The translations under genes and the position numbers were made by a program. Positions 1 to 64,000 of a stretch of DNA of 64,000 bases are shown here, one piece after another (within the stretch, counting starts at the first letter, position 1; every line of letters begins with the position of its first letter). Source of the DNA: Polytrichum commune (Eukaryota > Streptophyta > Polytrichopsida > Polytrichales > Polytrichaceae); NCBI GenBank assembly GCA_950295325.1, contig OX485803.1, positions 1,178,001-1,242,000 of the forward strand, written 5' to 3'. The notes under the pieces were generated by a model that searched no databases, was not told the origin of the DNA, and saw only the letters and a list, made by a program, of their open reading frames with translations.

Positions 1-266
1 CCATTGCAAGAATCTTCCACATTTTCCATTAATAATGCAAGTGAGTTATTTTGACCAAGAGGTGCAAGTGTTGAAAAACACTTTTTCTCAATGGTTAAAC
101 ACACTTATACAAACCCACACGTGGCACCAACTAGCCTAAATGAATATAACTTCTTAGCTACCACTAAAGATGGCCTAATGTGATCTAGTTTTTTATGTGC
201 TAATACTTACTACTTGAGCTAGCCTTGCTAACCCCTAGATAGTCTAAATGAATTGTTGCTAGGCAA
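1..266. other. AT-rich intergenic DNA
   Basis: No ORF, RNA gene or clear repeat is visible before the tandem array that begins at 267. Confidence 0.5.
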
Positions 267-746
267 CCCAGCTGCCTTCTGATTCCAGTCCCGGGTGTGG
301 TCTAACCTCCAAGCCCAGCTGCCTTTGATTCCAGTCCCGGGTGGTCTAACCTCCAAGCCCAGCTGCCTTCTGATTACAGTCGCGGTGTGGCCTAACTTAC
401 CAAGCCCAGTTGCCTTCTGATTACAGTCGCGGTGTGGCCTAACTTACCAAGCCCAGCTGCCTTCTGTTCCAGTCCCGGGTGGTCTAACCTCCAAGCCCAG
501 CTGCCTTATGATTACAGTCGCGGTGTGGCTTAACTTACCGAGCCCAGCTGCCTTCTGTTCCAGTCCCGGGTGGTCTAACTTACCAAGCCCAGCTGCCTTT
601 GATTCCAGTCGCGGTGTGGCCTAACTTACCAAGCCCAGCTGCCTTTGATTCCAATCGCGGTGTGGCCTAACTTACCAAGCCCAGCTGCCTTTTGTTCCAG
701 TCCCGGGTGGTCTAACCTCCAAGCCCAGCTGCCTTCTGATTTCAGT
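267..746. repeat. 44-47 bp minisatellite, about 10.5 copies
   Basis: Units start with CCCAGCTGCCTT at 267, 314, 358, 405, 452, 496, 543, 588, 634, 680 and 724. Two unit types occur: one carries CAGTCCCGGGTGG and is 44-47 bp, the other carries CAGTCGCGGTGTGG and is 46-47 bp. They are interspersed, and the units at 543 and 588 look like mosaics of the two. No coding potential is seen. Confidence 0.9.
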
Positions 747-1453
747 ATATGAAGTTATAATACCCGAATGGGTATCCCAACCACTAGTTGCACCCTAATC
801 CAAACTCTCTCCTTCCCTAATCACATGTTTTCTAAGTTTTTCTTCTTCTTTCTTTTTCCTTGCTCCTAAATAATAAACTAATCTAACACACTAATTCCAC
901 TAACTACTAACTAATCAACACATGCAACTTTAAACTCTAAGAGCTCCCTCAATTGGGAGGCATTGAGAGAGAGAGCTTAACTAATTAACTTCACTAAGAA
1001 CTAATGTCTCACACACGTGGCTCAAGCTCTTCAAGAGCTTGCTCTCTTGAGAGCGCTTGATGGAGAGAGAGGAAAATGAGAGAGAAACCACCTTAAGTAG
1101 CAAAGAGGGAGAGAGGGAGAGAGAGGTGAGGATAGGGTGAGAGGATTAGCACCTCCAATCACAATCCCTTAACCTTCACCTTCAAAGTAGGGACTAATCC
1201 CCTTCCACCAAACTTCCTTCTCCCTAAACTACCAAGGTGGATCCAAAAGTGGGCATTTAACCCGCGGAGCTCACCTTGCTTCACCTTACCCCTTACTCAC
1301 AATATCAAGGTATACTCTTATTGAATTCAACCTTGAAATAATCACACAACACATTCTAAAGCCTAAACTTAAATCCAAACCACACTTCACTCTTTTTATG
1401 TTTTGTGAATAATCATAACACATCAAAGTCAAACTAAAATTGGTTTCGAAGAA
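747..1453. other. intergenic, no gene seen
   Basis: Purine/pyrimidine-biased, low-complexity stretches (GAGA runs near 965-1125). If the minus-strand ORF at 1454-2299 had downstream exons they should lie here, but none is recognisable. Confidence 0.5.
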
Positions 1454-2299
1454 TTAATCACCACATGTGGGCACCATTTTAGGCTCACAGTACCATGCCG
1501 TACAACACACGTCTATGCTCTCAAGGGTGATGACCTTCCGACCCGCTCCGTTCACATGTATCGCCCTATGGACATCAAATTTTTTGGTGGATCTTAGACG
1601 GAAATCTCCAAGCCACATTTCCTCGCAAATGGCCCTCAATTTATCCCTTGGGAACAATTGGCAACAACGATGTACACAACAATCCTTTGTGGCAACTTCT
1701 CTAATAGACTCCTCACAGAGCAACCTTTGACGTTTACATTCATTTGCAGACGGAGTAGCACGTGCCAATGTATCGTACTTCCGTAGGCCTTTGCGTGGCC
1801 GAATGTTTGCTTGGAGCTCCTGTTGGATTTGGATGTGTCGTCGCTCATGGTCATGTAAGCTAACCCCCTCAATTGTCACATTCCTCAACGGCCACCTTCG
1901 CAACGAGAACCTATGAGTTGGATTCACTTCGGAATGTACGAGTGATTCCAATATAACAACTCCAACGTCCTCGGTTCCAAGGGGGTTTTCATCAATGCAA
2001 TCTTGTGGATGTGTGTTACGACAAATACCCTCCGCCACAACAACTCCACTGTCATTAACAAGTACCACATCCAAATTCACCCATGAAGCTCGTGAAAGCC
2101 CCGCACATTCCACAATGGGGCAAAAAGGGGCAGATGGCGAAGGACTCCCCAAAGGACCTTCATCTGCACTGTCATTAAAACTATCCTCCCCGACAATGTC
2201 TAGCTCATCCCCAGACGAAGAATGGGTGTTGCCCATGTCTTCAGAGAAGGAGTCCCCTCTTCCACCAACTCCCTCCATTGCGCCTACACACATGCACAT
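1454..2299 (-). pseudogene. N-terminal part of a transposon-type Cys-rich protein (truncated)
   Basis: Open frame of 281 codons. The first 100 or so residues are acidic and Ser/Gly-rich. The C-terminal 80 residues hold a CC-x3-CC motif (CCVHRCC), then a basic helix-like stretch and ITLESIDVCCTAWY. From memory of the family, this Cys cluster followed by a TAWY motif resembles the start of plant transposon-encoded proteins of unknown function; no search was possible. The frame ends soon after TAWY, and a GTGAGC donor-like site lies there, so the ORF may be a first exon whose partners are lost. It lies in opposite orientation just beyond the palindromic tandem array at 2479-3342. It could also be a chance-preserved fragment. 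Confidence 0.4.
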
Positions 2300-2478
2300 G
2301 AAACCTCAACACACATGGACACAATGCAAGGTTCCAAAAGAATCAAATATCGGAGAATGCAAGACATCATGATCAATGGGGACACCCAGGATAAAGACAT
2401 AAGCAACACAACTACAATGTGAACTCCCAATACTGTGCGCAAGTCCAAAAAAAGTTCCACAAAATATTTTGGGAGGGA

Positions 2479-3342
2479 GTTTGGGTCGGCCGACCTAAAC
2501 TCTGTGGCACCATGGATTCATCCACAGCTTGCCCATGGGATGGGGTCGGGATTCGGTTGACCGACTCAAACCTTGTACAATGATGGGTTCAGGGCCATAC
2601 AAAATTCGATCACGTTGTGGAAAAAAGTTTGGGTCGACCGACCCAAACCTTCCCATGCTCAACCTACATCCGCCCAAGCTGAGGTAGGGGTTTGGGTCGA
2701 CCGACCCAAACCTTCACAGGGTAAATATACCTCCACTGTGCTAGGGGTTTGGGTCGGTCGACCCAAACCCCTTAAGGGTCAGAGAGGCACCCTGAAACAC
2801 ATGGGTAGGGGTTTGGGTCGGTCGACCCAAACCCCTTAAGGGTCAGAGAGGCACCCTGAAACATTGGGGTAGGGGTTTGGGTCGGTCGACCCAAACCCCT
2901 TAAGGGTCAGAGACGCACCCCAACACACTGGGGTAGGGGTTTGGGTCGGTCGACCCAAACCCCTTAAGGATCAGAGACGCACCCCAACACACTGGGGTAG
3001 GGGTTTGGGTCGGTCGACCCAAACCCCTTAAGGATCAGAGACGCACCCCAACACACTGGGGTAGGGGTTTGGGTCGGTCGACCCAAACCCCTTAAGGGTC
3101 AGAGAGGCACCCTAACACACTGGGGTAGGGGTTTGGGTCGGTCGACCCAGACCTGCTAAGGGTCGTACAGGCACCCTAACACACTGGGATAGGGGTTTGG
3201 GTCGACCGACCGCAACCTGATAAGGGTCGTACAGGCACCCTAAACAGTAGTGGACAGGTTTGGGTCGGTCGACCCAAACCTCATCAGGGTCAGACAAAAA
3301 CCCTAAACAATAGTGGAGGGGTTTGGGTCGACCGACCCAAAC
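2479..3342. repeat. tandem array of 22 bp palindromes, 64 bp period
   Basis: The core is an inverted repeat with arms GTTTGGGTCG and CGACCCAAAC around a 2 nt centre (GT, AC or GC). Copies start at 2479, 2627, 2690, 2747, 2811, 2875, 2939, 3003, 3067, 3131, 3195, 3258 and 3321; a decayed one lies near 2552. From 2747 onward the period is 63-64 bp and the 42 bp between cores is itself repeated (CCCTTAAGG-TCAGAGA-GCACCC). This is a satellite with a palindromic core, not a spacer-diverse array. The same palindrome recurs in the introns of the gene at 8268-14994. Confidence 0.93.
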
Positions 3343-4253
3343 CTCATAAGGGTCAGACTCAAAACCCGCCAACACTCGTGGAAAGATGAAGAGCGCCCAA
3401 ATACACCACAAAATCCGGCGTATAATACGGAGGATATTGCGTGGTGTGTTGAATTTGAGCTCATTGCAAAGTTCACGGTGGGCTTGCACCCTGTGGATAG
3501 GTGCTCATGAAATTCCATGCTCTGGAAAAAGTGCTCGTGAACGGCAGCATGCACAAACCTTTCAGTACAGTTCCGACTAAGAGTTCTCTCTACGAATTCA
3601 GCAGCGGGAAAGGAGAAAAAAATGACCAACTTTTGGGGGGTGCGCCCCTTTATACTATCCACCTCCGCTTCCCAGACTTAGGCATTGGATGCCTTTCCCG
3701 CCTTCTTCTCTTGCAGAGGTTATTTCGAACCTCCTTACATAATTCCCGGTTTTTTGTTTATTGTAGAAAATGCGCATCTATCAATGCCCCTCTGATACCC
3801 CAGCCGTCATATGACTTAGTCTATGATATTTAATCTATTTTTTTGGTTTTGTGTGGATATGACATACATCATTGGGAGGAAGGGTGGCGGCCACATTTAT
3901 TTTTTCAAGTATCATGACAGTATATTTTAACCAATATATAGATCCAAACACAACTCCATTCAATGCTTTCAAGTGTAAACCTATTTAGGTGGGGTTTGGG
4001 CCATTTGGAGGCTTCAATTATGAGAGAGTTTCCAAGGCTTGAGGCCATTGTCATGGTGAATAAAATTATTTATTTGTCTCCACTAAACCCTACACCCTAG
4101 AACATTGTTCTATTATCTCGCATGCAAGTGTGGCAATGACGAACGTATGTGGACGTTCTTAAGGGGATACTAACTACCAATGTCCCTTTTTAGTTCAATC
4201 TTTTAATGTTACTTGAATCCATCCTCAAGTTCACTTCAAGTTTACAAATGTGT
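3343..4253. other. intergenic, no gene seen
   Basis: Short overlapping ORFs on both strands lack composition or motif support. No repeat boundary is recognised. Confidence 0.5.
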
Positions 4254-5075
4254 GTGAGCAAAACATCAAAAATTGGACCCTCAACCCTTATATCATCCAC
4301 AACATGAAATACGTATTGACTAAATACAAAACCAATTAGGATATCATGTTTAAACGTCCCATATAACATATTCACATGATCAACATTGTATTTACTATGG
4401 CCTTCCGATTAGACTCTTCTTCATATTATGCAAACAATATCTGTTATATCTTCCTCCATTATCTAATACACGTGCAGAGAACAATGAATAACAACATGAT
4501 TGCTTGAATGGCTTCATTTGATGTTGTGCTTCTCCGATCTACTTTTACATCACATTCCATATATTAAATACATCATAAACCATGGTTTATTAGCGACTAT
4601 GCGATTCCCTAAAGTGAGCAAAACATCCAAAGTTCGACCCCTAACCCCTAATAACATCCACAACATTTCATGTTATTTGAATAAACACAAGAGCAATCAA
4701 TATATCGCGTTTAAACGTCTCAAATAACAAATTAACATAATCAAGATCGTCTTTCCTATAACCTTCCTTTAAGACTCTTCTCACCAGTAAGATAATGTTA
4801 TACATTGACAATGTTAATATGTTATAACCCTATCTCCTAAACCCTAAACCCTAAACACCAAATCTAGTTGTGATTCACTGATGCCCCCATATACAAACAA
4901 CATCTATTTTATGTTGCGCCATCATCTAATATACATGGAGGGAACATGTATAACAACATGATTGCTTGAATGGCTCCATTTGATGTTCTGCTTCTCCGAT
5001 TTACTCTTATATCACAATCTAATATATATTAAATATATCATGAACCATGGTTTATTGGCCACTTTGCGATTCATC
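4254..5075. repeat. diverged tandem duplication with an internal insertion
   Basis: Segments 4254-4420 and 4434-4613 are repeated in the same order at about 4615-4785 and 4893-5075. Shared marks include GAGCAAAACATC and GATTGCTTGAATGG. The second copy holds about 100 extra bases (4790-4892) containing a short CCCTAAA run. Divergence is high, so the duplication is old. Confidence 0.75.
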
Positions 5076-5273
5076 AAAGTCACAATATCAGGGATGTATT
5101 TAAAACTTGAGCATGTCAGCATTTTCAAATAAGGCTCATGCATTTCAAAACCCTTACAAAATGCAGTTGGGGAATGTATTCATTTAATAGGCTCCACACT
5201 CAAGTATTCTAAATTGTTCCACATGTTGGGGGGTGTGGGTAATCTTTTTTATTCATTCAATATCGTGTGAGTT

Positions 5274-5469
5274 GTTGGCATCATTGGTATAGTCTAGATG
5301 TCAATGATTACATCGTTAAATATCACGCAATTGTATGGTTTTCCTAACATGCTCGAACAAAAGAGAAAGCAATGTCCTCAATGTGTTTGGAAAATTTAGG
5401 GTATGGTGTCATGTAAGTAAGGGTTAAGTATTCGTTTAGCATAAAGTTTTGTTGTAAGAATGCATTGGC
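5274..5469. repeat. direct repeat, copy 1 (partner 6553-6749)
   Basis: About 196 bp beginning GTTGGCATCATTGG and ending AAGAATGCATTGGC. The second copy lies 1.28 kb downstream with moderate divergence. The end points match well, suggesting a defined element or a segmental duplication. Confidence 0.8.
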
Positions 5470-5531
5470 TATATAAATGGTTAGTTTAGTAGAATAACAC
5501 ATTTTATGTAGCACCTTAGTGTACTCCAGAG

Positions 5532-5690
5532 TTCAAGGTACATACTATTTAAGGGCTTTATGTTGGATACTTCAAGTTACATACTATTTAAGGGCTTTAT
5601 GTTGGATACTTCAAGTTACATACTATTTAAGGGCTTTATGTTGAATAGCCTTCAAGTTACATACTATTTAATAAGGGCTTTATGTTGGAT
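5532..5690. repeat. 39-41 bp tandem repeat, four copies
   Basis: Units beginning TTCAAG(G/T)TACATACTA start at 5532, 5571, 5610 and 5651. The two middle units are nearly identical. No coding potential. Confidence 0.85.
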
Positions 5691-6180
5691 GAACGAGAGG
5701 TGCACTTGTACACTTCAGAATTATGTCTTGCTATAACTTTTACCGACATTATCGTTTTTTACGAACTAAGTCATATCATAATTTTTCGTGTGCATACTAC
5801 CTACTTATGTTATTTGGATGAAAAAATACTTTCTATTAAATGTTACAGAAATGTGTAACTCCGAATGTTATGCCACACTAATTAGAGAAAATAGTCTAGT
5901 GGATTAGGAAATGATCACAAGCACAAGGGATTGAAAACTTGAGAAACTTGTACAAAAGCTTTGGTGGGGTGCGAGGTGGGGGTGGGGGGCATTTTATACA
6001 TCATAGTAGAGTTATACATGAAGTCTTGGATCAAACTTAGGTTTGAGAATATAACCATAAAGTCATCCAATTATTTCAAGGGCTTAGAACCATTTTTAAA
6101 GCAGGACCACAACAACATAGTCTAATGTTTGGGTCGTCCTACCTAAACCATCCCAAATTAACGAATATAGTGATTAATAC

Positions 6181-6544
6181 AAATGCAGCCTAAAAAATAA
6201 GTGACTTAGCCTATAAAATTTTGAGAGTGTAGGACAAAGAGCCTATGCACAATTTAAGAACATAGGATATCAACCTAGTATGTGATAAAAAACATGTAGG
6301 AAATTTTACCTACAAATTTTTTAAAAGAGAGGATTTTAGCCATTCATCCTTCTTCAAATTGGGAAATTAGTTGGCCTAAGTACATATCTTTAGGCTATAT
6401 CTTGCAGGAAGAGTAGAGGTTGAATCTAAAGATGGTGAGGACTTTCACCCTTAAACTCATTTGAATTTTAGCAACCTTTCATAACTTATAATCAACGCTT
6501 TAAAAAATAGTTGGTTAATCCTTGGCCTTCAAACGTGGTGAAAG
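6181..6544 (+). repeat. dispersed repeat, copy 1, truncated inside a tRNA-like segment
   Basis: This segment matches, in opposite orientation, the repeat at 57351-58325. It runs from AAATGCAGCCTA to the first half of the tRNA-like region (CCTTGGCCTTC-AAACGTGGTGAA near 6520-6543) and then stops, joining the direct repeat copy at 6553. It lacks the roughly 320 bp insertion present in the other copy. Confidence 0.8.
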
Positions 6545-6552
6545 GCATAGTT

Positions 6553-6749
6553 GTTGGCATCATTGGGAAAGTCTAAATGTCAATGATTACATCGTTATAT
6601 GTCACGAAATTGTATTATTTTTCTAACATGCTCAAACAAAAGAGAAACCAACGACTTCAACTGGTTTGGAAAGTTTAGTGTATGGTGTCATGTAAGTAGG
6701 GGTTAAGTATAAGCTTTGGCATAAAGTTTTGTTGCAAGAATGCATTGGC
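6553..6749. repeat. direct repeat, copy 2 (partner 5274-5469)
   Basis: Same 197 bp unit as at 5274-5469, including the ATGGTGTCATGTAAGTA segment and the terminal GAATGCATTGGC. Confidence 0.8.
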
Positions 6750-6859
6750 ACCGCACCTTAGTATATTTCATGTAGCACCTTAGTTCATTGAAATAAGTAA
6801 TACCCGCTAAGGGTTTAGAGTTAGGCTTTAGGATTTAGGGTTCCCCGAAATCCTAATTA

Positions 6860-7611
6860 CATGGGTACCCTAATCCTGTGGGCCGCCTATTGGCGGGGGT
6901 GGGGCCAATTCCCGAGGCGAACAAAACCCCAAACGTCACCTTTTCAAATTCTTTCTCTCTCTCTCCGCGGCAAGCATTCCCTCCGCGCCTCGCTTGGAAG
7001 CGCCGCTTTCGCGAAGCGCCGCGGCGATTTAGGCGCGGTATTCCCACCATTCTGCTTCTTCTTCATTATTTCTCTTTTTGCTCTTGCTCTTGCTCTTGCA
7101 TAACTCTTATCCAATCTTAGGTTTTAGGAAGAGTCTTGAAAAGCACAAAAACTTGCGGAGGAAAGGTTTAGTGCGTGAGGGTAAAGGAACTTAGTAGAGG
7201 AGTTTTCAAGAGTGTTGTTTAAGAGTGTTCAAGAGTGTTGCAGAGTGTTGAAGAGTGCGGCAAGAAGTTAGGAGAACATCGTGTAGGAGGTTGAGATTGT
7301 GCTTGTGAGTATCAGGAGTTCTTGTGTAGTGCAAAAGATTTCAAAGTCGTTTGAGCGATTCTGTAATTTTGTGATAGATTCAGGAGTTGCTTGAGACATT
7401 TAGAAGTCTTTTGAGAGATCCAGTATTTGTTTGAGAGATTGAAGAGTTGTTTGTGAGATTGAAGAGTTGTTTGAGAGATTGAAGAGTTGTTTGAGGGATT
7501 CCAGAGTTGTTTGAGATTGAATAGTTGTTTCAGAGATTCCTGAGTTGTTATTGAAGGTTATTGGAAAGAGACATCATCTACTCCAAAGTGTTTGCAGTGC
7601 AAATTTCAAAG
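6860..7611 (+). promoter_or_regulatory. probable promoter and 5' UTR exon of the 8.3-15 kb gene
   Basis: A locally GC-rich block with CT tracts (6950-6965) and TTGCTC hexamers (7078-7099) is followed by transcribed-looking GAG/TTG-rich sequence. A good donor (AAAG|GTATTG) lies at 7611/7612, and an acceptor (TTGCAG) at 8262-8267 sits directly before the first ATG. This fits a non-coding first exon. No TATA box was confidently placed, and the transcription start is inferred only. Confidence 0.4.
7391..7549. repeat. 20 bp tandem repeat in the putative 5' UTR
   Basis: About eight imperfect units of TTGAGAGATTGAAGAGTTGT. The middle three are nearly identical and the outer ones decay. Confidence 0.85.
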
Positions 7612-8267
7612 GTATTGTGTTATGTTTCTGGTCTCTTAGTGTTGTAGCATACACAACGCATAAGCATTGTTTATGCTACGTGCAAACTTTTAAAATATAT
7701 TAGTAAAAAACACTTTGGGGAGACGACCCAAACAAGGCTGCTGTTTGGGTCACTCGACCCAAACAAAGGAAGATGTTTGAAACCCTAAACCCAATCAAAG
7801 GCAGATGTTTGGGTCGCTCGACCCAAACACGGTCTTCTAAACCCTAAACTCATAAAGAAATCCATGATGTTAGATACAATATCAAATACAAATCCACCCA
7901 AAACTAAAAAATCCGATGTCACCATACAAATGATGTTCACATATAACAATATAAACTAGGGTCCTCTCATTCTTGGGTCGCTGGACGCAAACAAGGGCTG
8001 ATGTTTGGGTCGCTCGACCCAAATACAGTCTTCTAATTATAAACCCATCAAACAATCCATGATGTTAGATACAATATAAAATGCAAGCCCACCCAAAAAT
8101 AAAAATACAATATCACCATTAAATGATGTTCACATATAACAATACACAAACCACCAAAATACATGCGGCAATTTATTACATTTCAATTACATCACGTGAC
8201 TTCTATTCATTTTGAAGAAGTTTGGGTCGAACGACCGAAACTAACATTGGGATTTCTTTCCTTGCAG
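7612..8267 (+). other. putative 5' UTR intron with palindromes
   Basis: It opens with GTATTG and closes with a pyrimidine tract and TTGCAG before ATGGCC. It holds palindromes related to the array at 2479-3342: 7743-7764 (centre AC/CT variant), 7807-7828, 7971-7992 (decayed), 8003-8024 and 8220-8241, with a further remnant near 7714. The last one ends in AAACTAAC, a plausible branch site about 30 nt before the acceptor. Confidence 0.5.
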
Positions 8268-9593
8268 ATGGCCCCAAAGAAACAACCAGGCGAAAGGTGG
8301 TTCATGCTTGCGCCAGACATGATATGGCAAGAACACAAAACACCGGAAGATGACTCCTACGTTCCTAAGGACGGGCTTGTCCTCGCGTGGTCTATACAAG
8401 TGGTTAAGGGTTCGCAATACAAAATGATTTTTGTTGTGAAGGTTGGGACCGTGGAGAAGCACACATGGGCTACTCTTACGGGGTGGGAGGTGGCATCGGT
8501 TCAGTCTCTTGGAGACTACATGGATGTCATCCTCGAGAACAACGCTGTCCAGAACGCGCATATGTTTATGCACCAGTTCTCCGAACCCTTTGACGCTATC
8601 TATGCAAAAGAAACATGTGTAGAACCAGACGTCATCAAACCGGAGTCCATATTCATCGATAACAGTACATCGAATACCAAGGTCTCAAGCCGGTTCACAA
8701 AACTAAAACATGCAATAACCGTGTTGAACAAGGACCTGCAAAGCAAAACCAAATCACAGCAACCTGTGAGGCGGAAAGCTACCACAGAGGAAGGAGCAGG
8801 GTCGTCAAGACCTCAATCGGTGAGGATGCCGTGACCAGTACCGGCTGACTCACGGAGGACCACTCCCTCCCAAACACCTACGAATAGTGAGGCTCCTACA
8901 CCTTCTGGGAGCCGTCAAACAACTCCATCCAAGAAGGCGAGAGAGTCATCTGTGATGACTGACGAGCCAGTCTCACCGGAGTTGCGCATGCCGAAGCCCG
9001 GCGAAGAGGTGGATGCAGGGGAGTTGCAGAAAATCGTGAACAATTTCACGACGAAATGCTCCCACTGTTTTTTCATGGGCAGGGATTTCAAGTTCGACGT
9101 GAACATCAGCCAGTGCCATCTAGCGCCACCGGAGAAGTGTGTCTGGGCAAAGGAGGACGCCTACGTTGACTGGATAATCGCGCAGATCGTTTGCGAGCAG
9201 TTTAAAGACGACAGACAAACGATTGTAGTGATACCACAGGGTCTCAAGAAAATGCCTACCCCTGAAATGTGGCTAACAATTCAGAAGGGCGATTTTTGGT
9301 TGATAGACGGCCAATACAACGTGGAGGCATCCAAGAAAATCCAACTCATGAATGAGTGGGATGATCCCAACAATCAGAAGGAAAAGCTGAAGGTTTGGAA
9401 GGCACTGATAGTGTGGTCTGACGACGAGACCAAGCTCAGCGACATCTCCCGGTACTTCAATATGGGAAACAAGAAGAGGGCCTACCAAGCTTCCTGGATA
9501 AAGAATATCATGGCCTCGCGGGAGGTGTGGGAGTTCTATGGTAGGCCTCCCAAAGAGAGGGAGAATGCGAAGGACAAGAATCCCAAATGGGAG
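8268..9593 (+). CDS. exon 1: unknown N-terminal domain plus ParB/DGQHR-like region
   Basis: 442 codons from ATG (MAPKKQPGERW) to GAG|GTGAGT, interrupted by TGA at 8832-8834 (codon 189). The frame continues unchanged after the stop through a Ser/Thr/Pro linker. Residues 1-188 are not recognised. Around residues 290-410 the order is: IVVIP, then GDFWLIDGQYNVEASKKI, then WKALIVW, then DISRYFNMGNKK. That order resembles ParB/sulfiredoxin-fold and DGQHR proteins, where a GQH(R)-type loop precedes a strand and a helix with a conserved N. This is fold-level recognition from motif order, not a search result. The start was chosen because the acceptor TTGCAG abuts the ATG. Confidence 0.5.
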
Positions 9594-9808
9594 GTGAGTA
9601 TTGTTTGGGTCGACTGACCCAAACTCCTGGTGCAGCCTTGTTTATTTAGTTTGGGTCGATCGACCCAAACTACTGTTGCAGTCTTGTGTTTTTTTAGTTT
9701 GGGTCGATCGACCCAAACTCTTGTTGCAGATGTTGGTCATGATATGGTTTGGAAATCACATGTACATATCTAACACGCATTCAAATGTTATGTTTTGTTC
9801 ACGTGCAG
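9594..9808 (+). repeat. intron 1 with three palindromes
   Basis: GTGAGT...GTGCAG intron. Palindromes at 9603-9624, 9649-9670 and 9697-9718, each followed by a short stretch ending in TGCAG, form a 46-48 bp tandem unit that looks like a repeated palindrome plus 3' splice-site cassette. Confidence 0.75.
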
Positions 9809-11141
9809 GATTTTAAATACCAAATGATCAACAAATTCTCCTCCATTGATAATTCGAGCCACAAGCAGAAGAAATACAACGACCTCAAGGGGGAGATTTA
9901 CTTGATTACAGCATCTGACTCAGTTTGGAGGAAGTGGAAAACCGTGTTTGAAAAGCATGAGACGGGGAATTTGATCGACCCCGTACACTGGCGCTTTCTT
10001 CAGCCAAACCTCGCGCTTCAAGCAAATGAAGCCTCTCGTGAGAGAGTTCTTTAGAACTCTTCAAGGGCTGTCAGAGACGGAGGTGGAGAAGGCGACATCG
10101 CACATCCTGCACGTGGCACCCACGGCGAAGAGGTGCTGGGTGCACCCGAAGATTGTCTTCGTAAAGCCCAAATCCTTCGTTCCTTCATGCTACACCATGA
10201 ACAAATGGACGGAGAACAGGAAAAAGAAGACGACTATCGTGCAGGAGCTGCATAAATTGGTGCCAGAGAGGAATATTGTCGTGGATGGCGAGGTTCATGA
10301 GGCTAACTGGAGAGCATTCAAAGATGAATATAAGTTCACCAGTGCCTCCATGGCGGCTCTAATAAGGGAAGCGGGGGACGACTTCTTGCGGGCCAAGATG
10401 GTGAAGGGTGGGAAGAACCGGACGCTTCCGGATCACACAGCGCGTGCGTTCTCGAACTTCATCAAGGAGAAGAAGATTGTCCAGTTTGAAGGGGACGCTT
10501 ACTTCAACCTTGTCATCTTCGACCCTTTGAAAATTCAGGGCTGGCCAGGTCAAGACGCCAGAATGGCGATAAGGACGAAAGCAAGGGACCGCTTTCCTTT
10601 TGGGATGATTGATTTTAGAAATATTTCTGGAAGCTCATTTGAGGGCACGATGAGCACCCTCTTCTACGACCCCTTCTTATCTAAGTTCGTCGATTATGCA
10701 AGCCCTAAGTTCAGGGAGGTAGATATCTGGCTTTGGATAGTCGAGGATAGGAGGGCGGAGCAGGTGTACGAGCTTGTCCAGAAACTGTAGCCGGAGTATG
10801 CAGTGTCCAAGTCTCACTACATCGCCGCACCGGCAGAGGGGGCTTACACAACGTTGAAGGACAAGAAGACCAAGTTCGTCAACGTCTTGTGTTTGTACTT
10901 CGTGTACAAAGCGGAGTTGCTGAAGGTGCCGAACCACCCTATATCCCGGATGGACAAACTCTTCCAAGTTCCAGAAGGGTTGGGTGCCAACAAGTGCCTC
11001 TACGACGAGGCTAAATACGCGAACTATCCTGCAGATGAGCTGCGGATGGAATTTTACATGAGAATGATGAGGACGCTGACGAGGAGAGGGGACTGCATCT
11101 TCAACGTCTTCGGAGGCTCAAAACCTGTTTATGCTGCTATG
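9809..11141 (+). CDS. exon 2: beta-class DNA methyltransferase-like region
   Basis: 1333 nt, which is 444 codons plus one extra base. The frame shifts near 10020 at CTTCAAGCAAATG; skipping one base restores a continuous frame. A TAG at 10788-10790 then interrupts it. The segment YFNLVIFDPLK (near 10498-10533) fits motif IV (FDxxxxDPPY) with PPY changed to PLK. Further on, ELRMEFYMRMMRTLTRRGD leads into CIFNVFGGSKPVYAAM at the exon end, which fits the KPxxL...PGDxVLDPFxGSG block with the last Gly replaced by Lys. DPPY before FxGxG is the beta-class order seen in N6-adenine and N4-cytosine methyltransferases. The degenerate motifs suggest weak or no catalysis. ParB-like plus methylase fusions are known from phages and bacteria. 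Confidence 0.5.
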
Positions 11142-11302
11142 GTAAGTGACTTTCTATAGCTCGTAAGCAGGTTTGGGTCGATCGACCCAAACTAGGCTCT
11201 TTGCAGGTTTGGGTCGACCGGCCCAAACTACACATTGTACTTAGTCTTGTTTATGTGACTGCCTCGACAAATTCTAATTTCCCTATAACTTGGATTGTGT
11301 AG
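11142..11302 (+). repeat. intron 2 with two palindromes
   Basis: GTAAGT...TGTAG intron, phase 0. It holds palindromes at 11171-11192 (centre AT) and 11207-11228; between them lies a CTTTGCAG acceptor-like string. Confidence 0.75.
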
Positions 11303-12787
11303 ATGTCGGGGCTGAATATATACTCCTACATAGAGGATGGCGATCTGCCATTTTACAAGGTGCAGAAATCGCTGGCGAAGAAGATGGACATCCTCGATTG
11401 GATCCCGGGTAGCTACGTCGACGAGGTTGTTCAGGGGGGCGAAAACCCTCTTGATAGGGTGAGGCGCATCAACCCGGAGGAAATGGACATGAGGGCCACG
11501 ACCCAAGTACCCGAACCTCTGGTCGGGTTGCATCCGGGCAATCCGTCCCGCACAGAAGGTGGCGAGGTTGAGGAGGAGGAGGAAGAAGAGGAACACGAGG
11601 AGGCGGAGAAGGAAGGCGACGTCGAGGAAGGGGCAACGGGCTTCACGCAAGAATCCGAAGCCCCTCAACGGAAGAAGGCGATGCGGGCGGCAACCCCGCA
11701 GAGTAAGCTCGTGCCCGTCCTGACGGTGGACGATGCACGGGACATGTACTCCAGGGACACGACCGCCACGTTCAGGGAGAGGAGGAAGATGAAGGGGAAG
11801 AAGTTGTATGGCGACTACTCCGTGAAGGAGACCATTGCCATAAGCAGCGAGGACGACGATGATATTGAGCTCGCCAAACGGCTCAAATCGGATCCCCCCT
11901 CCCCGACAGCGTTCGCTGGCATGGTTAGGGTGAAACCCGAAGTCCTCACGGTGGATGAGGCGAACGAGAAGATGCGGAGGGACGAGGAGCAACGCGTCTG
12001 TCTGCAGAAGGTTGCCGCTGAGGAGCCCTCAATGCGGAACGAGGTAGCAGAGCTGAGGGCTCTCCTGTTGGAGCAGGAGCGACATAGGACGATGGCCCAA
12101 CCTCCGTCCCACGCCGAATTGATATCACAAGTGATACAAAGAATGTGGGCGCAAGGTTTGGTGGTGGCTCCCTCCAGCTCCTTCCCGCACTTGCCCCCCG
12201 GCTTCCCTGCGCAGAGCATCCCTCGGCAACCTATGCCGCAATCGTCTTTCAGCTTCCAGCATTTGATGCGGCCCCACCAAGTTCCGTACGCGCCGGTCCA
12301 ACAAGTGGATGACCCCAACATCTGGCGCGTCTCTGGAGCCTCCTCCCCTTTGGGCCCTCCACCACTTCGGCCCCCCATAGTCATGGCGCCCCCTCACCAA
12401 TCGGACGACCCCAGGATGTTTGGGTCGACCGACCCAAACCCACCATCCACTGTAGTGTCCGAAGGGCCTTCTCCAGATGCAGGACAATTTGGGTCGGGCG
12501 ACCCAAACCCCGTTGCAGCGCAGTCCTCCCTTGACCAACATGGGTGTCAACTAGACACGGCCATGCTAGATGTTGAAGGCCTGCAAGGGCCTGGTGATAC
12601 CTCTACTCCTAACCAAATCGATGAACGCATGCATGATGCACATGCGGAGATTGGTTTACGACAAGGGCCTGATGCCGATCGTTTGCAGGAGAAGGTTCCT
12701 GACGTCGTTGGAGAAGGCGGTGGCGAGAGAGGCGGGGCAGCGGGGACGGTGGAGGCTTCCACATCGTCGAGACATGACCAGGGCGAG
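11303..12787 (+). CDS. exon 3: end of methyltransferase fold, acidic and Pro-rich linker
   Basis: 495 codons without a stop. It opens with SGLNIYSYIEDGDLPFYKVQ, which continues motif I from exon 2 in the way lGRxxxGIExdxxxy follows FxGSG in beta-class methyltransferases. A run of Glu (residues 92-115 of the exon), basic patches, a short coiled-coil-like ELRALLLEQERHR and a Pro/Gln-rich stretch follow. Two copies of the palindrome lie in frame at 12418-12439 and 12487-12508, giving FGSTDPNP and FGSGDPNP. The exon ends at GGCGAG|GTAATA. Confidence 0.5.
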
Positions 12788-13276
12788 GTAATACACTGAG
12801 CCCTCCCCAGTTTGGGTCGACCGACCCAAACTTCCTGGGTCAATGTCTTGTTGGCGTGGTCGTGTCCCCCTTGCTAGGAGGAAATGCACACCCCTTGCCC
12901 CCCCCCATGCTCTACACTTGCTCCCCCTCCCCCAACGTGCCCCCCGCGATCCCCTTCGTCTCACCTGCATTCGACTACGCTCGACCTTGGCGGCGCTCAA
13001 CCAATTTTGTAGATGTAGAATTAGGGTAGTGTGAATGCCCTCGTTCACCGCGGTCCCCCCCCCCATCAAATTGTACATAGAGATTTGTAAAAATAAAATT
13101 ATTATTTTTGGCGCCCATATGTTTGCATCCGTGTCCCAATGTATGTTGTTCGCCTTGTATATTTTTGTTGCCACCAATGGTCCAATTGTTCTTGTGTTTG
13201 CACAAAATTTCCGTTCTGCTTGAGATGGACATAGCATAACATAGTCCTTGCCGCCTTCTCTCGCTCGTCGCCGCAG
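12788..13276 (+). other. intron 3 with one palindrome
   Basis: GTAATA...GCCGCAG, phase 0. The palindrome at 12810-12831 lies near the donor. C-rich runs occur at 12897-12935 and 13056-13063. Antisense ORFs here have no support. Confidence 0.55.
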
Positions 13277-14047
13277 GGTTCGGAGCATAGCGTCGCGGCT
13301 CCCCACCGATCCTGTCCGAGGAGTGTGGAGGACAGCGCGGTGGTCCCCCCGATTTTGCCCTCGCCACCTTCGCCTCCCAAGACCCGGTTCCTGGTGCTAG
13401 ACCTCAATGGGGTCCTTGTCCAGTGCGTGCATTGTCCGAGGGTCCCAACGGTCCCTTTCTGCAAGCCCGAGGACGCCAACTACGATGGTCCCCCCGCGTA
13501 CATCAAAAGCAAGCTAGTGTACCTCCGCCCGTGGCTTCGGCGCTTCCTGCAGGTCGCCCTATCCAAATGGTGGGTGATCGTGTGGAGCTCCATGAAGTCC
13601 GAGACCACCCAGGCCGTCGTGGAGTTCATCTTCAAGGGACTCCAACCCCCGTGCTTGGTCCTAGGACAGGATTCTTGTAAAACATTATACACCCCCGAGG
13701 GCAGGGTTGTGAAGAAGCCCAACAACCCCGCCGTAAACCAATTTCTTAAGGTCTTGAAGCCAGTCGTATGGGACCAGCGTCCGACCATGGTCGGCTGTCC
13801 CTACGACGTTCGCCCCACCCGTGACAACACGTTGATGGTGGACGACAGCGCTTCCAAAAACATTTTGAACCCGACCTCGAACTTCATAGTTTGCCCCACG
13901 TGGACGGTCGAGAAGGTCCGAGACCGCTTTTTGTTAGACCTACTTAAGTACATTCAAACGCTCGTGGGGAGCGGACTACCCGTGCCCCGGTTCCTTAGTT
14001 GTAATCCGATAGGCGAAAGATACATGGATCCGAAGGACTATATGTAG
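13277..14047 (+). CDS. exon 4: FCP1/NIF-type HAD phosphatase-like domain
   Basis: 256 codons and a TAG. FLVLDLNGVL matches HAD motif I (DxDG[TV][LV]) with the second Asp replaced by Asn, as in some plant FCP1-like proteins. VIVWSSMKSETTQ fits motif II (the Ser/Thr block), and LMVDDSASKNILNPTSNFI fits the C-terminal DDS block of FCP1/CTD phosphatases with the following N. The nucleophilic Asp is kept, but the general acid/base Asp is not, so phosphatase activity is doubtful. In the family the usual substrates are phospho-Ser/Thr, for example the RNA polymerase II CTD. No stop or frameshift interrupts this exon. Confidence 0.65.
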   Translation, partial: GSEHSVAAPHRSCPRSVEDSAVVPPILPSPPSPPKTRFLVLDLNGVLVQCVHCPRVPTVPFCKPEDANYDGPPAYIKSKLVYLRPWLRRFLQVALSKWWVIVWSSMKSETTQAVVEFIFKGLQPPCLVLGQDSCKTLYTPEGRVVKKPNNPAVNQFLKVLKPVVWDQRPTMVGCPYDVRPTRDNTLMVDDSASKNILNPTSNFIVCPTWTVEKVRDRFLLDLLKYIQTLVGSGLPVPRFLSCNPIGERYMDPKDYM

Positions 14048-14207
14048 AGAGAGTTGTACGCTCACGCGAAATATAATAAACTCATTTGAGATACTACATG
14101 GTGTGCCATTGTGTGTGATATATTATGCCTCAATTGTATATCGATTTTCTCATGCTCCCCCCTGCCCCCCTCCCCTTGGGTTTTGTTTGTTTTAATTTTG
14201 CCATCAG

Positions 14208-14561
14208 CGTTTGGAGCCCTCGATTGAGATCGTCAGCGAATCAAACTTGGGGAGCTTCTTCTACGAGACCGTCTACGATGCCGCGTCCACCATCGACTAC
14301 TCCAAGGAGCCTATTGACGCCGGCGTCGTCGATAGCCCCCCACCCAAGCAAATCTTCCGGCATTCTCCGTCCCCGTCGCCGCTCAAGGGCATAAATCGCA
14401 AATGCGTCCGGACGTCCCCCTCTCGGCCCGGCGGCAGTATTACACCTCAACGGCGGCTGCGGATGGACGCTCGGCCAATGAAGAGTGGAACCCTTCCTAT
14501 TCCTTTGCGGGACGCATTGCCCCTCCTCGCCAACTCCGACGGGAACGCCCCCGGTGACAAG
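14208..14561 (+). CDS. exon 5: Ser/Pro-rich segment
   Basis: It follows a long pyrimidine tract and CCATCAG, reads 118 codons in phase 0 and ends AAG|GTGAAA. The product is rich in Ser, Pro and Arg with no recognised domain. How it joins exon 4 is unclear because exon 4 ends in a stop; it may be a lost-donor exon of the same gene or a separate transcript. Confidence 0.4.
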
Positions 14562-14691
14562 GTGAAACCCCCCCCCCCCAACATGGTTAACCGCGCATTA
14601 CAATCATCCCGCACTTAAAAAATGAACGTGTGACTCGTTTGGGTCTTCCTCCCTAAACTAACACGTGTGTTCTTGCATTCACGCGTTGCAG
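14562..14691 (+). other. intron with one decayed palindrome
   Basis: GTGAAA...TTGCAG, phase 0 on both sides. It contains a run of 12 C at about 14568 and a decayed palindrome at 14637-14658 running into CTAAC, a plausible branch site about 33 nt before the acceptor. Confidence 0.5.
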
Positions 14692-14994
14692 GTTGCTCCC
14701 ACCCGTAAACCTATGCGGGCTAGTATGTCCGTCGAGTTGGAGCGTTTCTACTCCATGATCAGAAATGCAAGACAGTCCACTTCATCGTATTCGAATTCTT
14801 CGTCGTATAATTCGGGCGGCCGACGGAATCCAAAATGTGTTATTGATGGCGGTCACCCCAAGAATGGCTATAGTCGCGGGGTGGAGATTTTCAGGAATGT
14901 TGAAGCAATGCGAGCAAAAGAAGCCGCAGGAAAAGAAAAAGAAAAAAAAGAAAAAAAAGAAAAAGAAAAAGAGGCAGTATCCGAGGCTAGATAG
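14692..14994 (+). CDS. exon 6: Lys/Glu-rich C-terminal tail
   Basis: 100 codons and a TAG after TTGCAG|GTT. A Ser/Tyr/Asn-rich middle (SSYSNSSSYNSGG) leads to a Lys/Glu run near the end, encoded by an A-rich tract at 14928-14970. No domain is recognised; a nuclear localisation role is only a guess. Confidence 0.4.
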   Translation, partial: VAPTRKPMRASMSVELERFYSMIRNARQSTSSYSNSSSYNSGGRRNPKCVIDGGHPKNGYSRGVEIFRNVEAMRAKEAAGKEKEKKEKKEKEKEAVSEAR

Positions 14995-15130
14995 GCCATA
15001 GTAGGCGTAGGGTTTTGGGGGCGTAGGCAACATCATTTTGGGTCGCACTATCCAATGGATGTGTGGTGTTAGCATGCTATGCATTTTACATGCCATAATT
15101 TGTATGTTTTTTTTGCAATAATATAAGTGT

Positions 15131-15375
15131 CACATGATTTCCCCTTCAATATGGTTTAAGGTTTGGATTGCCCTACCTAAACCATCACAAATATGAATTT
15201 GGAATATTTTGTATGTTATATTATATTGGTTCACATATTTCCCCTTCAATATGATCTATGGTTTGGATTGCCCTACCTAAACCATATTCATACAAGTTTT
15301 TGTGCGATAATATGAATGTTTTAAGATTTCCCCTTCAACTTGGCCTAAGGTTTGGATTGCCCACCCTAAACAATC
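15131..15375. repeat. three-copy 95-100 bp repeat with decayed palindromes
   Basis: Each unit has ATTTCCCCTTCAA followed by a palindrome-like core GTTTGGATTGCCC-(T/A)CC-TAAAC at 15161, 15261 and 15350. The core looks like an AT-shifted relative of the 22 bp palindrome upstream. Confidence 0.75.
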
Positions 15376-16165
15376 CCAAATATGAGTTATTAATGGGGTT
15401 CTTGTTCTAAACACCCGCTTCAAAGTGTTCGCATCTTACAACTTTCTCCAATATGTGTTCCATTTATCCTTGTTCTTATTTCTATGAATGTCTCAAAATG
15501 CCCAAAAAGTCTCATTTTAACCATTATAGTGTTCCTTGCATTTTTAAGCGATTGTGTTAGTGGGTTATAATAGTAGTATTTTCATCATTTGCGGTGGTTG
15601 GGAATTCATCGTGACAATATGTGAATTAATGTATTGTATGGTATGTGATGGGGTCACGGGGGGTTGACTCCTTGGGGGGTGTTGTATATCACGTGTGGCC
15701 AAGGGGTATTTTTTTGGGGGGTATTTTGATGGCCTGGACTAATTAAATGGACCCTTCAATTACCTAATTTTCTAATTCTTCATGTTTTTTGGGTCCATAT
15801 AATTACTTACAATTTCCGAAGTGGAGTAATATTTCAACCCCTAAATTTATTATAACAAATTAAAGTAAATCAAAAAAGTGAAGTTTGGAGATTAAAGACA
15901 AAAATCTTGAACACACTATACAACCCTGAAACGACCACATGTATGCAAGACTATTGAGAAGAATCCCACAGAAAAATATATGCATTACGGTGTGTATTTA
16001 CAAACACAGTTTTCATACAAAAGCCGGTTCCTACTTCAAGATACTTAGCCCTATTTAAAAGCCGAGACATCCTGAACCTGCACAAACCAGCTAAATACCT
16101 TAGGAATTGCCTGCGCCAAAACTAAACCCGCTAGACATACAATATCAAAACTGAAGTAGTGGAAT
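15376..16165. other. intergenic, no gene seen
   Basis: AT-rich DNA with poly-G/T stretches near 15655-15735. Nothing coding is recognised. Confidence 0.5.
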
Positions 16166-16451
16166 CTAGACAAAACCAACAGCTCCTTCACGCATTGAAG
16201 GGGTGACCCACACCCGTTCCATGCTCTGCCAATCTGCTCCCTTGGATACCGAAGCCTCAACACCCCAACCAGCCTCCAATTTAGCTCGTAGCTGACCCAA
16301 CTCTACATCTGACAAATCCGAGAGGGGTGCGGTGCGGAGGCGATGGGGCATGGGTCTCGAAAGCTCCCACGATTTTGACAGCAACACGATGTTGCGGTCA
16401 TACCTGTCAACAACAAAATCATCAGCACTGGTTCGATAGGGCCGATTCCAC
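16166..16451 (-). pseudogene. possible terminal exon of the adjacent transposase-like gene
   Basis: After an acceptor-like TGTGCAG on the minus strand an open stretch of about 95 codons runs to a stop at 16166, beginning WNRPYRTSADDF and ending near WVTPSMREG. It has normal coding composition but no recognised domain. It lies 3' of the gene at 16687-21197 on the same strand, separated by the MITE at 16472-16646, so it may be a last exon or an unrelated fragment. Confidence 0.3.
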
Positions 16452-16471
16452 CTGCACATCCATTTCACATA

Positions 16472-16646
16472 CAGTAGAACCTCTCTAAAACAATAATGTT
16501 GGGACCGGGGGTTCAATATTGAATTAGAGAGGTTATTGAATTAGGCAGGGTCATACACTGGGTCATTTTAACGTTGGGACCGGGTGCACATATTGAATTA
16601 CGGAGGTTATTGAATTAGACAGTATTGTTTTAGAGAGGTTATACTG
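16472..16646. mobile_element. Emigrant-like (pogo-type) MITE, 175 bp, TA target site
   Basis: The left end CAGTAGAACCTCTCTAAAAC and the right end, read on the other strand, CAGTATAACCTCTCTAAAAC are near-perfect terminal inverted repeats of about 28 bp. TA lies on both sides (16470-16471 and 16647-16648). Internal GGGACCGG and repeated TATTGAATTA motifs resemble plant Emigrant/Lemi-type elements, whose ends begin CAGTARAACCTCT. It lies about 40 bp beyond the stop of the transposase-like gene. Confidence 0.85.
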
Positions 16647-16686
16647 TAATTGCAAATTTGAATTAAATGCAGAAAAATTGAATTAT

Positions 16687-19600
16687 TTATTTTTGATCAT
16701 TAATGAATTGATTTAGGGCATCTGCATCTTCAGAGTCTAGGGTGTATACATCGGTGGACGAGTTATACGAAAGTGTCACAGTGGTGATGATTGTATCTAC
16801 ATCAATCCATCTACTATCCGTATGGTCATACTTGAACTTCAGATGGCCCGGACATTTACGAAAATATTGAAGCATAACTTGAAGATTGCATGGGGAGGAA
16901 CTTTGCTTCCCTGAAGTTGAAGACCGGTTCATAAGGTCAATGGGGTGTCGAAGCAGACCCCATTGTGTTCCAACACGCCTCCGCATCGACTGTACACGGC
17001 CAATCCACCATGTTCCATCGTCCACTCCCTGCAAAATGTTCGTTGGGGTTCCAGATTTTGACGCTTTGGAATTGCGACCCCGCTTTCTCTTCGCCGCTGA
17101 CCTCACTGTAGAGGAAATATTGGCTGTACTACTCTGCACAAAATAAACCCCACAATCCGACCCTATACCAAGGAGACATGTGCTAGAAGATGCAGCAGCT
17201 GTTAGATAGTCATCATGGTTGTTAAAATACATAGAATGCTTAACCCGAGTCAATCTATCCTTAGATAAAAATGGATTACCGTTCAATTGTGACACCAACG
17301 TAGACTTGTAAATGGAATGACCTGCAAACTCTACTGTTGGACTAACCTGGGTAGGGCATGCTACAGTTGACACTTGCTCTTCGTGGGAACTCAACATATT
17401 TGAGATGGCATCCCTCACCTCTCCCTCAAGCACAGCTGTTGCATCCTGACCGTCGTCACAGAAATCATTCTCCAAATCGTCTTGGCACAAGATTTGTGCC
17501 CCTTCTTCATCTCCCGCATGCCTTGATGCCATCATACTTTCTCTGATCACTTCGGAATCACCATCCTCTCCGGACACAGGTCTAGAACCCTGTTTGAACT
17601 TCATGAACCGTTCATCCACCTTCTCCAACTCCCATGGCTTGTTGAACCATGTTTTCAAATTTGCACGTGCATGTACACTTGGAGCCATGTTTAAATGTCT
17701 TAACATAACTTGGGCCAATTTTAGACCCTCCTGTAATGCCTCTACAACCTCAGGATTTGTTCTAATGTCGCCATAGTCAGCAAGGTCACATGGGGCTTCA
17801 CCATCCATGAGGGGATGTAATTTGGCCCAAATGTTTTCCATTTTATTGTGTTGCTTGTTGAACTTAAGGCCATTTTCAGCGTACTCGACTTCCGACATAT
17901 GGTTCAACGTGTTGGCTGTATTGACCAACTCATGAAAGTCATACGCTCTTTCGTTACCATTCATACCACCAATTTTGGAGAAAAAAACCTCACAACAGTC
18001 GCTCCCGGTTAGGTGCAGTGGAACCTGCAAGTGAGGATACCTATCCCTAAAGTGGCAAATGAGAAGAACAACAAAGTGACAAGACAATTGGATGTCAACG
18101 AAACATTGTTGGCTAACGAAATGATGAGCTTCAACGATCGCCATGGAGTTCCCCTGCACGGCATGATAACCATGTTTCAACCATAATCTCCAGATCCTGA
18201 AAAAGAATGAAACTTTGGCCGCCAATACTATCCTAGACCGCAAACTATGCCTAGGCGAGCAAAAGATGTCTATGTAATCTGCACAAATCTCTAAGTAATA
18301 CTCTGTCCCTAGTGTACGTTCCCTGTGGACATCATCCACCTCTCGCAAACGTCTTAAGCACTGTCAAACTTTTTTAGAACACAGTCTTTGGGCTGAACCC
18401 CAGTTTTGCCGATCTTTTCTATCAATATCCTCTTGTCTCAGACCATGTTCATCTGCAGTGAACCGGTTATAGACATGACCCACATGTTGGAGTAAACATA
18501 CGTCACCTCCAAGTTGCATGCAACGCACGGAAGACAACAAAGGGTTTATTAATTTCTTCCCGTTGTGAATGTAATCTTGGTCATGTAGACCAGAAACATC
18601 ACCATCTCCATTAATCGATGCTGTGAAAAACCATCCTTCCCACCCCACAGAAAGACGCTGACCAATTGGGTTTCTATAGTCTTGAAGCATTAGTTGCCTT
18701 CTACGACTGTCTCCGTCACTAGCATGTCCAACTATCGGTCCGACTGCAGCTTGGCACTTAGTAGCCCACAATGCATGAATACTATCCCATTGACGCCTTA
18801 CCCAAGCGGAATCAAAGCAATTACATGTACAACAAACAACTAGAACAAGTCGGGGTAGCTTGTCATGTAGGGGATTTACGATGATTACCCTTGCAAAGGA
18901 CCCAACCTGGTCATCCCTAAATGATTCAACAATTTTACTGTATCCATCTTCTCCTACTCCACAGACAGGCTTATACGTTGTTATACACACATGATTGGCT
19001 TTTGGCCCACAAAAACCAGCAAGCGTGTCCCACTTAGCTTCCCACGATATTCTGCCTTTTACCTTGGTCTCATCCTGAGCCAAAATCACTGGGACGGGAC
19101 CAATAATGTTATGAGCTGTCTTGGCGTCTGCGTATATTCTAGCAACGGCACCAAAAATTTCGGAGTGCTCACCCGGTACAAACTGGACTCCTTTCTTAAG
19201 ATCTCGTTTTATTGTGTTGTAATTAGGTCCAGCAAAGTTCAAAGCAAACAAGTCGCACATCCGCCTCCCGCCATAGACCTTCATTGCTTGAGCAAAACAC
19301 TTACTGTTTCCACTATATCGATTACCCCTATCGTCCCGATTCAGATTTTGGGCTACATCTTGAATGAAGTCCCAAAGTGCAGGCTTACCTCCAAATGCCC
19401 CGGTTCGATGCGCATTCAATATATTTTGGCAGAACTTATGGACATTGTGGTCAGAGGTGGCATTCTTAGCCATCTCTCGAAGAGTTGGTCGTTTCACCTT
19501 CAGTTGCGTTATTTTAGCACGTGCTGCCCAATGTTGCAGCCTCTCGAATCTATATTTCCTCGCTACATACCTACTGTGACGTGAAAGCTCATTCATAGAC

Positions 19601-21197
19601 AAATAACCCACCTTCATACCACTAGAAGTGGTTCGTAAGCCCCTCTTCACGATAGACTTGTCCTCCCTAACAACCCTTTTTCTAAAATCAGATTCTAGAG
19701 GAATTTCAGCGCACGACGGGCAAGTAAGATTAGGAAACCCTGCAACGAACGATGACACCCTACGACATTTCTTGTGTCGAAATGTACCTTGGACTCGTAC
19801 TTCAGTATCACGAACAGAAACAGAAGCCTCTACGTGTGGTTCAGGATACCAAGATACACCAACATGTCGATCTTCTAATAACGAGGTTACAGAATATGAT
19901 ACTCCACCATATACAACATTGGGTCCACGATAACCCCAACACATGACACTCAACAAAGAATTACTATCATGTGAGAATGGATCACATGTTTGCCCACCTG
20001 CGCTAGTGCTTGTACCACCTCCACATCTGAAGAATGCATGCAAGTCCGGTTGATTAGACTCCACAATTAAAGCTGATGACGTCCGTGGCCTTCCCTTCCT
20101 ACCGGTGAGCAGCGCAACACCTCTTCGCTCTTGATTCTTGAATTCCTCAACTGCTTGTAAGTGCTTTGAACTAGCCATGTGATTCTTCAATGTGGATTCC
20201 AATTTTTTTTGGGCGGGCACAACTGGACTAGACCATCACGACAGTAAGGGCACTTCACCTTCAACCAATAGCTCTTAAGTCTATCTTGATCCAGATCTCC
20301 CACAGTGTGAAATGGCTTCATCCCTTCTTGTAGTTCACCATTCACAGCGTTCATTATGTCAACTCCTTCGGCCATCAATCGTCTATGATCAGCTGTAGTT
20401 AGCACTACAGCTTTTCCTTTCGGCGATGCAGATTGGGGATGATCAAGGTAGTTCACATTGTGCTTGCGACACCAAGATTTTATGTGTTGGATACTCTGAA
20501 GGTGACTTGTTCTGAAATTTGAGAACAAGTTTTGTATAGTGACCTTACTGTGATTTCCACTTTGCCCCCCCGTCTCCTTCCGGCACTCACAGCAATACAA
20601 TTTGACAACTCCCACGCCATCTTGATCCCATGACCGGAGCTCCCACTTGTGATCATCGAGGTCAGAATCTTTCAGATCTCTCTTCAGCTTCTCCGCTTGA
20701 GCATGGTACCGTTCCATGACTTCAGCTGAAATCAACGTCGACCTTAACGCCAAGACGCTCTGGTCGGTGTCATCAGCGGTTCCAGCAGTCCCTCCACTAA
20801 TTCCACTAACCCTAGAAGATCCAACAGGGTCAATGCTCACCAGAACTCCCAAATCGTTCAACAAAACAAATTGTTCTTCATTGCAGATCGGGTCGGGCCC
20901 TTCTTCAACGTGAGATCCATCTTCTAAACGACGCCGCTTAAGAGGATCTTCGTTTGCACCTTGGGACCGAATCACATACACATCTCCTTCAACATCATTC
21001 AGGCGCTCCACCTTCTTCCTAATCCGCCGCTTATCCTCCACATCCCAATAGTCGAACTCCCAATCGAGAACCTCCTCTGTTTCCAAGCGAACTCTTAATG
21101 AAGCCAGTGTTTCTGCTCCCTCTTGTTTCACCTTATCAAATATCTCGGGTGCTGCGGACTCATCCTCCAACGTCCAAATCTTGACAAGCCGCGCCAT
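16687..21197 (-). pseudogene. large DDE-type transposase-like gene with zinc fingers, one frameshift and one stop
   Basis: Reading starts at ATG 21197 (context ACCATGG; upstream in-frame ATG at 21248). The N-terminal 90 residues are unrecognised. A C-x2-C...H-x5-H motif (CCEC ... HLQSIQH) and a second (CPYC ... HMASSKH) look like BED/C2H2 zinc fingers. The second is split by a frameshift in an 8-nt A run (plus-strand T run 20203-20210). The next frame holds an ordered set typical of RNase H-fold transposases: ILAQDET, then HASDGDSRRR, then DQDYIHNGKKLINPL, then, after a TGA at 18364-18366, GSDCCEVFFSKIGG with a candidate catalytic Glu. The frame after the TGA is unchanged. The C-terminal 350 residues are Ser-rich and include a WWIGRV-type module. 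The superfamily is unsure; P-element-like is one option. Confidence 0.5.
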
Positions 21198-21248
21198 GGT
21201 GTAAGATACCCTAAACTTAAAACCTCTAATTGAAAACCCCAGAACCAA

Positions 21249-24200
21249 CCCTAAACCTGACTTGCGTGTTGGAGTTGTGGAGAAGCTAGACAGCTTATGT
21301 TACTAACTCAGAAAGATTGGTGCTACCTTCTCCGTTTCGTGATTGCGTGGGTTGTGCTGCATGCAAAATTAATATGAGTAACTGCAGGATTGAACCATGA
21401 AATGATATTTCTTCAGTAAACAGAAGTGAAATTGCAAAACACCAAAAGAAACCAACAAACGAATGTGGAATAATGTGATGCGAAATAAAAACACTGTGCT
21501 ACGAAATCAGCCAACAAAGGAACCATATAAGTAACAATTTTGCCACATTAATATGTTATCTGTAGATGAGATTTGTATCCTAGCTCACCTGCACGGACAT
21601 ATACTTTTGCTAGAAAATCTTCCCGATCACTGACCCATAATCGCCATCATCACTTAAGAAGTTAAGAGCCATCTTCTGCGAGCAGCAGCAGGACCAAAAT
21701 GTATATATATGGGTGAGACTGCCTACTCTCCGCCAGCGTCCGGGTAGGATTTTCGTTACAATCGGTCAAAAATCCGAGTGTTTCCAAGTCCAATTGGCTA
21801 CGTGTTGTGATCGATCTTTCAGGTTTTTTTTCTGTATGAGTTTGAGGTGTTCCTCAAAATGGATCTGTAGTTTTTCCTGAAGTCTTGATGAACTTCAACC
21901 GGTTCAATTTCTCACACCCAACCGGCTGCTCATCTGTAACTAGCAGTCGGTTCTTCGCGTTCATTGCTCTTTGGTTGATTATATCTGAGCAACTAGAATG
22001 AATTTGCAGGCCGGTCACGTACCAGTGTTGGATTCGCACTTACAGAGGAGTCAGTGTAGAGAATTTTGTTATTGACATGTAATGCAAGATCTCGGAGCAC
22101 TCGTAATCTTGCACACACTGTTGAAGAACACACAATCAACCAGAAAAAACGCACGGAAAACAACCCAAACTGCAACCGTCGACAACTGGAGAAACCTTGA
22201 AAAACTGAAGCGGCTTCCTCAAACGCGCATGTGGTTCTGAAAACCTGGTCGTAACCCTAAGCAAACCCTTAAGAGCCCTTCATCCATTCGAACTGAAAGC
22301 CCCGGCCGGTACCAACTCAAAATCCAGAAATTCATCCATCAGTACCACCGCAGGAAAAAAAGTTGTTTTCATCCATTTGTACAACCGTTGGACGGAAAAC
22401 ACCAATATTTCATCCATCGACTAGTTCAATTTTCAGTCTACAGCCTTTTTTCTAGACGGTATATTAGATATAAAAATTCAAAATTGAATGAATTATTGAG
22501 AACCCTATATTAGTTATAATGCAAATTCTCATATTTTATCCGCCCTATATTATCTCTAAAAAATTTCAAAATTTTAGCTCATAAGAATTAAACACACCAT
22601 ATCTTTGGTCACACCATCCCGGATAAAAATTTCTAAGTCCCCCCCCCCGGGGATGGGGTTGGTGCAATAGGAGGTTGGTTGTCTATGGGGGCACCTAGGA
22701 CATATAGAATGTCTGGGCTAAGTCTAGCTAGGCAAGTCCATGGGAGGATGGCACATGTACATTGAAGCAACTAGTCTGGACTGTGGCGTCTTGTGATGTA
22801 GAGTTTTTGTGTCCTGGATTGACGACGATGTAGGATCTCGTGTGTTTATTGGAGTGGAGAGTGTGCACTATTTGGTATACGCCTTTGTTATGTCTGGCTA
22901 GCGGAGTTCATTAATGTGTCGGTTTGAGCATGTGGAGAGTAGGTGTGGCTATGTATAATTGCATTATTGGGGCATAGTGTACGCTTTGGATTTGGGTTTA
23001 AGTGTGTGGTGGGCCAAAGATGCTTTTGCAGTGGTTACCTATGTAATGAAGCTATATATGATATTTTCTTGAAATTGGTTATTAAATTTAATTTTTGTAC
23101 TATGGAAATGATATTTGAAAACGTTTGGGGGGGGGGCATGTATAATTGCATTATTAAGGGCATGCACTAAGCACTTACCCTATCTTGAATCATAATATTT
23201 TTTCTTTTTAATAATTATTTTGATCTTTGTATTTTGAAAAGGTTGATTAGGCGCCAACCTTTAATGCTCATGTCATTATTAAATGGGAGCCATGTATTTT
23301 ATAGGGTCAATGGTGGCATTTGTCCACAAATATTCATGTAAGATTGAATTTAGTTTGTTTAATTGGATTGCCTACCTTCCGGTAGGTGGGCCATATACAA
23401 GTGAAGAAAAAGGGCGAGTGGTTTATCTAGGCTAAATGGGGCCTTGTTGTTTATCAAGTTATATTTGTTTAGTAGTGTCAACTACACTAAAGACTCCTAT
23501 TAGCGTGGGCCACACTAAATTTTCCGTCAAGGTGGAATTATGTGGGTCCAAGACCTCAAGTTTTCCCTTGAATTTTCATAAAGACTTCTGACCAACACAT
23601 CATATATTAGTTATGAATAAACATAACAAGATAAAATAATCAATGTGGCCCATGCTAATTTTCTACTATAATTTAGCGTGGATTAAAAATTAGTGTGTGG
23701 GCTCTTGAAAAATATTGTGGCCCACAATATTAGGACCGTTTAGTGCACTTGATAACGTTGTGTTGAAGGGACTTTTAATGAATAGATTTGAAAATTTAGA
23801 CCCAAAACGACAGATATTTGATATTGGTTTTGGAATGTGAGGTCCTTTGAATTCCTTGATGGATGGGGTGTGGACGACTCCTTTGATGCCTCCAGTGATA
23901 GTTTGAAAGGGGACAACTTGCCATCCAATTTGTGGAAAGTGAGAAACAAGTAAGTTATATTTACCATTTGTATATTATGTTACAATGTGTAAATACAAAC
24001 TACACTTCCAAATGGTCATTTGTGTACACATCACTACATTCACAATCACAATGTGCTTTGGAACATAGTTGCACGAGGTTCTCAATGACCATGTAAACTT
24101 ATTGATTATGAAACGTGTATTCTTTCATAGCTTAGTAGTTGCAAATTAGACCTATCTTGACCTCAACATTACCATAGAAATTCTAAACTCATCACAATGT

Positions 24201-25220
24201 AGGGGGGTAGATTATAAACACATATTAAGATAGAGGTTGCTAAAACCAACACCCTATATTTTCCCTTTATAGGTATATTTTGAGTTAGAGAATATATGTA
24301 ATCAAACTTTACCACCACCTTAACACCAATCTCTATTCTTGGTCTTGGGGCCATTTTTCAACAGAGCTTTGAATCCTTATAACTTTTGCCTACAAAATTC
24401 AAATAAGACAGTTGTTGGTACGTTGGAATCCCTTTCAATCACTAAACAATAAACACCTAGAACTTCGATCCAATAATATTATATACCATGAACGCCGAAA
24501 GTGACCATTTTAATACCTCCACCTTAGGCTTGGAATTTATGGCGTCTATGTAAACTCGTCGATCATGGAAGAAGGGGTTACAATAACAATAAAACCCCTT
24601 ACAAGATTGAGGGCCGATTCATTCCAATTTGACTCCAACAGATGGATCCGGATCCTTGGTTCATTTTCCGGAGTCAAATCATCTTAAAATAACCACTCGA
24701 ACTTATATTACGATTCACTTCGTTTTCACGTTCGCAATGGATGAGTTCACATGCACAACATGGATGCCTAGCCCTTACCTTAGGACAAGTTTTAAATAGA
24801 CGTCTCCGGTCATCCCCGACGGATGAGGTTATTGATGGGGAAGAGCATCAAACTTGGGTGAAGTATCTTGATAGGTTATCGTTCATGGAATGTGGCGTCT
24901 ATGAGCATGATTATTTATTCTTTGGAATATGTACATTCTTATCCCAATGAATGCTGCAATCTCCCCGAATCTAGGCCCCAACTGGAGTACTCTTGAGTCG
25001 CATTATCTGGCTATCAAAGGACATGGCACAGGTGGCAGGCGGAATGGTCCAAGGCATGCAGGTGTTATTCGGTTGAGTCACGTTTCTTAATTGGACACCT
25101 ATTGGTTGGTGTGTGGTTAGATGACGATCAAAGTACAAACACCATTAAGACATGTGTTTGAATGAGACTGGATTACATCTTCAAATTATATAAACTACTC
25201 TACACTTTATAGTCAACACA
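21249..25220. other. intergenic, no gene seen
   Basis: The first 1 kb is the 5' flank of the transposase-like gene. The rest is AT-rich with G runs (22628, 23128) and only short ORFs. Segments near 23490-23700 with repeated GTGGGCC(A)CAC/TAGCGTG motifs look like old MITE debris. Confidence 0.5.
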
Positions 25221-25372
25221 ATCATGACATTATTCAGATTCATACCAATGTTTTGTGGGACCGACAATATTATGCAGAATATTCCTTGCATTCATACTGA
25301 ATGTGGAGAATATTCTGTTAAATATTTTCAGTCCCACATAACATTGTTATGGATCCCAATAATGTTATGATT
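25221..25372. repeat. 152 bp imperfect hairpin
   Basis: Arms of about 62 nt (25221-25282 and 25306-25372) pair with scattered mismatches, sharing TGTGGGAC and CAGAATATTC, around a short loop. It could be a small foldback MITE or a miRNA-precursor-like transcript. Confidence 0.7.
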
Positions 25373-26199
25373 GGGAGGACATACATGTTTAGTAAATAAA
25401 TCGACAAACATGCACTTCCAATAAGTATACCTAAATTAGGGGGGAGTATGATGTTTGATCTGCTTTTGCAAATGCTTTATCGTAGATATGCTAATGCAAC
25501 ACATGTTCCTTTGTGAAAATCAAATCGGTAGAAGTTGGAAGTTACCCTTACAACATTGAGTTTTTTTTAATGTAAGGGTAACATGTGGTGGTCATATTCT
25601 CAATACACTCACGAGAAGGCCAGGTATAGGGAAAGCAAACAACATTCGAACGGCTTGTTCCTTATGTGTTTGCTAGTAGGCTCGTTATCAATGCAATGAA
25701 CAAAATTGAAATACAAATTCATGTAGGCATTAACATGCTAACAAATACTTTTAAAAAAACATGAACATATCAATGAATACAAGGTCTAGTCATGCTTTAG
25801 GTATCTATGTTTTATTTTATTCTATTCATATGGCTCTCATGACTCACAACCCGTTATTGACTTCCCTAAGAAATAATCCGACATTGTTGAGATGTCATTC
25901 TTATTGAGATGTCGTCCTTGTTGGGCGACATTGGCGGGAATGGAGGAGTGGGAGCCTTGCAAGAAGGGTGGGAGAGTTCAAACCGGTGCCCGGGAAGTGT
26001 TTGGCCATATAGAGTCGGTCAAGATCCATGCGATTCTAAATCCAGCCGGTTACATGTTGACATCTTTCGGTTTTCCTTTATTACATTAGGGTATATTATT
26101 CTATAGATTCCTCTAAAATGATGGGTAATTCTCCTGCTGAAGTGTCCAACTTCAATCAGTTATCATTTCTCAAACTCCACCGGTTCATGTGGTAACTAA
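25373..26199. other. intergenic, no gene seen
   Basis: Short ORFs near 25890-26100 lack support. Confidence 0.5.
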
Positions 26200-26746
26200 G
26201 GGCCAAGTTCCATGTGCCGGTCCCGGTCCGTTTTTTAAATGGGTGAGAAACGGGTGACATCATCCAAAAAATGGGTGATGTCACCCATTTTATGGAGGGG
26301 TACTTCTATGTGGGGTGCCGGTTTCTTTCGATTTCCTACTTTCTAACTAAATTTGGTGAGTGATAAGACATGACACTTTATGAAGGTCACCGGCAATGAA
26401 GGTCATCTAGATTCTAAAAACATCCTAAAATACACGTTCCCTAGGAGTACTCCTCAAAAGAAGGGACTAGAAGAACAAAGTGGCCTTAGTATCCAAGGGT
26501 GTACCCTAGGTGACCGGCCAATCCGGTCACCGGAGCTTTTTAACCGGCACATGTCCTTCTTGTGACCGTTAGGACCGCCGGTCCTTTGGCACCCGTTCTT
26601 GCACAACACAAAATGTGGGACACCCATCCATGGGGGGTACCGGTCCTTGGGTGAGAAGGATGGGCACATGGCACCACCCTCTTTTCACCGGCCCACCCAT
26701 TTATTTTGAAAATAACAGACCGGGACCGGCACATGGAACTTGGCCC
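26200..26746. mobile_element. Tourist/Harbinger-like MITE, 547 bp, TAA target site
   Basis: The left end GGGCCAAGTTCCATGTGCCG is matched at the right end in inverted orientation for about 32 bp before the arms drift apart. TAA flanks both sides (26197-26199 and 26747-26749). A 3 bp TAA/TTA duplication and a GGGC start are typical of PIF/Harbinger-derived MITEs. The interior has further CCGGT-rich self-similar parts and no coding capacity. Confidence 0.8.
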
Positions 26747-27131
26747 TAACCGTCGGTTTCTTCCCGGACAAGAGGTTCAAAACCTCTTTCCCTCATTTTT
26801 GTGGTCATCTCTCTGGACTTGCAAGCTGGTGTTTCCATACACGAGGCTCCTTTGTCCCACGCCTTTGCATTAATTCACTCTACACTGTCTCCATGCCTCC
26901 ACTGCTCATGTCAGAAGCACCTTTGACTGAGGTGGTGTTGGCCCTACCTATTGCTCCAATGCTCGTACTTGAGACACCACTCATTTTTGCAACATGGTTT
27001 TGTTTTTGGGCAGCTTATATTGTGTTCGACACACTCATTTCAATCGTGTTCTACCACCTGCATTGCATGCATTGTGTATACGTGAGGTATGTTAGGTTTG
27101 GGCATTGGGGAAATATGTGGTTGGTGTCAAC

Positions 27132-27496
27132 CCTAACATTACCCAACCCAATACTCTTAACTCCAGCGCGGAGTTCGATGCGGCTCCGATGCGGCTCCAG
27201 GGAGGTTCGGATGCCAGCTCCGGTGGGTCCATTTTTCTGGCCCTTCCCGTTTTGGCCCCTTGATGACTTTTTTGGGGTTTTTTTTGCTAAATTTGGGTTC
27301 TACGGCCCCAAGTTACTCTAGGAGGCCCCTTATGAGATCAAGTAAGGCCCCACCCAATCAAAAAAATAGGGGGCAATTTTTGCCCCAACCCACCTGAACC
27401 CACCGGAGCTGGCATCCGAACCTCCCCGGAGCCGCATCGGAGCCGCATCGAACTCCGCGCCGGAGTTAAGAGTATTGGGTTGGGTAATGTTATCCT
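27132..27496. mobile_element. MULE-type MITE, 365 bp, 9 bp target duplication
   Basis: Terminal inverted repeats of about 100 bp (27134-27232 and 27397-27494) differ at only a few bases. The 9 bp direct repeat GGTGTCAAC lies immediately outside at 27123-27131 and 27497-27505. Long arms plus a 9 bp duplication are the hallmark of Mutator-like elements. The good match of arms and target duplication indicates a recent insertion. The interior is non-coding. Confidence 0.85.
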
Positions 27497-27505
27497 GGTG
27501 TCAAC

Positions 27506-28854
27506 AAGGTTTAGTTGGCAAACATTGAGGCAATTAATGTTGAATGTATTCTTTGGTTGCACGGTGAACGATATGAACCTCTTGGAGATGAAAACTGAGC
27601 ATGATGCTCAATGGTTCCATGAAGGTGGTTTGAGTCAGACTTGAGCGATATGAAGGATGTTGTAAAGAATCGGCAATACAAACCTTGCAAGGAAAGTTTA
27701 TGAGTGTGTGAAAGATAAACTATTGGCAATAATAGATGTCATGAGAGCTGATTTATGCAAGAATAATAGGCAACTACCAAACTACCATGACACCAAATAT
27801 CTAAGACTATGCGGATGATACATACTGTCATGGAACTACCTTCATCACTTGGCAATGCATTTACCATTGCCCATTTTGTGTTCGCCACCCTCTTCCTAGT
27901 AGACATCCAAGTTGCACATGCTCCTTTTCGCTAACCTTTTGCCACCTTAAGCTCCATCACAAGTCCTCCCAACCTGCATTTTCCTCTTGCTAGATTGTCT
28001 CTAACTAAGTAGATTTTCGTGGTAATGACGTCTTGGTGTCGTTTGATCGCCACCAACTCGCTACATCATGTGGGGTCTCAAGTACCATCTCCTCCCTCTC
28101 TTCATCTGCATCTTCATCTGCATCTTCATCTTTGGTACTTCAATGGTGAAGGGCACTCTTAGAGGACTTCTCTCCATCTTTGTATCTTCTTTAAACCCAC
28201 TGATCACCCTCCCCACCACTGCGCTTTAGTAGCAAACTTGGCCCAATTTACTTTGAATCCTTTCCTCTTAGCAGCAATCCCTTTAGCAAAGTGTAGCACA
28301 ATGTAGCCACTAGTAAGTGGTTTTTGATATATCACATGCCACAATGTAGAAACTCTTTTAACTACAATCTCATGATCACAATTCTTCTCATACTTAAAAC
28401 CATTGTGCACTGAGCGCTCACCAAAAAATTCATCACAATCTTTTGTAGGGGCGATATTATTAGTTATAGAACATCTAACATCTAATCCCTCTCCACACAA
28501 TCCTTTCAATATTTTTGACAACGCAGTAGGCAAATGAAGATTGTGGTTGTAGAGTGGAATTGAAGACTACTAAATGCAAAATTGAAGGAGAGGTGAAGTA
28601 GGTGAGATGAACTATGAAAAATTGTGACTGTGGATTGAGTTTCACTTTGAACTGAAGACTGTTAAATGGAAAGAGAGATGAAGTCCATGTGCATGATAGA
28701 ATGGAGGCTAGCTATACCATAATTGCAACTCCCGCACATGGAATTATTCAACTTAAGAAGGGGTTAGTGATCATCGTGTAGTAGGCAATTGAGGACTTAA
28801 GGTAATTATAGACTTACACCCTCATTAGTCACCGAGGAGTTTTCATGATGTAGT
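27506..28854. other. intergenic with possible coding relic
   Basis: A minus-strand open stretch at 28204-28533 (109 codons, ending KVNWAKFATKAQWWGG) has mildly protein-like composition, but no family is recognised. Old transposon debris is the likeliest source. Confidence 0.35.
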
Positions 28855-29510
28855 ACCAGAGTTCGGGAAGTTTTTGAAGCCTTAGTGGCTAATTGCCGGT
28901 AGTTGCTACGAAGGGTCGGATTTTTCCCAATTTACATCGGCAAGAGCCGGTCTTTTGTAAAATCAATCGGCCAATTGCCTATATTTTCATATTTTCATCG
29001 GCCAATATCCGATTAAATGGAATTCATATCGGCACTAATTGTTTAAAAAATGTATGAAAAGTTATTAGAAATCATTTCTTAGTACAAAATCTTGAATAAG
29101 TGAAAAGAAAGGCATGTTCAAAACTTTAAATTTGAAGAGTTAATATCCTTGGCAGGAATTGAACCTAGCAATGCCTTCACCGCTTGAAGGCCGAGGGTCC
29201 CCCAATTCTTCATAGAAGCAATTGGATTTGGTCATGGAAAGGTTGCATAATTCAAAAAGTTGAAGGTTTAAGGTACTTCCTCAAGTGCATCATTAGATGC
29301 CCCAGACAAATAGTGCTCTGGATGCTTCCGGTTGAAATCCAGTAACTCACAAGAAGAATCGGCTACATTTCCGGGACATTTTCTGGTCCATCGGCTAATT
29401 GCCGGAGGATTGAAATTACAGTTGGATTGCCATCCGATGGTTGGAAATTTGGACCGGCCACGAGGAGAAATATATCGGCTGTTAATGAACTAGCCGTCGG
29501 TTTTCCCCGA
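28855..29510 (-). repeat. dispersed repeat related to 57351-58325, with tRNA-like core
   Basis: It shares GGGAAGTTTTTGAAG near its start and the tRNA-like block with the repeat at 57351-58325. Ends TTCGGGAAG (28862) and, inverted, TTCGGGGAA (29500) may be short inverted termini. The interior is rich in ATCGGC-AATTGCC motifs. Confidence 0.5.
29146..29197 (-). ncRNA. degenerate tRNA-like segment with pol III B box
   Basis: On the minus strand a B box GGTTCAATTCC (29155-29165) and a D-arm-like CTTCAAGCGGTGAAG are present. The acceptor stem is partly decayed and there is no anticodon arm. This is the decayed counterpart of the fold at 57591-57645. It is not a functional tRNA gene. Confidence 0.55.
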
Positions 29511-29784
29511 ACATAGTGTAGTACTATTAGTAATATGTAGGAGTAGGTGTTTATCTAGGAGTAGCTAGTCATCTGGGTGTAGTAGGCTTCATGTAGGAGT
29601 GGGTTGGCTATTTTGGTTACTTTGGTTACTTTTATCAAGTAGTCCACTTCTCCTAACTTATGAAACACACAATTACTGCACGAGATGCTATATGAAGTTG
29701 AGCATATGAATGCAAATATTGTGATATATAATTGATTGGTGTAAAGTAGTGTCATGAGTTTGAGTTGACAGGAGTTGAAATAAC

Positions 29785-30175
29785 TACACTAAATATTGTA
29801 TTTAGTGTCACATGGTATTTTATGTCACTGTGACAACTTTTCTAGTGACATCATTTATGACTAATTTTGCAAGTATTGTCATCCTGACATGCTTTTTGTT
29901 ATTCAAATGTCAATTATTGAAACACAGTTTGATAGAAATTGCATCCTATCAAATCTATGATGAAATATTTTCAAGGATGATTGAAAATTTGATGAGAAAT
30001 CACTTAGTAAGTGATAGTCTGCAACACTATAAATCTAGAATCCTAATTTTTTTTACAAGGTATGACAAATACTGGTAGGTTAACATTGTAGTGTTGGTGA
30101 CACTAGACCGGGATTTAGAATGAGTATTAAGCAAGATAATTAGAATTGGTGACACTAAATACAATATTTAGTGTA
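29785..30175. mobile_element. MITE, family B copy 1, 391 bp
   Basis: Both ends carry TACACTAAATA(T/C) followed by the near-palindrome ATTTAGTGTCAC, inverted relative to each other. The element matches the one at 31404-31773 in opposite orientation over its full length, which defines the boundaries. TA at each end may be the target site. Confidence 0.8.
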
Positions 30176-30888
30176 TTTCATGGGTTTTTTGGTTGGTAGC
30201 TTCATTATTTGTCCGCAGTGGGGGGGGGGGGTTGTTTTTGAAAGGGGGTCATGGAAGGTCAAAGTACACAAATATAAACCTTGACATGAGTCCAACTTTA
30301 GGGGACCTTGGTTTCAAGTTGATCTCTCTTTTTGAGGTAGAAATGAGTGAAGTTGGTTTAAACCCTACATAACCTTCATCTTGGAACATAGTTAAAAACC
30401 TACATTTCTACCCCCGCAAAAAACAAAGGACCAATCTTAAAACTAAACTCCCCAAGGTTATGCACATGATTTCATTTTTTAACACCTACCAGTGGGGATG
30501 TAGTTGAAATCTATCGTATTAGATTTATGACTCATTCATACCAAATTCACCTCAATAGACCAATTTGGGGTTCCTGATCCCAATATCCTCTAGACTCTAC
30601 ATAGGAATCAATGTTCACCCACCCCAAAGGTAGGTGTCCTGGTCATGTACACTTCTACACATATTGAGGCCAAGAGTCTTTTACCTTGGCCTACAGGTCA
30701 AAAACCACATTTTCGAATTTGTGTGACCCCCAAAAGAATCAATTACTTTCTTCATGAACATGATCCTATTCATGTTGAAAGAAAATTAAATCTTAAACAT
30801 CAACCTATGTGCTCCAACTGTACACATGTGTTTCCAAACCCATCTAGAACAATTTCATCTGAGAAGTTTTAAGCGAAATGAAAAGAAG

Positions 30889-31108
30889 TACACCGCTTAT
30901 GGTATTTAGTGTCGCTCACTGTATGAAGTTATGCAGTGCCATAACTATTTATTGAGAATGTAATATTTTACCAAGAAAAGTCATCTATATTCTACAATGT
31001 CTGAACACCCATTCAACTTTCACTAGTAATAATGGAACTCCTAAGCAAGAAGTTATTCCATTGCATAGTTCCAAATTGTAAGTGACACTAAATACCACAA
31101 ACGGTGTA
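30889..31108. mobile_element. MITE, family A, 220 bp
   Basis: Terminal inverted repeats start TACACCG-TT-TGGTATTTAGTG, continuing with CACTTAC and GTTATGCA-type subterminal motifs on both arms. TA lies at each end. The interior is non-coding. Confidence 0.85.
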
Positions 31109-31247
31109 ATATGATACTAGACTTCATGCCACTCAAATTGCAGACACTATAGTAAGTACATATGCTTCAGTACAAGTGACGAGGAACTTCTCAATTACTA
31201 GAAACCTAAATTTACATTTGAAGGCTAGACAAACACCTATGACACAG

Positions 31248-31824
31248 ATTATCCCGAATAGTGCATGTTACTATTTGGAGTTATGCAGTGCAATAACATC
31301 TTATTCAGGATTTCACATTTTACTAATGAAAGTTCAATACGTTGCTCGGACATTATAGGACATGAATGGTTTTGTTTGGTAAAATTATTGCATCCTCGTT
31401 AGGTACACTAAATATGATATCTAGTGTCACCAATTCTAATTGTCTTGCTCAATACTAATTGTAATATGCGGTGTAGTGTCACTGACACTAAATGTTAGCC
31501 CAACATTATTCATTATTCCTTGTAAATATTTGGGTGATTCTAGATTTACTGTGTTGCAATTACTATCACTTACTAAATGATTTTTCATCCAAATTTCAAC
31601 CATCAATGACAATATATTCATCACAAGTTGTTGACAAGAGAAGGTAGGGTTTTGGCCAATGTATGAACTCATTCATGACAGTACGTGTTCACTTATTCAT
31701 AAGAAGTGTCATTCCAAAAAGTACCATAGTCACACAAAATACCATATGACACTAAAACATCATATTTAGTGTAGTTATCGCACTGCATAACTCCAAATAG
31801 TAAACACGCACTAATTGGGATAAT
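31248..31824. mobile_element. MITE, family C, interrupted by a nested family B element
   Basis: Inverted ends ATTATCCC-AAT-TAGTGC run on to TATTTGGAGTTATGCAGTGC for about 50 bp. Total length is 577 bp, and removing the nested 370 bp element at 31404-31773 leaves 207 bp, matching the uninterrupted family C copy at 32659-32867 (209 bp). Confidence 0.85.
31404..31773. mobile_element. MITE, family B copy 2, 370 bp, nested
   Basis: Same family as 29785-30175 but inverted. It begins TACACTAAATATGATATCTAG and ends ATATTTAGTGTA, inserted inside the family C MITE. Confidence 0.85.
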
Positions 31825-31835
31825 CGTTTCACTAA

Positions 31836-32419
31836 GGGCCACTTCACACTATGGCCGTCCAAGTCGAGAGGCCATGGGATTGAATGGCCAAACGTTGTTG
31901 AGAGTCCAAAGAAATGGGTTGAAAATAGCCAATAAAATATAGGAAGTGGAGCCTGCAACTGGGCATAGTGTGAAGCCTCCAAAGGCCAAGCCCAAAGTCC
32001 AAACCTTTGGCCATGAACTCCCATGGCCTCTTGACTTGGACGACCATAGTGTGAAGTCTCCAAAGGCCAAGCCCAAAGTCCAAAGGAAGAAGGAACACCA
32101 CACTTTATTCCTTGCCCAAAACAACCCCTCCAATCTAACGGCCAAGATCTTGTTAGTTTTTTAAAAACAAATTATGAAAAAAAACCGATAACCTCTCGAC
32201 CATAGTTTGGGTTCCATTCTTGTCCGACCCAAACTTCTTTCAAGAATTCGTCGCCTTGGTCAAAAAGTACTGCCATGTAGGCATTTTGGAGAACAACGGC
32301 CTTTGGACTTTGGCCTCTAGTGTGAAGGGTCGATAGGCTGAATTCTTGGTTTCTTGCAATCTCATTGGTGGAAAGGAACGGCCTCTCAATCAACCTTCGG
32401 CCATAGTGTGAAGCGGCCC
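31836..32419. mobile_element. Tourist/Harbinger-like MITE, 584 bp, TAA target site
   Basis: Inverted ends GGGCC(A/G)CTTCACACTATGG are flanked by TAA at 31833-31835 and 32420-32422. Inside, a segment containing GGCCAAGCCCAAAGTCCAAA occurs twice (near 31980-32010 and 32063-32083). ORFs on both strands are repeat artefacts. Confidence 0.8.
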
Positions 32420-32658
32420 TAAGAATCTATCTACATAGTTTACTATCCTCAATCAAAATCATCATGCTACGATTTCGTGGTGGCCTTTTGTATGTTGCGA
32501 CAAGGTACAATACTTTCCAACCGATGATTGAGTGAACTTTAATCTTCATCACAAGTTAGGCCATTTTCTTCATTTTTATTTTAACACCATTCCAAGTTCA
32601 TGCGCCTGTAAGAACATTGATTCTTGTGTAGAGCCACGGGGTTGTTCTTATTACACAT

Positions 32659-32867
32659 ATTATCCTAATAAGTGTGTGTTATTTTTGGGGTTACGTGGTG
32701 CAATAACACCTTACTCATGAGTTCAAATTTTACTAACGAAAAGTCAAATAGGTTGTTCGGACAATAAGAAAACATAACTGACTTTGCATGACTAAAATAT
32801 TACATTCTCATTTAATAGTTAGAGCACTACGTAACTCCGAATAGTAACACACACTAATAAGGATAAT
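32659..32867. mobile_element. MITE, family C, 209 bp, uninterrupted
   Basis: Inverted ends ATTATCC-TAATAAGTGTGTG match the outer ends of the element at 31248-31824. It shares the subterminal GGGTTACGTGGTGCAATAAC-type motif with family A. Confidence 0.8.
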
Positions 32868-32987
32868 CGATGTAGTAACATCAACACCTAAATCGGGGCC
32901 AAAGATCCCAAATTCATCTGTTGACGTTAATTTAGTACGAATCAACAATACATTTATAGGGGCAAGGTTTTACTGCACCCCAAGTGG

Positions 32988-33210
32988 TACACAAAATATG
33001 ATATTTAGTGTGACTTACTGTTTGGAGTTACATATTCCTATATCTTTTTACTATTAATGTACTTTTTTTTATCAAGTACATGTGTTAATGTTCTATAGTG
33101 TCGAAACGACCAATTCGACCATGGTTGGTAAAAAATGAGATGCACAATAGACAATTATAGCATTGCGTAATTCCAAATAATAAGTCACACTAAATATCAT
33201 AATTTGTGTA
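32988..33210. mobile_element. MITE, family A, 223 bp
   Basis: TACACAAA(A/T)TATGATATTT starts each arm in inverted orientation, followed by AGTGTGACTTA. Length and subterminal motifs match the copies at 30889 and 34817. Confidence 0.85.
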
Positions 33211-34277
33211 GTTGTTGGGAAATGAAACCCCAATCTTATGAGCCACGCACCTAATTTAGGGTGAAGTTTTTTGACACCTACCATGAGGGAGGGTAAAACA
33301 CAAAGAACAATTGTACAGTCCAAGGAATCCTAATTCTATGCAAATTGACCTCTAAACCGGTGTCAAAGACCTCAATATGGTTTGGTGGAAGCCATATAAT
33401 ATGAACTTAACCCTAACCAACGTGAGCAACCACAAAGTGGTAAATTTCCAATTAAAGGGCCAAGTCATTAGTTTCCAACCTTCTAATGGAGGTTTTTCCT
33501 ATTGCAAGACGTTTAAGTTAGTTTGCGATGCATCTTTTGACCTTTCAGATTAAGCACAAAACCTAATTTTCTTTTCTATCTCCATTGTTGAGAAAATCAA
33601 AATTTAAGTGCCCAAAATGAAAACTGCATTCTAGGGTTGCTTCAATTATGTGCCTCTTATAACAAATTTTCCTTTGAATCTTCCTGCCTACTAGTGAATA
33701 CATATTATCGTTATCACAAATAAAAATATGGATGAAATTTTATGCTTATAGTATATTAATTTTCAATTTTATCTTTCTTCTATGCAAAAAAATTATAACC
33801 AATCCCAATATGGTCTAATCGATGAAAATTTTGGTTACAACTTCAATATACATTTGTCTTCTTGTGTGGATTTTACTTTGGAATTTACGCTCCTTCAAGT
33901 AAAAAAAAATATATTCATATGCAACGCTTTGACTTTTGGGAAATAGGCCCAAGCATTTAGGGGTTAAGATCAAACTTGAGATGGAGAACTTTGTACCAGA
34001 CCCCCATAGTGAGTGTCATGGATCAAAAACAATTAAGGTATCGACCTATAACGACCTTTGACCTACAATGAGTTCTAACAAATACTTATATGTTTGTTAA
34101 ATGGAAGACAATTGTGCACACACATATAAGAGAAATCTTCTTCAAAGCAGACCTAATGCCATGACAAGTTTGCACACTTCAACCATGTGACATTATATAA
34201 TTCCACTTCTTACATCGCATGGATCCATTTTTTGTGCTTTCTTCCTTTCGCTAAATCTTTACAACGCAGGAGAGGTG
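33211..34277. other. intergenic, no gene seen
   Basis: AT-rich sequence without ORFs of note or recognised element ends. Confidence 0.5.
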
Positions 34278-34815
34278 TACACTATTTATGGTATTTAGTG
34301 TCAAATGTGTAATAGTGTCACTAACCCTATTTTGAGGCGTCTACTTGGATACACTGATGATTAACAACTTCGCCATAAGTGTCGCCTCATGATACTTGGC
34401 ATTCAAGTGTGTTTACAAATATCTTGACATGACTATGTTTAATAATGTTATGAGGTGAATGCCTATGTTACAAAATGGTCTACAAGTTGACTAAAATGTA
34501 GACAAATTACACTTGCCATTAGAATGCTCAAGAATATCTACCTCTTGTATCTAAAATGTCAATACATGACACTTGCCATTAGGACTCTCAAAAATATCTT
34601 CCTCTTCCATGGTAAAACTCAAGACTATCATCTAAAGTATCCCAATGTGCTACTCTAAATGTCATAATGTAGATGTCTTCACTTAGAGAAGTTACTTATG
34701 TTGATGAATGGAATCGTATTGGGAATCTAGTGGGCATGACACTTTGAGACCTCTAGACATCTAGTTTATGCCCTTCGCAATAGTATATGTGACACTAAAT
34801 ACCATAAACCATGTA
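34278..34815. mobile_element. MITE with family A-type ends, 538 bp
   Basis: Inverted ends share TTTATGGTATTTAGTGTCA. The interior differs from the short family A copies and is repeat-rich (ATGACACTTGCCATTAG occurs twice), so it may be a longer relative or carry internal duplications. Confidence 0.7.
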
Positions 34816-34816
34816 G

Positions 34817-35042
34817 TACAAGACATTATATATGGTATTTAGTGTTGCTTACTTTTTGGACTTACGCAATGCTATAACTATTTACTGAGAATGTGGTATT
34901 TAACTAAGTAAAGTCATTTATATTCTAGAATAGTTGAACAACCCACTCAACCTTTGCCAATAGAAATGAAATTCTAGAATAAGAAGCTATTGCATTGCAT
35001 AATTCCAAATAATATGTGACACTCAATACCAAAAATGGTGTA
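34817..35042. mobile_element. MITE, family A, 226 bp
   Basis: It lies directly against the previous element. Ends TACAAGACATTATATATGG and (inverted) TACACCATTTTTGG lead into GTATT(T/G)AGTGT and CACATATT/GCTTACT motifs. Its interior aligns with the copy at 30889-31108. Confidence 0.85.
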
Positions 35043-35250
35043 GTGGGAATGAAACAAGTTCTCATATTAAGAGGTTCATATTATTTATCTCGTGCAAGGG
35101 AACGGATCTACCATTAGCCTTGCGACTTCCTGGACTCTAACATTGATTTAGTTTCAATACGTTTTATGAATATCGTGTTCCTTAGAATTCACATTGTTCA
35201 TATAGGTACAAGTTGTTTCTTGTTTTCTTTGAACAACATATACAAGGAAC

Positions 35251-35898
35251 TACACCATTTTACGATATTTAGAGTCACTTACTTTTCAGAGTTACGCAAT
35301 GCTATAACCATTTATTGGTTCTGTCTATAGGACAAAGACTATGCATTGACTTCTATGTTTTAAGAGTAAGTTTCCTAACCACTTTGCGTTCACACCTGAA
35401 CGTTACTCGATCTTGCTATTTTTGGTCCAGTTTATTTAGTGTGGATGTTAACTATAGTTATATATATTTAGTTAATTATAGTTGCTCCCTAAAATGTATT
35501 GAAAGAAATCTAGTTAACTATAGTTATTTGGGCAGTTGTTAATTATTTATTTGTAAAATTTTGGGTGATAAATGAGTAGATTTAGTCCTTGACCCACATT
35601 TGAGAAGAAGGTGCACAAAATCCAAGAAAGGTTTGGTTATAGGTATAATAAATAGCCATGGACTTGCATGAGCAAAGTGAACAACTAGAGTTGCAGTCTT
35701 TCATAGTAAAGGACAGAGCCTCACGATTCTACCGTTTTCTTGTTTGAAATTGCATTGTACCAAGCAAAGTCATTTATGTTCAATAATGTCCCACCAAACA
35801 TGTTTAATCGTTGCTACTAAATATATTCTCAGAGTAAGAATTTTTTGCATGTCGTAATTTCAAATAGTAAGTGACATTATATACTATAAAATAGTGTA
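35251..35898. mobile_element. MITE, family A, interrupted by a 404 bp element
   Basis: Inverted ends TACACCATTTTACGATATT and TACACTATTTTATAGTATA. Interior family A motifs are split at TTTATT / GCATTGTACCAAG by the element at 35317-35720. Without the insert the length is about 244 bp, close to the 220-226 bp of intact copies. Confidence 0.75.
35317..35720. mobile_element. nested TIR element, 404 bp
   Basis: Inverted ends GGTTCTGTC-...-AAAGACT and GGCTCTGTCC-...-AAAGACT, about 24-26 bp with mismatches. The target duplication is unclear. The interior has TAACTATAGTTA repeats and is non-coding. Confidence 0.6.
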
Positions 35899-38214
35899 GT
35901 TTAAGCGAGTCACATATTTGTCATAGTCAAGGGAGCATAGTCTATTGAGAGGCTTATATTAGTCCTCACCACTTTGAAAGCTTATTGTAGTGTAAAGCCT
36001 TCCTATGTCCTCAAAATTGTAGGATATTCTCTCACACAACTTTTGAGTTTTGTATCAAGATAGGCTTTTATTCCCAGTCCCACATAACACTCTTATGAAG
36101 CATAGTGATGTTTATGGAGATTTTAAAATATGAAATATTACAAGTAGATTCTAACTTCCCTAATATCATGTATGTGGCAACCAAAATGCACGTAATATTA
36201 AGGAGGTTTGCAGTGTTAATATGGATGCATGATAATAGAGAATTAGTGTAGCATGTGACATTATGGAATAAGACAAAGTCAACATTGCAATAATGACAAT
36301 AATGACATGATGAAAACATGATGCATGTGAACGTGTGGTTTTAATTTTTTGGAGGATTATTTAAATGTCAAAACCCATTATATTTATAAGGGAAATGTGA
36401 CAACAAGGAGGGAGATTGAAAATGAGCACATCTGTTCCCTAGGGTTTCAGGATATAAGAGAGACAAACATTATAGAGGGTGCCATTATGGAGGTTTAGGG
36501 TGTACTTGAAACAATTTCACAACATGGTATATGCCATTTCAAGCACATCATCACTCAATGCAACTTGATAACCAATTTTCTGCTTGAGGTTGAATAAATA
36601 TCAACAAATTTTGCACATGTCAAAATTTGTTTACAACAATGCAAGTTGGAAATCAAGATTACCTACTGCTTTGAGATGTAAGTAACAATCCAATGGGGGG
36701 TACTTACATGTGAAATGCACTAGGACCAATGAAGTACACCAAGTGCATTCAATATAATCTAAATACCCTAAACACACCTGTCACTACAAGCATATAAGTC
36801 ATGAGCAATTGACTTGCATCGCTAAGAGATTCTCCTATATCACTGGAAAACCTTTAAGTTTATTAGAATGATAGATTAGCATATTTTTGTCATTGATGCA
36901 TGACAATCGCCTCAGACCCATATGTTGGTAGTGTATGTAAATTCCAAGAGAGCATTATGCTTGCAAGTGGATTTTATTTTTCAACGATGTTTGATAGAAA
37001 AAAGAATACAAAGTCACGTAATATGTTGTAACAATTTCTATTGTGCATTCAAGCAAGTGTGACAAGGTAGTATTGCAACTTTACAGAATTGGATTCGAAA
37101 CATGGTTAGCCTTGAATGTCATCTTGAGATTGCATTGTCAAAGTTTATAGTTACCATGAAGACATCCCATGAATTTGACTGGTGGCTAAGTATCCCAATC
37201 CCTAGAGATAACATATTATGCACCTTTCTATCTAAACTCCACCTATGACACTAGGGAATCACGCGACACTCTCGCTTTTGATGGCCATGTGAGCATGGTA
37301 AAAACACATATCTAATGGCTCGCCAAAGCTCTGGAACTGCCCTCACATAGCATTGTAAAGGACACTATCATGGCATCCTTCCAAGACATGTTTGGGGTTG
37401 CAGAGCCTTTGGCACCGCAAACATATATGAAAATTGCTTAAATTTATGAGCAGAATGCCAAGGATAAGCACGGAACAAGGAAAAATGTTGATGACCATAA
37501 GCATGCGCCATTGGCCTTGTTACCACAACCCACTTCACTATATTACACACTCTCGAAAGGCCTCACTAGGGTTGCAACACAGTCAAGAGGTGCAATTATT
37601 CTTGGAGTTGTGCTTAGTTGAAAGTGAGGCACGCTTTGTACAAGAGTGTCCCCCTACAACTCCATTAGAGATAGGTTTGCTTCCATATTTTAAATTATGG
37701 TGCTAGACAATATCAAGTCTTTCAACCAAATGGATCGAGTTTGATGTTAACCAATATCTCACATAGGCCAGTACACCCAACCTAGATGTCCTCCTAACCC
37801 CACATTTTCAAATTGCCTTTCTACTTCCCAAATATTAAATCAGTTTCAATTCATTTCATAGCTTTGTCTTTAAGTACGAAGTTCAAATTCAATTTCCAAT
37901 ACCTATTGTTTTGATGGATTCAAAAACTACCAAAAAGATAATGATTTATTTAGAAAATGTAGAATGTAATTGTAAAGGAACTAGACGTTGACTTTTAGAT
38001 GATGTCATGGTGATGTCATCAACTTCACTAGGGTTTTGGTGAGAGGAAGAGAGACGTCGACGTCGCATAGACTCAATTTTTGAGGCGCCGCTTGCTACCT
38101 TCTTTGAGAGCTCTCAATTTCTTGTTTCTTCATCGTTTTGAGTCAAAAAATTTGAGGGTTTCGTGTGTATCGTGTTGAATGCTTCTTATGGCTTTGTGGA
38201 GGTTGTATAGAAAG
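35899..38214. other. intergenic, no gene seen
   Basis: AT-rich, with only short ORFs. The last 250 bases are the 5' flank of the Tc1-like relic; no terminal inverted repeat was found for it. Confidence 0.5.
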
Positions 38215-39210
38215 ATGAGACCTATTTCATAAGAGAAAGAGCAAAATATTGTAGCCTTGATAGAGAAGGGGAGGAGAAGTAGAGAGATTGCAAAGAATGT
38301 GGGTTTGGCATAATCTACAATTAATAGAATGAGAAAAAGGCTTTCTACGAGTGTAGCATTGTCTAAAGAAGGTCGTCCTAAAGTCCTAACAGAGTGGGAG
38401 AAGCATTATGCTTCACGGCTAGTTACTGTTGGCCGTTTAGAAACTACAACAGAGGCATCAAAAGTGCTTCGAAGAGAGATGGGTGTAAAGATGTGCGACA
38501 ATACCTTGAGGAATGCGTTGAGAGAACAAGGATTGTGCTTTGAGTCGGAAGAACATCAAAGACAGATTTTGCTTTGCCCAAATGCATAAAGATTGGAATG
38601 TGAGTGATTGGGAGTGGGTGGTTTTTAGTGATGAAACTAAAATATGTCGTTTCAATTCAAATGGGAGGACTTGGTGTTGGATAGAGGACATAGACATCAT
38701 CCTTGTGCATGTTGTGAACCAAATTGTGAAGCATGGTAGAGGCTCTATAATGCTTTGGGGTTGTTTGACTTGCAAAGGATTGGGGTCATTGCATAATATA
38801 CAAGGGCACTTGAATGCTAGAGGCTACATTGCAATTTTAGAGCAAGATTTGTGTAGTACATTGCTTGCATTTGGGTTCATTGACAAACTGAAGAAACCAT
38901 TTTTCAACAAGAAAATGATGTTGTGCATACAACCAAGATTGTTCACAAATGGTTTGGGAAGCAACCATTTTGTGTTTTAGAGTGACTTGCACAATCCCAT
39001 GAATTAAATCCTATTGAGCACATATAGGCTTTATTGAAACGACGATTGAACTCATACTCTAGTCCTCCCAATGGTATTCTGCAATTATTGGTTTGAGTGC
39101 AAGAAGTTTGCGACTCTATTAATCTACAAGAGTGTAGAGGATTGCATGCTAGCATGCCTCATCGAATTGCAATTATATTAGTTGCAAAAGGGCAATGGAC
39201 AGATTTTTAA
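38215..39210 (+). pseudogene. Tc1-like (DD34E) transposase, multiply broken
   Basis: An ATG at 38215 opens a helix-turn-helix-like segment (EKEQNIVALIEKGRRSREIA), broken by TAA at 38230 and TAA at 38311. A GRPKVL hinge follows at about 38370, then a frameshift near 38542. WVVFSDETKICRFNSNGRTW holds the first catalytic Asp. A second frameshift lies near 38900. The second acidic position reads FQQENDVVHT (Asp to Glu), and SHELNPIEH supplies the last Glu, 34 residues later, which is the DD34E spacing of the Tc1 family. Further stops occur at 38983 and 39025. The copy is inactive. Tc1-type DD34E elements are uncommon in seed plants, whose mariner elements are mostly DD39D. Confidence 0.85.
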
Positions 39211-40448
39211 GTGTCTTCTACCTTGTAGTGCAAAAACCAAGTCTATGTACATACTTTTCTTCAATATCTTTATCTACTTTATTGTATTTGAAATCATGGT
39301 TTTATCATTACAGTGGTGTGTAGAACTTTGTACTCTACAATATTTGTTCTTGTAGCTTTTGAGTTCGAACACTCTTGTTTCCGGCATTGTCATTTGAAGC
39401 TTCAAGTTCCTTGCATAGACTCACTTTTTGGAATCACTGTACTTCCAACTTGTGTCCAGAAACAACCATCCTTGCACATCACTAGTATAGATAATCAATT
39501 CTATGATGCATGAAACAATTTAGAACCACCTTAAAACAATGGAAGGAGAGGAGAGGAGAGGAATACATTGAAGAAGGGGTCATATCAGACAATGGAATAC
39601 ACAGTACAATAAGGGCACATGTTCAACCTAACCCTTGTAGTAAACTGAGTAAGTCTAACAATTACAAAACATCGTCATTGACATCGACCGCAGCAGCATC
39701 CAACTAAGTTTAAGGCCCACATTTTCATTCCCGGCCCGGAATGCAACACTTGCCGCCTGTATCACTATGTACTGTAAATCGCCATTGATCACTGATAGGT
39801 TTAGCTACAGAAAGGCCTGCTGAAGATGTGGTTGGAGAAATTTACAGCATCACATTGTTTGTTGGCAGAGGTGGTGTATTCATCATCATCATCATCGGCA
39901 GCAGCAGCAGCAGCAGCACATAACTAAGACCGGATTATTCAAAAATTCCTCCCAATAAATGAAGTGCTAGATATGCATGATGACACATGCACATCCGAGT
40001 ACAAGTCAAGTTTTCAGTATTTGGCAACAAGAATGACTCATCATCAATCAAGTATTCTACAAGAGTCGTGGACTATTTTAAAGGAGTAAGTGACTGCTGA
40101 CTGGTGGCCACTCCCAAGGATTTTGCACACTTTTGGTGGTACAACACATGGAGGTTATTGGATTGCAACGCGCATTCTCCCCAGCCTCGCCTCCCCGGTG
40201 TGAAAGTATTAGGACGACCCATTTGACGTAGAAACCACTTGCATGCCATTTTTGAGGCATGAAAAATGACAACATGCCACCAATTTTTTTTAAGAGCAGA
40301 TTCAAACCCAGAGACCACGTGATCTTCTTTGTTTACCACTCTACTCTCGAAAACGGGAGATTGCACAACTTGTAGGAACAAATTGCTGTCACTTTTACAG
40401 CAATTCTTCTGTCTTTCTTTTCCCTCCTCCACTGTTTCACAAACACCA
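39211..40448. other. 3' flank and probable 3' UTR of the ABI3-like gene
   Basis: No independent gene is seen. The minus-strand ORFs at 40073-40558 overlap the last ABI3-like exon in other frames and have no support. A poly(A) site could not be placed with confidence. Confidence 0.4.
39881..39918. repeat. (CAT)n and (GCA)n microsatellite
   Basis: Five CAT units followed by seven GCA units, downstream of the ABI3-like stop codon. Confidence 0.9.
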
Positions 40449-43400
40449 TCAGCTTGCTGTCTCGGCTTTTGGTACGACTCCCAACACCTGATCCTCACCC
40501 TTGCTTGAATCTGCAATGTCCGAATCTGTTTTTGGCACCACCATGTCATCCAACACAAAATCCAAGTTCAAGCTCGGGAACCGCTCCAAGGGCTCCCAGG
40601 TTCCGTTTGACAATCCTCCTGACCCAGACGAAGAACCCATGCGGTGCATCACTTCTTTGAAGAAGGGATCATCATCATCATGCCCTGTCCATGGAGGCTC
40701 CTCCTTCACCTTCCCACATGTCTCCGGGAGAGCACCCCCATAAAGTCTTTCCGTGATAAAGTTTTCAGCCTTTGGAGTGTTACTCTCCTCTGGGAAAACC
40801 TTTGCCAAGCTGTGTGCGACTTTTGAGTGTGCAACTCCCCCTTCTGACCGCAACTTCTTCTTCTTTCCTCTCAACACCTAACCCATTCACAGAATGAAAA
40901 ATAAATAAATAAATAATGTTTTTGGGACAACACGTCTCAGATACTAATACATGAGCTAAACTGTGACATAACATTGAAATCAAATGTGTAAAAAACCTAA
41001 CCCATTAACACAAAAGGAAGAAAAAAAGTATAATCTATTTTTTATTTTTTATTTTTTACAAAAAGAAGAAGTTCAGAACAGCACATCTAACACACTGATA
41101 CAAAGGGTAAGCCGCAACATTAACATTGGAAAGATATATGTAAAACAAAACCTTGGAATGAGAAGTGCTATGGCAATTGCTATGAGTGAAGTAAGAGGAG
41201 TTCGTGAGATTCCAGAGAAGTTTGCTTACAAAGTTTCCCTTTTGACTCCTGTAAAGAATAAGCAGGTCTCCTTCCTCAAGATGATGCAATTTCACAAATT
41301 CCCCTGAACATAGAAATAGCATCTTTGTCAGACTGGAATAAAGATTTGTACTGAAGCAGCACATTATCAAAGAAACCTCAAGGAACTTTAGAAATAGATA
41401 TTGAAAAGTATTGCCCTCCTGTATCATTACCAAATGGTAACTGGACTGGCAAGTACGTTATATTTGTACAACTATTTGCAATATTCACAATAGTTTGATG
41501 AGCACACCTGTGTTCTCCAGTAAGTACATTCTGCTTTTGTTGTTGGGCCAGAACCTATCAGCAAGAAAATAGAAATTCCATTTAGTATAATGCATGTAGG
41601 GAAGAAAGAGGAGACAAAATTTACTAAAACTTAAGTCCTTGGTTCTTCCCCAATATGACATTGCAGAGTATCGAAGACTATAGTTACGGCACATAGGACA
41701 CACGACACAGTTTAAAGGCAACTAACCTTACAGTTAGGTGACCTTCCAACCCCTAAACAATGCACAAGCTGCACGTACGGCATACCTCTTTTAATAAAGT
41801 ACAATCACCTGAAATAGAGTTACAGTAAACAGAAGCCAAGGGCAAGTGACATACAGAACTAGGAACCCGGAAATCACCAAAATGTAATGTGTTCTATAAA
41901 AATACACTCTAAGCTACATACTCGCATAACAATAGGTGCAAACGAATAGCATAGCTTGTCCTATAGATTTCAGTTTGAACCTCAATTGAAATTTACAAAA
42001 GCCACTAATCCTTGCATGTACTGGCCCACTTATAATATCCACTAAGTAGATTGGTAAGAGGCACTTCCATCTCTAATCAAATCTGCTTATATTCACTTCA
42101 GAAAGGAAGTCAGGAGGAACAAAAAGATTCACATACTTGCTATCATACAAATCTCATATCTCAAATAAGGATAATTGCCTAAAAGAAGGAATCTGGAGAA
42201 CCTAGACAAGTGTTTAAACAAATAATACCACCTACCATTCTTTTAATTAGCATCCCCTAGTGTGGCTGAAGTTAGAGGACTATATGGTACAAGTTTGTGA
42301 TCATTCGAGTTGAGAAATTCATCATCAATTCGAATCAATGCATATCCCATGTACAAGTCGAGGTAAATGAACACTGATTCACGAATACCCTCCTATAGGG
42401 TAATCTGATCCGCATGAAATATACATTGCGGGGTGAAGCAAGTGGGGGAAGAGGGATGAGGTTGCGCAATCTACAAATTCCACTGCAATCCTGATAGATG
42501 TTAGAGATGCAGTCCAATTTGATTTCCACACAGCATTCACAAGATCCCAACCGCAGGATTACATGTGAACAGCATGGGTCCTTAACAACTAAGGCTTCAG
42601 TAATCCTAAGATTTTCCTGATTTCCTGGTCAAAGTAGATTCGCACAGATCGGATACATTTCTGATCGACAGCTATTTTCAATATTGCGAAACACAACAAA
42701 TTTGACAAACCAAAGAGGTAAGGACACATTCCCCTGAAAATGATTATTTTACTGAGTTGAAGTTCAATAATAGATCTACCCACCTGTATCTGATACTCCA
42801 GCAAACACCAGTGTCAAAATCCTCCATCTGTAACGAAATACCTTCTCTCACAGCAAGAAACGGCAAATGCATTTCTGCCTCTTTCTGCAACACAAGAAAA
42901 ATCCTCAATTCAGGATAATTCCACAAAAAACCAGCTCCGCAATGAAACCCACATAGATAAGAAACCACCAACATCCTGTTGCCAGACTTGTCCCAAACTC
43001 GCAAACTCACCTTGGGAAGAATGATGCGTCCAAGATTACCCACGTCACTTGGACGCAGCTCTTTTTGCAGCAACGCAGTTAACGAATCCATGTTGAACAC
43101 CTGCACACCAAACATATCATCGTCCTTAGTGATTCAATAACATCAGCAATCCTACATGGCTTGATTCTTCAAACACGAGAGACAAACTGCGCGTCAGGTT
43201 GCTTGCGTAGTTTTTGTGAGTTTTTAAAACACATCTATTTTTATTTCACAATGAGTAAAGAGTGGCAGCGGTGTTAACCTTGCAACTCTGCGTGAGTCAG
43301 AAATCTCACCCATCAGCTTCATCAAGAGTGGCACTGACAAGCTGCCACCACAAAGCGATTCAATGGCATCATCAGACCCAGCGAAGTAAATCTCCTCATA

Positions 43401-44835
43401 TTCTCACCCGCAGTAGTGTTATTGTACCCAATTTTCTTGTTATTACAAAAGGAAAGAACAGGGAGTATACCTTTCTGGTGTTGTTCGTCGCGGGATGGTC
43501 ACCTGACGGACCTTGTTGCAACCCCGGTGTGTACATCCCTGTCTTCCTTGGAGCTCCAAGAGACCAATGCCCACTGTCGCAACCAGCTATGGCGCCCCCA
43601 GCGCCCGCCACCGCCGTTGCCAAACCTTGCCCGGCCCCCGCCGCAGCACGGTTCTGGTTAAGCACTGATTGCCTCTGTCGCGCTATCCGGTTCTTGCGAG
43701 CGGCGCGGGTGGTGGCCGCGTGCGAAGGAGCTATGGAGATTTTCCCCTCATTAGTTCCCACCGTGTACACCATCGATGGCTGCTGTTGCAGGCAGTTGAA
43801 CCTCGCATGCTGCTGCTGCTGCAATTCGTCATCGTATTGCTGCATTCGAGGCATGAGGGGGCCAAGTGCGGCTCCAGGGCTCACCGGGCCCATTTCGAGC
43901 TTGGGATAAGGGGAGTGGTTGGGCATGGCTCCAATGTCTCGGAACCCGGTGGGGCAGAAGCCATTTTCTTGCTCACCCACGCTCTCCACCTCACCGTCGA
44001 CCACCATTAGCCTCCGGGACTTGATACGGTGGAGGTGCCTTAAGTCCTGTCCACCCTGTGGATGAGGAGCTTCCGAATTCGACTGCACCATGTGGGAGGA
44101 AAGAGGGTGAAACCTTTCCTGCTCCAAACTCGGTGTGCCCTCAAATGGTGCCATCCCCCCAGACGAAGGAGCTCCAAATGGAGAGGAGCCTTGTGGAAAC
44201 CCCAGAAGTGGCTTCATAGGTTGATGTTGCTGATGCTGTTGTTGTGATAGTGTCTGCGAGATAGAAAAGTCATTCGAGTTGTTGATGTTGTTGTTGCCAC
44301 TCTGATCCTTCATCCACGTCATGATGTAGCTCATCAAACCCTTGAGCCCTTTCTCCCCTCCTCCCAGGCTCTCAATTGCTTTGTTGAGCACGCCCTCATT
44401 CACGGTGATCTTCTTCAACATGGCACGGATGTTGCCGTCCATGAGGTAGGACGAGAGGGATGTGTTGTCAACCTCCGAAGCACCGTCCACCAACCCGGAC
44501 GAGTTTCGTTCCGAGGAAGCAGACGAGTAGGCCGGAGAGTCAACTTGCAAGCAAAAATCGCCGCTACCACTACCAACTTGGTTGTTTTCTGCTGGTGCTA
44601 CTACGGGGGGCGGCATGGCAGCAGAGTTAGGAGGAGGATGTGAAGAGAAAGGAACACAGGGAAAGGCTTGTGTGTCCAGCCATGATCCTTCCACGTCTCC
44701 TCGCACCGCGGAATCTCGCTCCCGCGTTGCTTCTAGCCCGCGGACTAGATCTGTCCAGTTGGTGGCCGCAGTGACGGCTACGTTTCGCCCCACCCCGCAC
44801 TCTTGCTGAAACACATCCATTCTAGAGAGATGCAC
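40449..44835 (-). CDS. ABI3: ABI3/VP1-type B3-domain transcription factor, six exons
   Basis: Exons (minus strand): 44835-43472 less one base, i.e. to 43471; 43100-43011; 42884-42784; 41554-41508; 41303-41230; 40877-40449. All introns are GT-AG and phases add up to 2106 nt, a 701-residue protein (696 if the second ATG at 44820, MDVFQQ, is used). B1 lies at about residues 137-178 (NKAIESLGGGEKGLKGLM, WMKD); B2 at 376-393 with ARKNRIARQR; B3 at 465-566, starting LLQKELRPSDVGNLGRIILPK less its final residue and including FWPNNKSRMYLLENTG and GDLLILY. A 130-residue acidic tail follows. In the family B3 binds RY elements (CATGCA), B2 supports nuclear entry and ABRE-linked activation, and B1 contacts bZIP partners such as ABI5. 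The six-exon pattern resembles seed-plant ABI3. No lesion is visible, so it is probably functional. Confidence 0.93.
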
Positions 44836-45338
44836 CTAAAACACCCACAGAAAGATGTGCAGCTGCACTATGAAACTCTGCAACCAACACCACAACCACT
44901 CCTACGACAGTCTTACCACACCGAATTTGGAAGCAACGGCGACCAACCTCCCTACCTCTCAAGAGTCCTAAATCCAACCATACCAACCTGTTTCTCCGAA
45001 AACACCAGCACCTACCCACCTAGTCCCACGAACGCACACGGCCTTGGAAAGATTCCATGAAGAAAGTGATGTCAAGCGGAGGAAGAACCACCCGTGGCTC
45101 TCGCACAAATGTGCAGGTTTACCTTCCGAGAACATGATTATGCCTCTCCAATGGAACGACAAATGTGCGTCAACCACAAGGCTAGCCCTCTCGAAACATC
45201 TTAGAAGGTTCTCCTGAGACCGGGAAGGCTTCAGCCAGACAGACGGACAGAAGCCACGCCGATGCAACATCATAGGCTACAGATTTCACATACTACTCCA
45301 GTGTGTTGATATATTGTAGATGATGGTCAACTTTACGC

Positions 45339-45366
<28 letters not shown>
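45339..45366. repeat. (GA)n microsatellite
   Basis: About 14 GA units, about 500 bp upstream of the ABI3-like start; GA tracts can act as BPC/GAGA sites in plants, but this is unproven here. Confidence 0.9.
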
Positions 45367-45369
<3 letters not shown>

Positions 45370-46121
45370 CAAAAAGGGGACGTCTGTACCATCTCGGGTC
45401 GGCTGGCCGTTAAGGTCATCGATCCACCAGCGCCCTCGCCGTCGCCGTCGCTGGAAGTTGTTTGTTGGATCTCTGCCAACAAACTCACCGGCTACAATAT
45501 CTTTTTGTTGAGCCTTCCCAGCTCAAATTCCAAGAACCGGTAGTCCTCACATTCTCACCCTTCTCCACATGTAGTGCATTGCGAGAGAGAATCTCCACTC
45601 CCACCTCTCACACCCGCCCCACCATTACACCAAAGCCTTCACTCCTCGCTTCTCCAAATATCAAAATGGAGGCATGAGAATCTGACCTTTACCCAAGCCA
45701 CTGCCCAGCACCACCACCACCCCTAGAAGAAGAGTCTAGCAATGTGATGACCCGCACCAGCGTAGCTTCTCCTCCGCCCCTCATGAGCCTTAACCCATTC
45801 ACAACCACCACTACACCGAACCTTCAAAAACTACACAACTCACACCACCTTAACCCTCCCTCCGAGTCCCGCTCTGTTTCTCTCTCTTACTTACATTAAT
45901 CTTCTCCCCAGCTTCCACGAGTCTCACCACGCAACCTTCACCATCCACCAACAAACACTACACCTACCCCTCTCCGACCTTACTCCATCAATGAATCACC
46001 TCGCAAGCTTCGGCAACCTGAACCTGAACCTGTCAAGCTGCGCCGACCACACACACACGACAGGATAACATAATACCAGCAACAACGGCCTCACCGTGAC
46101 GCCAAGTGCCGGAGTGTCATA

Positions 46122-46178
46122 TCATCTCATCTCATCTCATCTCTTCTCTTCTCTTCTCTTCTCTTCTCATCTCATCTC
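46122..46178. repeat. (TCTCA)n / (TCTTC)n microsatellite
   Basis: Pentanucleotide runs: TCATC repeats, then TCTTC repeats, then TCATC again. Confidence 0.9.
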
Positions 46179-46800
46179 CACGTAGAGTGAGCTTACCATA
46201 ACATCGGCCCTGGCGCTCTGACGAAAGAGCAAAATGGCTTAGCAAGAAGGCGATGATGATAATGATGAGCTCCGGAAGCAGCCTTGATGCGTCCGAGTCA
46301 GCTGATAATAGAAGAAGAAGGAAAATGGAGAAAAATGGGAAGGGAAAACCAAGAAAGGCAACCCAAAAAAAACAAAAAAACAAAAAAAAAAATCCTTCAC
46401 CCGATGGCTCCTGGCAGCCCACCAGCGGGCCCGCGAAAATGCCCACCCAGCGGAATTGGTCGCTGGCTTCGTATCCAAAAACAAAACAAAACCCAAGGTG
46501 CTTGAAGCGAAGGAAAAGCGAGGGCGGTCAGTATTGCTAACTCCCAAAGGTTGCGCCTTTGGCATGGACTGCGCCGCGAAGGAGAGGAGGAAGGTGGGCG
46601 TATTGGGGGAGGGGGGGGGGGCGCTGAGCTGGGGGGAGGGAGAAAGCTGAGTTGGCACCCTGTCAGCAGACGAGTGGTTGCGTGGCGCGTCCTGAGTGGG
46701 CGACCCTGGAAAGCCCTGCAGGCTTGGGACTCGGTCCCTCGTTCCCTCGTTCCCCTCTCGACCTTTTTGGTTCCCTTCAGTTGGTTCCCCTCCTCTCAAC

Positions 46801-48563
46801 ATTAACTACTTACCGGGGAAAGAGCTTTTCTTTGCTCTCACGGAAGTTGAAGTTGGGAGGCCGTAACTTCGGTCTCAAGCCATGCCCACCTCGGCTAATT
46901 TTACGGAGAGATTTTTAGGGTGGGGTTTACATTAGGCTCCACGGGCTCCAACAAACTTGGGGCCCAAAACATCTCATAACCCCTACCTGAACCCTTTTGG
47001 AGCGTCCTATTTTTCAGTATCCGTTCTGTGATCACTTGCTAACCAACCATGGTTCATCTTTGATGCATGCAAGGGAAGTGGATGTAGGCATTGATAATAG
47101 ATTTTCTAACACCAATAGACCATGTCATGATCTCTCCGGAGATAATAGGATGCTTGGATAAACCAGTTTAGAAAAAGCTTGGGTACATTTCAAACATGTT
47201 TTTGATTCGCCCATCCCCCATCTCAAATTCAGTTTGAATGGGGGGGAATATTCAAACCTTGTTTTTGATACCAACATATGGGAGGTTCGGCATTGGGCCC
47301 ACTAAAGTCGACTCTTTACTTGGCCCTCCAGTGCTTACAATCCTTTAAAAAAGTTACATCGCAAATTTTGTGATATAGTTTTCGGTAGATTGTGATAAAT
47401 TGTTGTCTTCAGTTTTTTTGACATCCACAGTAATGAAACTTGGAAGGAGGTTGATGACAATTTCAGAACATCTATTATACATATGAGAGAGTACACAAGA
47501 AGTATAAAAAATGTAGAACTTTTAGGAGTTAGTGGACCATATTCTTTGGACTTAGATATTGAACCAAAGCTTGAAGTTTGGTTCCCCAAATTAGGTGGAT
47601 TATTTTTTCAGTCAAGACCAATAATATTTGGCATGCAACTTGGTCTACTGCAACGCCACTTCACTTTTTCCCATGGTTTGGACTCAGACCTTGGTGTGGG
47701 TTGCTTGGATCCATAAATTGCTCTCGACCAATAAGATTGCTTGATTTTGGAATATATTTGATCTTGAACCATAATGTAAACAAATAATATTTCAGTAAAA
47801 TGGACTAAGTCCTAGTGCATAATTACATGAAGCTGAAAGTTTATCATAGAACTCTCCCAAAGATTATCAAGATCTAATTGTGATAATATTAGAGCACTCT
47901 TTTTATTTATATCAAGAAATGCATATATTGTTTTTTCCCATTATATAGTGTAAATCATAACACTCAAGTAAACATCGAAGATTCACATATCTCCCATGAG
48001 AATTGAGTATATTAGAAGTGTCTTCATATATCCACCCATAGAATTGAAGCAACAAAAAGTTCAAATCTTGAACATATGTCCATATTTTACTTGAATACAA
48101 GTTAAGCCCCCTCTAAGGCAGGTGTACACGAGCCTTAGGTCCAAACAATAGTCTTAAATGGCATCTAACACGTGTGCATAAATTCATGTTTCAAATGTAC
48201 ATAAATTTCAAATGTACAAATAGTGTAAGGTTGATGTTTGTGTTCTTAGTTTGGATTTGCTCATGCAATTTAGAAGTGGATTCTTACATTGTCCTAGGGT
48301 TCCATATATATATGCCAAATGTTGGAAGGAACTGTTTCAAGTCTGTCTACATAGCTTAGAGCTTGGGCAAGTATTAGGGTCTGAGTCAAATGTAGGAGAG
48401 AATGAACTAGGTGCTTGCATGGCATCATTTTCTTTGAGGTTCTCATCCGCATTTTGACTTGGAGAAGCAAATTCTCATCATTTGAGAAACAAAGCTCCCG
48501 ATCTTGATTTCAGAAACAGGTTTTTTCTGGTCCGGAACATTGTGCGGTTTTGGAGCCTCAGGT
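46801..48563. other. intergenic, no gene seen
   Basis: Overlapping short ORFs at 47335-47790 on both strands have no support. Confidence 0.5.
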
Positions 48564-48837
48564 GGGCCACTTCACACCCGAGACTGAAGGCCCATGACCA
48601 TTGCATTCTGTGATCTCTCCTAGGTCAAAAAGGCCGAGACTGTCCATGTTCACTTCACAATAGAAGGTGAAGGCCTACGAGCCCAAAGAGTTATCGTGGA
48701 TGAAAAGTCTACATGGTTTTCTACATGGTAGACCATGTCAGAGTCAAGGTCCTTAGACAACTAATGTAACCTTTGGATGAGATTCAAGGGCTCTCACAAC
48801 GTGGCCATGGTCCCTGACTCGTGTGTGAAGTGTCCCT
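48564..48837. mobile_element. degenerate MITE with GGGCCACTTCACAC ends
   Basis: The left end GGGCCACTTCACACCCGAGA and the right end, inverted, AGGGACACTTCACACACGAG match for about 35 bp with mismatches. The ends resemble the Tourist-like element at 31836-32419. A clear target duplication is not preserved. Confidence 0.6.
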
Positions 48838-51800
48838 AAGTGCACTCATGTCATTGAGGTTGTAGAAAAGCAGTGTGCGGGGGGGGGGGGGGGGGGGTGA
48901 CCAGGCAATCGTCACCTTTCCTTTTCCGACGGGATTGAGCTTGTTTAAAGAACTTGGTTTTTGTTTGGATGAACTTTTGATACCACTCGAGTTGTAGAGT
49001 ATGAACAAACACGCCCACAACTAAATGTTGTATACTTATAGCCCACCCACACTTACTGGTGCGGGGCACCACTGCATGGTGAGTACCAACATTGGTTGCA
49101 TCCTGTGACTCTCGCTAACTAAACCAACTCTAAAAGTTGCCCCTGCTGACAGAAACCGTTCACTGGTGGCCTGCACTAGTAAGTGTAGGTGGGTTATTAC
49201 TCTATAAAGGGATGATAACATTGGGTTGATAGTATTGGGGGGCAAGGGGGTGATGGTAGTGTTCCTTGTAGGAAGCATCTTCTTATAGCAAGCCCATGAT
49301 TTAATATTTCCAATTGCTCCCAACCCCACATTCAAACACCATGACATGAGATTTTTTGGCTCCTTTTTGTATTCATCAGTATGGCATCAATTGCATTATA
49401 GACTCTCCTCTTATGAGAATTGAGTCTAAGCCATCTTCGATGTCGGAAGGAAGGGCCACAATTGCCATGGACTAGGCTAATTGCAACATGTGTTGGTTGG
49501 TGTCTATATGACTTATAGATAAACACCTCTCAAATGCAATGTTGTTTTTTTGGGCTACAACACATAGCTATTCAAGGTGTTCCACAGGGACACTTTAGTG
49601 GGTACATGGCGCAATGAGCATGCATAGGATGAATAAACAAAACTAGGATGTACTACACTAAACACTTGATTCATTATTGTATTCAAATTGGCGTGCAATG
49701 AACAACATCATTCGATGCAAAATAATGTTTCGAGAAACAACACCCTCATGATAGAGTGGTCTTCATGACTTATCATGTAGCACCAAGTATCACATATCAC
49801 CCTCTATGATTTCCATCCAACGATTGCAAAACAACCAAACCCTTGAACGACCCCACAAACCACAAGATTGAAAATACAATTCCCCTCCCAATTGCGGCCC
49901 TTCATCGTCCATTGTGGCACCTTGGATGTACACTCAACCCTCTTTATCCAGCTTAATTGCCAAAACCCACATTTCCATTGCCACCCAACCATCCTACATT
50001 GGACGTCTAGATGGGCATGTATATAGAGTCAATCGAATTTGGTTAACACCTTGCCACCTAGTAATCCAATGTGCATTGCATTCGGGAGTCGCTCATTGAA
50101 CATGACCATTGCCATTTGTCAAAAGGCCACGTGATGACAATACGTGGACTAACCCTATCAATGAAAGTTGTTGGCTTTGTTGGGTGGGGGCTTGACATTT
50201 TTAGCATGTGCAACCACCCCCGCCCCTTGTCACATGGCATCCTCTTATTGGTTCGCACCCCTGTTATAGGGGTTCATAGTCACAGCAACCTAGACTATCC
50301 AACTAGAAAACCACCTTAAACGCATTGGACTGTTATTTTAGAGTAGAGGCGCCCATAACCAAACACTTGCGAGATTTTGCACCAAATATAGAGGAATATA
50401 AGGTGGTGCAAATGTTTCCCGTGTTTTAGTAATTATATTCCTTGAATTGAAATTACTGTGAAAATTTGAAGCCAAAAAGTCGGCGGAACACATTATCATT
50501 GTCGAGTCTATCATGACCGCTCATTTTGAGACAAATTCCTCCTCACTTTAGCACTCAAAATCAAGGACATGTGTCATGGCATTTTTTATTGCATGGTGAT
50601 ACCATAACCGAAGTTGGAAACTTAGGCTTCGTTTCCATGTAGGCCGCTCGCCCACCACATTCTAATGAAAACATAGATGCCACTAGGTGGACCAGCCGCC
50701 TACACGAAAACTAACCCTCATAAACCATGTTCCGTAGAACATTATTTTAACCACCCACGAAAAGAAATTACTGAAATCAATCCCAATATGATTAAAATTA
50801 TACCGCCATACATATCCTGATTGGGAATAGGTGGCTCCACTCTACATATTGAACCCAAATAGCTCTCCCCCATGAGTTGTTCAATAATACAACTAGTCAA
50901 CCTTAAGTACCCTACAATGGTCCGCTAGACCAAGGGTCCTATATGACTTCTAGTAGTGTTAATTTCTTTTGAATTGTGGGTTTTGTCGATTTTTGATGTC
51001 ACAAGCCATTGACTGTATTATGGACTCATTATTGTGAAGAAATAAAATGGAATGGATAATTCTAGCGATTGCGACAAGTAAAGGTCTCTGTCACCAAGTT
51101 GAATCTAGATCTCGTCATCCATTCATTTTTTACTCGTGTGTTTCTTCTCATAGGCTTTGTAGTGCATGATTATGATATATGTTTAGTGTGGCCCATATTG
51201 TACGGAAAGTACTATGGGTGGCATGTAAGAGCTTTGCAATTGCTTAAGGGTTTGCAACCGGATCACATGTGACATGTACATGCTTATTTGCATTAGCCTG
51301 CACTAATTACATAATCTACCAAACACTATACACAACTTACTTACACGATTGGGTTTGGTCATAAGAGCATCACCATCCGTCATGTAGCAAACACAATAGT
51401 TGAGTTTGTTATATTAGTAAGCGTTAAAGTAGAGCGACAAGCTCCAACCATTGGCTCTTTTACGAGTTGGTGATCATGCTTTGAGGATTCAAGAAGTTTG
51501 AGTTGGGCTTCAATATGCACAAAAACACGTATGTGAGTTGTATATATATATTTTTTCTAGTTCATTGTGCAAAACATTGCTCAACTTAGCCGTGGTTCAC
51601 AAAATGCTATGGCTATGTTGGGTAACGTTATGTGATATAATCGACTTTGTTTAGAATAAGCTTGTTCATCGAGTGTGCTTTTAACTTTATTTGAACACCT
51701 ATATGAGTACAATTCAAATTTGAGTTCAAATTAAAGATATGCGTGCTTTTGGATGCAAATACATATTTAGTACATCCATCATCAATGTCACATGCAAGCA

Positions 51801-53269
51801 AATGTTTTTTTTCTCCTCCCCATAAGATAAATATAGTAAATAGAATATCAAACTACTGACTATAACAAATATGGGTTCAAAAGTTGATGAGGATTCATGG
51901 AATTTGTATGTATTGACCATATGTTGAGCCCCTTGGACGTATTTTGCATATGTGGAAGCAAGATATCATCAAGAACTTTCATATTTTGTTCACGAGTTGG
52001 TTGGTTATAATTACTAATAACCAACTCGAGTAGGTGGATGACTCTAGTCCCCTATGGCTCATCGTCCACTCTCCTCTCGGTGGTTATCTAGTAAGGTGGA
52101 TGTGCCTAACCTGAACACAACAATAATCATGATACCCATATTTGAGTGATATGTGATGAGGTATGAATCCAAAAAATGGCACTTGAAAAGTCATGTGTTT
52201 CAAAAAGATTGAATTACATGCTTAAGATATGCTACCCATTACGGGCTCAATAGTCAACATGGTTGGGAGGGGGGGAGACCTATATGACCATCTAATGAGC
52301 ACGAGAATCTTTACTTTGAGAATGAATAAGATATTCACATGAGCTCCAAAAATTATCAAACAAATGACTACGAACATGATTCTCTTGCACTAATTGCATG
52401 TTTCATAATCTACGAGAATTGGGCTGCAGAGAGAAATCACATCCATCTAAGGCACGTCTACCTTATATGTAATGATAAATTTGGATTCTTTTTCTCCCGA
52501 TTAGATGTTGCCCACTCATGTGACACCGTCCCTTGACATCATAAAATGTACATAGTACTAACATTTGGGCATCAAGGCTCCCCCACCTCCGACCAAAATA
52601 AAAAGACCGAGCATATCCTATCATGTGAATGCGATGTTTGAACTAACTTATCCTCTATAAATTATAGTAAAGGTCGTTGGTACCCGATCGAGGACCACGT
52701 CTCTTGTTTTCTTTATGGTGGACGACTAAATCTAAGAATGGCAAGTACATGACGGAGGGCCACTTTACACATTGACCAAGAGCCGTGACCATGAAAATCT
52801 AAGGCCCCTTCAATGTCATCCAAAGGCCATACCATGGGGAATTCTTTTTTTTGCAATGATGGGTGTTCAAGTTTAGTGTGACATGAAAGTGGATCATGTT
52901 GAGTGACTACAACAACATATTTGGGTTCATGTCCACCTCATGACAGTGTAAAAGTTATAGGAGCCTTGGAATGGTAATTTAAATGATTGTTACAATTTTT
53001 AGTTTTATGTTAGACTGCTCTTTTTGGTGAGCCTAGCGCATACAATTAAGAACAAAATTCAATACATTTTGAACAAACTCATCTTCAACAAACAACCACA
53101 AAGAATTCACATGTTTTTTTTAGATTTGAAAAGTGGATATAATACTGCACAAACTTGTGCACATGTATGCAAAATTTCACATTACATTAACAGTAAGAAT
53201 GTATATTGCAAAGCCAAATGAGAAACTACATATAGATACTCAAATTTGTTCAAGTTGCCTACAAAATAT
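48838..53269. other. intergenic, no gene seen
   Basis: It contains a run of 18 G at about 48880 and only short ORFs. A GGGCCACTTTACAC end near 52757 looks like a decayed Tourist-like terminus. Confidence 0.5.
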
Positions 53270-54274
53270 TTAGTAATTGGTCCAATAATCCCTACTCTTC
53301 AACACAACGTCAATTCTTTGTGGCATGCTTTCATAAAGTGCCATGCAATCTTGTTCAATGAAATTGGGATACACTAAACACACACACTCCCACAATTCTT
53401 GGATACCTCTTGGTGGTGTCGTAAATTGATTCAATTGCCGTTTGAAAAATGCCCATAAATGTTCAATGGGATTCAAATCCGGAGATTGTGCAGGCCCCTA
53501 AAGGAGTTGAAATGGTTGTGATGCCAACCATTCTTGCACTATTTTGCTTGTGCGTTTGGGAACATTACCATGTTGAAAGACCAACTTACTTGGATCCAAA
53601 TCATAATTTTGTGTAGGATTTTTTGAAATAAATTTGTACAAATACCTATCCATCATACCTTCAGTTTTGTACCGTGCTCCCGGCCCAAAAGTTGTCATGC
53701 ATCCCCAAATCATCACTGGCCCACCACCACGCTTCACGGTCTGATGGACATGTTGAGGTCCAACGTGTTCTCCATCTCCAATCCAAAACCATGACTTACC
53801 ATTTGAGTTTAACCTATTCATCTTTGTATCATCACTAAAAATCACGCATTTCCAATCATCAATGGTCCAATTCTTATACCTTTGAGCAAACCTCAAGTGT
53901 ATGAGAACATGTTTATGACACATAAATGGCTTCCTTTGATGCACTTGTGCACCCAATTCAACCTCTCTCAAAGCACGCCTCAAATTGATGTCTGACAACA
54001 ATTTACACGTTTTAGATAGAACTTGTTTTGTTGTCGCATATGCAATTTCAAGTCCACCTTTAGTAACGAGAGTAACGCAACACCTCTTCTCTTGGTTTGC
54101 AAGAAACTTTGATTGCCCTCCTCTTTGTCTCTCAATCTCGCCCCCTACATCCTTCCTCAAATGCGTTACAAAATATTGGCTCATGCCCACTAAAACGACA
54201 ACTTTGCGAGTAAAAACACAACTTCTAAGTTGCACCAAAGCTTGGTGCTTCTGTTCTTGAGACAATGGAAGCAT
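53270..54274 (-). pseudogene. Tc1-like (DD34E) transposase, nearly full length
   Basis: One frame of 334 codons, close to the usual length of about 340 for Tc1 transposases, interrupted only by a TAG at 53498-53500. That stop falls directly before GPAQSPDLNPIEHLW, where the family usually has a Trp codon, so TGG to TAG is likely. CVIFSDDTKMNRLNSNGKSW carries the first Asp less its first residue. The second catalytic position reads FQHGNVPKR, so Asp is replaced by Gly. The final Glu (NPIEHLW) lies 34 residues on, giving DD34E spacing. WGCMTTFGPG matches the WGC block. Even without the stop this copy should be catalytically dead. No terminal inverted repeat was located. Confidence 0.88.
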
Positions 54275-56693
54275 ACAGCTACAAACGGATTTGCAAATTA
54301 CACCTTACGTACTGTGAACCAAGGCTACACAATGCACACAAAGATGTGAATGCTGGAAGAGTGGCCGCGAACGAAAGCGAGTATTGTAACCCTAACCACT
54401 TCAACATTCCCTATTTTAGAAACCCTATTTCCTTTTCACTTTTTGGTTTCACATTTATGCAATTGATTACTTGGACTCTTGCTTTGATCACTATGTTTGT
54501 GATTTGAATCGGATGACAATGGGAGCCAAAGTTGAGTTGGTGTACAATGTACTCAATTTTGTTCATAACTGTATGCACTTAACCATGAAACATTGTCCAC
54601 TTGTTACCATGTAAGATGTTGTGTAAGATTTTTCTAACATTTGAATTTCTCTGGTCCCCCATGCCTTCAAAGTCATGTGTAAAGTGAACTTAGATCGTCT
54701 TTGGCTTTCTTAACCAATCACATGATTTGTATATCACAGGTCAAAGACCCTCAAGCTCTAGTATAAAGCGGCCCTTACTAAGTATTTACAAATTTTATGG
54801 GAGTAAATGTTTTGTGGGTCAGACAACAATAAACTCCAAGAATTGATTGGCTCGTGGGAGGGTGGGCCCCCGGGTTAGGGGTTCAAGTCATGGCATGGAT
54901 GCTTGGTGCAGCTTTTTCACCTGGTTTGCACTCTTTTTTTTAATGAAACTCTCCCTTCTAGTCTCCCATTCAATTTTGGGGTCATTTATATCCCCACAAA
55001 AACGTTTGGCTTTCACCCCCAAGTCATTCACAAAAGATTGGAAAAAGGATGTCCGGCTCTTCCTCTACCTCTAATGCCATGGCCACACTAGGGTTCGTCG
55101 ATAGTCTTGGATAATAGGAGTCCCTCTTGATAGAGAAAGTGCATCTACTCCTGAAATTTACTGCTTATCAATAAGGAATTTTTATCCTACTAACAATAGC
55201 CTCATTGGATATAACATACTACAATTTCACAAGTGCATACAAGACAATAAACTTTTATCAAGATTGAGACTCTCTCGTTAGTGTGCGCCAATCACTGGTC
55301 TTAGCGTGGACATGGTATAACTTGCTCCTTCCCTACATATGGCTTAAAAAACAAACTTCTTGTGTATAGGTACAATAAAGAGTCCTAGTATTATGGACCA
55401 CGCTAATCTTCTAGAGCCCATGCTAATTCTCACAATGACAATGAATGTGGGTCACTTGAAATTCATGGTCTTTGATATTGATTTTTTTTTTTTTTCATTA
55501 TAGAGGGACAAATCCAAGTTATAAAAGGCAATCAAGTAATGTTCACCATGACAACATTGAACAAATCCTTTGTTGTTGTTGTGTAAATACAATTGCAATC
55601 TACCTTTGTAACCTCATGAGTTGCCTCCTGAAGACTTGGTGAGTTAACCTCCAATCAAATATGTTGTAGAGAGTACGACTTAAACATCTATTATGGAGTT
55701 GACACTTGTGAAGTACAAATTTTGCACTATACATGTAAATTGGGAACAAACAACATTGACATTGAACTCCACCAAATGTTGCCATTGAAGCACCAAAGTC
55801 GTAAAGTACCGGAGTCATAAGCAACCATGTACTCCCCCTCCCCCCACCCCAAACTATATTGACTATTCAACTTATAATGGTTAACACATTTTAAACACAT
55901 AGTCTAAAATATTTTAAACATGTGTGTTTTCAATGCTTATTCTTAGATCCACATCTAACCATATGCCACTCAAATATAAGTGTGTAGTTGGAATAAGAAA
56001 CTAAATTATGCATATTAGTCTCACATGTTATGTACTATTCTTCGTTGATAATGGAACAAATTTTTCTATGAGAAACACCCACTCCAAAACCTTCGCAACC
56101 ACTATCACGTGGTTGGGCCTTGGGCCTTTAGGAGACAATGTGTGAACACATTTGTCATTCGGAGGTATGATAGAGCCCTGTCATCATTCTTTATTTCATC
56201 TTTTAAAATACAAGGGGAAACTGTGCCCACCGCCAATGATAATTGGATGGAAGCTTTATGGCACTACGATGCGGACACTCATCAAAGTGTCTAGGGCAAA
56301 GATGCTCTAGTTCGGCAAGCAATTACTAATATTCACTTCTCGGTATATTATATTTCCACTCCACCATGTCAACTTTAAATATATATATATAGGTAGGAGC
56401 CCACGATTCCCCCGCCAACTCATGGCGCCACCAATAAAACCCCATAATAAAAAAGAAACAATCGGGGGCTACCTCTTCGAGTTGGCCCTCTAACACTATC
56501 AACTGAGGTAAAGGGATCTAGTAAAAACCTAAGCTTCACATGTTCGTGGGCAAGAATCATCTTGATTAGATCACTCTACATTATTCAAGGGTCTCTAATT
56601 GATACAACAAGGGCTAAATGTTCACATCTTTGAGCCCAAACTTCCCAGCTTGAACCACCTGAGACACCAAAAAAGAAAAAAAGAAAAAAAAAG

Positions 56694-56728
<35 letters not shown>

Positions 56729-57350
56729 TCATTATATCACAACCCATAAACTTCGTTTTACAAATGTTTAGATCACAAAATTAGCATCAAAGACCCCCCC
56801 TCCCCCGTCCCCCCTTCCCCCTTCCCCCGAATTAGTCGGGAGTGACCCACTCAAGATGGAAGTAACCCTAAACCTATAAAGATTATGACGTTTTTTCGAG
56901 ACCCTCTTTTACCTCAGTAACAGGGGGGGGGGGAACCATCGTCAACCGGAGGTGGGGTGAGCCAACCTGCAACGATGGTTTGTTGGAGGCCAAGGTTTAG
57001 GCATCCGACAAGGAACGAGTGTATGGGTTGGTTAGCCCAAATCCGGCAACCGGGATCCGTGTGAAAGTAAGTAACTAGCGAGTGAGTGGGCGAGCGGGCG
57101 GTCGGTTTCTCCCCATTGATCGAGGTGAGCTCGAATCAAGTGCGTCGCTCCGCCATTGGCAATTATTTAAACCCCAAATAACCCACCCTTTAATGACCCA
57201 AGAATCTGATGGAGTTATGTAGGAGGAGGGGAGAGGGGGGGGGGGCTGTTCAGCGTGGGCCCCACCCTGCCTATAATAGGTCATTGGAAGACAAGAGGGG
57301 CATGCGAAACCAGTGCGAGGGGGGGTCCGGAGGCTGCCAAGTGTCCCCAC
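54275..57350. other. intergenic, no gene seen
   Basis: A GCGGCCCTTA terminus near 54773 resembles the Tourist-like ends seen elsewhere. C/G homopolymers occur at 56791-56827, 56924 and 57235. Short ORFs have no support. Confidence 0.5.
56697..56726. repeat. (CA)n microsatellite
   Basis: About 15 CA units after an A-rich tract. Confidence 0.9.
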
Positions 57351-57590
57351 CAGTGTCCGAAAAGTTTTTGAAGTTATTGAGGTTAATTGCCTACCTCTTT
57401 AAAAGGGCATAGGCTATTTCCCTCATGGCATAGGTTGCATCCTACAATATCAAATTTTTGTAAGTTGAAAACCTTTTGAGTTTTTAAGTTACCCGCCAAT
57501 TGCCTTCAAAACTAATTTTTAGTAGGTTAAAATCCTTCATATCTTTTAATGTTGTAGGCTTTAAATTCAAAATTTGAGTACTAAGTGGTA

Positions 57591-57645
57591 TCCTTGGCAG
57601 GAATTGAACCTGGCTAAGCCCTTCACCACGTTTGAAGGCCAAGGA
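57591..57645 (-). ncRNA. 55 nt tRNA-like fold lacking the anticodon arm
   Basis: Read on the minus strand: a 7 bp acceptor-like stem (TCCTTGG with CCAAGGA), a D-arm-like hairpin CTTC-AAACGTGGT-GAAG, a short GCTTAGC linker in place of the anticodon arm, and a T arm CAGG-TTCAATT-CCTG containing a B box (57600-57610). An A-box-like TGGCCTTC-AAACGTGG precedes it. It looks like a pol III promoter of tRNA origin inside a repeat. It cannot act as a decoding tRNA. Confidence 0.6.
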
Positions 57646-57894
57646 TTAACCAACTCTTTTTTTAAAGAGTTGATTATAATGAAAGGATGCTAAAATTCAA
57701 ATGAGTTTAAGGGTGAAAGTCCTCACCATCTTCTGATTCAACCTCTACTCTTCCTGCAAGATATTTCTCAGGATTAGTAAACAAGAATCGAAACTTTCTT
57801 GAATCCTTCCACAAAGATATAGCTTCCTCCAAAATAAACTCAAAATTTTTGGTTGGTCCTTGATATGCGACACTTTAATTTCAACACAGCGTGC

Positions 57895-57907
57895 GAGCGA
57901 GCGAGCG

Positions 57908-57953
<46 letters not shown>
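57895..57953. repeat. (GCGA)n(GA)n microsatellite
   Basis: Several GCGA units followed by about 20 GA units, within the segment inserted into the dispersed repeat. Confidence 0.9.
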
Positions 57954-57955
<2 letters not shown>

Positions 57956-58459
57956 GCTTCACAGAGAGAGAGGAGTTGATGAGAGAGGAGTTGTGATGAA
58001 TGGTATTTGTAAAGATTGGCGGGAAGGGAGTTAGGGCTATTATTGATATCCATCTATGTGCCACCCAAGAGCCCCGAGTATTAGCCTAAAGATATGTACT
58101 TAGGTCAACTAATTTCCCAAATTGAAGAAGGATGAATGGCTAAAATCCTCTCTTTTAAAAACTTTGTAGGCAAAATTTCCTACATGTTTTTTATCACATA
58201 GGTTGATATCCTATGTTTTTAAATTGTCCATAGGCTCTTTGTCCTACACTTTCAAAAATTTATAGGCTAAGTCACAAATTTTGTAGGCTGCATTTACACT
58301 AGCCTTATGCTCTTGGCGGACATTGGTCCCCACTAGGCTTCGCAGCCAATAGGAAGAGGAGGGCACCAGGGTGTGGAAGGGACTTCAGCTTTTCCACCTT
58401 CTTTGACTGCAGGCCCACCGCTTTATCCTCTTAACCATAAAGCGCTTGCCAATGTTTTT

Positions 58460-58464
<5 letters not shown>

Positions 58465-58504
<40 letters not shown>

Positions 58505-58556
58505 GTTATGTTTATCTATATATATCTACACACATATATCTATCTATCTATATATA
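58465..58556. repeat. (CA)n, (TA)n and TATC-rich microsatellite
   Basis: CA units run into TA units, then irregular TATC/TATA repeats, followed by a T run (58567-58581). Confidence 0.9.
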
Positions 58557-58581
58557 CATCACAAGCCTTTTTTTTTTTTTT

Positions 58582-61236
58582 TCTTGATTTTTTTTCTTGT
58601 GTATTGACATAACAAAGTTATGCACTTTTGAGAGCGAACGGATCAAAGTTTTATATCAATGACTCTAACATATGTCCCAATGTCCCCTTGTTCAGTGGGC
58701 ATCGGGTCATTGGCATTACGAACGGACACTTTATTCACGCCGGCCCCTTGCTTGAAAGGGGTTGGAGTTTCTATCTATGAACCTTGAAGTGGTTCAACCC
58801 CTTGATTTTTTCCTTTGTTACCAACTTAGATATCATGGGAAAGTAACAATGTCAATGACATGAATATTTTTGGTTATTCCCACCGAATTTTGTGCCTCAA
58901 ACTTTTAGCCAATTGTATTAAAGATCAAGTGATTTTCATATATCATGGATGTTTATTTGTGTATTTATGTTAAGGAAAGTGCTTATCAAATGATTTGGTG
59001 GAGACTAGGGATAAAGATCTATATTCCAATTGCATGGATATGATTTCAAATTAACTCCCTTTTCCTTGTGTGCCGACACATAGTAAAGTTTGTAATTTAC
59101 TCTTTATAGTACATCTTTTATTCCAGCTAAAACCCCCCATGCTTTGAGGGGTTAATATGACACTCGATAACCTTGATATTGTGACACTAATGTTGCAAAA
59201 CCAAACTTTCTAGTTAAATTGTACCTCTATAACATGACTGTGAATTTGTGAACATGATACTTTTGAACCCCCAAAATGTCATATTATATAGGTAATAAGT
59301 GCATATATGACACGCCCCACACATGTATAAGTACATAGTGGATATTAAATTTATGTAACTTTCATATATGAGATGTGGGTAAAAGTATCTTAATGTAAAA
59401 TGATGTTAAAACATTGGGAACTAAGGGAACTACGTTCTCTATCTTAGAACTTAATCAAGACACTCAAGCTTTTGTAGCAATTTTTCACCTAAACCCTAAA
59501 CCAATGTGCACAATATGTTTTCATGAGAATAGAGCCACCTAGTTTTGACCTTTATGTAGATCCCTTGGACAATTTAGATGTTGATGAGAGACCTCCACCT
59601 ATTGTGAAATTGGCAAATGCTCAACATCGTGCTCAATTGTAAGCTTCATTATTTTTGTGGACAACCCATTAGACCTTACTCCTGCACATGTAATGGGATT
59701 GCAAGCCACATAGAATAAGCTCAATAAGATGTTTGCTGCTCATTTGAAGTGACAACATCAACAAACTATTGATTCCTTCTTCAAATCCACATAAATTTCA
59801 CGAGAGACATTTGTATATTTATAAAGACACTTGAGAAAACATTTATTTTGTACACGTCACAAAATATCTAATGTGCGTTTTGATGAAGTACCTCGTTAGT
59901 GTGACAGAGAGGTCCAATTTGCCATAGTATGGAATATGCGACACCTCAATAGTAGAATGGCTTTCTCGTTTCCCAAACGTGTCATATTAAAGAGGTAGGA
60001 CCGTATTGGAAAACCCGTTGTGCTTGATGGGTCCCACTTCCCCACTAACTTAAGACCCAACTAATACACAAAAGGCAAGAGTACATGATGACGGTGCTCC
60101 CCCCCCACCCCCCACCTCCGCACGGAAGTTAATAAAAGGTGACCCACAAGATGTTCCATGTACCTAGTGGTGCAATATTATATTCAGTAATAAGTTTTGC
60201 AGTGTTTGGGGCCCCTTTTCGAAAATGTCTTCGAGAGTCGTTATTTTATGATACGATGTCCTTTGAAGGCATAGTAGGGTTCGTGGGAGCCATGTTACGT
60301 TGGTGGGTCCCCTTATAACCATCCTCCATAAGTTTATGGTTGATTCATCCCGATGTAATTTCACCAAGCCGATTTGGGCTCTTTGACAATGGGGTAAAAC
60401 CAAAACCCATCGAGGTATGAAGGGTTCCCAACGTTTTCACCCCCCACCCCTCCCCTTATAACTCGATTGTCCGGAGTTCTTGGGCTCTTCTAGAAGCGCT
60501 CTACCCCAAACATCCACGTGTCGTTCCGAGGGACATGACGAAGATGTGTCATGTATCTATTCTTAAGTCATGTTCTTCTTACGAAATGGTCTCGTGTACT
60601 TCAAATATAACAAGTTCTGACATTGTAGCAAATTGGTTGTTGATAACATGTCTTCTAAAAGTGCTCCACCAACCCCGAAATCTACGGTCGTTTGGGGATA
60701 CATGATGAACATGTTTCATGTATCCCAATCTATTTCATGTTCTTGGCTTCTTCGACTTACAAAAGGAATGGAAAGGGTCCATGTACGACCCTCGAAAACC
60801 ATGTAATTGGGCGTTGATCCTTTCATTTTAATTGATTGATTTTCGCTTTCGTCTTCGCGATGATCGGCTCATGTCCATGGGGAAGATTGTTTGAATACAT
60901 ACGCCTTAGAAAGTATCGCAAGAAGCTTTTGTGGACGAATGCATGGGCGACACGTCACGAGAACCGATCAACCAACTTTGATCCCCTTGACATTCTTTTG
61001 GGTAGTATACACCCCACAAAATTATAATATTGAGCTGCCAAAACTGCACTTTTTTCTGCCCCCAAGTTTTCCGGCCCAATGCGTGACCAAATACACCATT
61101 TTGCATATTTCCTTATTGATTTCGACGTGTTAATCCATGTCTCGTTCAAGGAAAACAAGTCGTCGGCCTTAACATGGTCCCACTCACGCAGCAAAATATC
61201 AATCTATTCCGTATTTTGAAATTGGTGAGAGTACGT
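58582..61236. other. intergenic, no gene seen
   Basis: The stretch near 59520-59800 reads weakly like a transposon-derived coding relic (for example DLYVDPLDNLDVDE and MFAAHLKWQHQQTIDSFF), but stops interrupt it and no family is identified. Confidence 0.4.

Positions 61237-61268
<32 letters not shown>
61237..61268. repeat. (TA)n microsatellite
   Basis: About 15 TA units. Confidence 0.9.
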
Positions 61269-61364
61269 TTAACACCATGCGCTTATCGAGAAAGTTCCGG
61301 CTAAGGCTAGACACCTACATCTTTAAGTTGGACCCATGTCCATTAACTAATTACCCAAGGTGAG

Positions 61365-61569
61365 AATGCAAACATAACATTACTTAGCACTCACTTCTCG
61401 TTCAGTGACCCTCCGAAATATAACAGTCGGATGTTCGGAAAGTTTGAGTCCCCTTGCATTCAGAGCATCTCACCATATGAGTCTTAAACTCTCCAAGCAT
61501 CCGACTGTTATATTCCGGAGGGGGCCCACCGAACGAGAAGTGAGTGGTGAGTAATGTTATGTTTGCATT
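61365..61569. repeat. 205 bp hairpin / foldback MITE
   Basis: Arms of about 85 bp beginning AATGCAAACATAACATTACT pair closely, sharing CACTCACTTCTCGTTC and ATATAACAGTCGGATG. The loop is about 35 nt. No coding capacity. Confidence 0.8.
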
Positions 61570-64000
61570 GCACTACATCGTATATGTACATTATTTTTAA
61601 AAATAATTTACCTTGAACTAGTCTAGAGGGACCCACTTGGGATGCATTTACGATGAACTTATGGGAGTTATGTGTAGACTAGACCTCTTTAACTTCAGTA
61701 ATAGTGGTGGGGACCCAACAAAATTAGTAGTTCGTCAATCATTTATTTACAAAAACAACAATTTGCATACGAAAGCTTATATTATTTACCCTTTTTTTCT
61801 TCTTCCCGGTGTTGATATGCACACAACAACATCCCATGGAAGTTTCCATGCCTTGTTAGATCAAAGTACATGTGTCTTATCTTGTCACTCTTCTCGATTG
61901 GACAATTATAATTGAGTGGTAAATACAAAGACTTATGGTTAAGAACATAAGTTGGACACAAAAAGGGATGTGTGATTTATATAACACATCATATTATTGT
62001 TGACACATATCAAATCATATCGTACCATATCACATCATATCATATATGACATATGTGTTGGATTCATTTTCGTAATACGGACTTTTTGGTTGAACCTCGA
62101 TTCCATGGGAATAAGTGAATCAACGGGGCAAATAAACGAGTTGTTGTCCTCAAACATGAGAGAAGGGTAAATGTTTGTGACACATACCATAGGGAAGGTG
62201 AAAACGTAGAGAGACATTGCATATCTTGATTCCCTCTACTTAAACCCTAATTCACTCCTCGTTCGGGGTAAGAGGAGGCCCCATTCTAGTCTTGTGAGAC
62301 ACCATTGACATGAATTAATGACAAACATGAGAGGGGCAAGTTTTTCTTGGTAGGTGTCGTGTACCGAAAACCCTGATAGAGAGAGAAAAAGTGATGGAGA
62401 GCCTAGTAAGTTACACGTTGAGGGAGAGGGTCAACAAGGACAAAAACACATGCTCAAAGGGACATGATCCCAACCACTTGAGCCAAAAAGTATGATTGTT
62501 TATGCTTAGAACCAATTTCATCCCTCATTCACGACAAGAGACCCCAATTTAATTTAGCAAGGCCCAGTTAAAATGAACTAACCACAAACTTGGGAGGGAC
62601 AAGTTTTTACTTGGTGGTTGTTGTGAACCAAAGGGAGAGATAAAGAGGGATCAAAAACCCTAGTAAGAAGTTCCAAGACAGGACGATGGGCTCAGAGGAC
62701 ATGATCCCAGGCCATTTCGGCAAAGGAGGGTTTTTCATCTTTCAACATGGATGAAAGAGGGATGAAAGGTTACCAGAATCTGTCCAAAAAATATCTGGGT
62801 ACGGGCGAATTAGAAAGTGTGCAAAAGGAAGCGGAGGGGCAGGGGGTTTGGGGGAATTGCATGCCTTGGGGGCTCGACAAGTGTCGGCCACCCTGGACAT
62901 TCCCTGATATCTGATTGGGGGGGGGGTTCTAGGGTTTAGGGCTAGGGCTAGGGCTAGGCATTGCCGGGCCATGGCCATGGCCACCTTATCTCCTAGTTGT
63001 GCGATCAAACCAAACCAAAATGAGTGGCCCCATGTGTGGGTTTCGGGTCAACTGAGTTGGCAAGCTGCCAGCAAGCCCGCTTTGACCCTTCAAACCCCAT
63101 GCATATGTGCATACACCATGCATGCATGTCTGTGCCTATGATGAGTCATGCCTAATGGAGTTCATGGGTATAGGTGCTGATGACTATAGCCTGCAACGGC
63201 CCCTCCGCCATGGCTCGTGTTAGTTATAATGGATGGGCCAACTCCCATGCTTGTCCTTAGATTTCCTTGTCTCATGCCACTCCTAGACAAGAATCTACAC
63301 ACCCAACACAATCATTGACACGGGAAACATTTCTGAAATCCTTCAAATTTTGACCATCAGTAGCCACCCTCAACAGTTCAAAATGGGGTTTTATTGGTTT
63401 GAACCTCACACTCTTTGTGAAAGTTGTATTGGTGGATTATTTAAGATTCCAGGTCCTTAATTCAAATGTCCAACACAGTGGGAGTTTTGCGTATTATTTT
63501 GCAGTGATGTAGGACACATTCTCAGTGACATTGTTCAATTGCCTGTGACTCATATGCTTGTAATGAAACCACCAATTTCTCGAGTGCAACCCTGATTCAT
63601 CGCCAAAACCCTCCAAGCGCACCAAGCATTCATGATGAAGTCTGCTTAGCAGCAAAACCTGCGCCAAATTCATTCAGACCTTCAATAAAACTTTTGTTAG
63701 AATTGATGAACTTGGCCAACTTGGATGGCTAGAGCTTAGTCAACACCTTACATGTTGGCTGTGCTGTGGTCGTTTTAACCAGTGTGTGGTTGATTTAACA
63801 ATTCCCTAAATTTAACTCTGTTTACAGGGAGTAGTGCTTTTGACTTGTAGCTTTTGGCATTCTAACATACCACCACTGTAACACAAAAATGTACCTCCAG
63901 TGCAAAAGATGTACATTGAAAGAAGGTTTAAATGGGACACCATGATACATACAGCAAAAGAATGAGGAAAAATAAAGCTCAAACTTGTTCAAATAAAGAT
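61570..64000. other. intergenic, no gene seen
   Basis: A short TTTAGGG/CTAGGG run (62930-62957) beside a G run is telomere-like but only a few units long. ORFs near 61637-61915 and 62742-63008 lack support. Confidence 0.5.

Follow-up and report, generated by a model that had tools for sequence, protein, structure and literature searches.

An accessory gene with ParB-like and FCP1-type regions in a large multi-copy DNA transposon of Polytrichum commune, and its family-specific palindromes

In this study of a 64,000-nt stretch of DNA from the moss Polytrichum commune (GCA_950295325.1, contig OX485803.1, 1,178,001-1,242,000, forward strand), which is referred to as the window, we found that a three-part gene does not belong to the host; it is a broken copy of an accessory gene from a large DNA transposon that is present in many copies. 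With a probability of about 0.6, we propose that the protein of this transposon accessory gene binds the palindromes of its own family, marks the element as self and then, less surely, either counteracts silencing or helps transposition. The protein would begin with a ParB/DGQHR-like box and a region that has methyltransferase order but no longer its catalytic residues; an acidic linker then leads to a HAD domain of the FCP1/NIF type, the active site of which is altered.

The transposon, its copies and the accessory gene

Comparison by blastn with six full copies identified positions 1490-15533 of the window as a decayed copy of an element of ~16.5 kb. The full copies end in 28-bp terminal inverted repeats, which match between both ends in all six, and 4-bp target duplications, read by eye, were present in 6/6. 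The part of the left side that is kept in the window was placed at 1490-5534 (unstranded) by the same comparison; the outermost ~2.8 kb on that side are missing, including the DUF7869 frame and the left inverted repeat, which was searched for in this copy and not found. The right inverted repeat is degenerate (15506-15533, minus strand). In copy D, the DUF7869 transposase (PF25273, E 3.1e-42) is located on the strand opposite to the accessory gene. From the gene presumed to encode the transposase, the window retains 283 aa of a cut-off 5' frame (1457-2305, minus strand). This piece had no Pfam match of its own and is the same protein as the 5' frame that adjoins the DUF7869 frame in the full copies. 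The 4-bp target duplication and the gene layout suggest that the transposon is Sola1-like; we take DUF7869 to be the Sola1 transposase and assume that duplications of this length fit Sola1. For three other DUF7869 families (L027, L030, L031), tblastn found no accessory gene in the one 10-kb stretch searched for each.

Among 378 candidates, 40 DNA copies were scored, which ruled out a single-copy nuclear gene. The sequence-only reading, which had described a plant nuclear gene, was not confirmed in this respect, as the gene belongs to a transposon. Out of 1228 candidates for its exon 2, at least 92 copies were scored, and 68 of these 92 are stop-free. The motifs that were quoted in that reading are present in plus-strand frames of the window, and its phase-0 introns were verified for introns 1-3, all of which have GT..AG ends. 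Exon 1 (8268-9593, plus strand, as are all of the following) encodes the N-terminal region and the ParB/DGQHR-like box, and is followed by intron 1 (9594-9808, three palindromes). Exon 2 (9809-11141) contains the segments in methyltransferase-like order (DFRNISG; VDIWLWIVED; FNVFGGSK), and intron 2 (11142-11302) holds two palindromes. Exon 3 (11303-12787) encodes the IEDGD segment and an acidic and proline-rich linker; intron 3 (12788-13276) has one palindrome at 12810, and exon 4 (13277-14044) encodes the FCP1/NIF (HAD) domain with DLNGVL...WSS...VDDS. In the window family and in a second family, named gamma, the FCP1 exon has an open frame that terminates with NKLI-stop. Exon-like stretches at 14208-14561 and 14692-14991 (14208-14991, plus strand) are conserved in parts in this second family (47% over 40 aa and 39% over 66 aa), and 14208-14994 is a candidate continuation of the same transcript.

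The order of the whole gene is conserved in the gamma family, which ruled out that the exons come from different genes. Identities between the two families were 30% and 49% for two pieces of exon 1, 37% for exon 2, 29% over 136 aa for exon 3 and 42% for exon 4; despite exons that are only 29-49% identical, introns 1-3 are in the same places. The window copy itself is broken by three stops and one frameshift, i.e., an in-frame TGA at 8832 in exon 1, a frameshift near 10000-10040 and a TAG at 10788 in exon 2, and a TAG at 14045 in exon 4, the frame of which is shorter than in other copies. The earlier suggestion of decay is therefore correct for the window copy and incorrect for the family, in which the accessory protein is under purifying selection: dN/dS was 0.07 in the window family (exon 2) and 0.04-0.14 in the second family. 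In six copies, third codon positions were the most variable in E2, E3 and E4 and not so in E1, E5 and E6, and indels were more common in introns than in exons. As transposons are known to capture host genes and the FCP1/NIF domain is of a eukaryotic host type, the gene might be a patchwork of captured fragments that does nothing for the transposon. However, because of the selection test (dN/dS of 0.04-0.14) and the conservation of the gene across families, we consider this explanation to be hardly credible. Regarding a host origin of the FCP1 domain, the one other NIF match that was examined (L039) has no DLNG motif.

The three regions of the protein

The ParB-like region was moderately supported. 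The DGQH box is invariant in 6/6 aligned rows; at this place other copies have DGQHS and the window copy has DGQYN. The same ParB PHROG was the top match of four long E1 frames (E 0.024-0.25), and hhalign against three phage ParB-like proteins gave 83-90%, compared with 0.1-0.5% for the reversed controls, with the similarity confined to the surroundings of the box and the ParB evidence as a whole limited to 19-59 columns. What did not hold was a whole-domain assignment: no such ParB match was above the cut-off in Pfam or NCBIfam, the low-copy relatives did not match the ParB PHROG, and a ParB chain was absent among the matches listed in the PDB profile search.

The second region had been read as DNA-methyltransferase-like, in beta-class order, with an altered motif IV in FDPLK. 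This placing of motif IV could not be upheld, since the conserved motif-IV-like place has D-x-R in 6/6 aligned sequences (DFRNIPG, DFRAIPG, DCRWG and similar) and not (D/N/S)PP(Y/F/W); the window copy has DFRNISG at this place, compared with DFRNIPG in the copies. The FxGxG of motif I is also absent, with FGG(S/T)K in the window family and in three gamma rows and, as read by eye, GLCST in L038; the alignment has no coverage of this place in L032. The Pfam, NCBIfam, PHROG and PDB profile searches gave no methyltransferase profile match. The order of the motif-like segments was the part of the claim that stood, and it is this order that may point to a methyltransferase.

These observations bear on the possibility that the protein is an active or once-active ParB-methyltransferase that methylates adenine or N4-cytosine in its own element, as was proposed for the Ectocarpus Sola1 gene in the part of the literature accessible to us. 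The motif order and the layout are in its favour: as far as that part goes, the Ectocarpus gene, too, is carried by a large transposon and is encoded opposite to the transposase. Set against D-x-R in every aligned sequence and the missing profile match, they leave self-methylation very unlikely in our opinion.

The third region was identified with more certainty. Exon 4 matched PF03031 (NIF/FCP1) above the cut-off (E 1.1e-13), with weaker NCBIfam support below the cut-off, which confirmed the FCP1/HAD assignment of the sequence-only reading. Like the FCP1/SCP/NIF HAD phosphatases, it has the PF03031 domain, the first catalytic Asp and the WSS and DDS segments; it differs from them in the second Asp of DxDx(T/V), which is Asn in both moss families (DLNGV), and in that a single-sequence phmmer search of the exon against PDB gave no match at E 0.01. 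When PDB was searched from single exons or from the profiles A1 and A2, the matches listed likewise included no ParB, methyltransferase or FCP1 chain. The altered catalytic residues would fit the non-catalytic or DNA-binding role that was suggested earlier.

Family-specific palindromes and their probable reader

The palindrome of the window family, GTTTGGGTCGnnCGACCCAAAC, is 22 bp long, has two half-sites and occurs next to each of the two genes as well as within introns 1-3. Each full element has 21-26 exact palindromes, and the genome has 9231 exact matches compared with 0 for the reversed control. In the window, an array of 13 (2479-3342, unstranded; 10 exact and three with one or two mismatches, mostly in a 64-bp unit) lies upstream of the transposase frame, and four (7743-8241, unstranded; one exact and three with one mismatch) lie upstream of the accessory gene. 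The family-specific motifs cluster in non-coding parts, except for two sites in the coding sequence of exon 3 (12418 and 12487). The second family has a palindrome of different sequence in the same places (1147 exact genome matches and 0 for the reversed control). Of the two motifs, the six full elements, the window copy and L037 have only that of their own family, as do the gamma stretches that were read (L028 with L029, L034, L035, L036), and the second motif is kept between gamma stretches at a synonymous divergence (dS) of 0.8-2.2. A third family (L040) has a motif that differs from the second by one step and that also occurs singly in gamma stretches, which means that the sites are not exclusive between these two. 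Neither motif was found in the stretches read of the low-copy relatives with ParB-like genes (L032, L033, L038).

The half-sites changed less than the rest of the sequence (5/1116 compared with 720/50241 base calls, P 0.003); they are fixed and the spacer between them is variable. It is probable, judging from these sequences, that the palindromes are recognised by the accessory protein of the same family, although the reader could instead be the transposase or a host protein. If the palindromes were transposase-binding sites and the accessory protein had another job, the largest array of copy D (sites 3776-4636), which adjoins the transposase frames, would be explained. However, the palindromes are also present in the introns and upstream of the accessory gene in two families, several kb separate the arrays from the element ends and the motif is absent from the terminal inverted repeats as printed, all of which make this reading unlikely. 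That the palindromes spread on their own by tandem-repeat growth, slippage or cruciform formation, with no protein reader, appears to be a slim prospect: many of them are in tandem arrays, the unit number varies between copies (intron 1 differs in length by 48-53 bp, about one palindrome unit) and their CG letters are not protected, but the same half-sites recur in introns, a coding exon and upstream regions, different palindromes occupy the same places in two families, and the half-sites are constrained when the spacer is not.

Changes of the C-to-T type were in excess in the CG and CHG contexts over CHH, which indicates that the element is a target of silencing. At CG inside the palindromes they had a rate similar to that of CG elsewhere (3/262 and 105/5821), and there is thus no sign that the sites escape methylation. 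In the reading that we favour, the protein would bind its own palindromes as a dimer, in the manner of the Arabidopsis VANC proteins, which bind the motifs of their own family, and perhaps mark the element as self, setting it apart from the host. The purpose of the binding is probably to resist silencing or to help mobilisation; less surely, the bound protein may open the promoters of the element against host methylation or assist transposition, and its FCP1-like domain may act on or bind the phosphorylated tail of RNA polymerase II. A wider proposal, which is tentative and which we rather doubt, is a ParB-parS-like self-marking in plant transposons. The protein, with its ParB-like, methyltransferase-derived and FCP1-type parts, would load on the family palindromes at both promoters and in the introns, spread or cluster and hold the element open against CG/CHG silencing; protein and palindrome would co-diverge, and each family would rescue only itself.

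Related systems and significance

In ParB-parS systems, palindromic sites are located on the element that encodes ParB. The bacterial systems and the phage ParB-like (DGQHR) proteins (L041, L042) share with the moss element the DGQH box and palindromic sites on the encoding element, but only the box is similar to the moss protein. Three scans of viral contigs found no close relatives, close relatives in phages were likewise rejected as L038 had no match at E 1, and PADLOC and plasmid searches were unproductive. VANDAL elements belong to another transposon superfamily than the moss element. As described in the accessible part of PMC5735166, the anti-silencing VANC proteins of Arabidopsis VANDAL transposons are also transposon-encoded accessory proteins; their short target motifs lie in tandem repeats within introns and upstream regions, and these motifs differ between related elements. 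They differ from the moss protein in their domains (DUF1985 and DUF287), and the VANC21 motif is a 9-mer compared with the 22-bp palindrome; moreover, the effects of VANC are experimental, whereas those of the moss element are inferred from sequence (PMC5735166, same part).

Genes that join ParB and methyltransferase regions on eukaryotic transposons were already published for algae (PMC12477816). According to the part of that source available to us, they share with the moss gene a large DNA transposon, a position on the strand opposite to the transposase and the ParB-like and methyltransferase-like order, but the moss gene adds the FCP1/NIF domain, has lost the methyltransferase motifs and has family-specific palindromes. 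The combination was previously called undescribed, which is correct for the FCP1 fusion in the literature searched, mostly by ParB, transposon and DUF7869 subjects, and incorrect for the other two parts. As far as our searches reach, two features are new: the FCP1-type domain in such a gene, and the 22-bp palindrome that accompanies both genes and recurs in introns 1-3.

If the protein does bind the palindromes, transposons would have evolved self-recognition once more, independently of the VANC case in Arabidopsis and out of partition and modification domains of the prokaryote type. The pairs of protein and palindrome would then allow one to test in what way a selfish element alters its DNA address, and the 22-bp site may serve as a tool with sequence specificity. 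A direct action of the element on RNA polymerase II is hinted at by the FCP1-like domain.

The accessory gene as part of a transposon

The accessory gene, which the sequence-only reading had treated as a plant nuclear gene, sits on a DNA transposon, as is evident from its many copies, their matching ends and 4-bp duplications. A search of the 407.8-Mb genome (64 contigs) with a 360-bp piece of its first exon (E1, 8268-9593, + strand) yielded 40 scored copies of 378 candidates, and the protein of the second exon (E2, 9809-11141) yielded 92 of 1228 with an identity of 90-100%, of which 68 had no in-frame stop as counted by eye. Six copies were compared, each with 30 kb of sequence. These full elements (16.45-20.0 kb) have sharp common ends, AACACTATATTCGTTAAATTGAGACTTT on the left and its reverse complement on the right, with one-base variation in single copies, and 4-bp target duplications, which were read by eye (TTGT, AATA, ATAC, AATA, TAGG and AAAT). 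The left arm carries two long frames on the - strand, 504 and 569 aa in the full copy D; DUF7869 (PF25273) was found in the first (E 3.1e-42) and the second had no Pfam match. In its 4-bp duplication and its layout the transposon is consistent with Sola1, whose transposase we take DUF7869 to be. When the best eight DUF7869 matches in the genome were compared by eye, six had a ParB-like match 0.2-9 kb away on the other strand, and none was listed for the remaining two. The window covers C1:1178001-1242000. Its copy of the element (1490-15533) has lost 2.8 kb from the outside of the left arm, its right end is degenerate, and the reading frame is broken by TGA at 8832, TAG at 10788 and 14045, and a frameshift near 10000-10040.

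Further features were observed in the window. Three adjoining long frames (558, 623 and 370 aa) at 16687-21299 (- strand), with the segments QDETKVKGR, GHASDGDSRRR and CCEVFF, look like another transposase-like gene and had no significant Pfam match. A Tc1/mariner-like frame lies at 53501-54304 (- strand; HTH_Tnp_Tc3_2, E 4e-4, below the cut-off). Pieces of 57389-58295 recur, with an identity of 91-96%, in the internal part of each of the six full elements and evidently represent a nested or shared mobile piece. A 479-aa frame at 43399-44835 (- strand), which by motif presumably resembles a plant B3/ABI3-type regulator, had no Pfam match.

Gene structure, selection and domains

The accessory gene is conserved with the same exon order in a second, related transposon family, gamma (C1:69894155, stretches L028 and L029). 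The identity between the families was 30% over 388 and 49% over 82 aligned residues in E1, 37% in E2, 29% over 136 in E3 (11303-12787) and 42% in E4 (13277-14044), and in the exon-like stretches E5 (14208-14561) and E6 (14692-14991) it was 47% over 40 and 39% over 66, respectively. Introns 1-3 occupy identical places in both families with GT..AG ends. The dN/dS of E2 was 0.071 between copy D and L037, a further copy of our family, and 0.106, 0.107 and 0.139 among three gamma stretches, for which the ParB region gave 0.037, 0.049 and 0.094. Synonymous changes dominate; the accessory gene is evidently one gene that is kept by selection. Among the six copies, third-position changes exceeded those at the first and second positions in E2, E3 and E4, and this excess was absent in E1, E5 and E6. 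Since the E4 frame ends in NKLI-stop in both families, E5 and E6 may be separate or joined via an unrecognised splice.

The motifs that had been quoted initially are all present in the window, and the FCP1-type HAD reading of E4 is well supported by a match to the NIF/FCP1 domain PF03031 (E 1.1e-13); phmmer found no PDB match for E4 at E 0.01. There were 965 NIF candidates in the genome, 150 of which were scored; in most of the listed scored matches the frame measures 257-283 aa, similar to the transposon exon, so that host NIF genes seem to be outnumbered.

The ParB-like claim is moderately supported, at the DGQH box and by its similarity to phage ParB-like proteins; no ParB was listed when the family alignment of this region (A1) was compared as a profile with the PDB. 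DGQH was invariant in 6/6 aligned rows. The ParB-like partition protein phrog_1033 was the top match for four long E1 frames (E 0.25, 0.024, 0.056 and 0.061), always at this box, and did not match the low-copy relatives L032, L033 and L038 or the shorter L037 frame. Using tblastn, the box of the gamma stretch L035 had five chance-level phage matches (E 3-7), three of which are annotated as ParB-like; the other two, from Staphylococcus phages (one a second record of phage 85), share the query part and identity and are not so named. Against plasmids there were three chance-level matches, none ParB. Pairwise hhalign comparisons of small alignments, A1 versus three phage ParB-like proteins, gave 82.8%, and 89-90% with the low-copy rows removed (reversed controls 0.1-0.5%).

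Of the proposed methyltransferase, the beta-class order of the segments was retained, but the region had no profile match, no PDB match and no catalytic motif. The altered residues had been attributed to a non-catalytic or DNA-binding role, or to decay. From the changed motifs, it seems that the methyltransferase-like part is a DNA binder instead of a DNA-modifying enzyme, and that phosphatase activity of the FCP1-like part is weak or absent; the stops and the frameshift indicate decay in the window copy, whereas the family is under selection.

In a low-copy family, L038 (781-3426, - strand; G000:C2:44398380-44401025) contains a single-exon, stop-free ParB/methyltransferase-like frame of 882 aa that is perhaps nearer an ancestral form. 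Searching with this frame yielded 47 candidates, all scored, and among them 34 matches, many of which were broken. The FCP1 exon was not found in L032 or L033 (tblastn), nor the FCP1 domain in the L038 frame (Pfam).

Family-specific palindromes

The window contains 26 sites of GTTTGGGTCGnnCGACCCAAAC with at most three mismatches, all within 2479-12831. Of these, 13 belong to the array, four precede the gene and one is at 6127; introns 1, 2 and 3 contain three, two and one, respectively, and E3 contains two. The full elements have 22, 26, 23, 26, 26 and 21 (sites with no mismatch in the 18 specified inner bases; n=6), and their flanks have no copies. All of the perfect 9+2+9 palindromes in the six elements are this motif (expected in copy D, a mean of 0.1 from 50 simulated first-order sequences); other palindromes occur in the flanks and elsewhere in the window. 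Genome-wide, there were 9231 exact copies and none of the reversed control. The spacer letters vary (AC, GT, AT, CT, GG and AA), and the half-sites of nine consensus sites in seven copies had 5 changes per 1116 base calls versus 720/50241 in the rest (P 0.003).

The gamma palindrome is TTTACGGACGnnCGTCCGTAAA, some sites having a mismatch, with 1147 exact copies genome-wide (control 0). In L028 it forms a cluster upstream of the accessory gene and is present in introns 1, 2 and 3; in L034, L035 and L036 it is present upstream and in introns 1 and 2, the introns covered by these stretches. At up to two mismatches, the stretches of each family were free of the other motif (our family represented by the six elements, the window copy and L037, and gamma by L028 and L029, L034, L035 and L036, stretches around the accessory gene); the flank of copy E has one gamma-like site with two mismatches. 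A third family (L040, a 1.5-kb stretch preceding a 261-aa NIF frame) has TTTACGAACGnnCGTTCGTAAA-like sites in E3 and intron 3. Single TTTACGAACGnnCGTTCGTAAA-type sites also occur in gamma stretches, so that gamma and the third family are not cleanly separate.

A possible role in anti-silencing

PMC12477816, citing Iyer 2011 and Petroll 2025, reports transposons with accessory genes that combine ParB and methyltransferase; PMC5512222, PMC9033089 and PMC5735166 cover a ParB-methylase of Bacillus cereus, list Physcomitrella Sola1 and describe VANC, the anti-silencing proteins of VANDAL transposons, respectively. 'DUF7869' was not found in the open-licence papers searched, in which a limited direct search did not find the FCP1 fusion or the palindromes described.

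C-to-T type changes in the right arm of seven element copies (window 8203-15533 and its counterparts) were in excess in CG (105/5821) and CHG (89/3996) above CHH (143/16477), the pattern that plant-type methylation would leave. Inside the palindromes, CG letters changed in 3/262 cases, which is not clearly below CG elsewhere. The sequence itself reveals the parts of the protein, selection on it, and a family-by-family pairing with a palindrome. Because of this pairing, the position of the sites and their form of two half-sites, we infer that the accessory protein would bind the palindromes. Based on the analogy with VANC and the methylation footprint, the palindrome-bound protein may, in turn, resist the silencing of the transposon.
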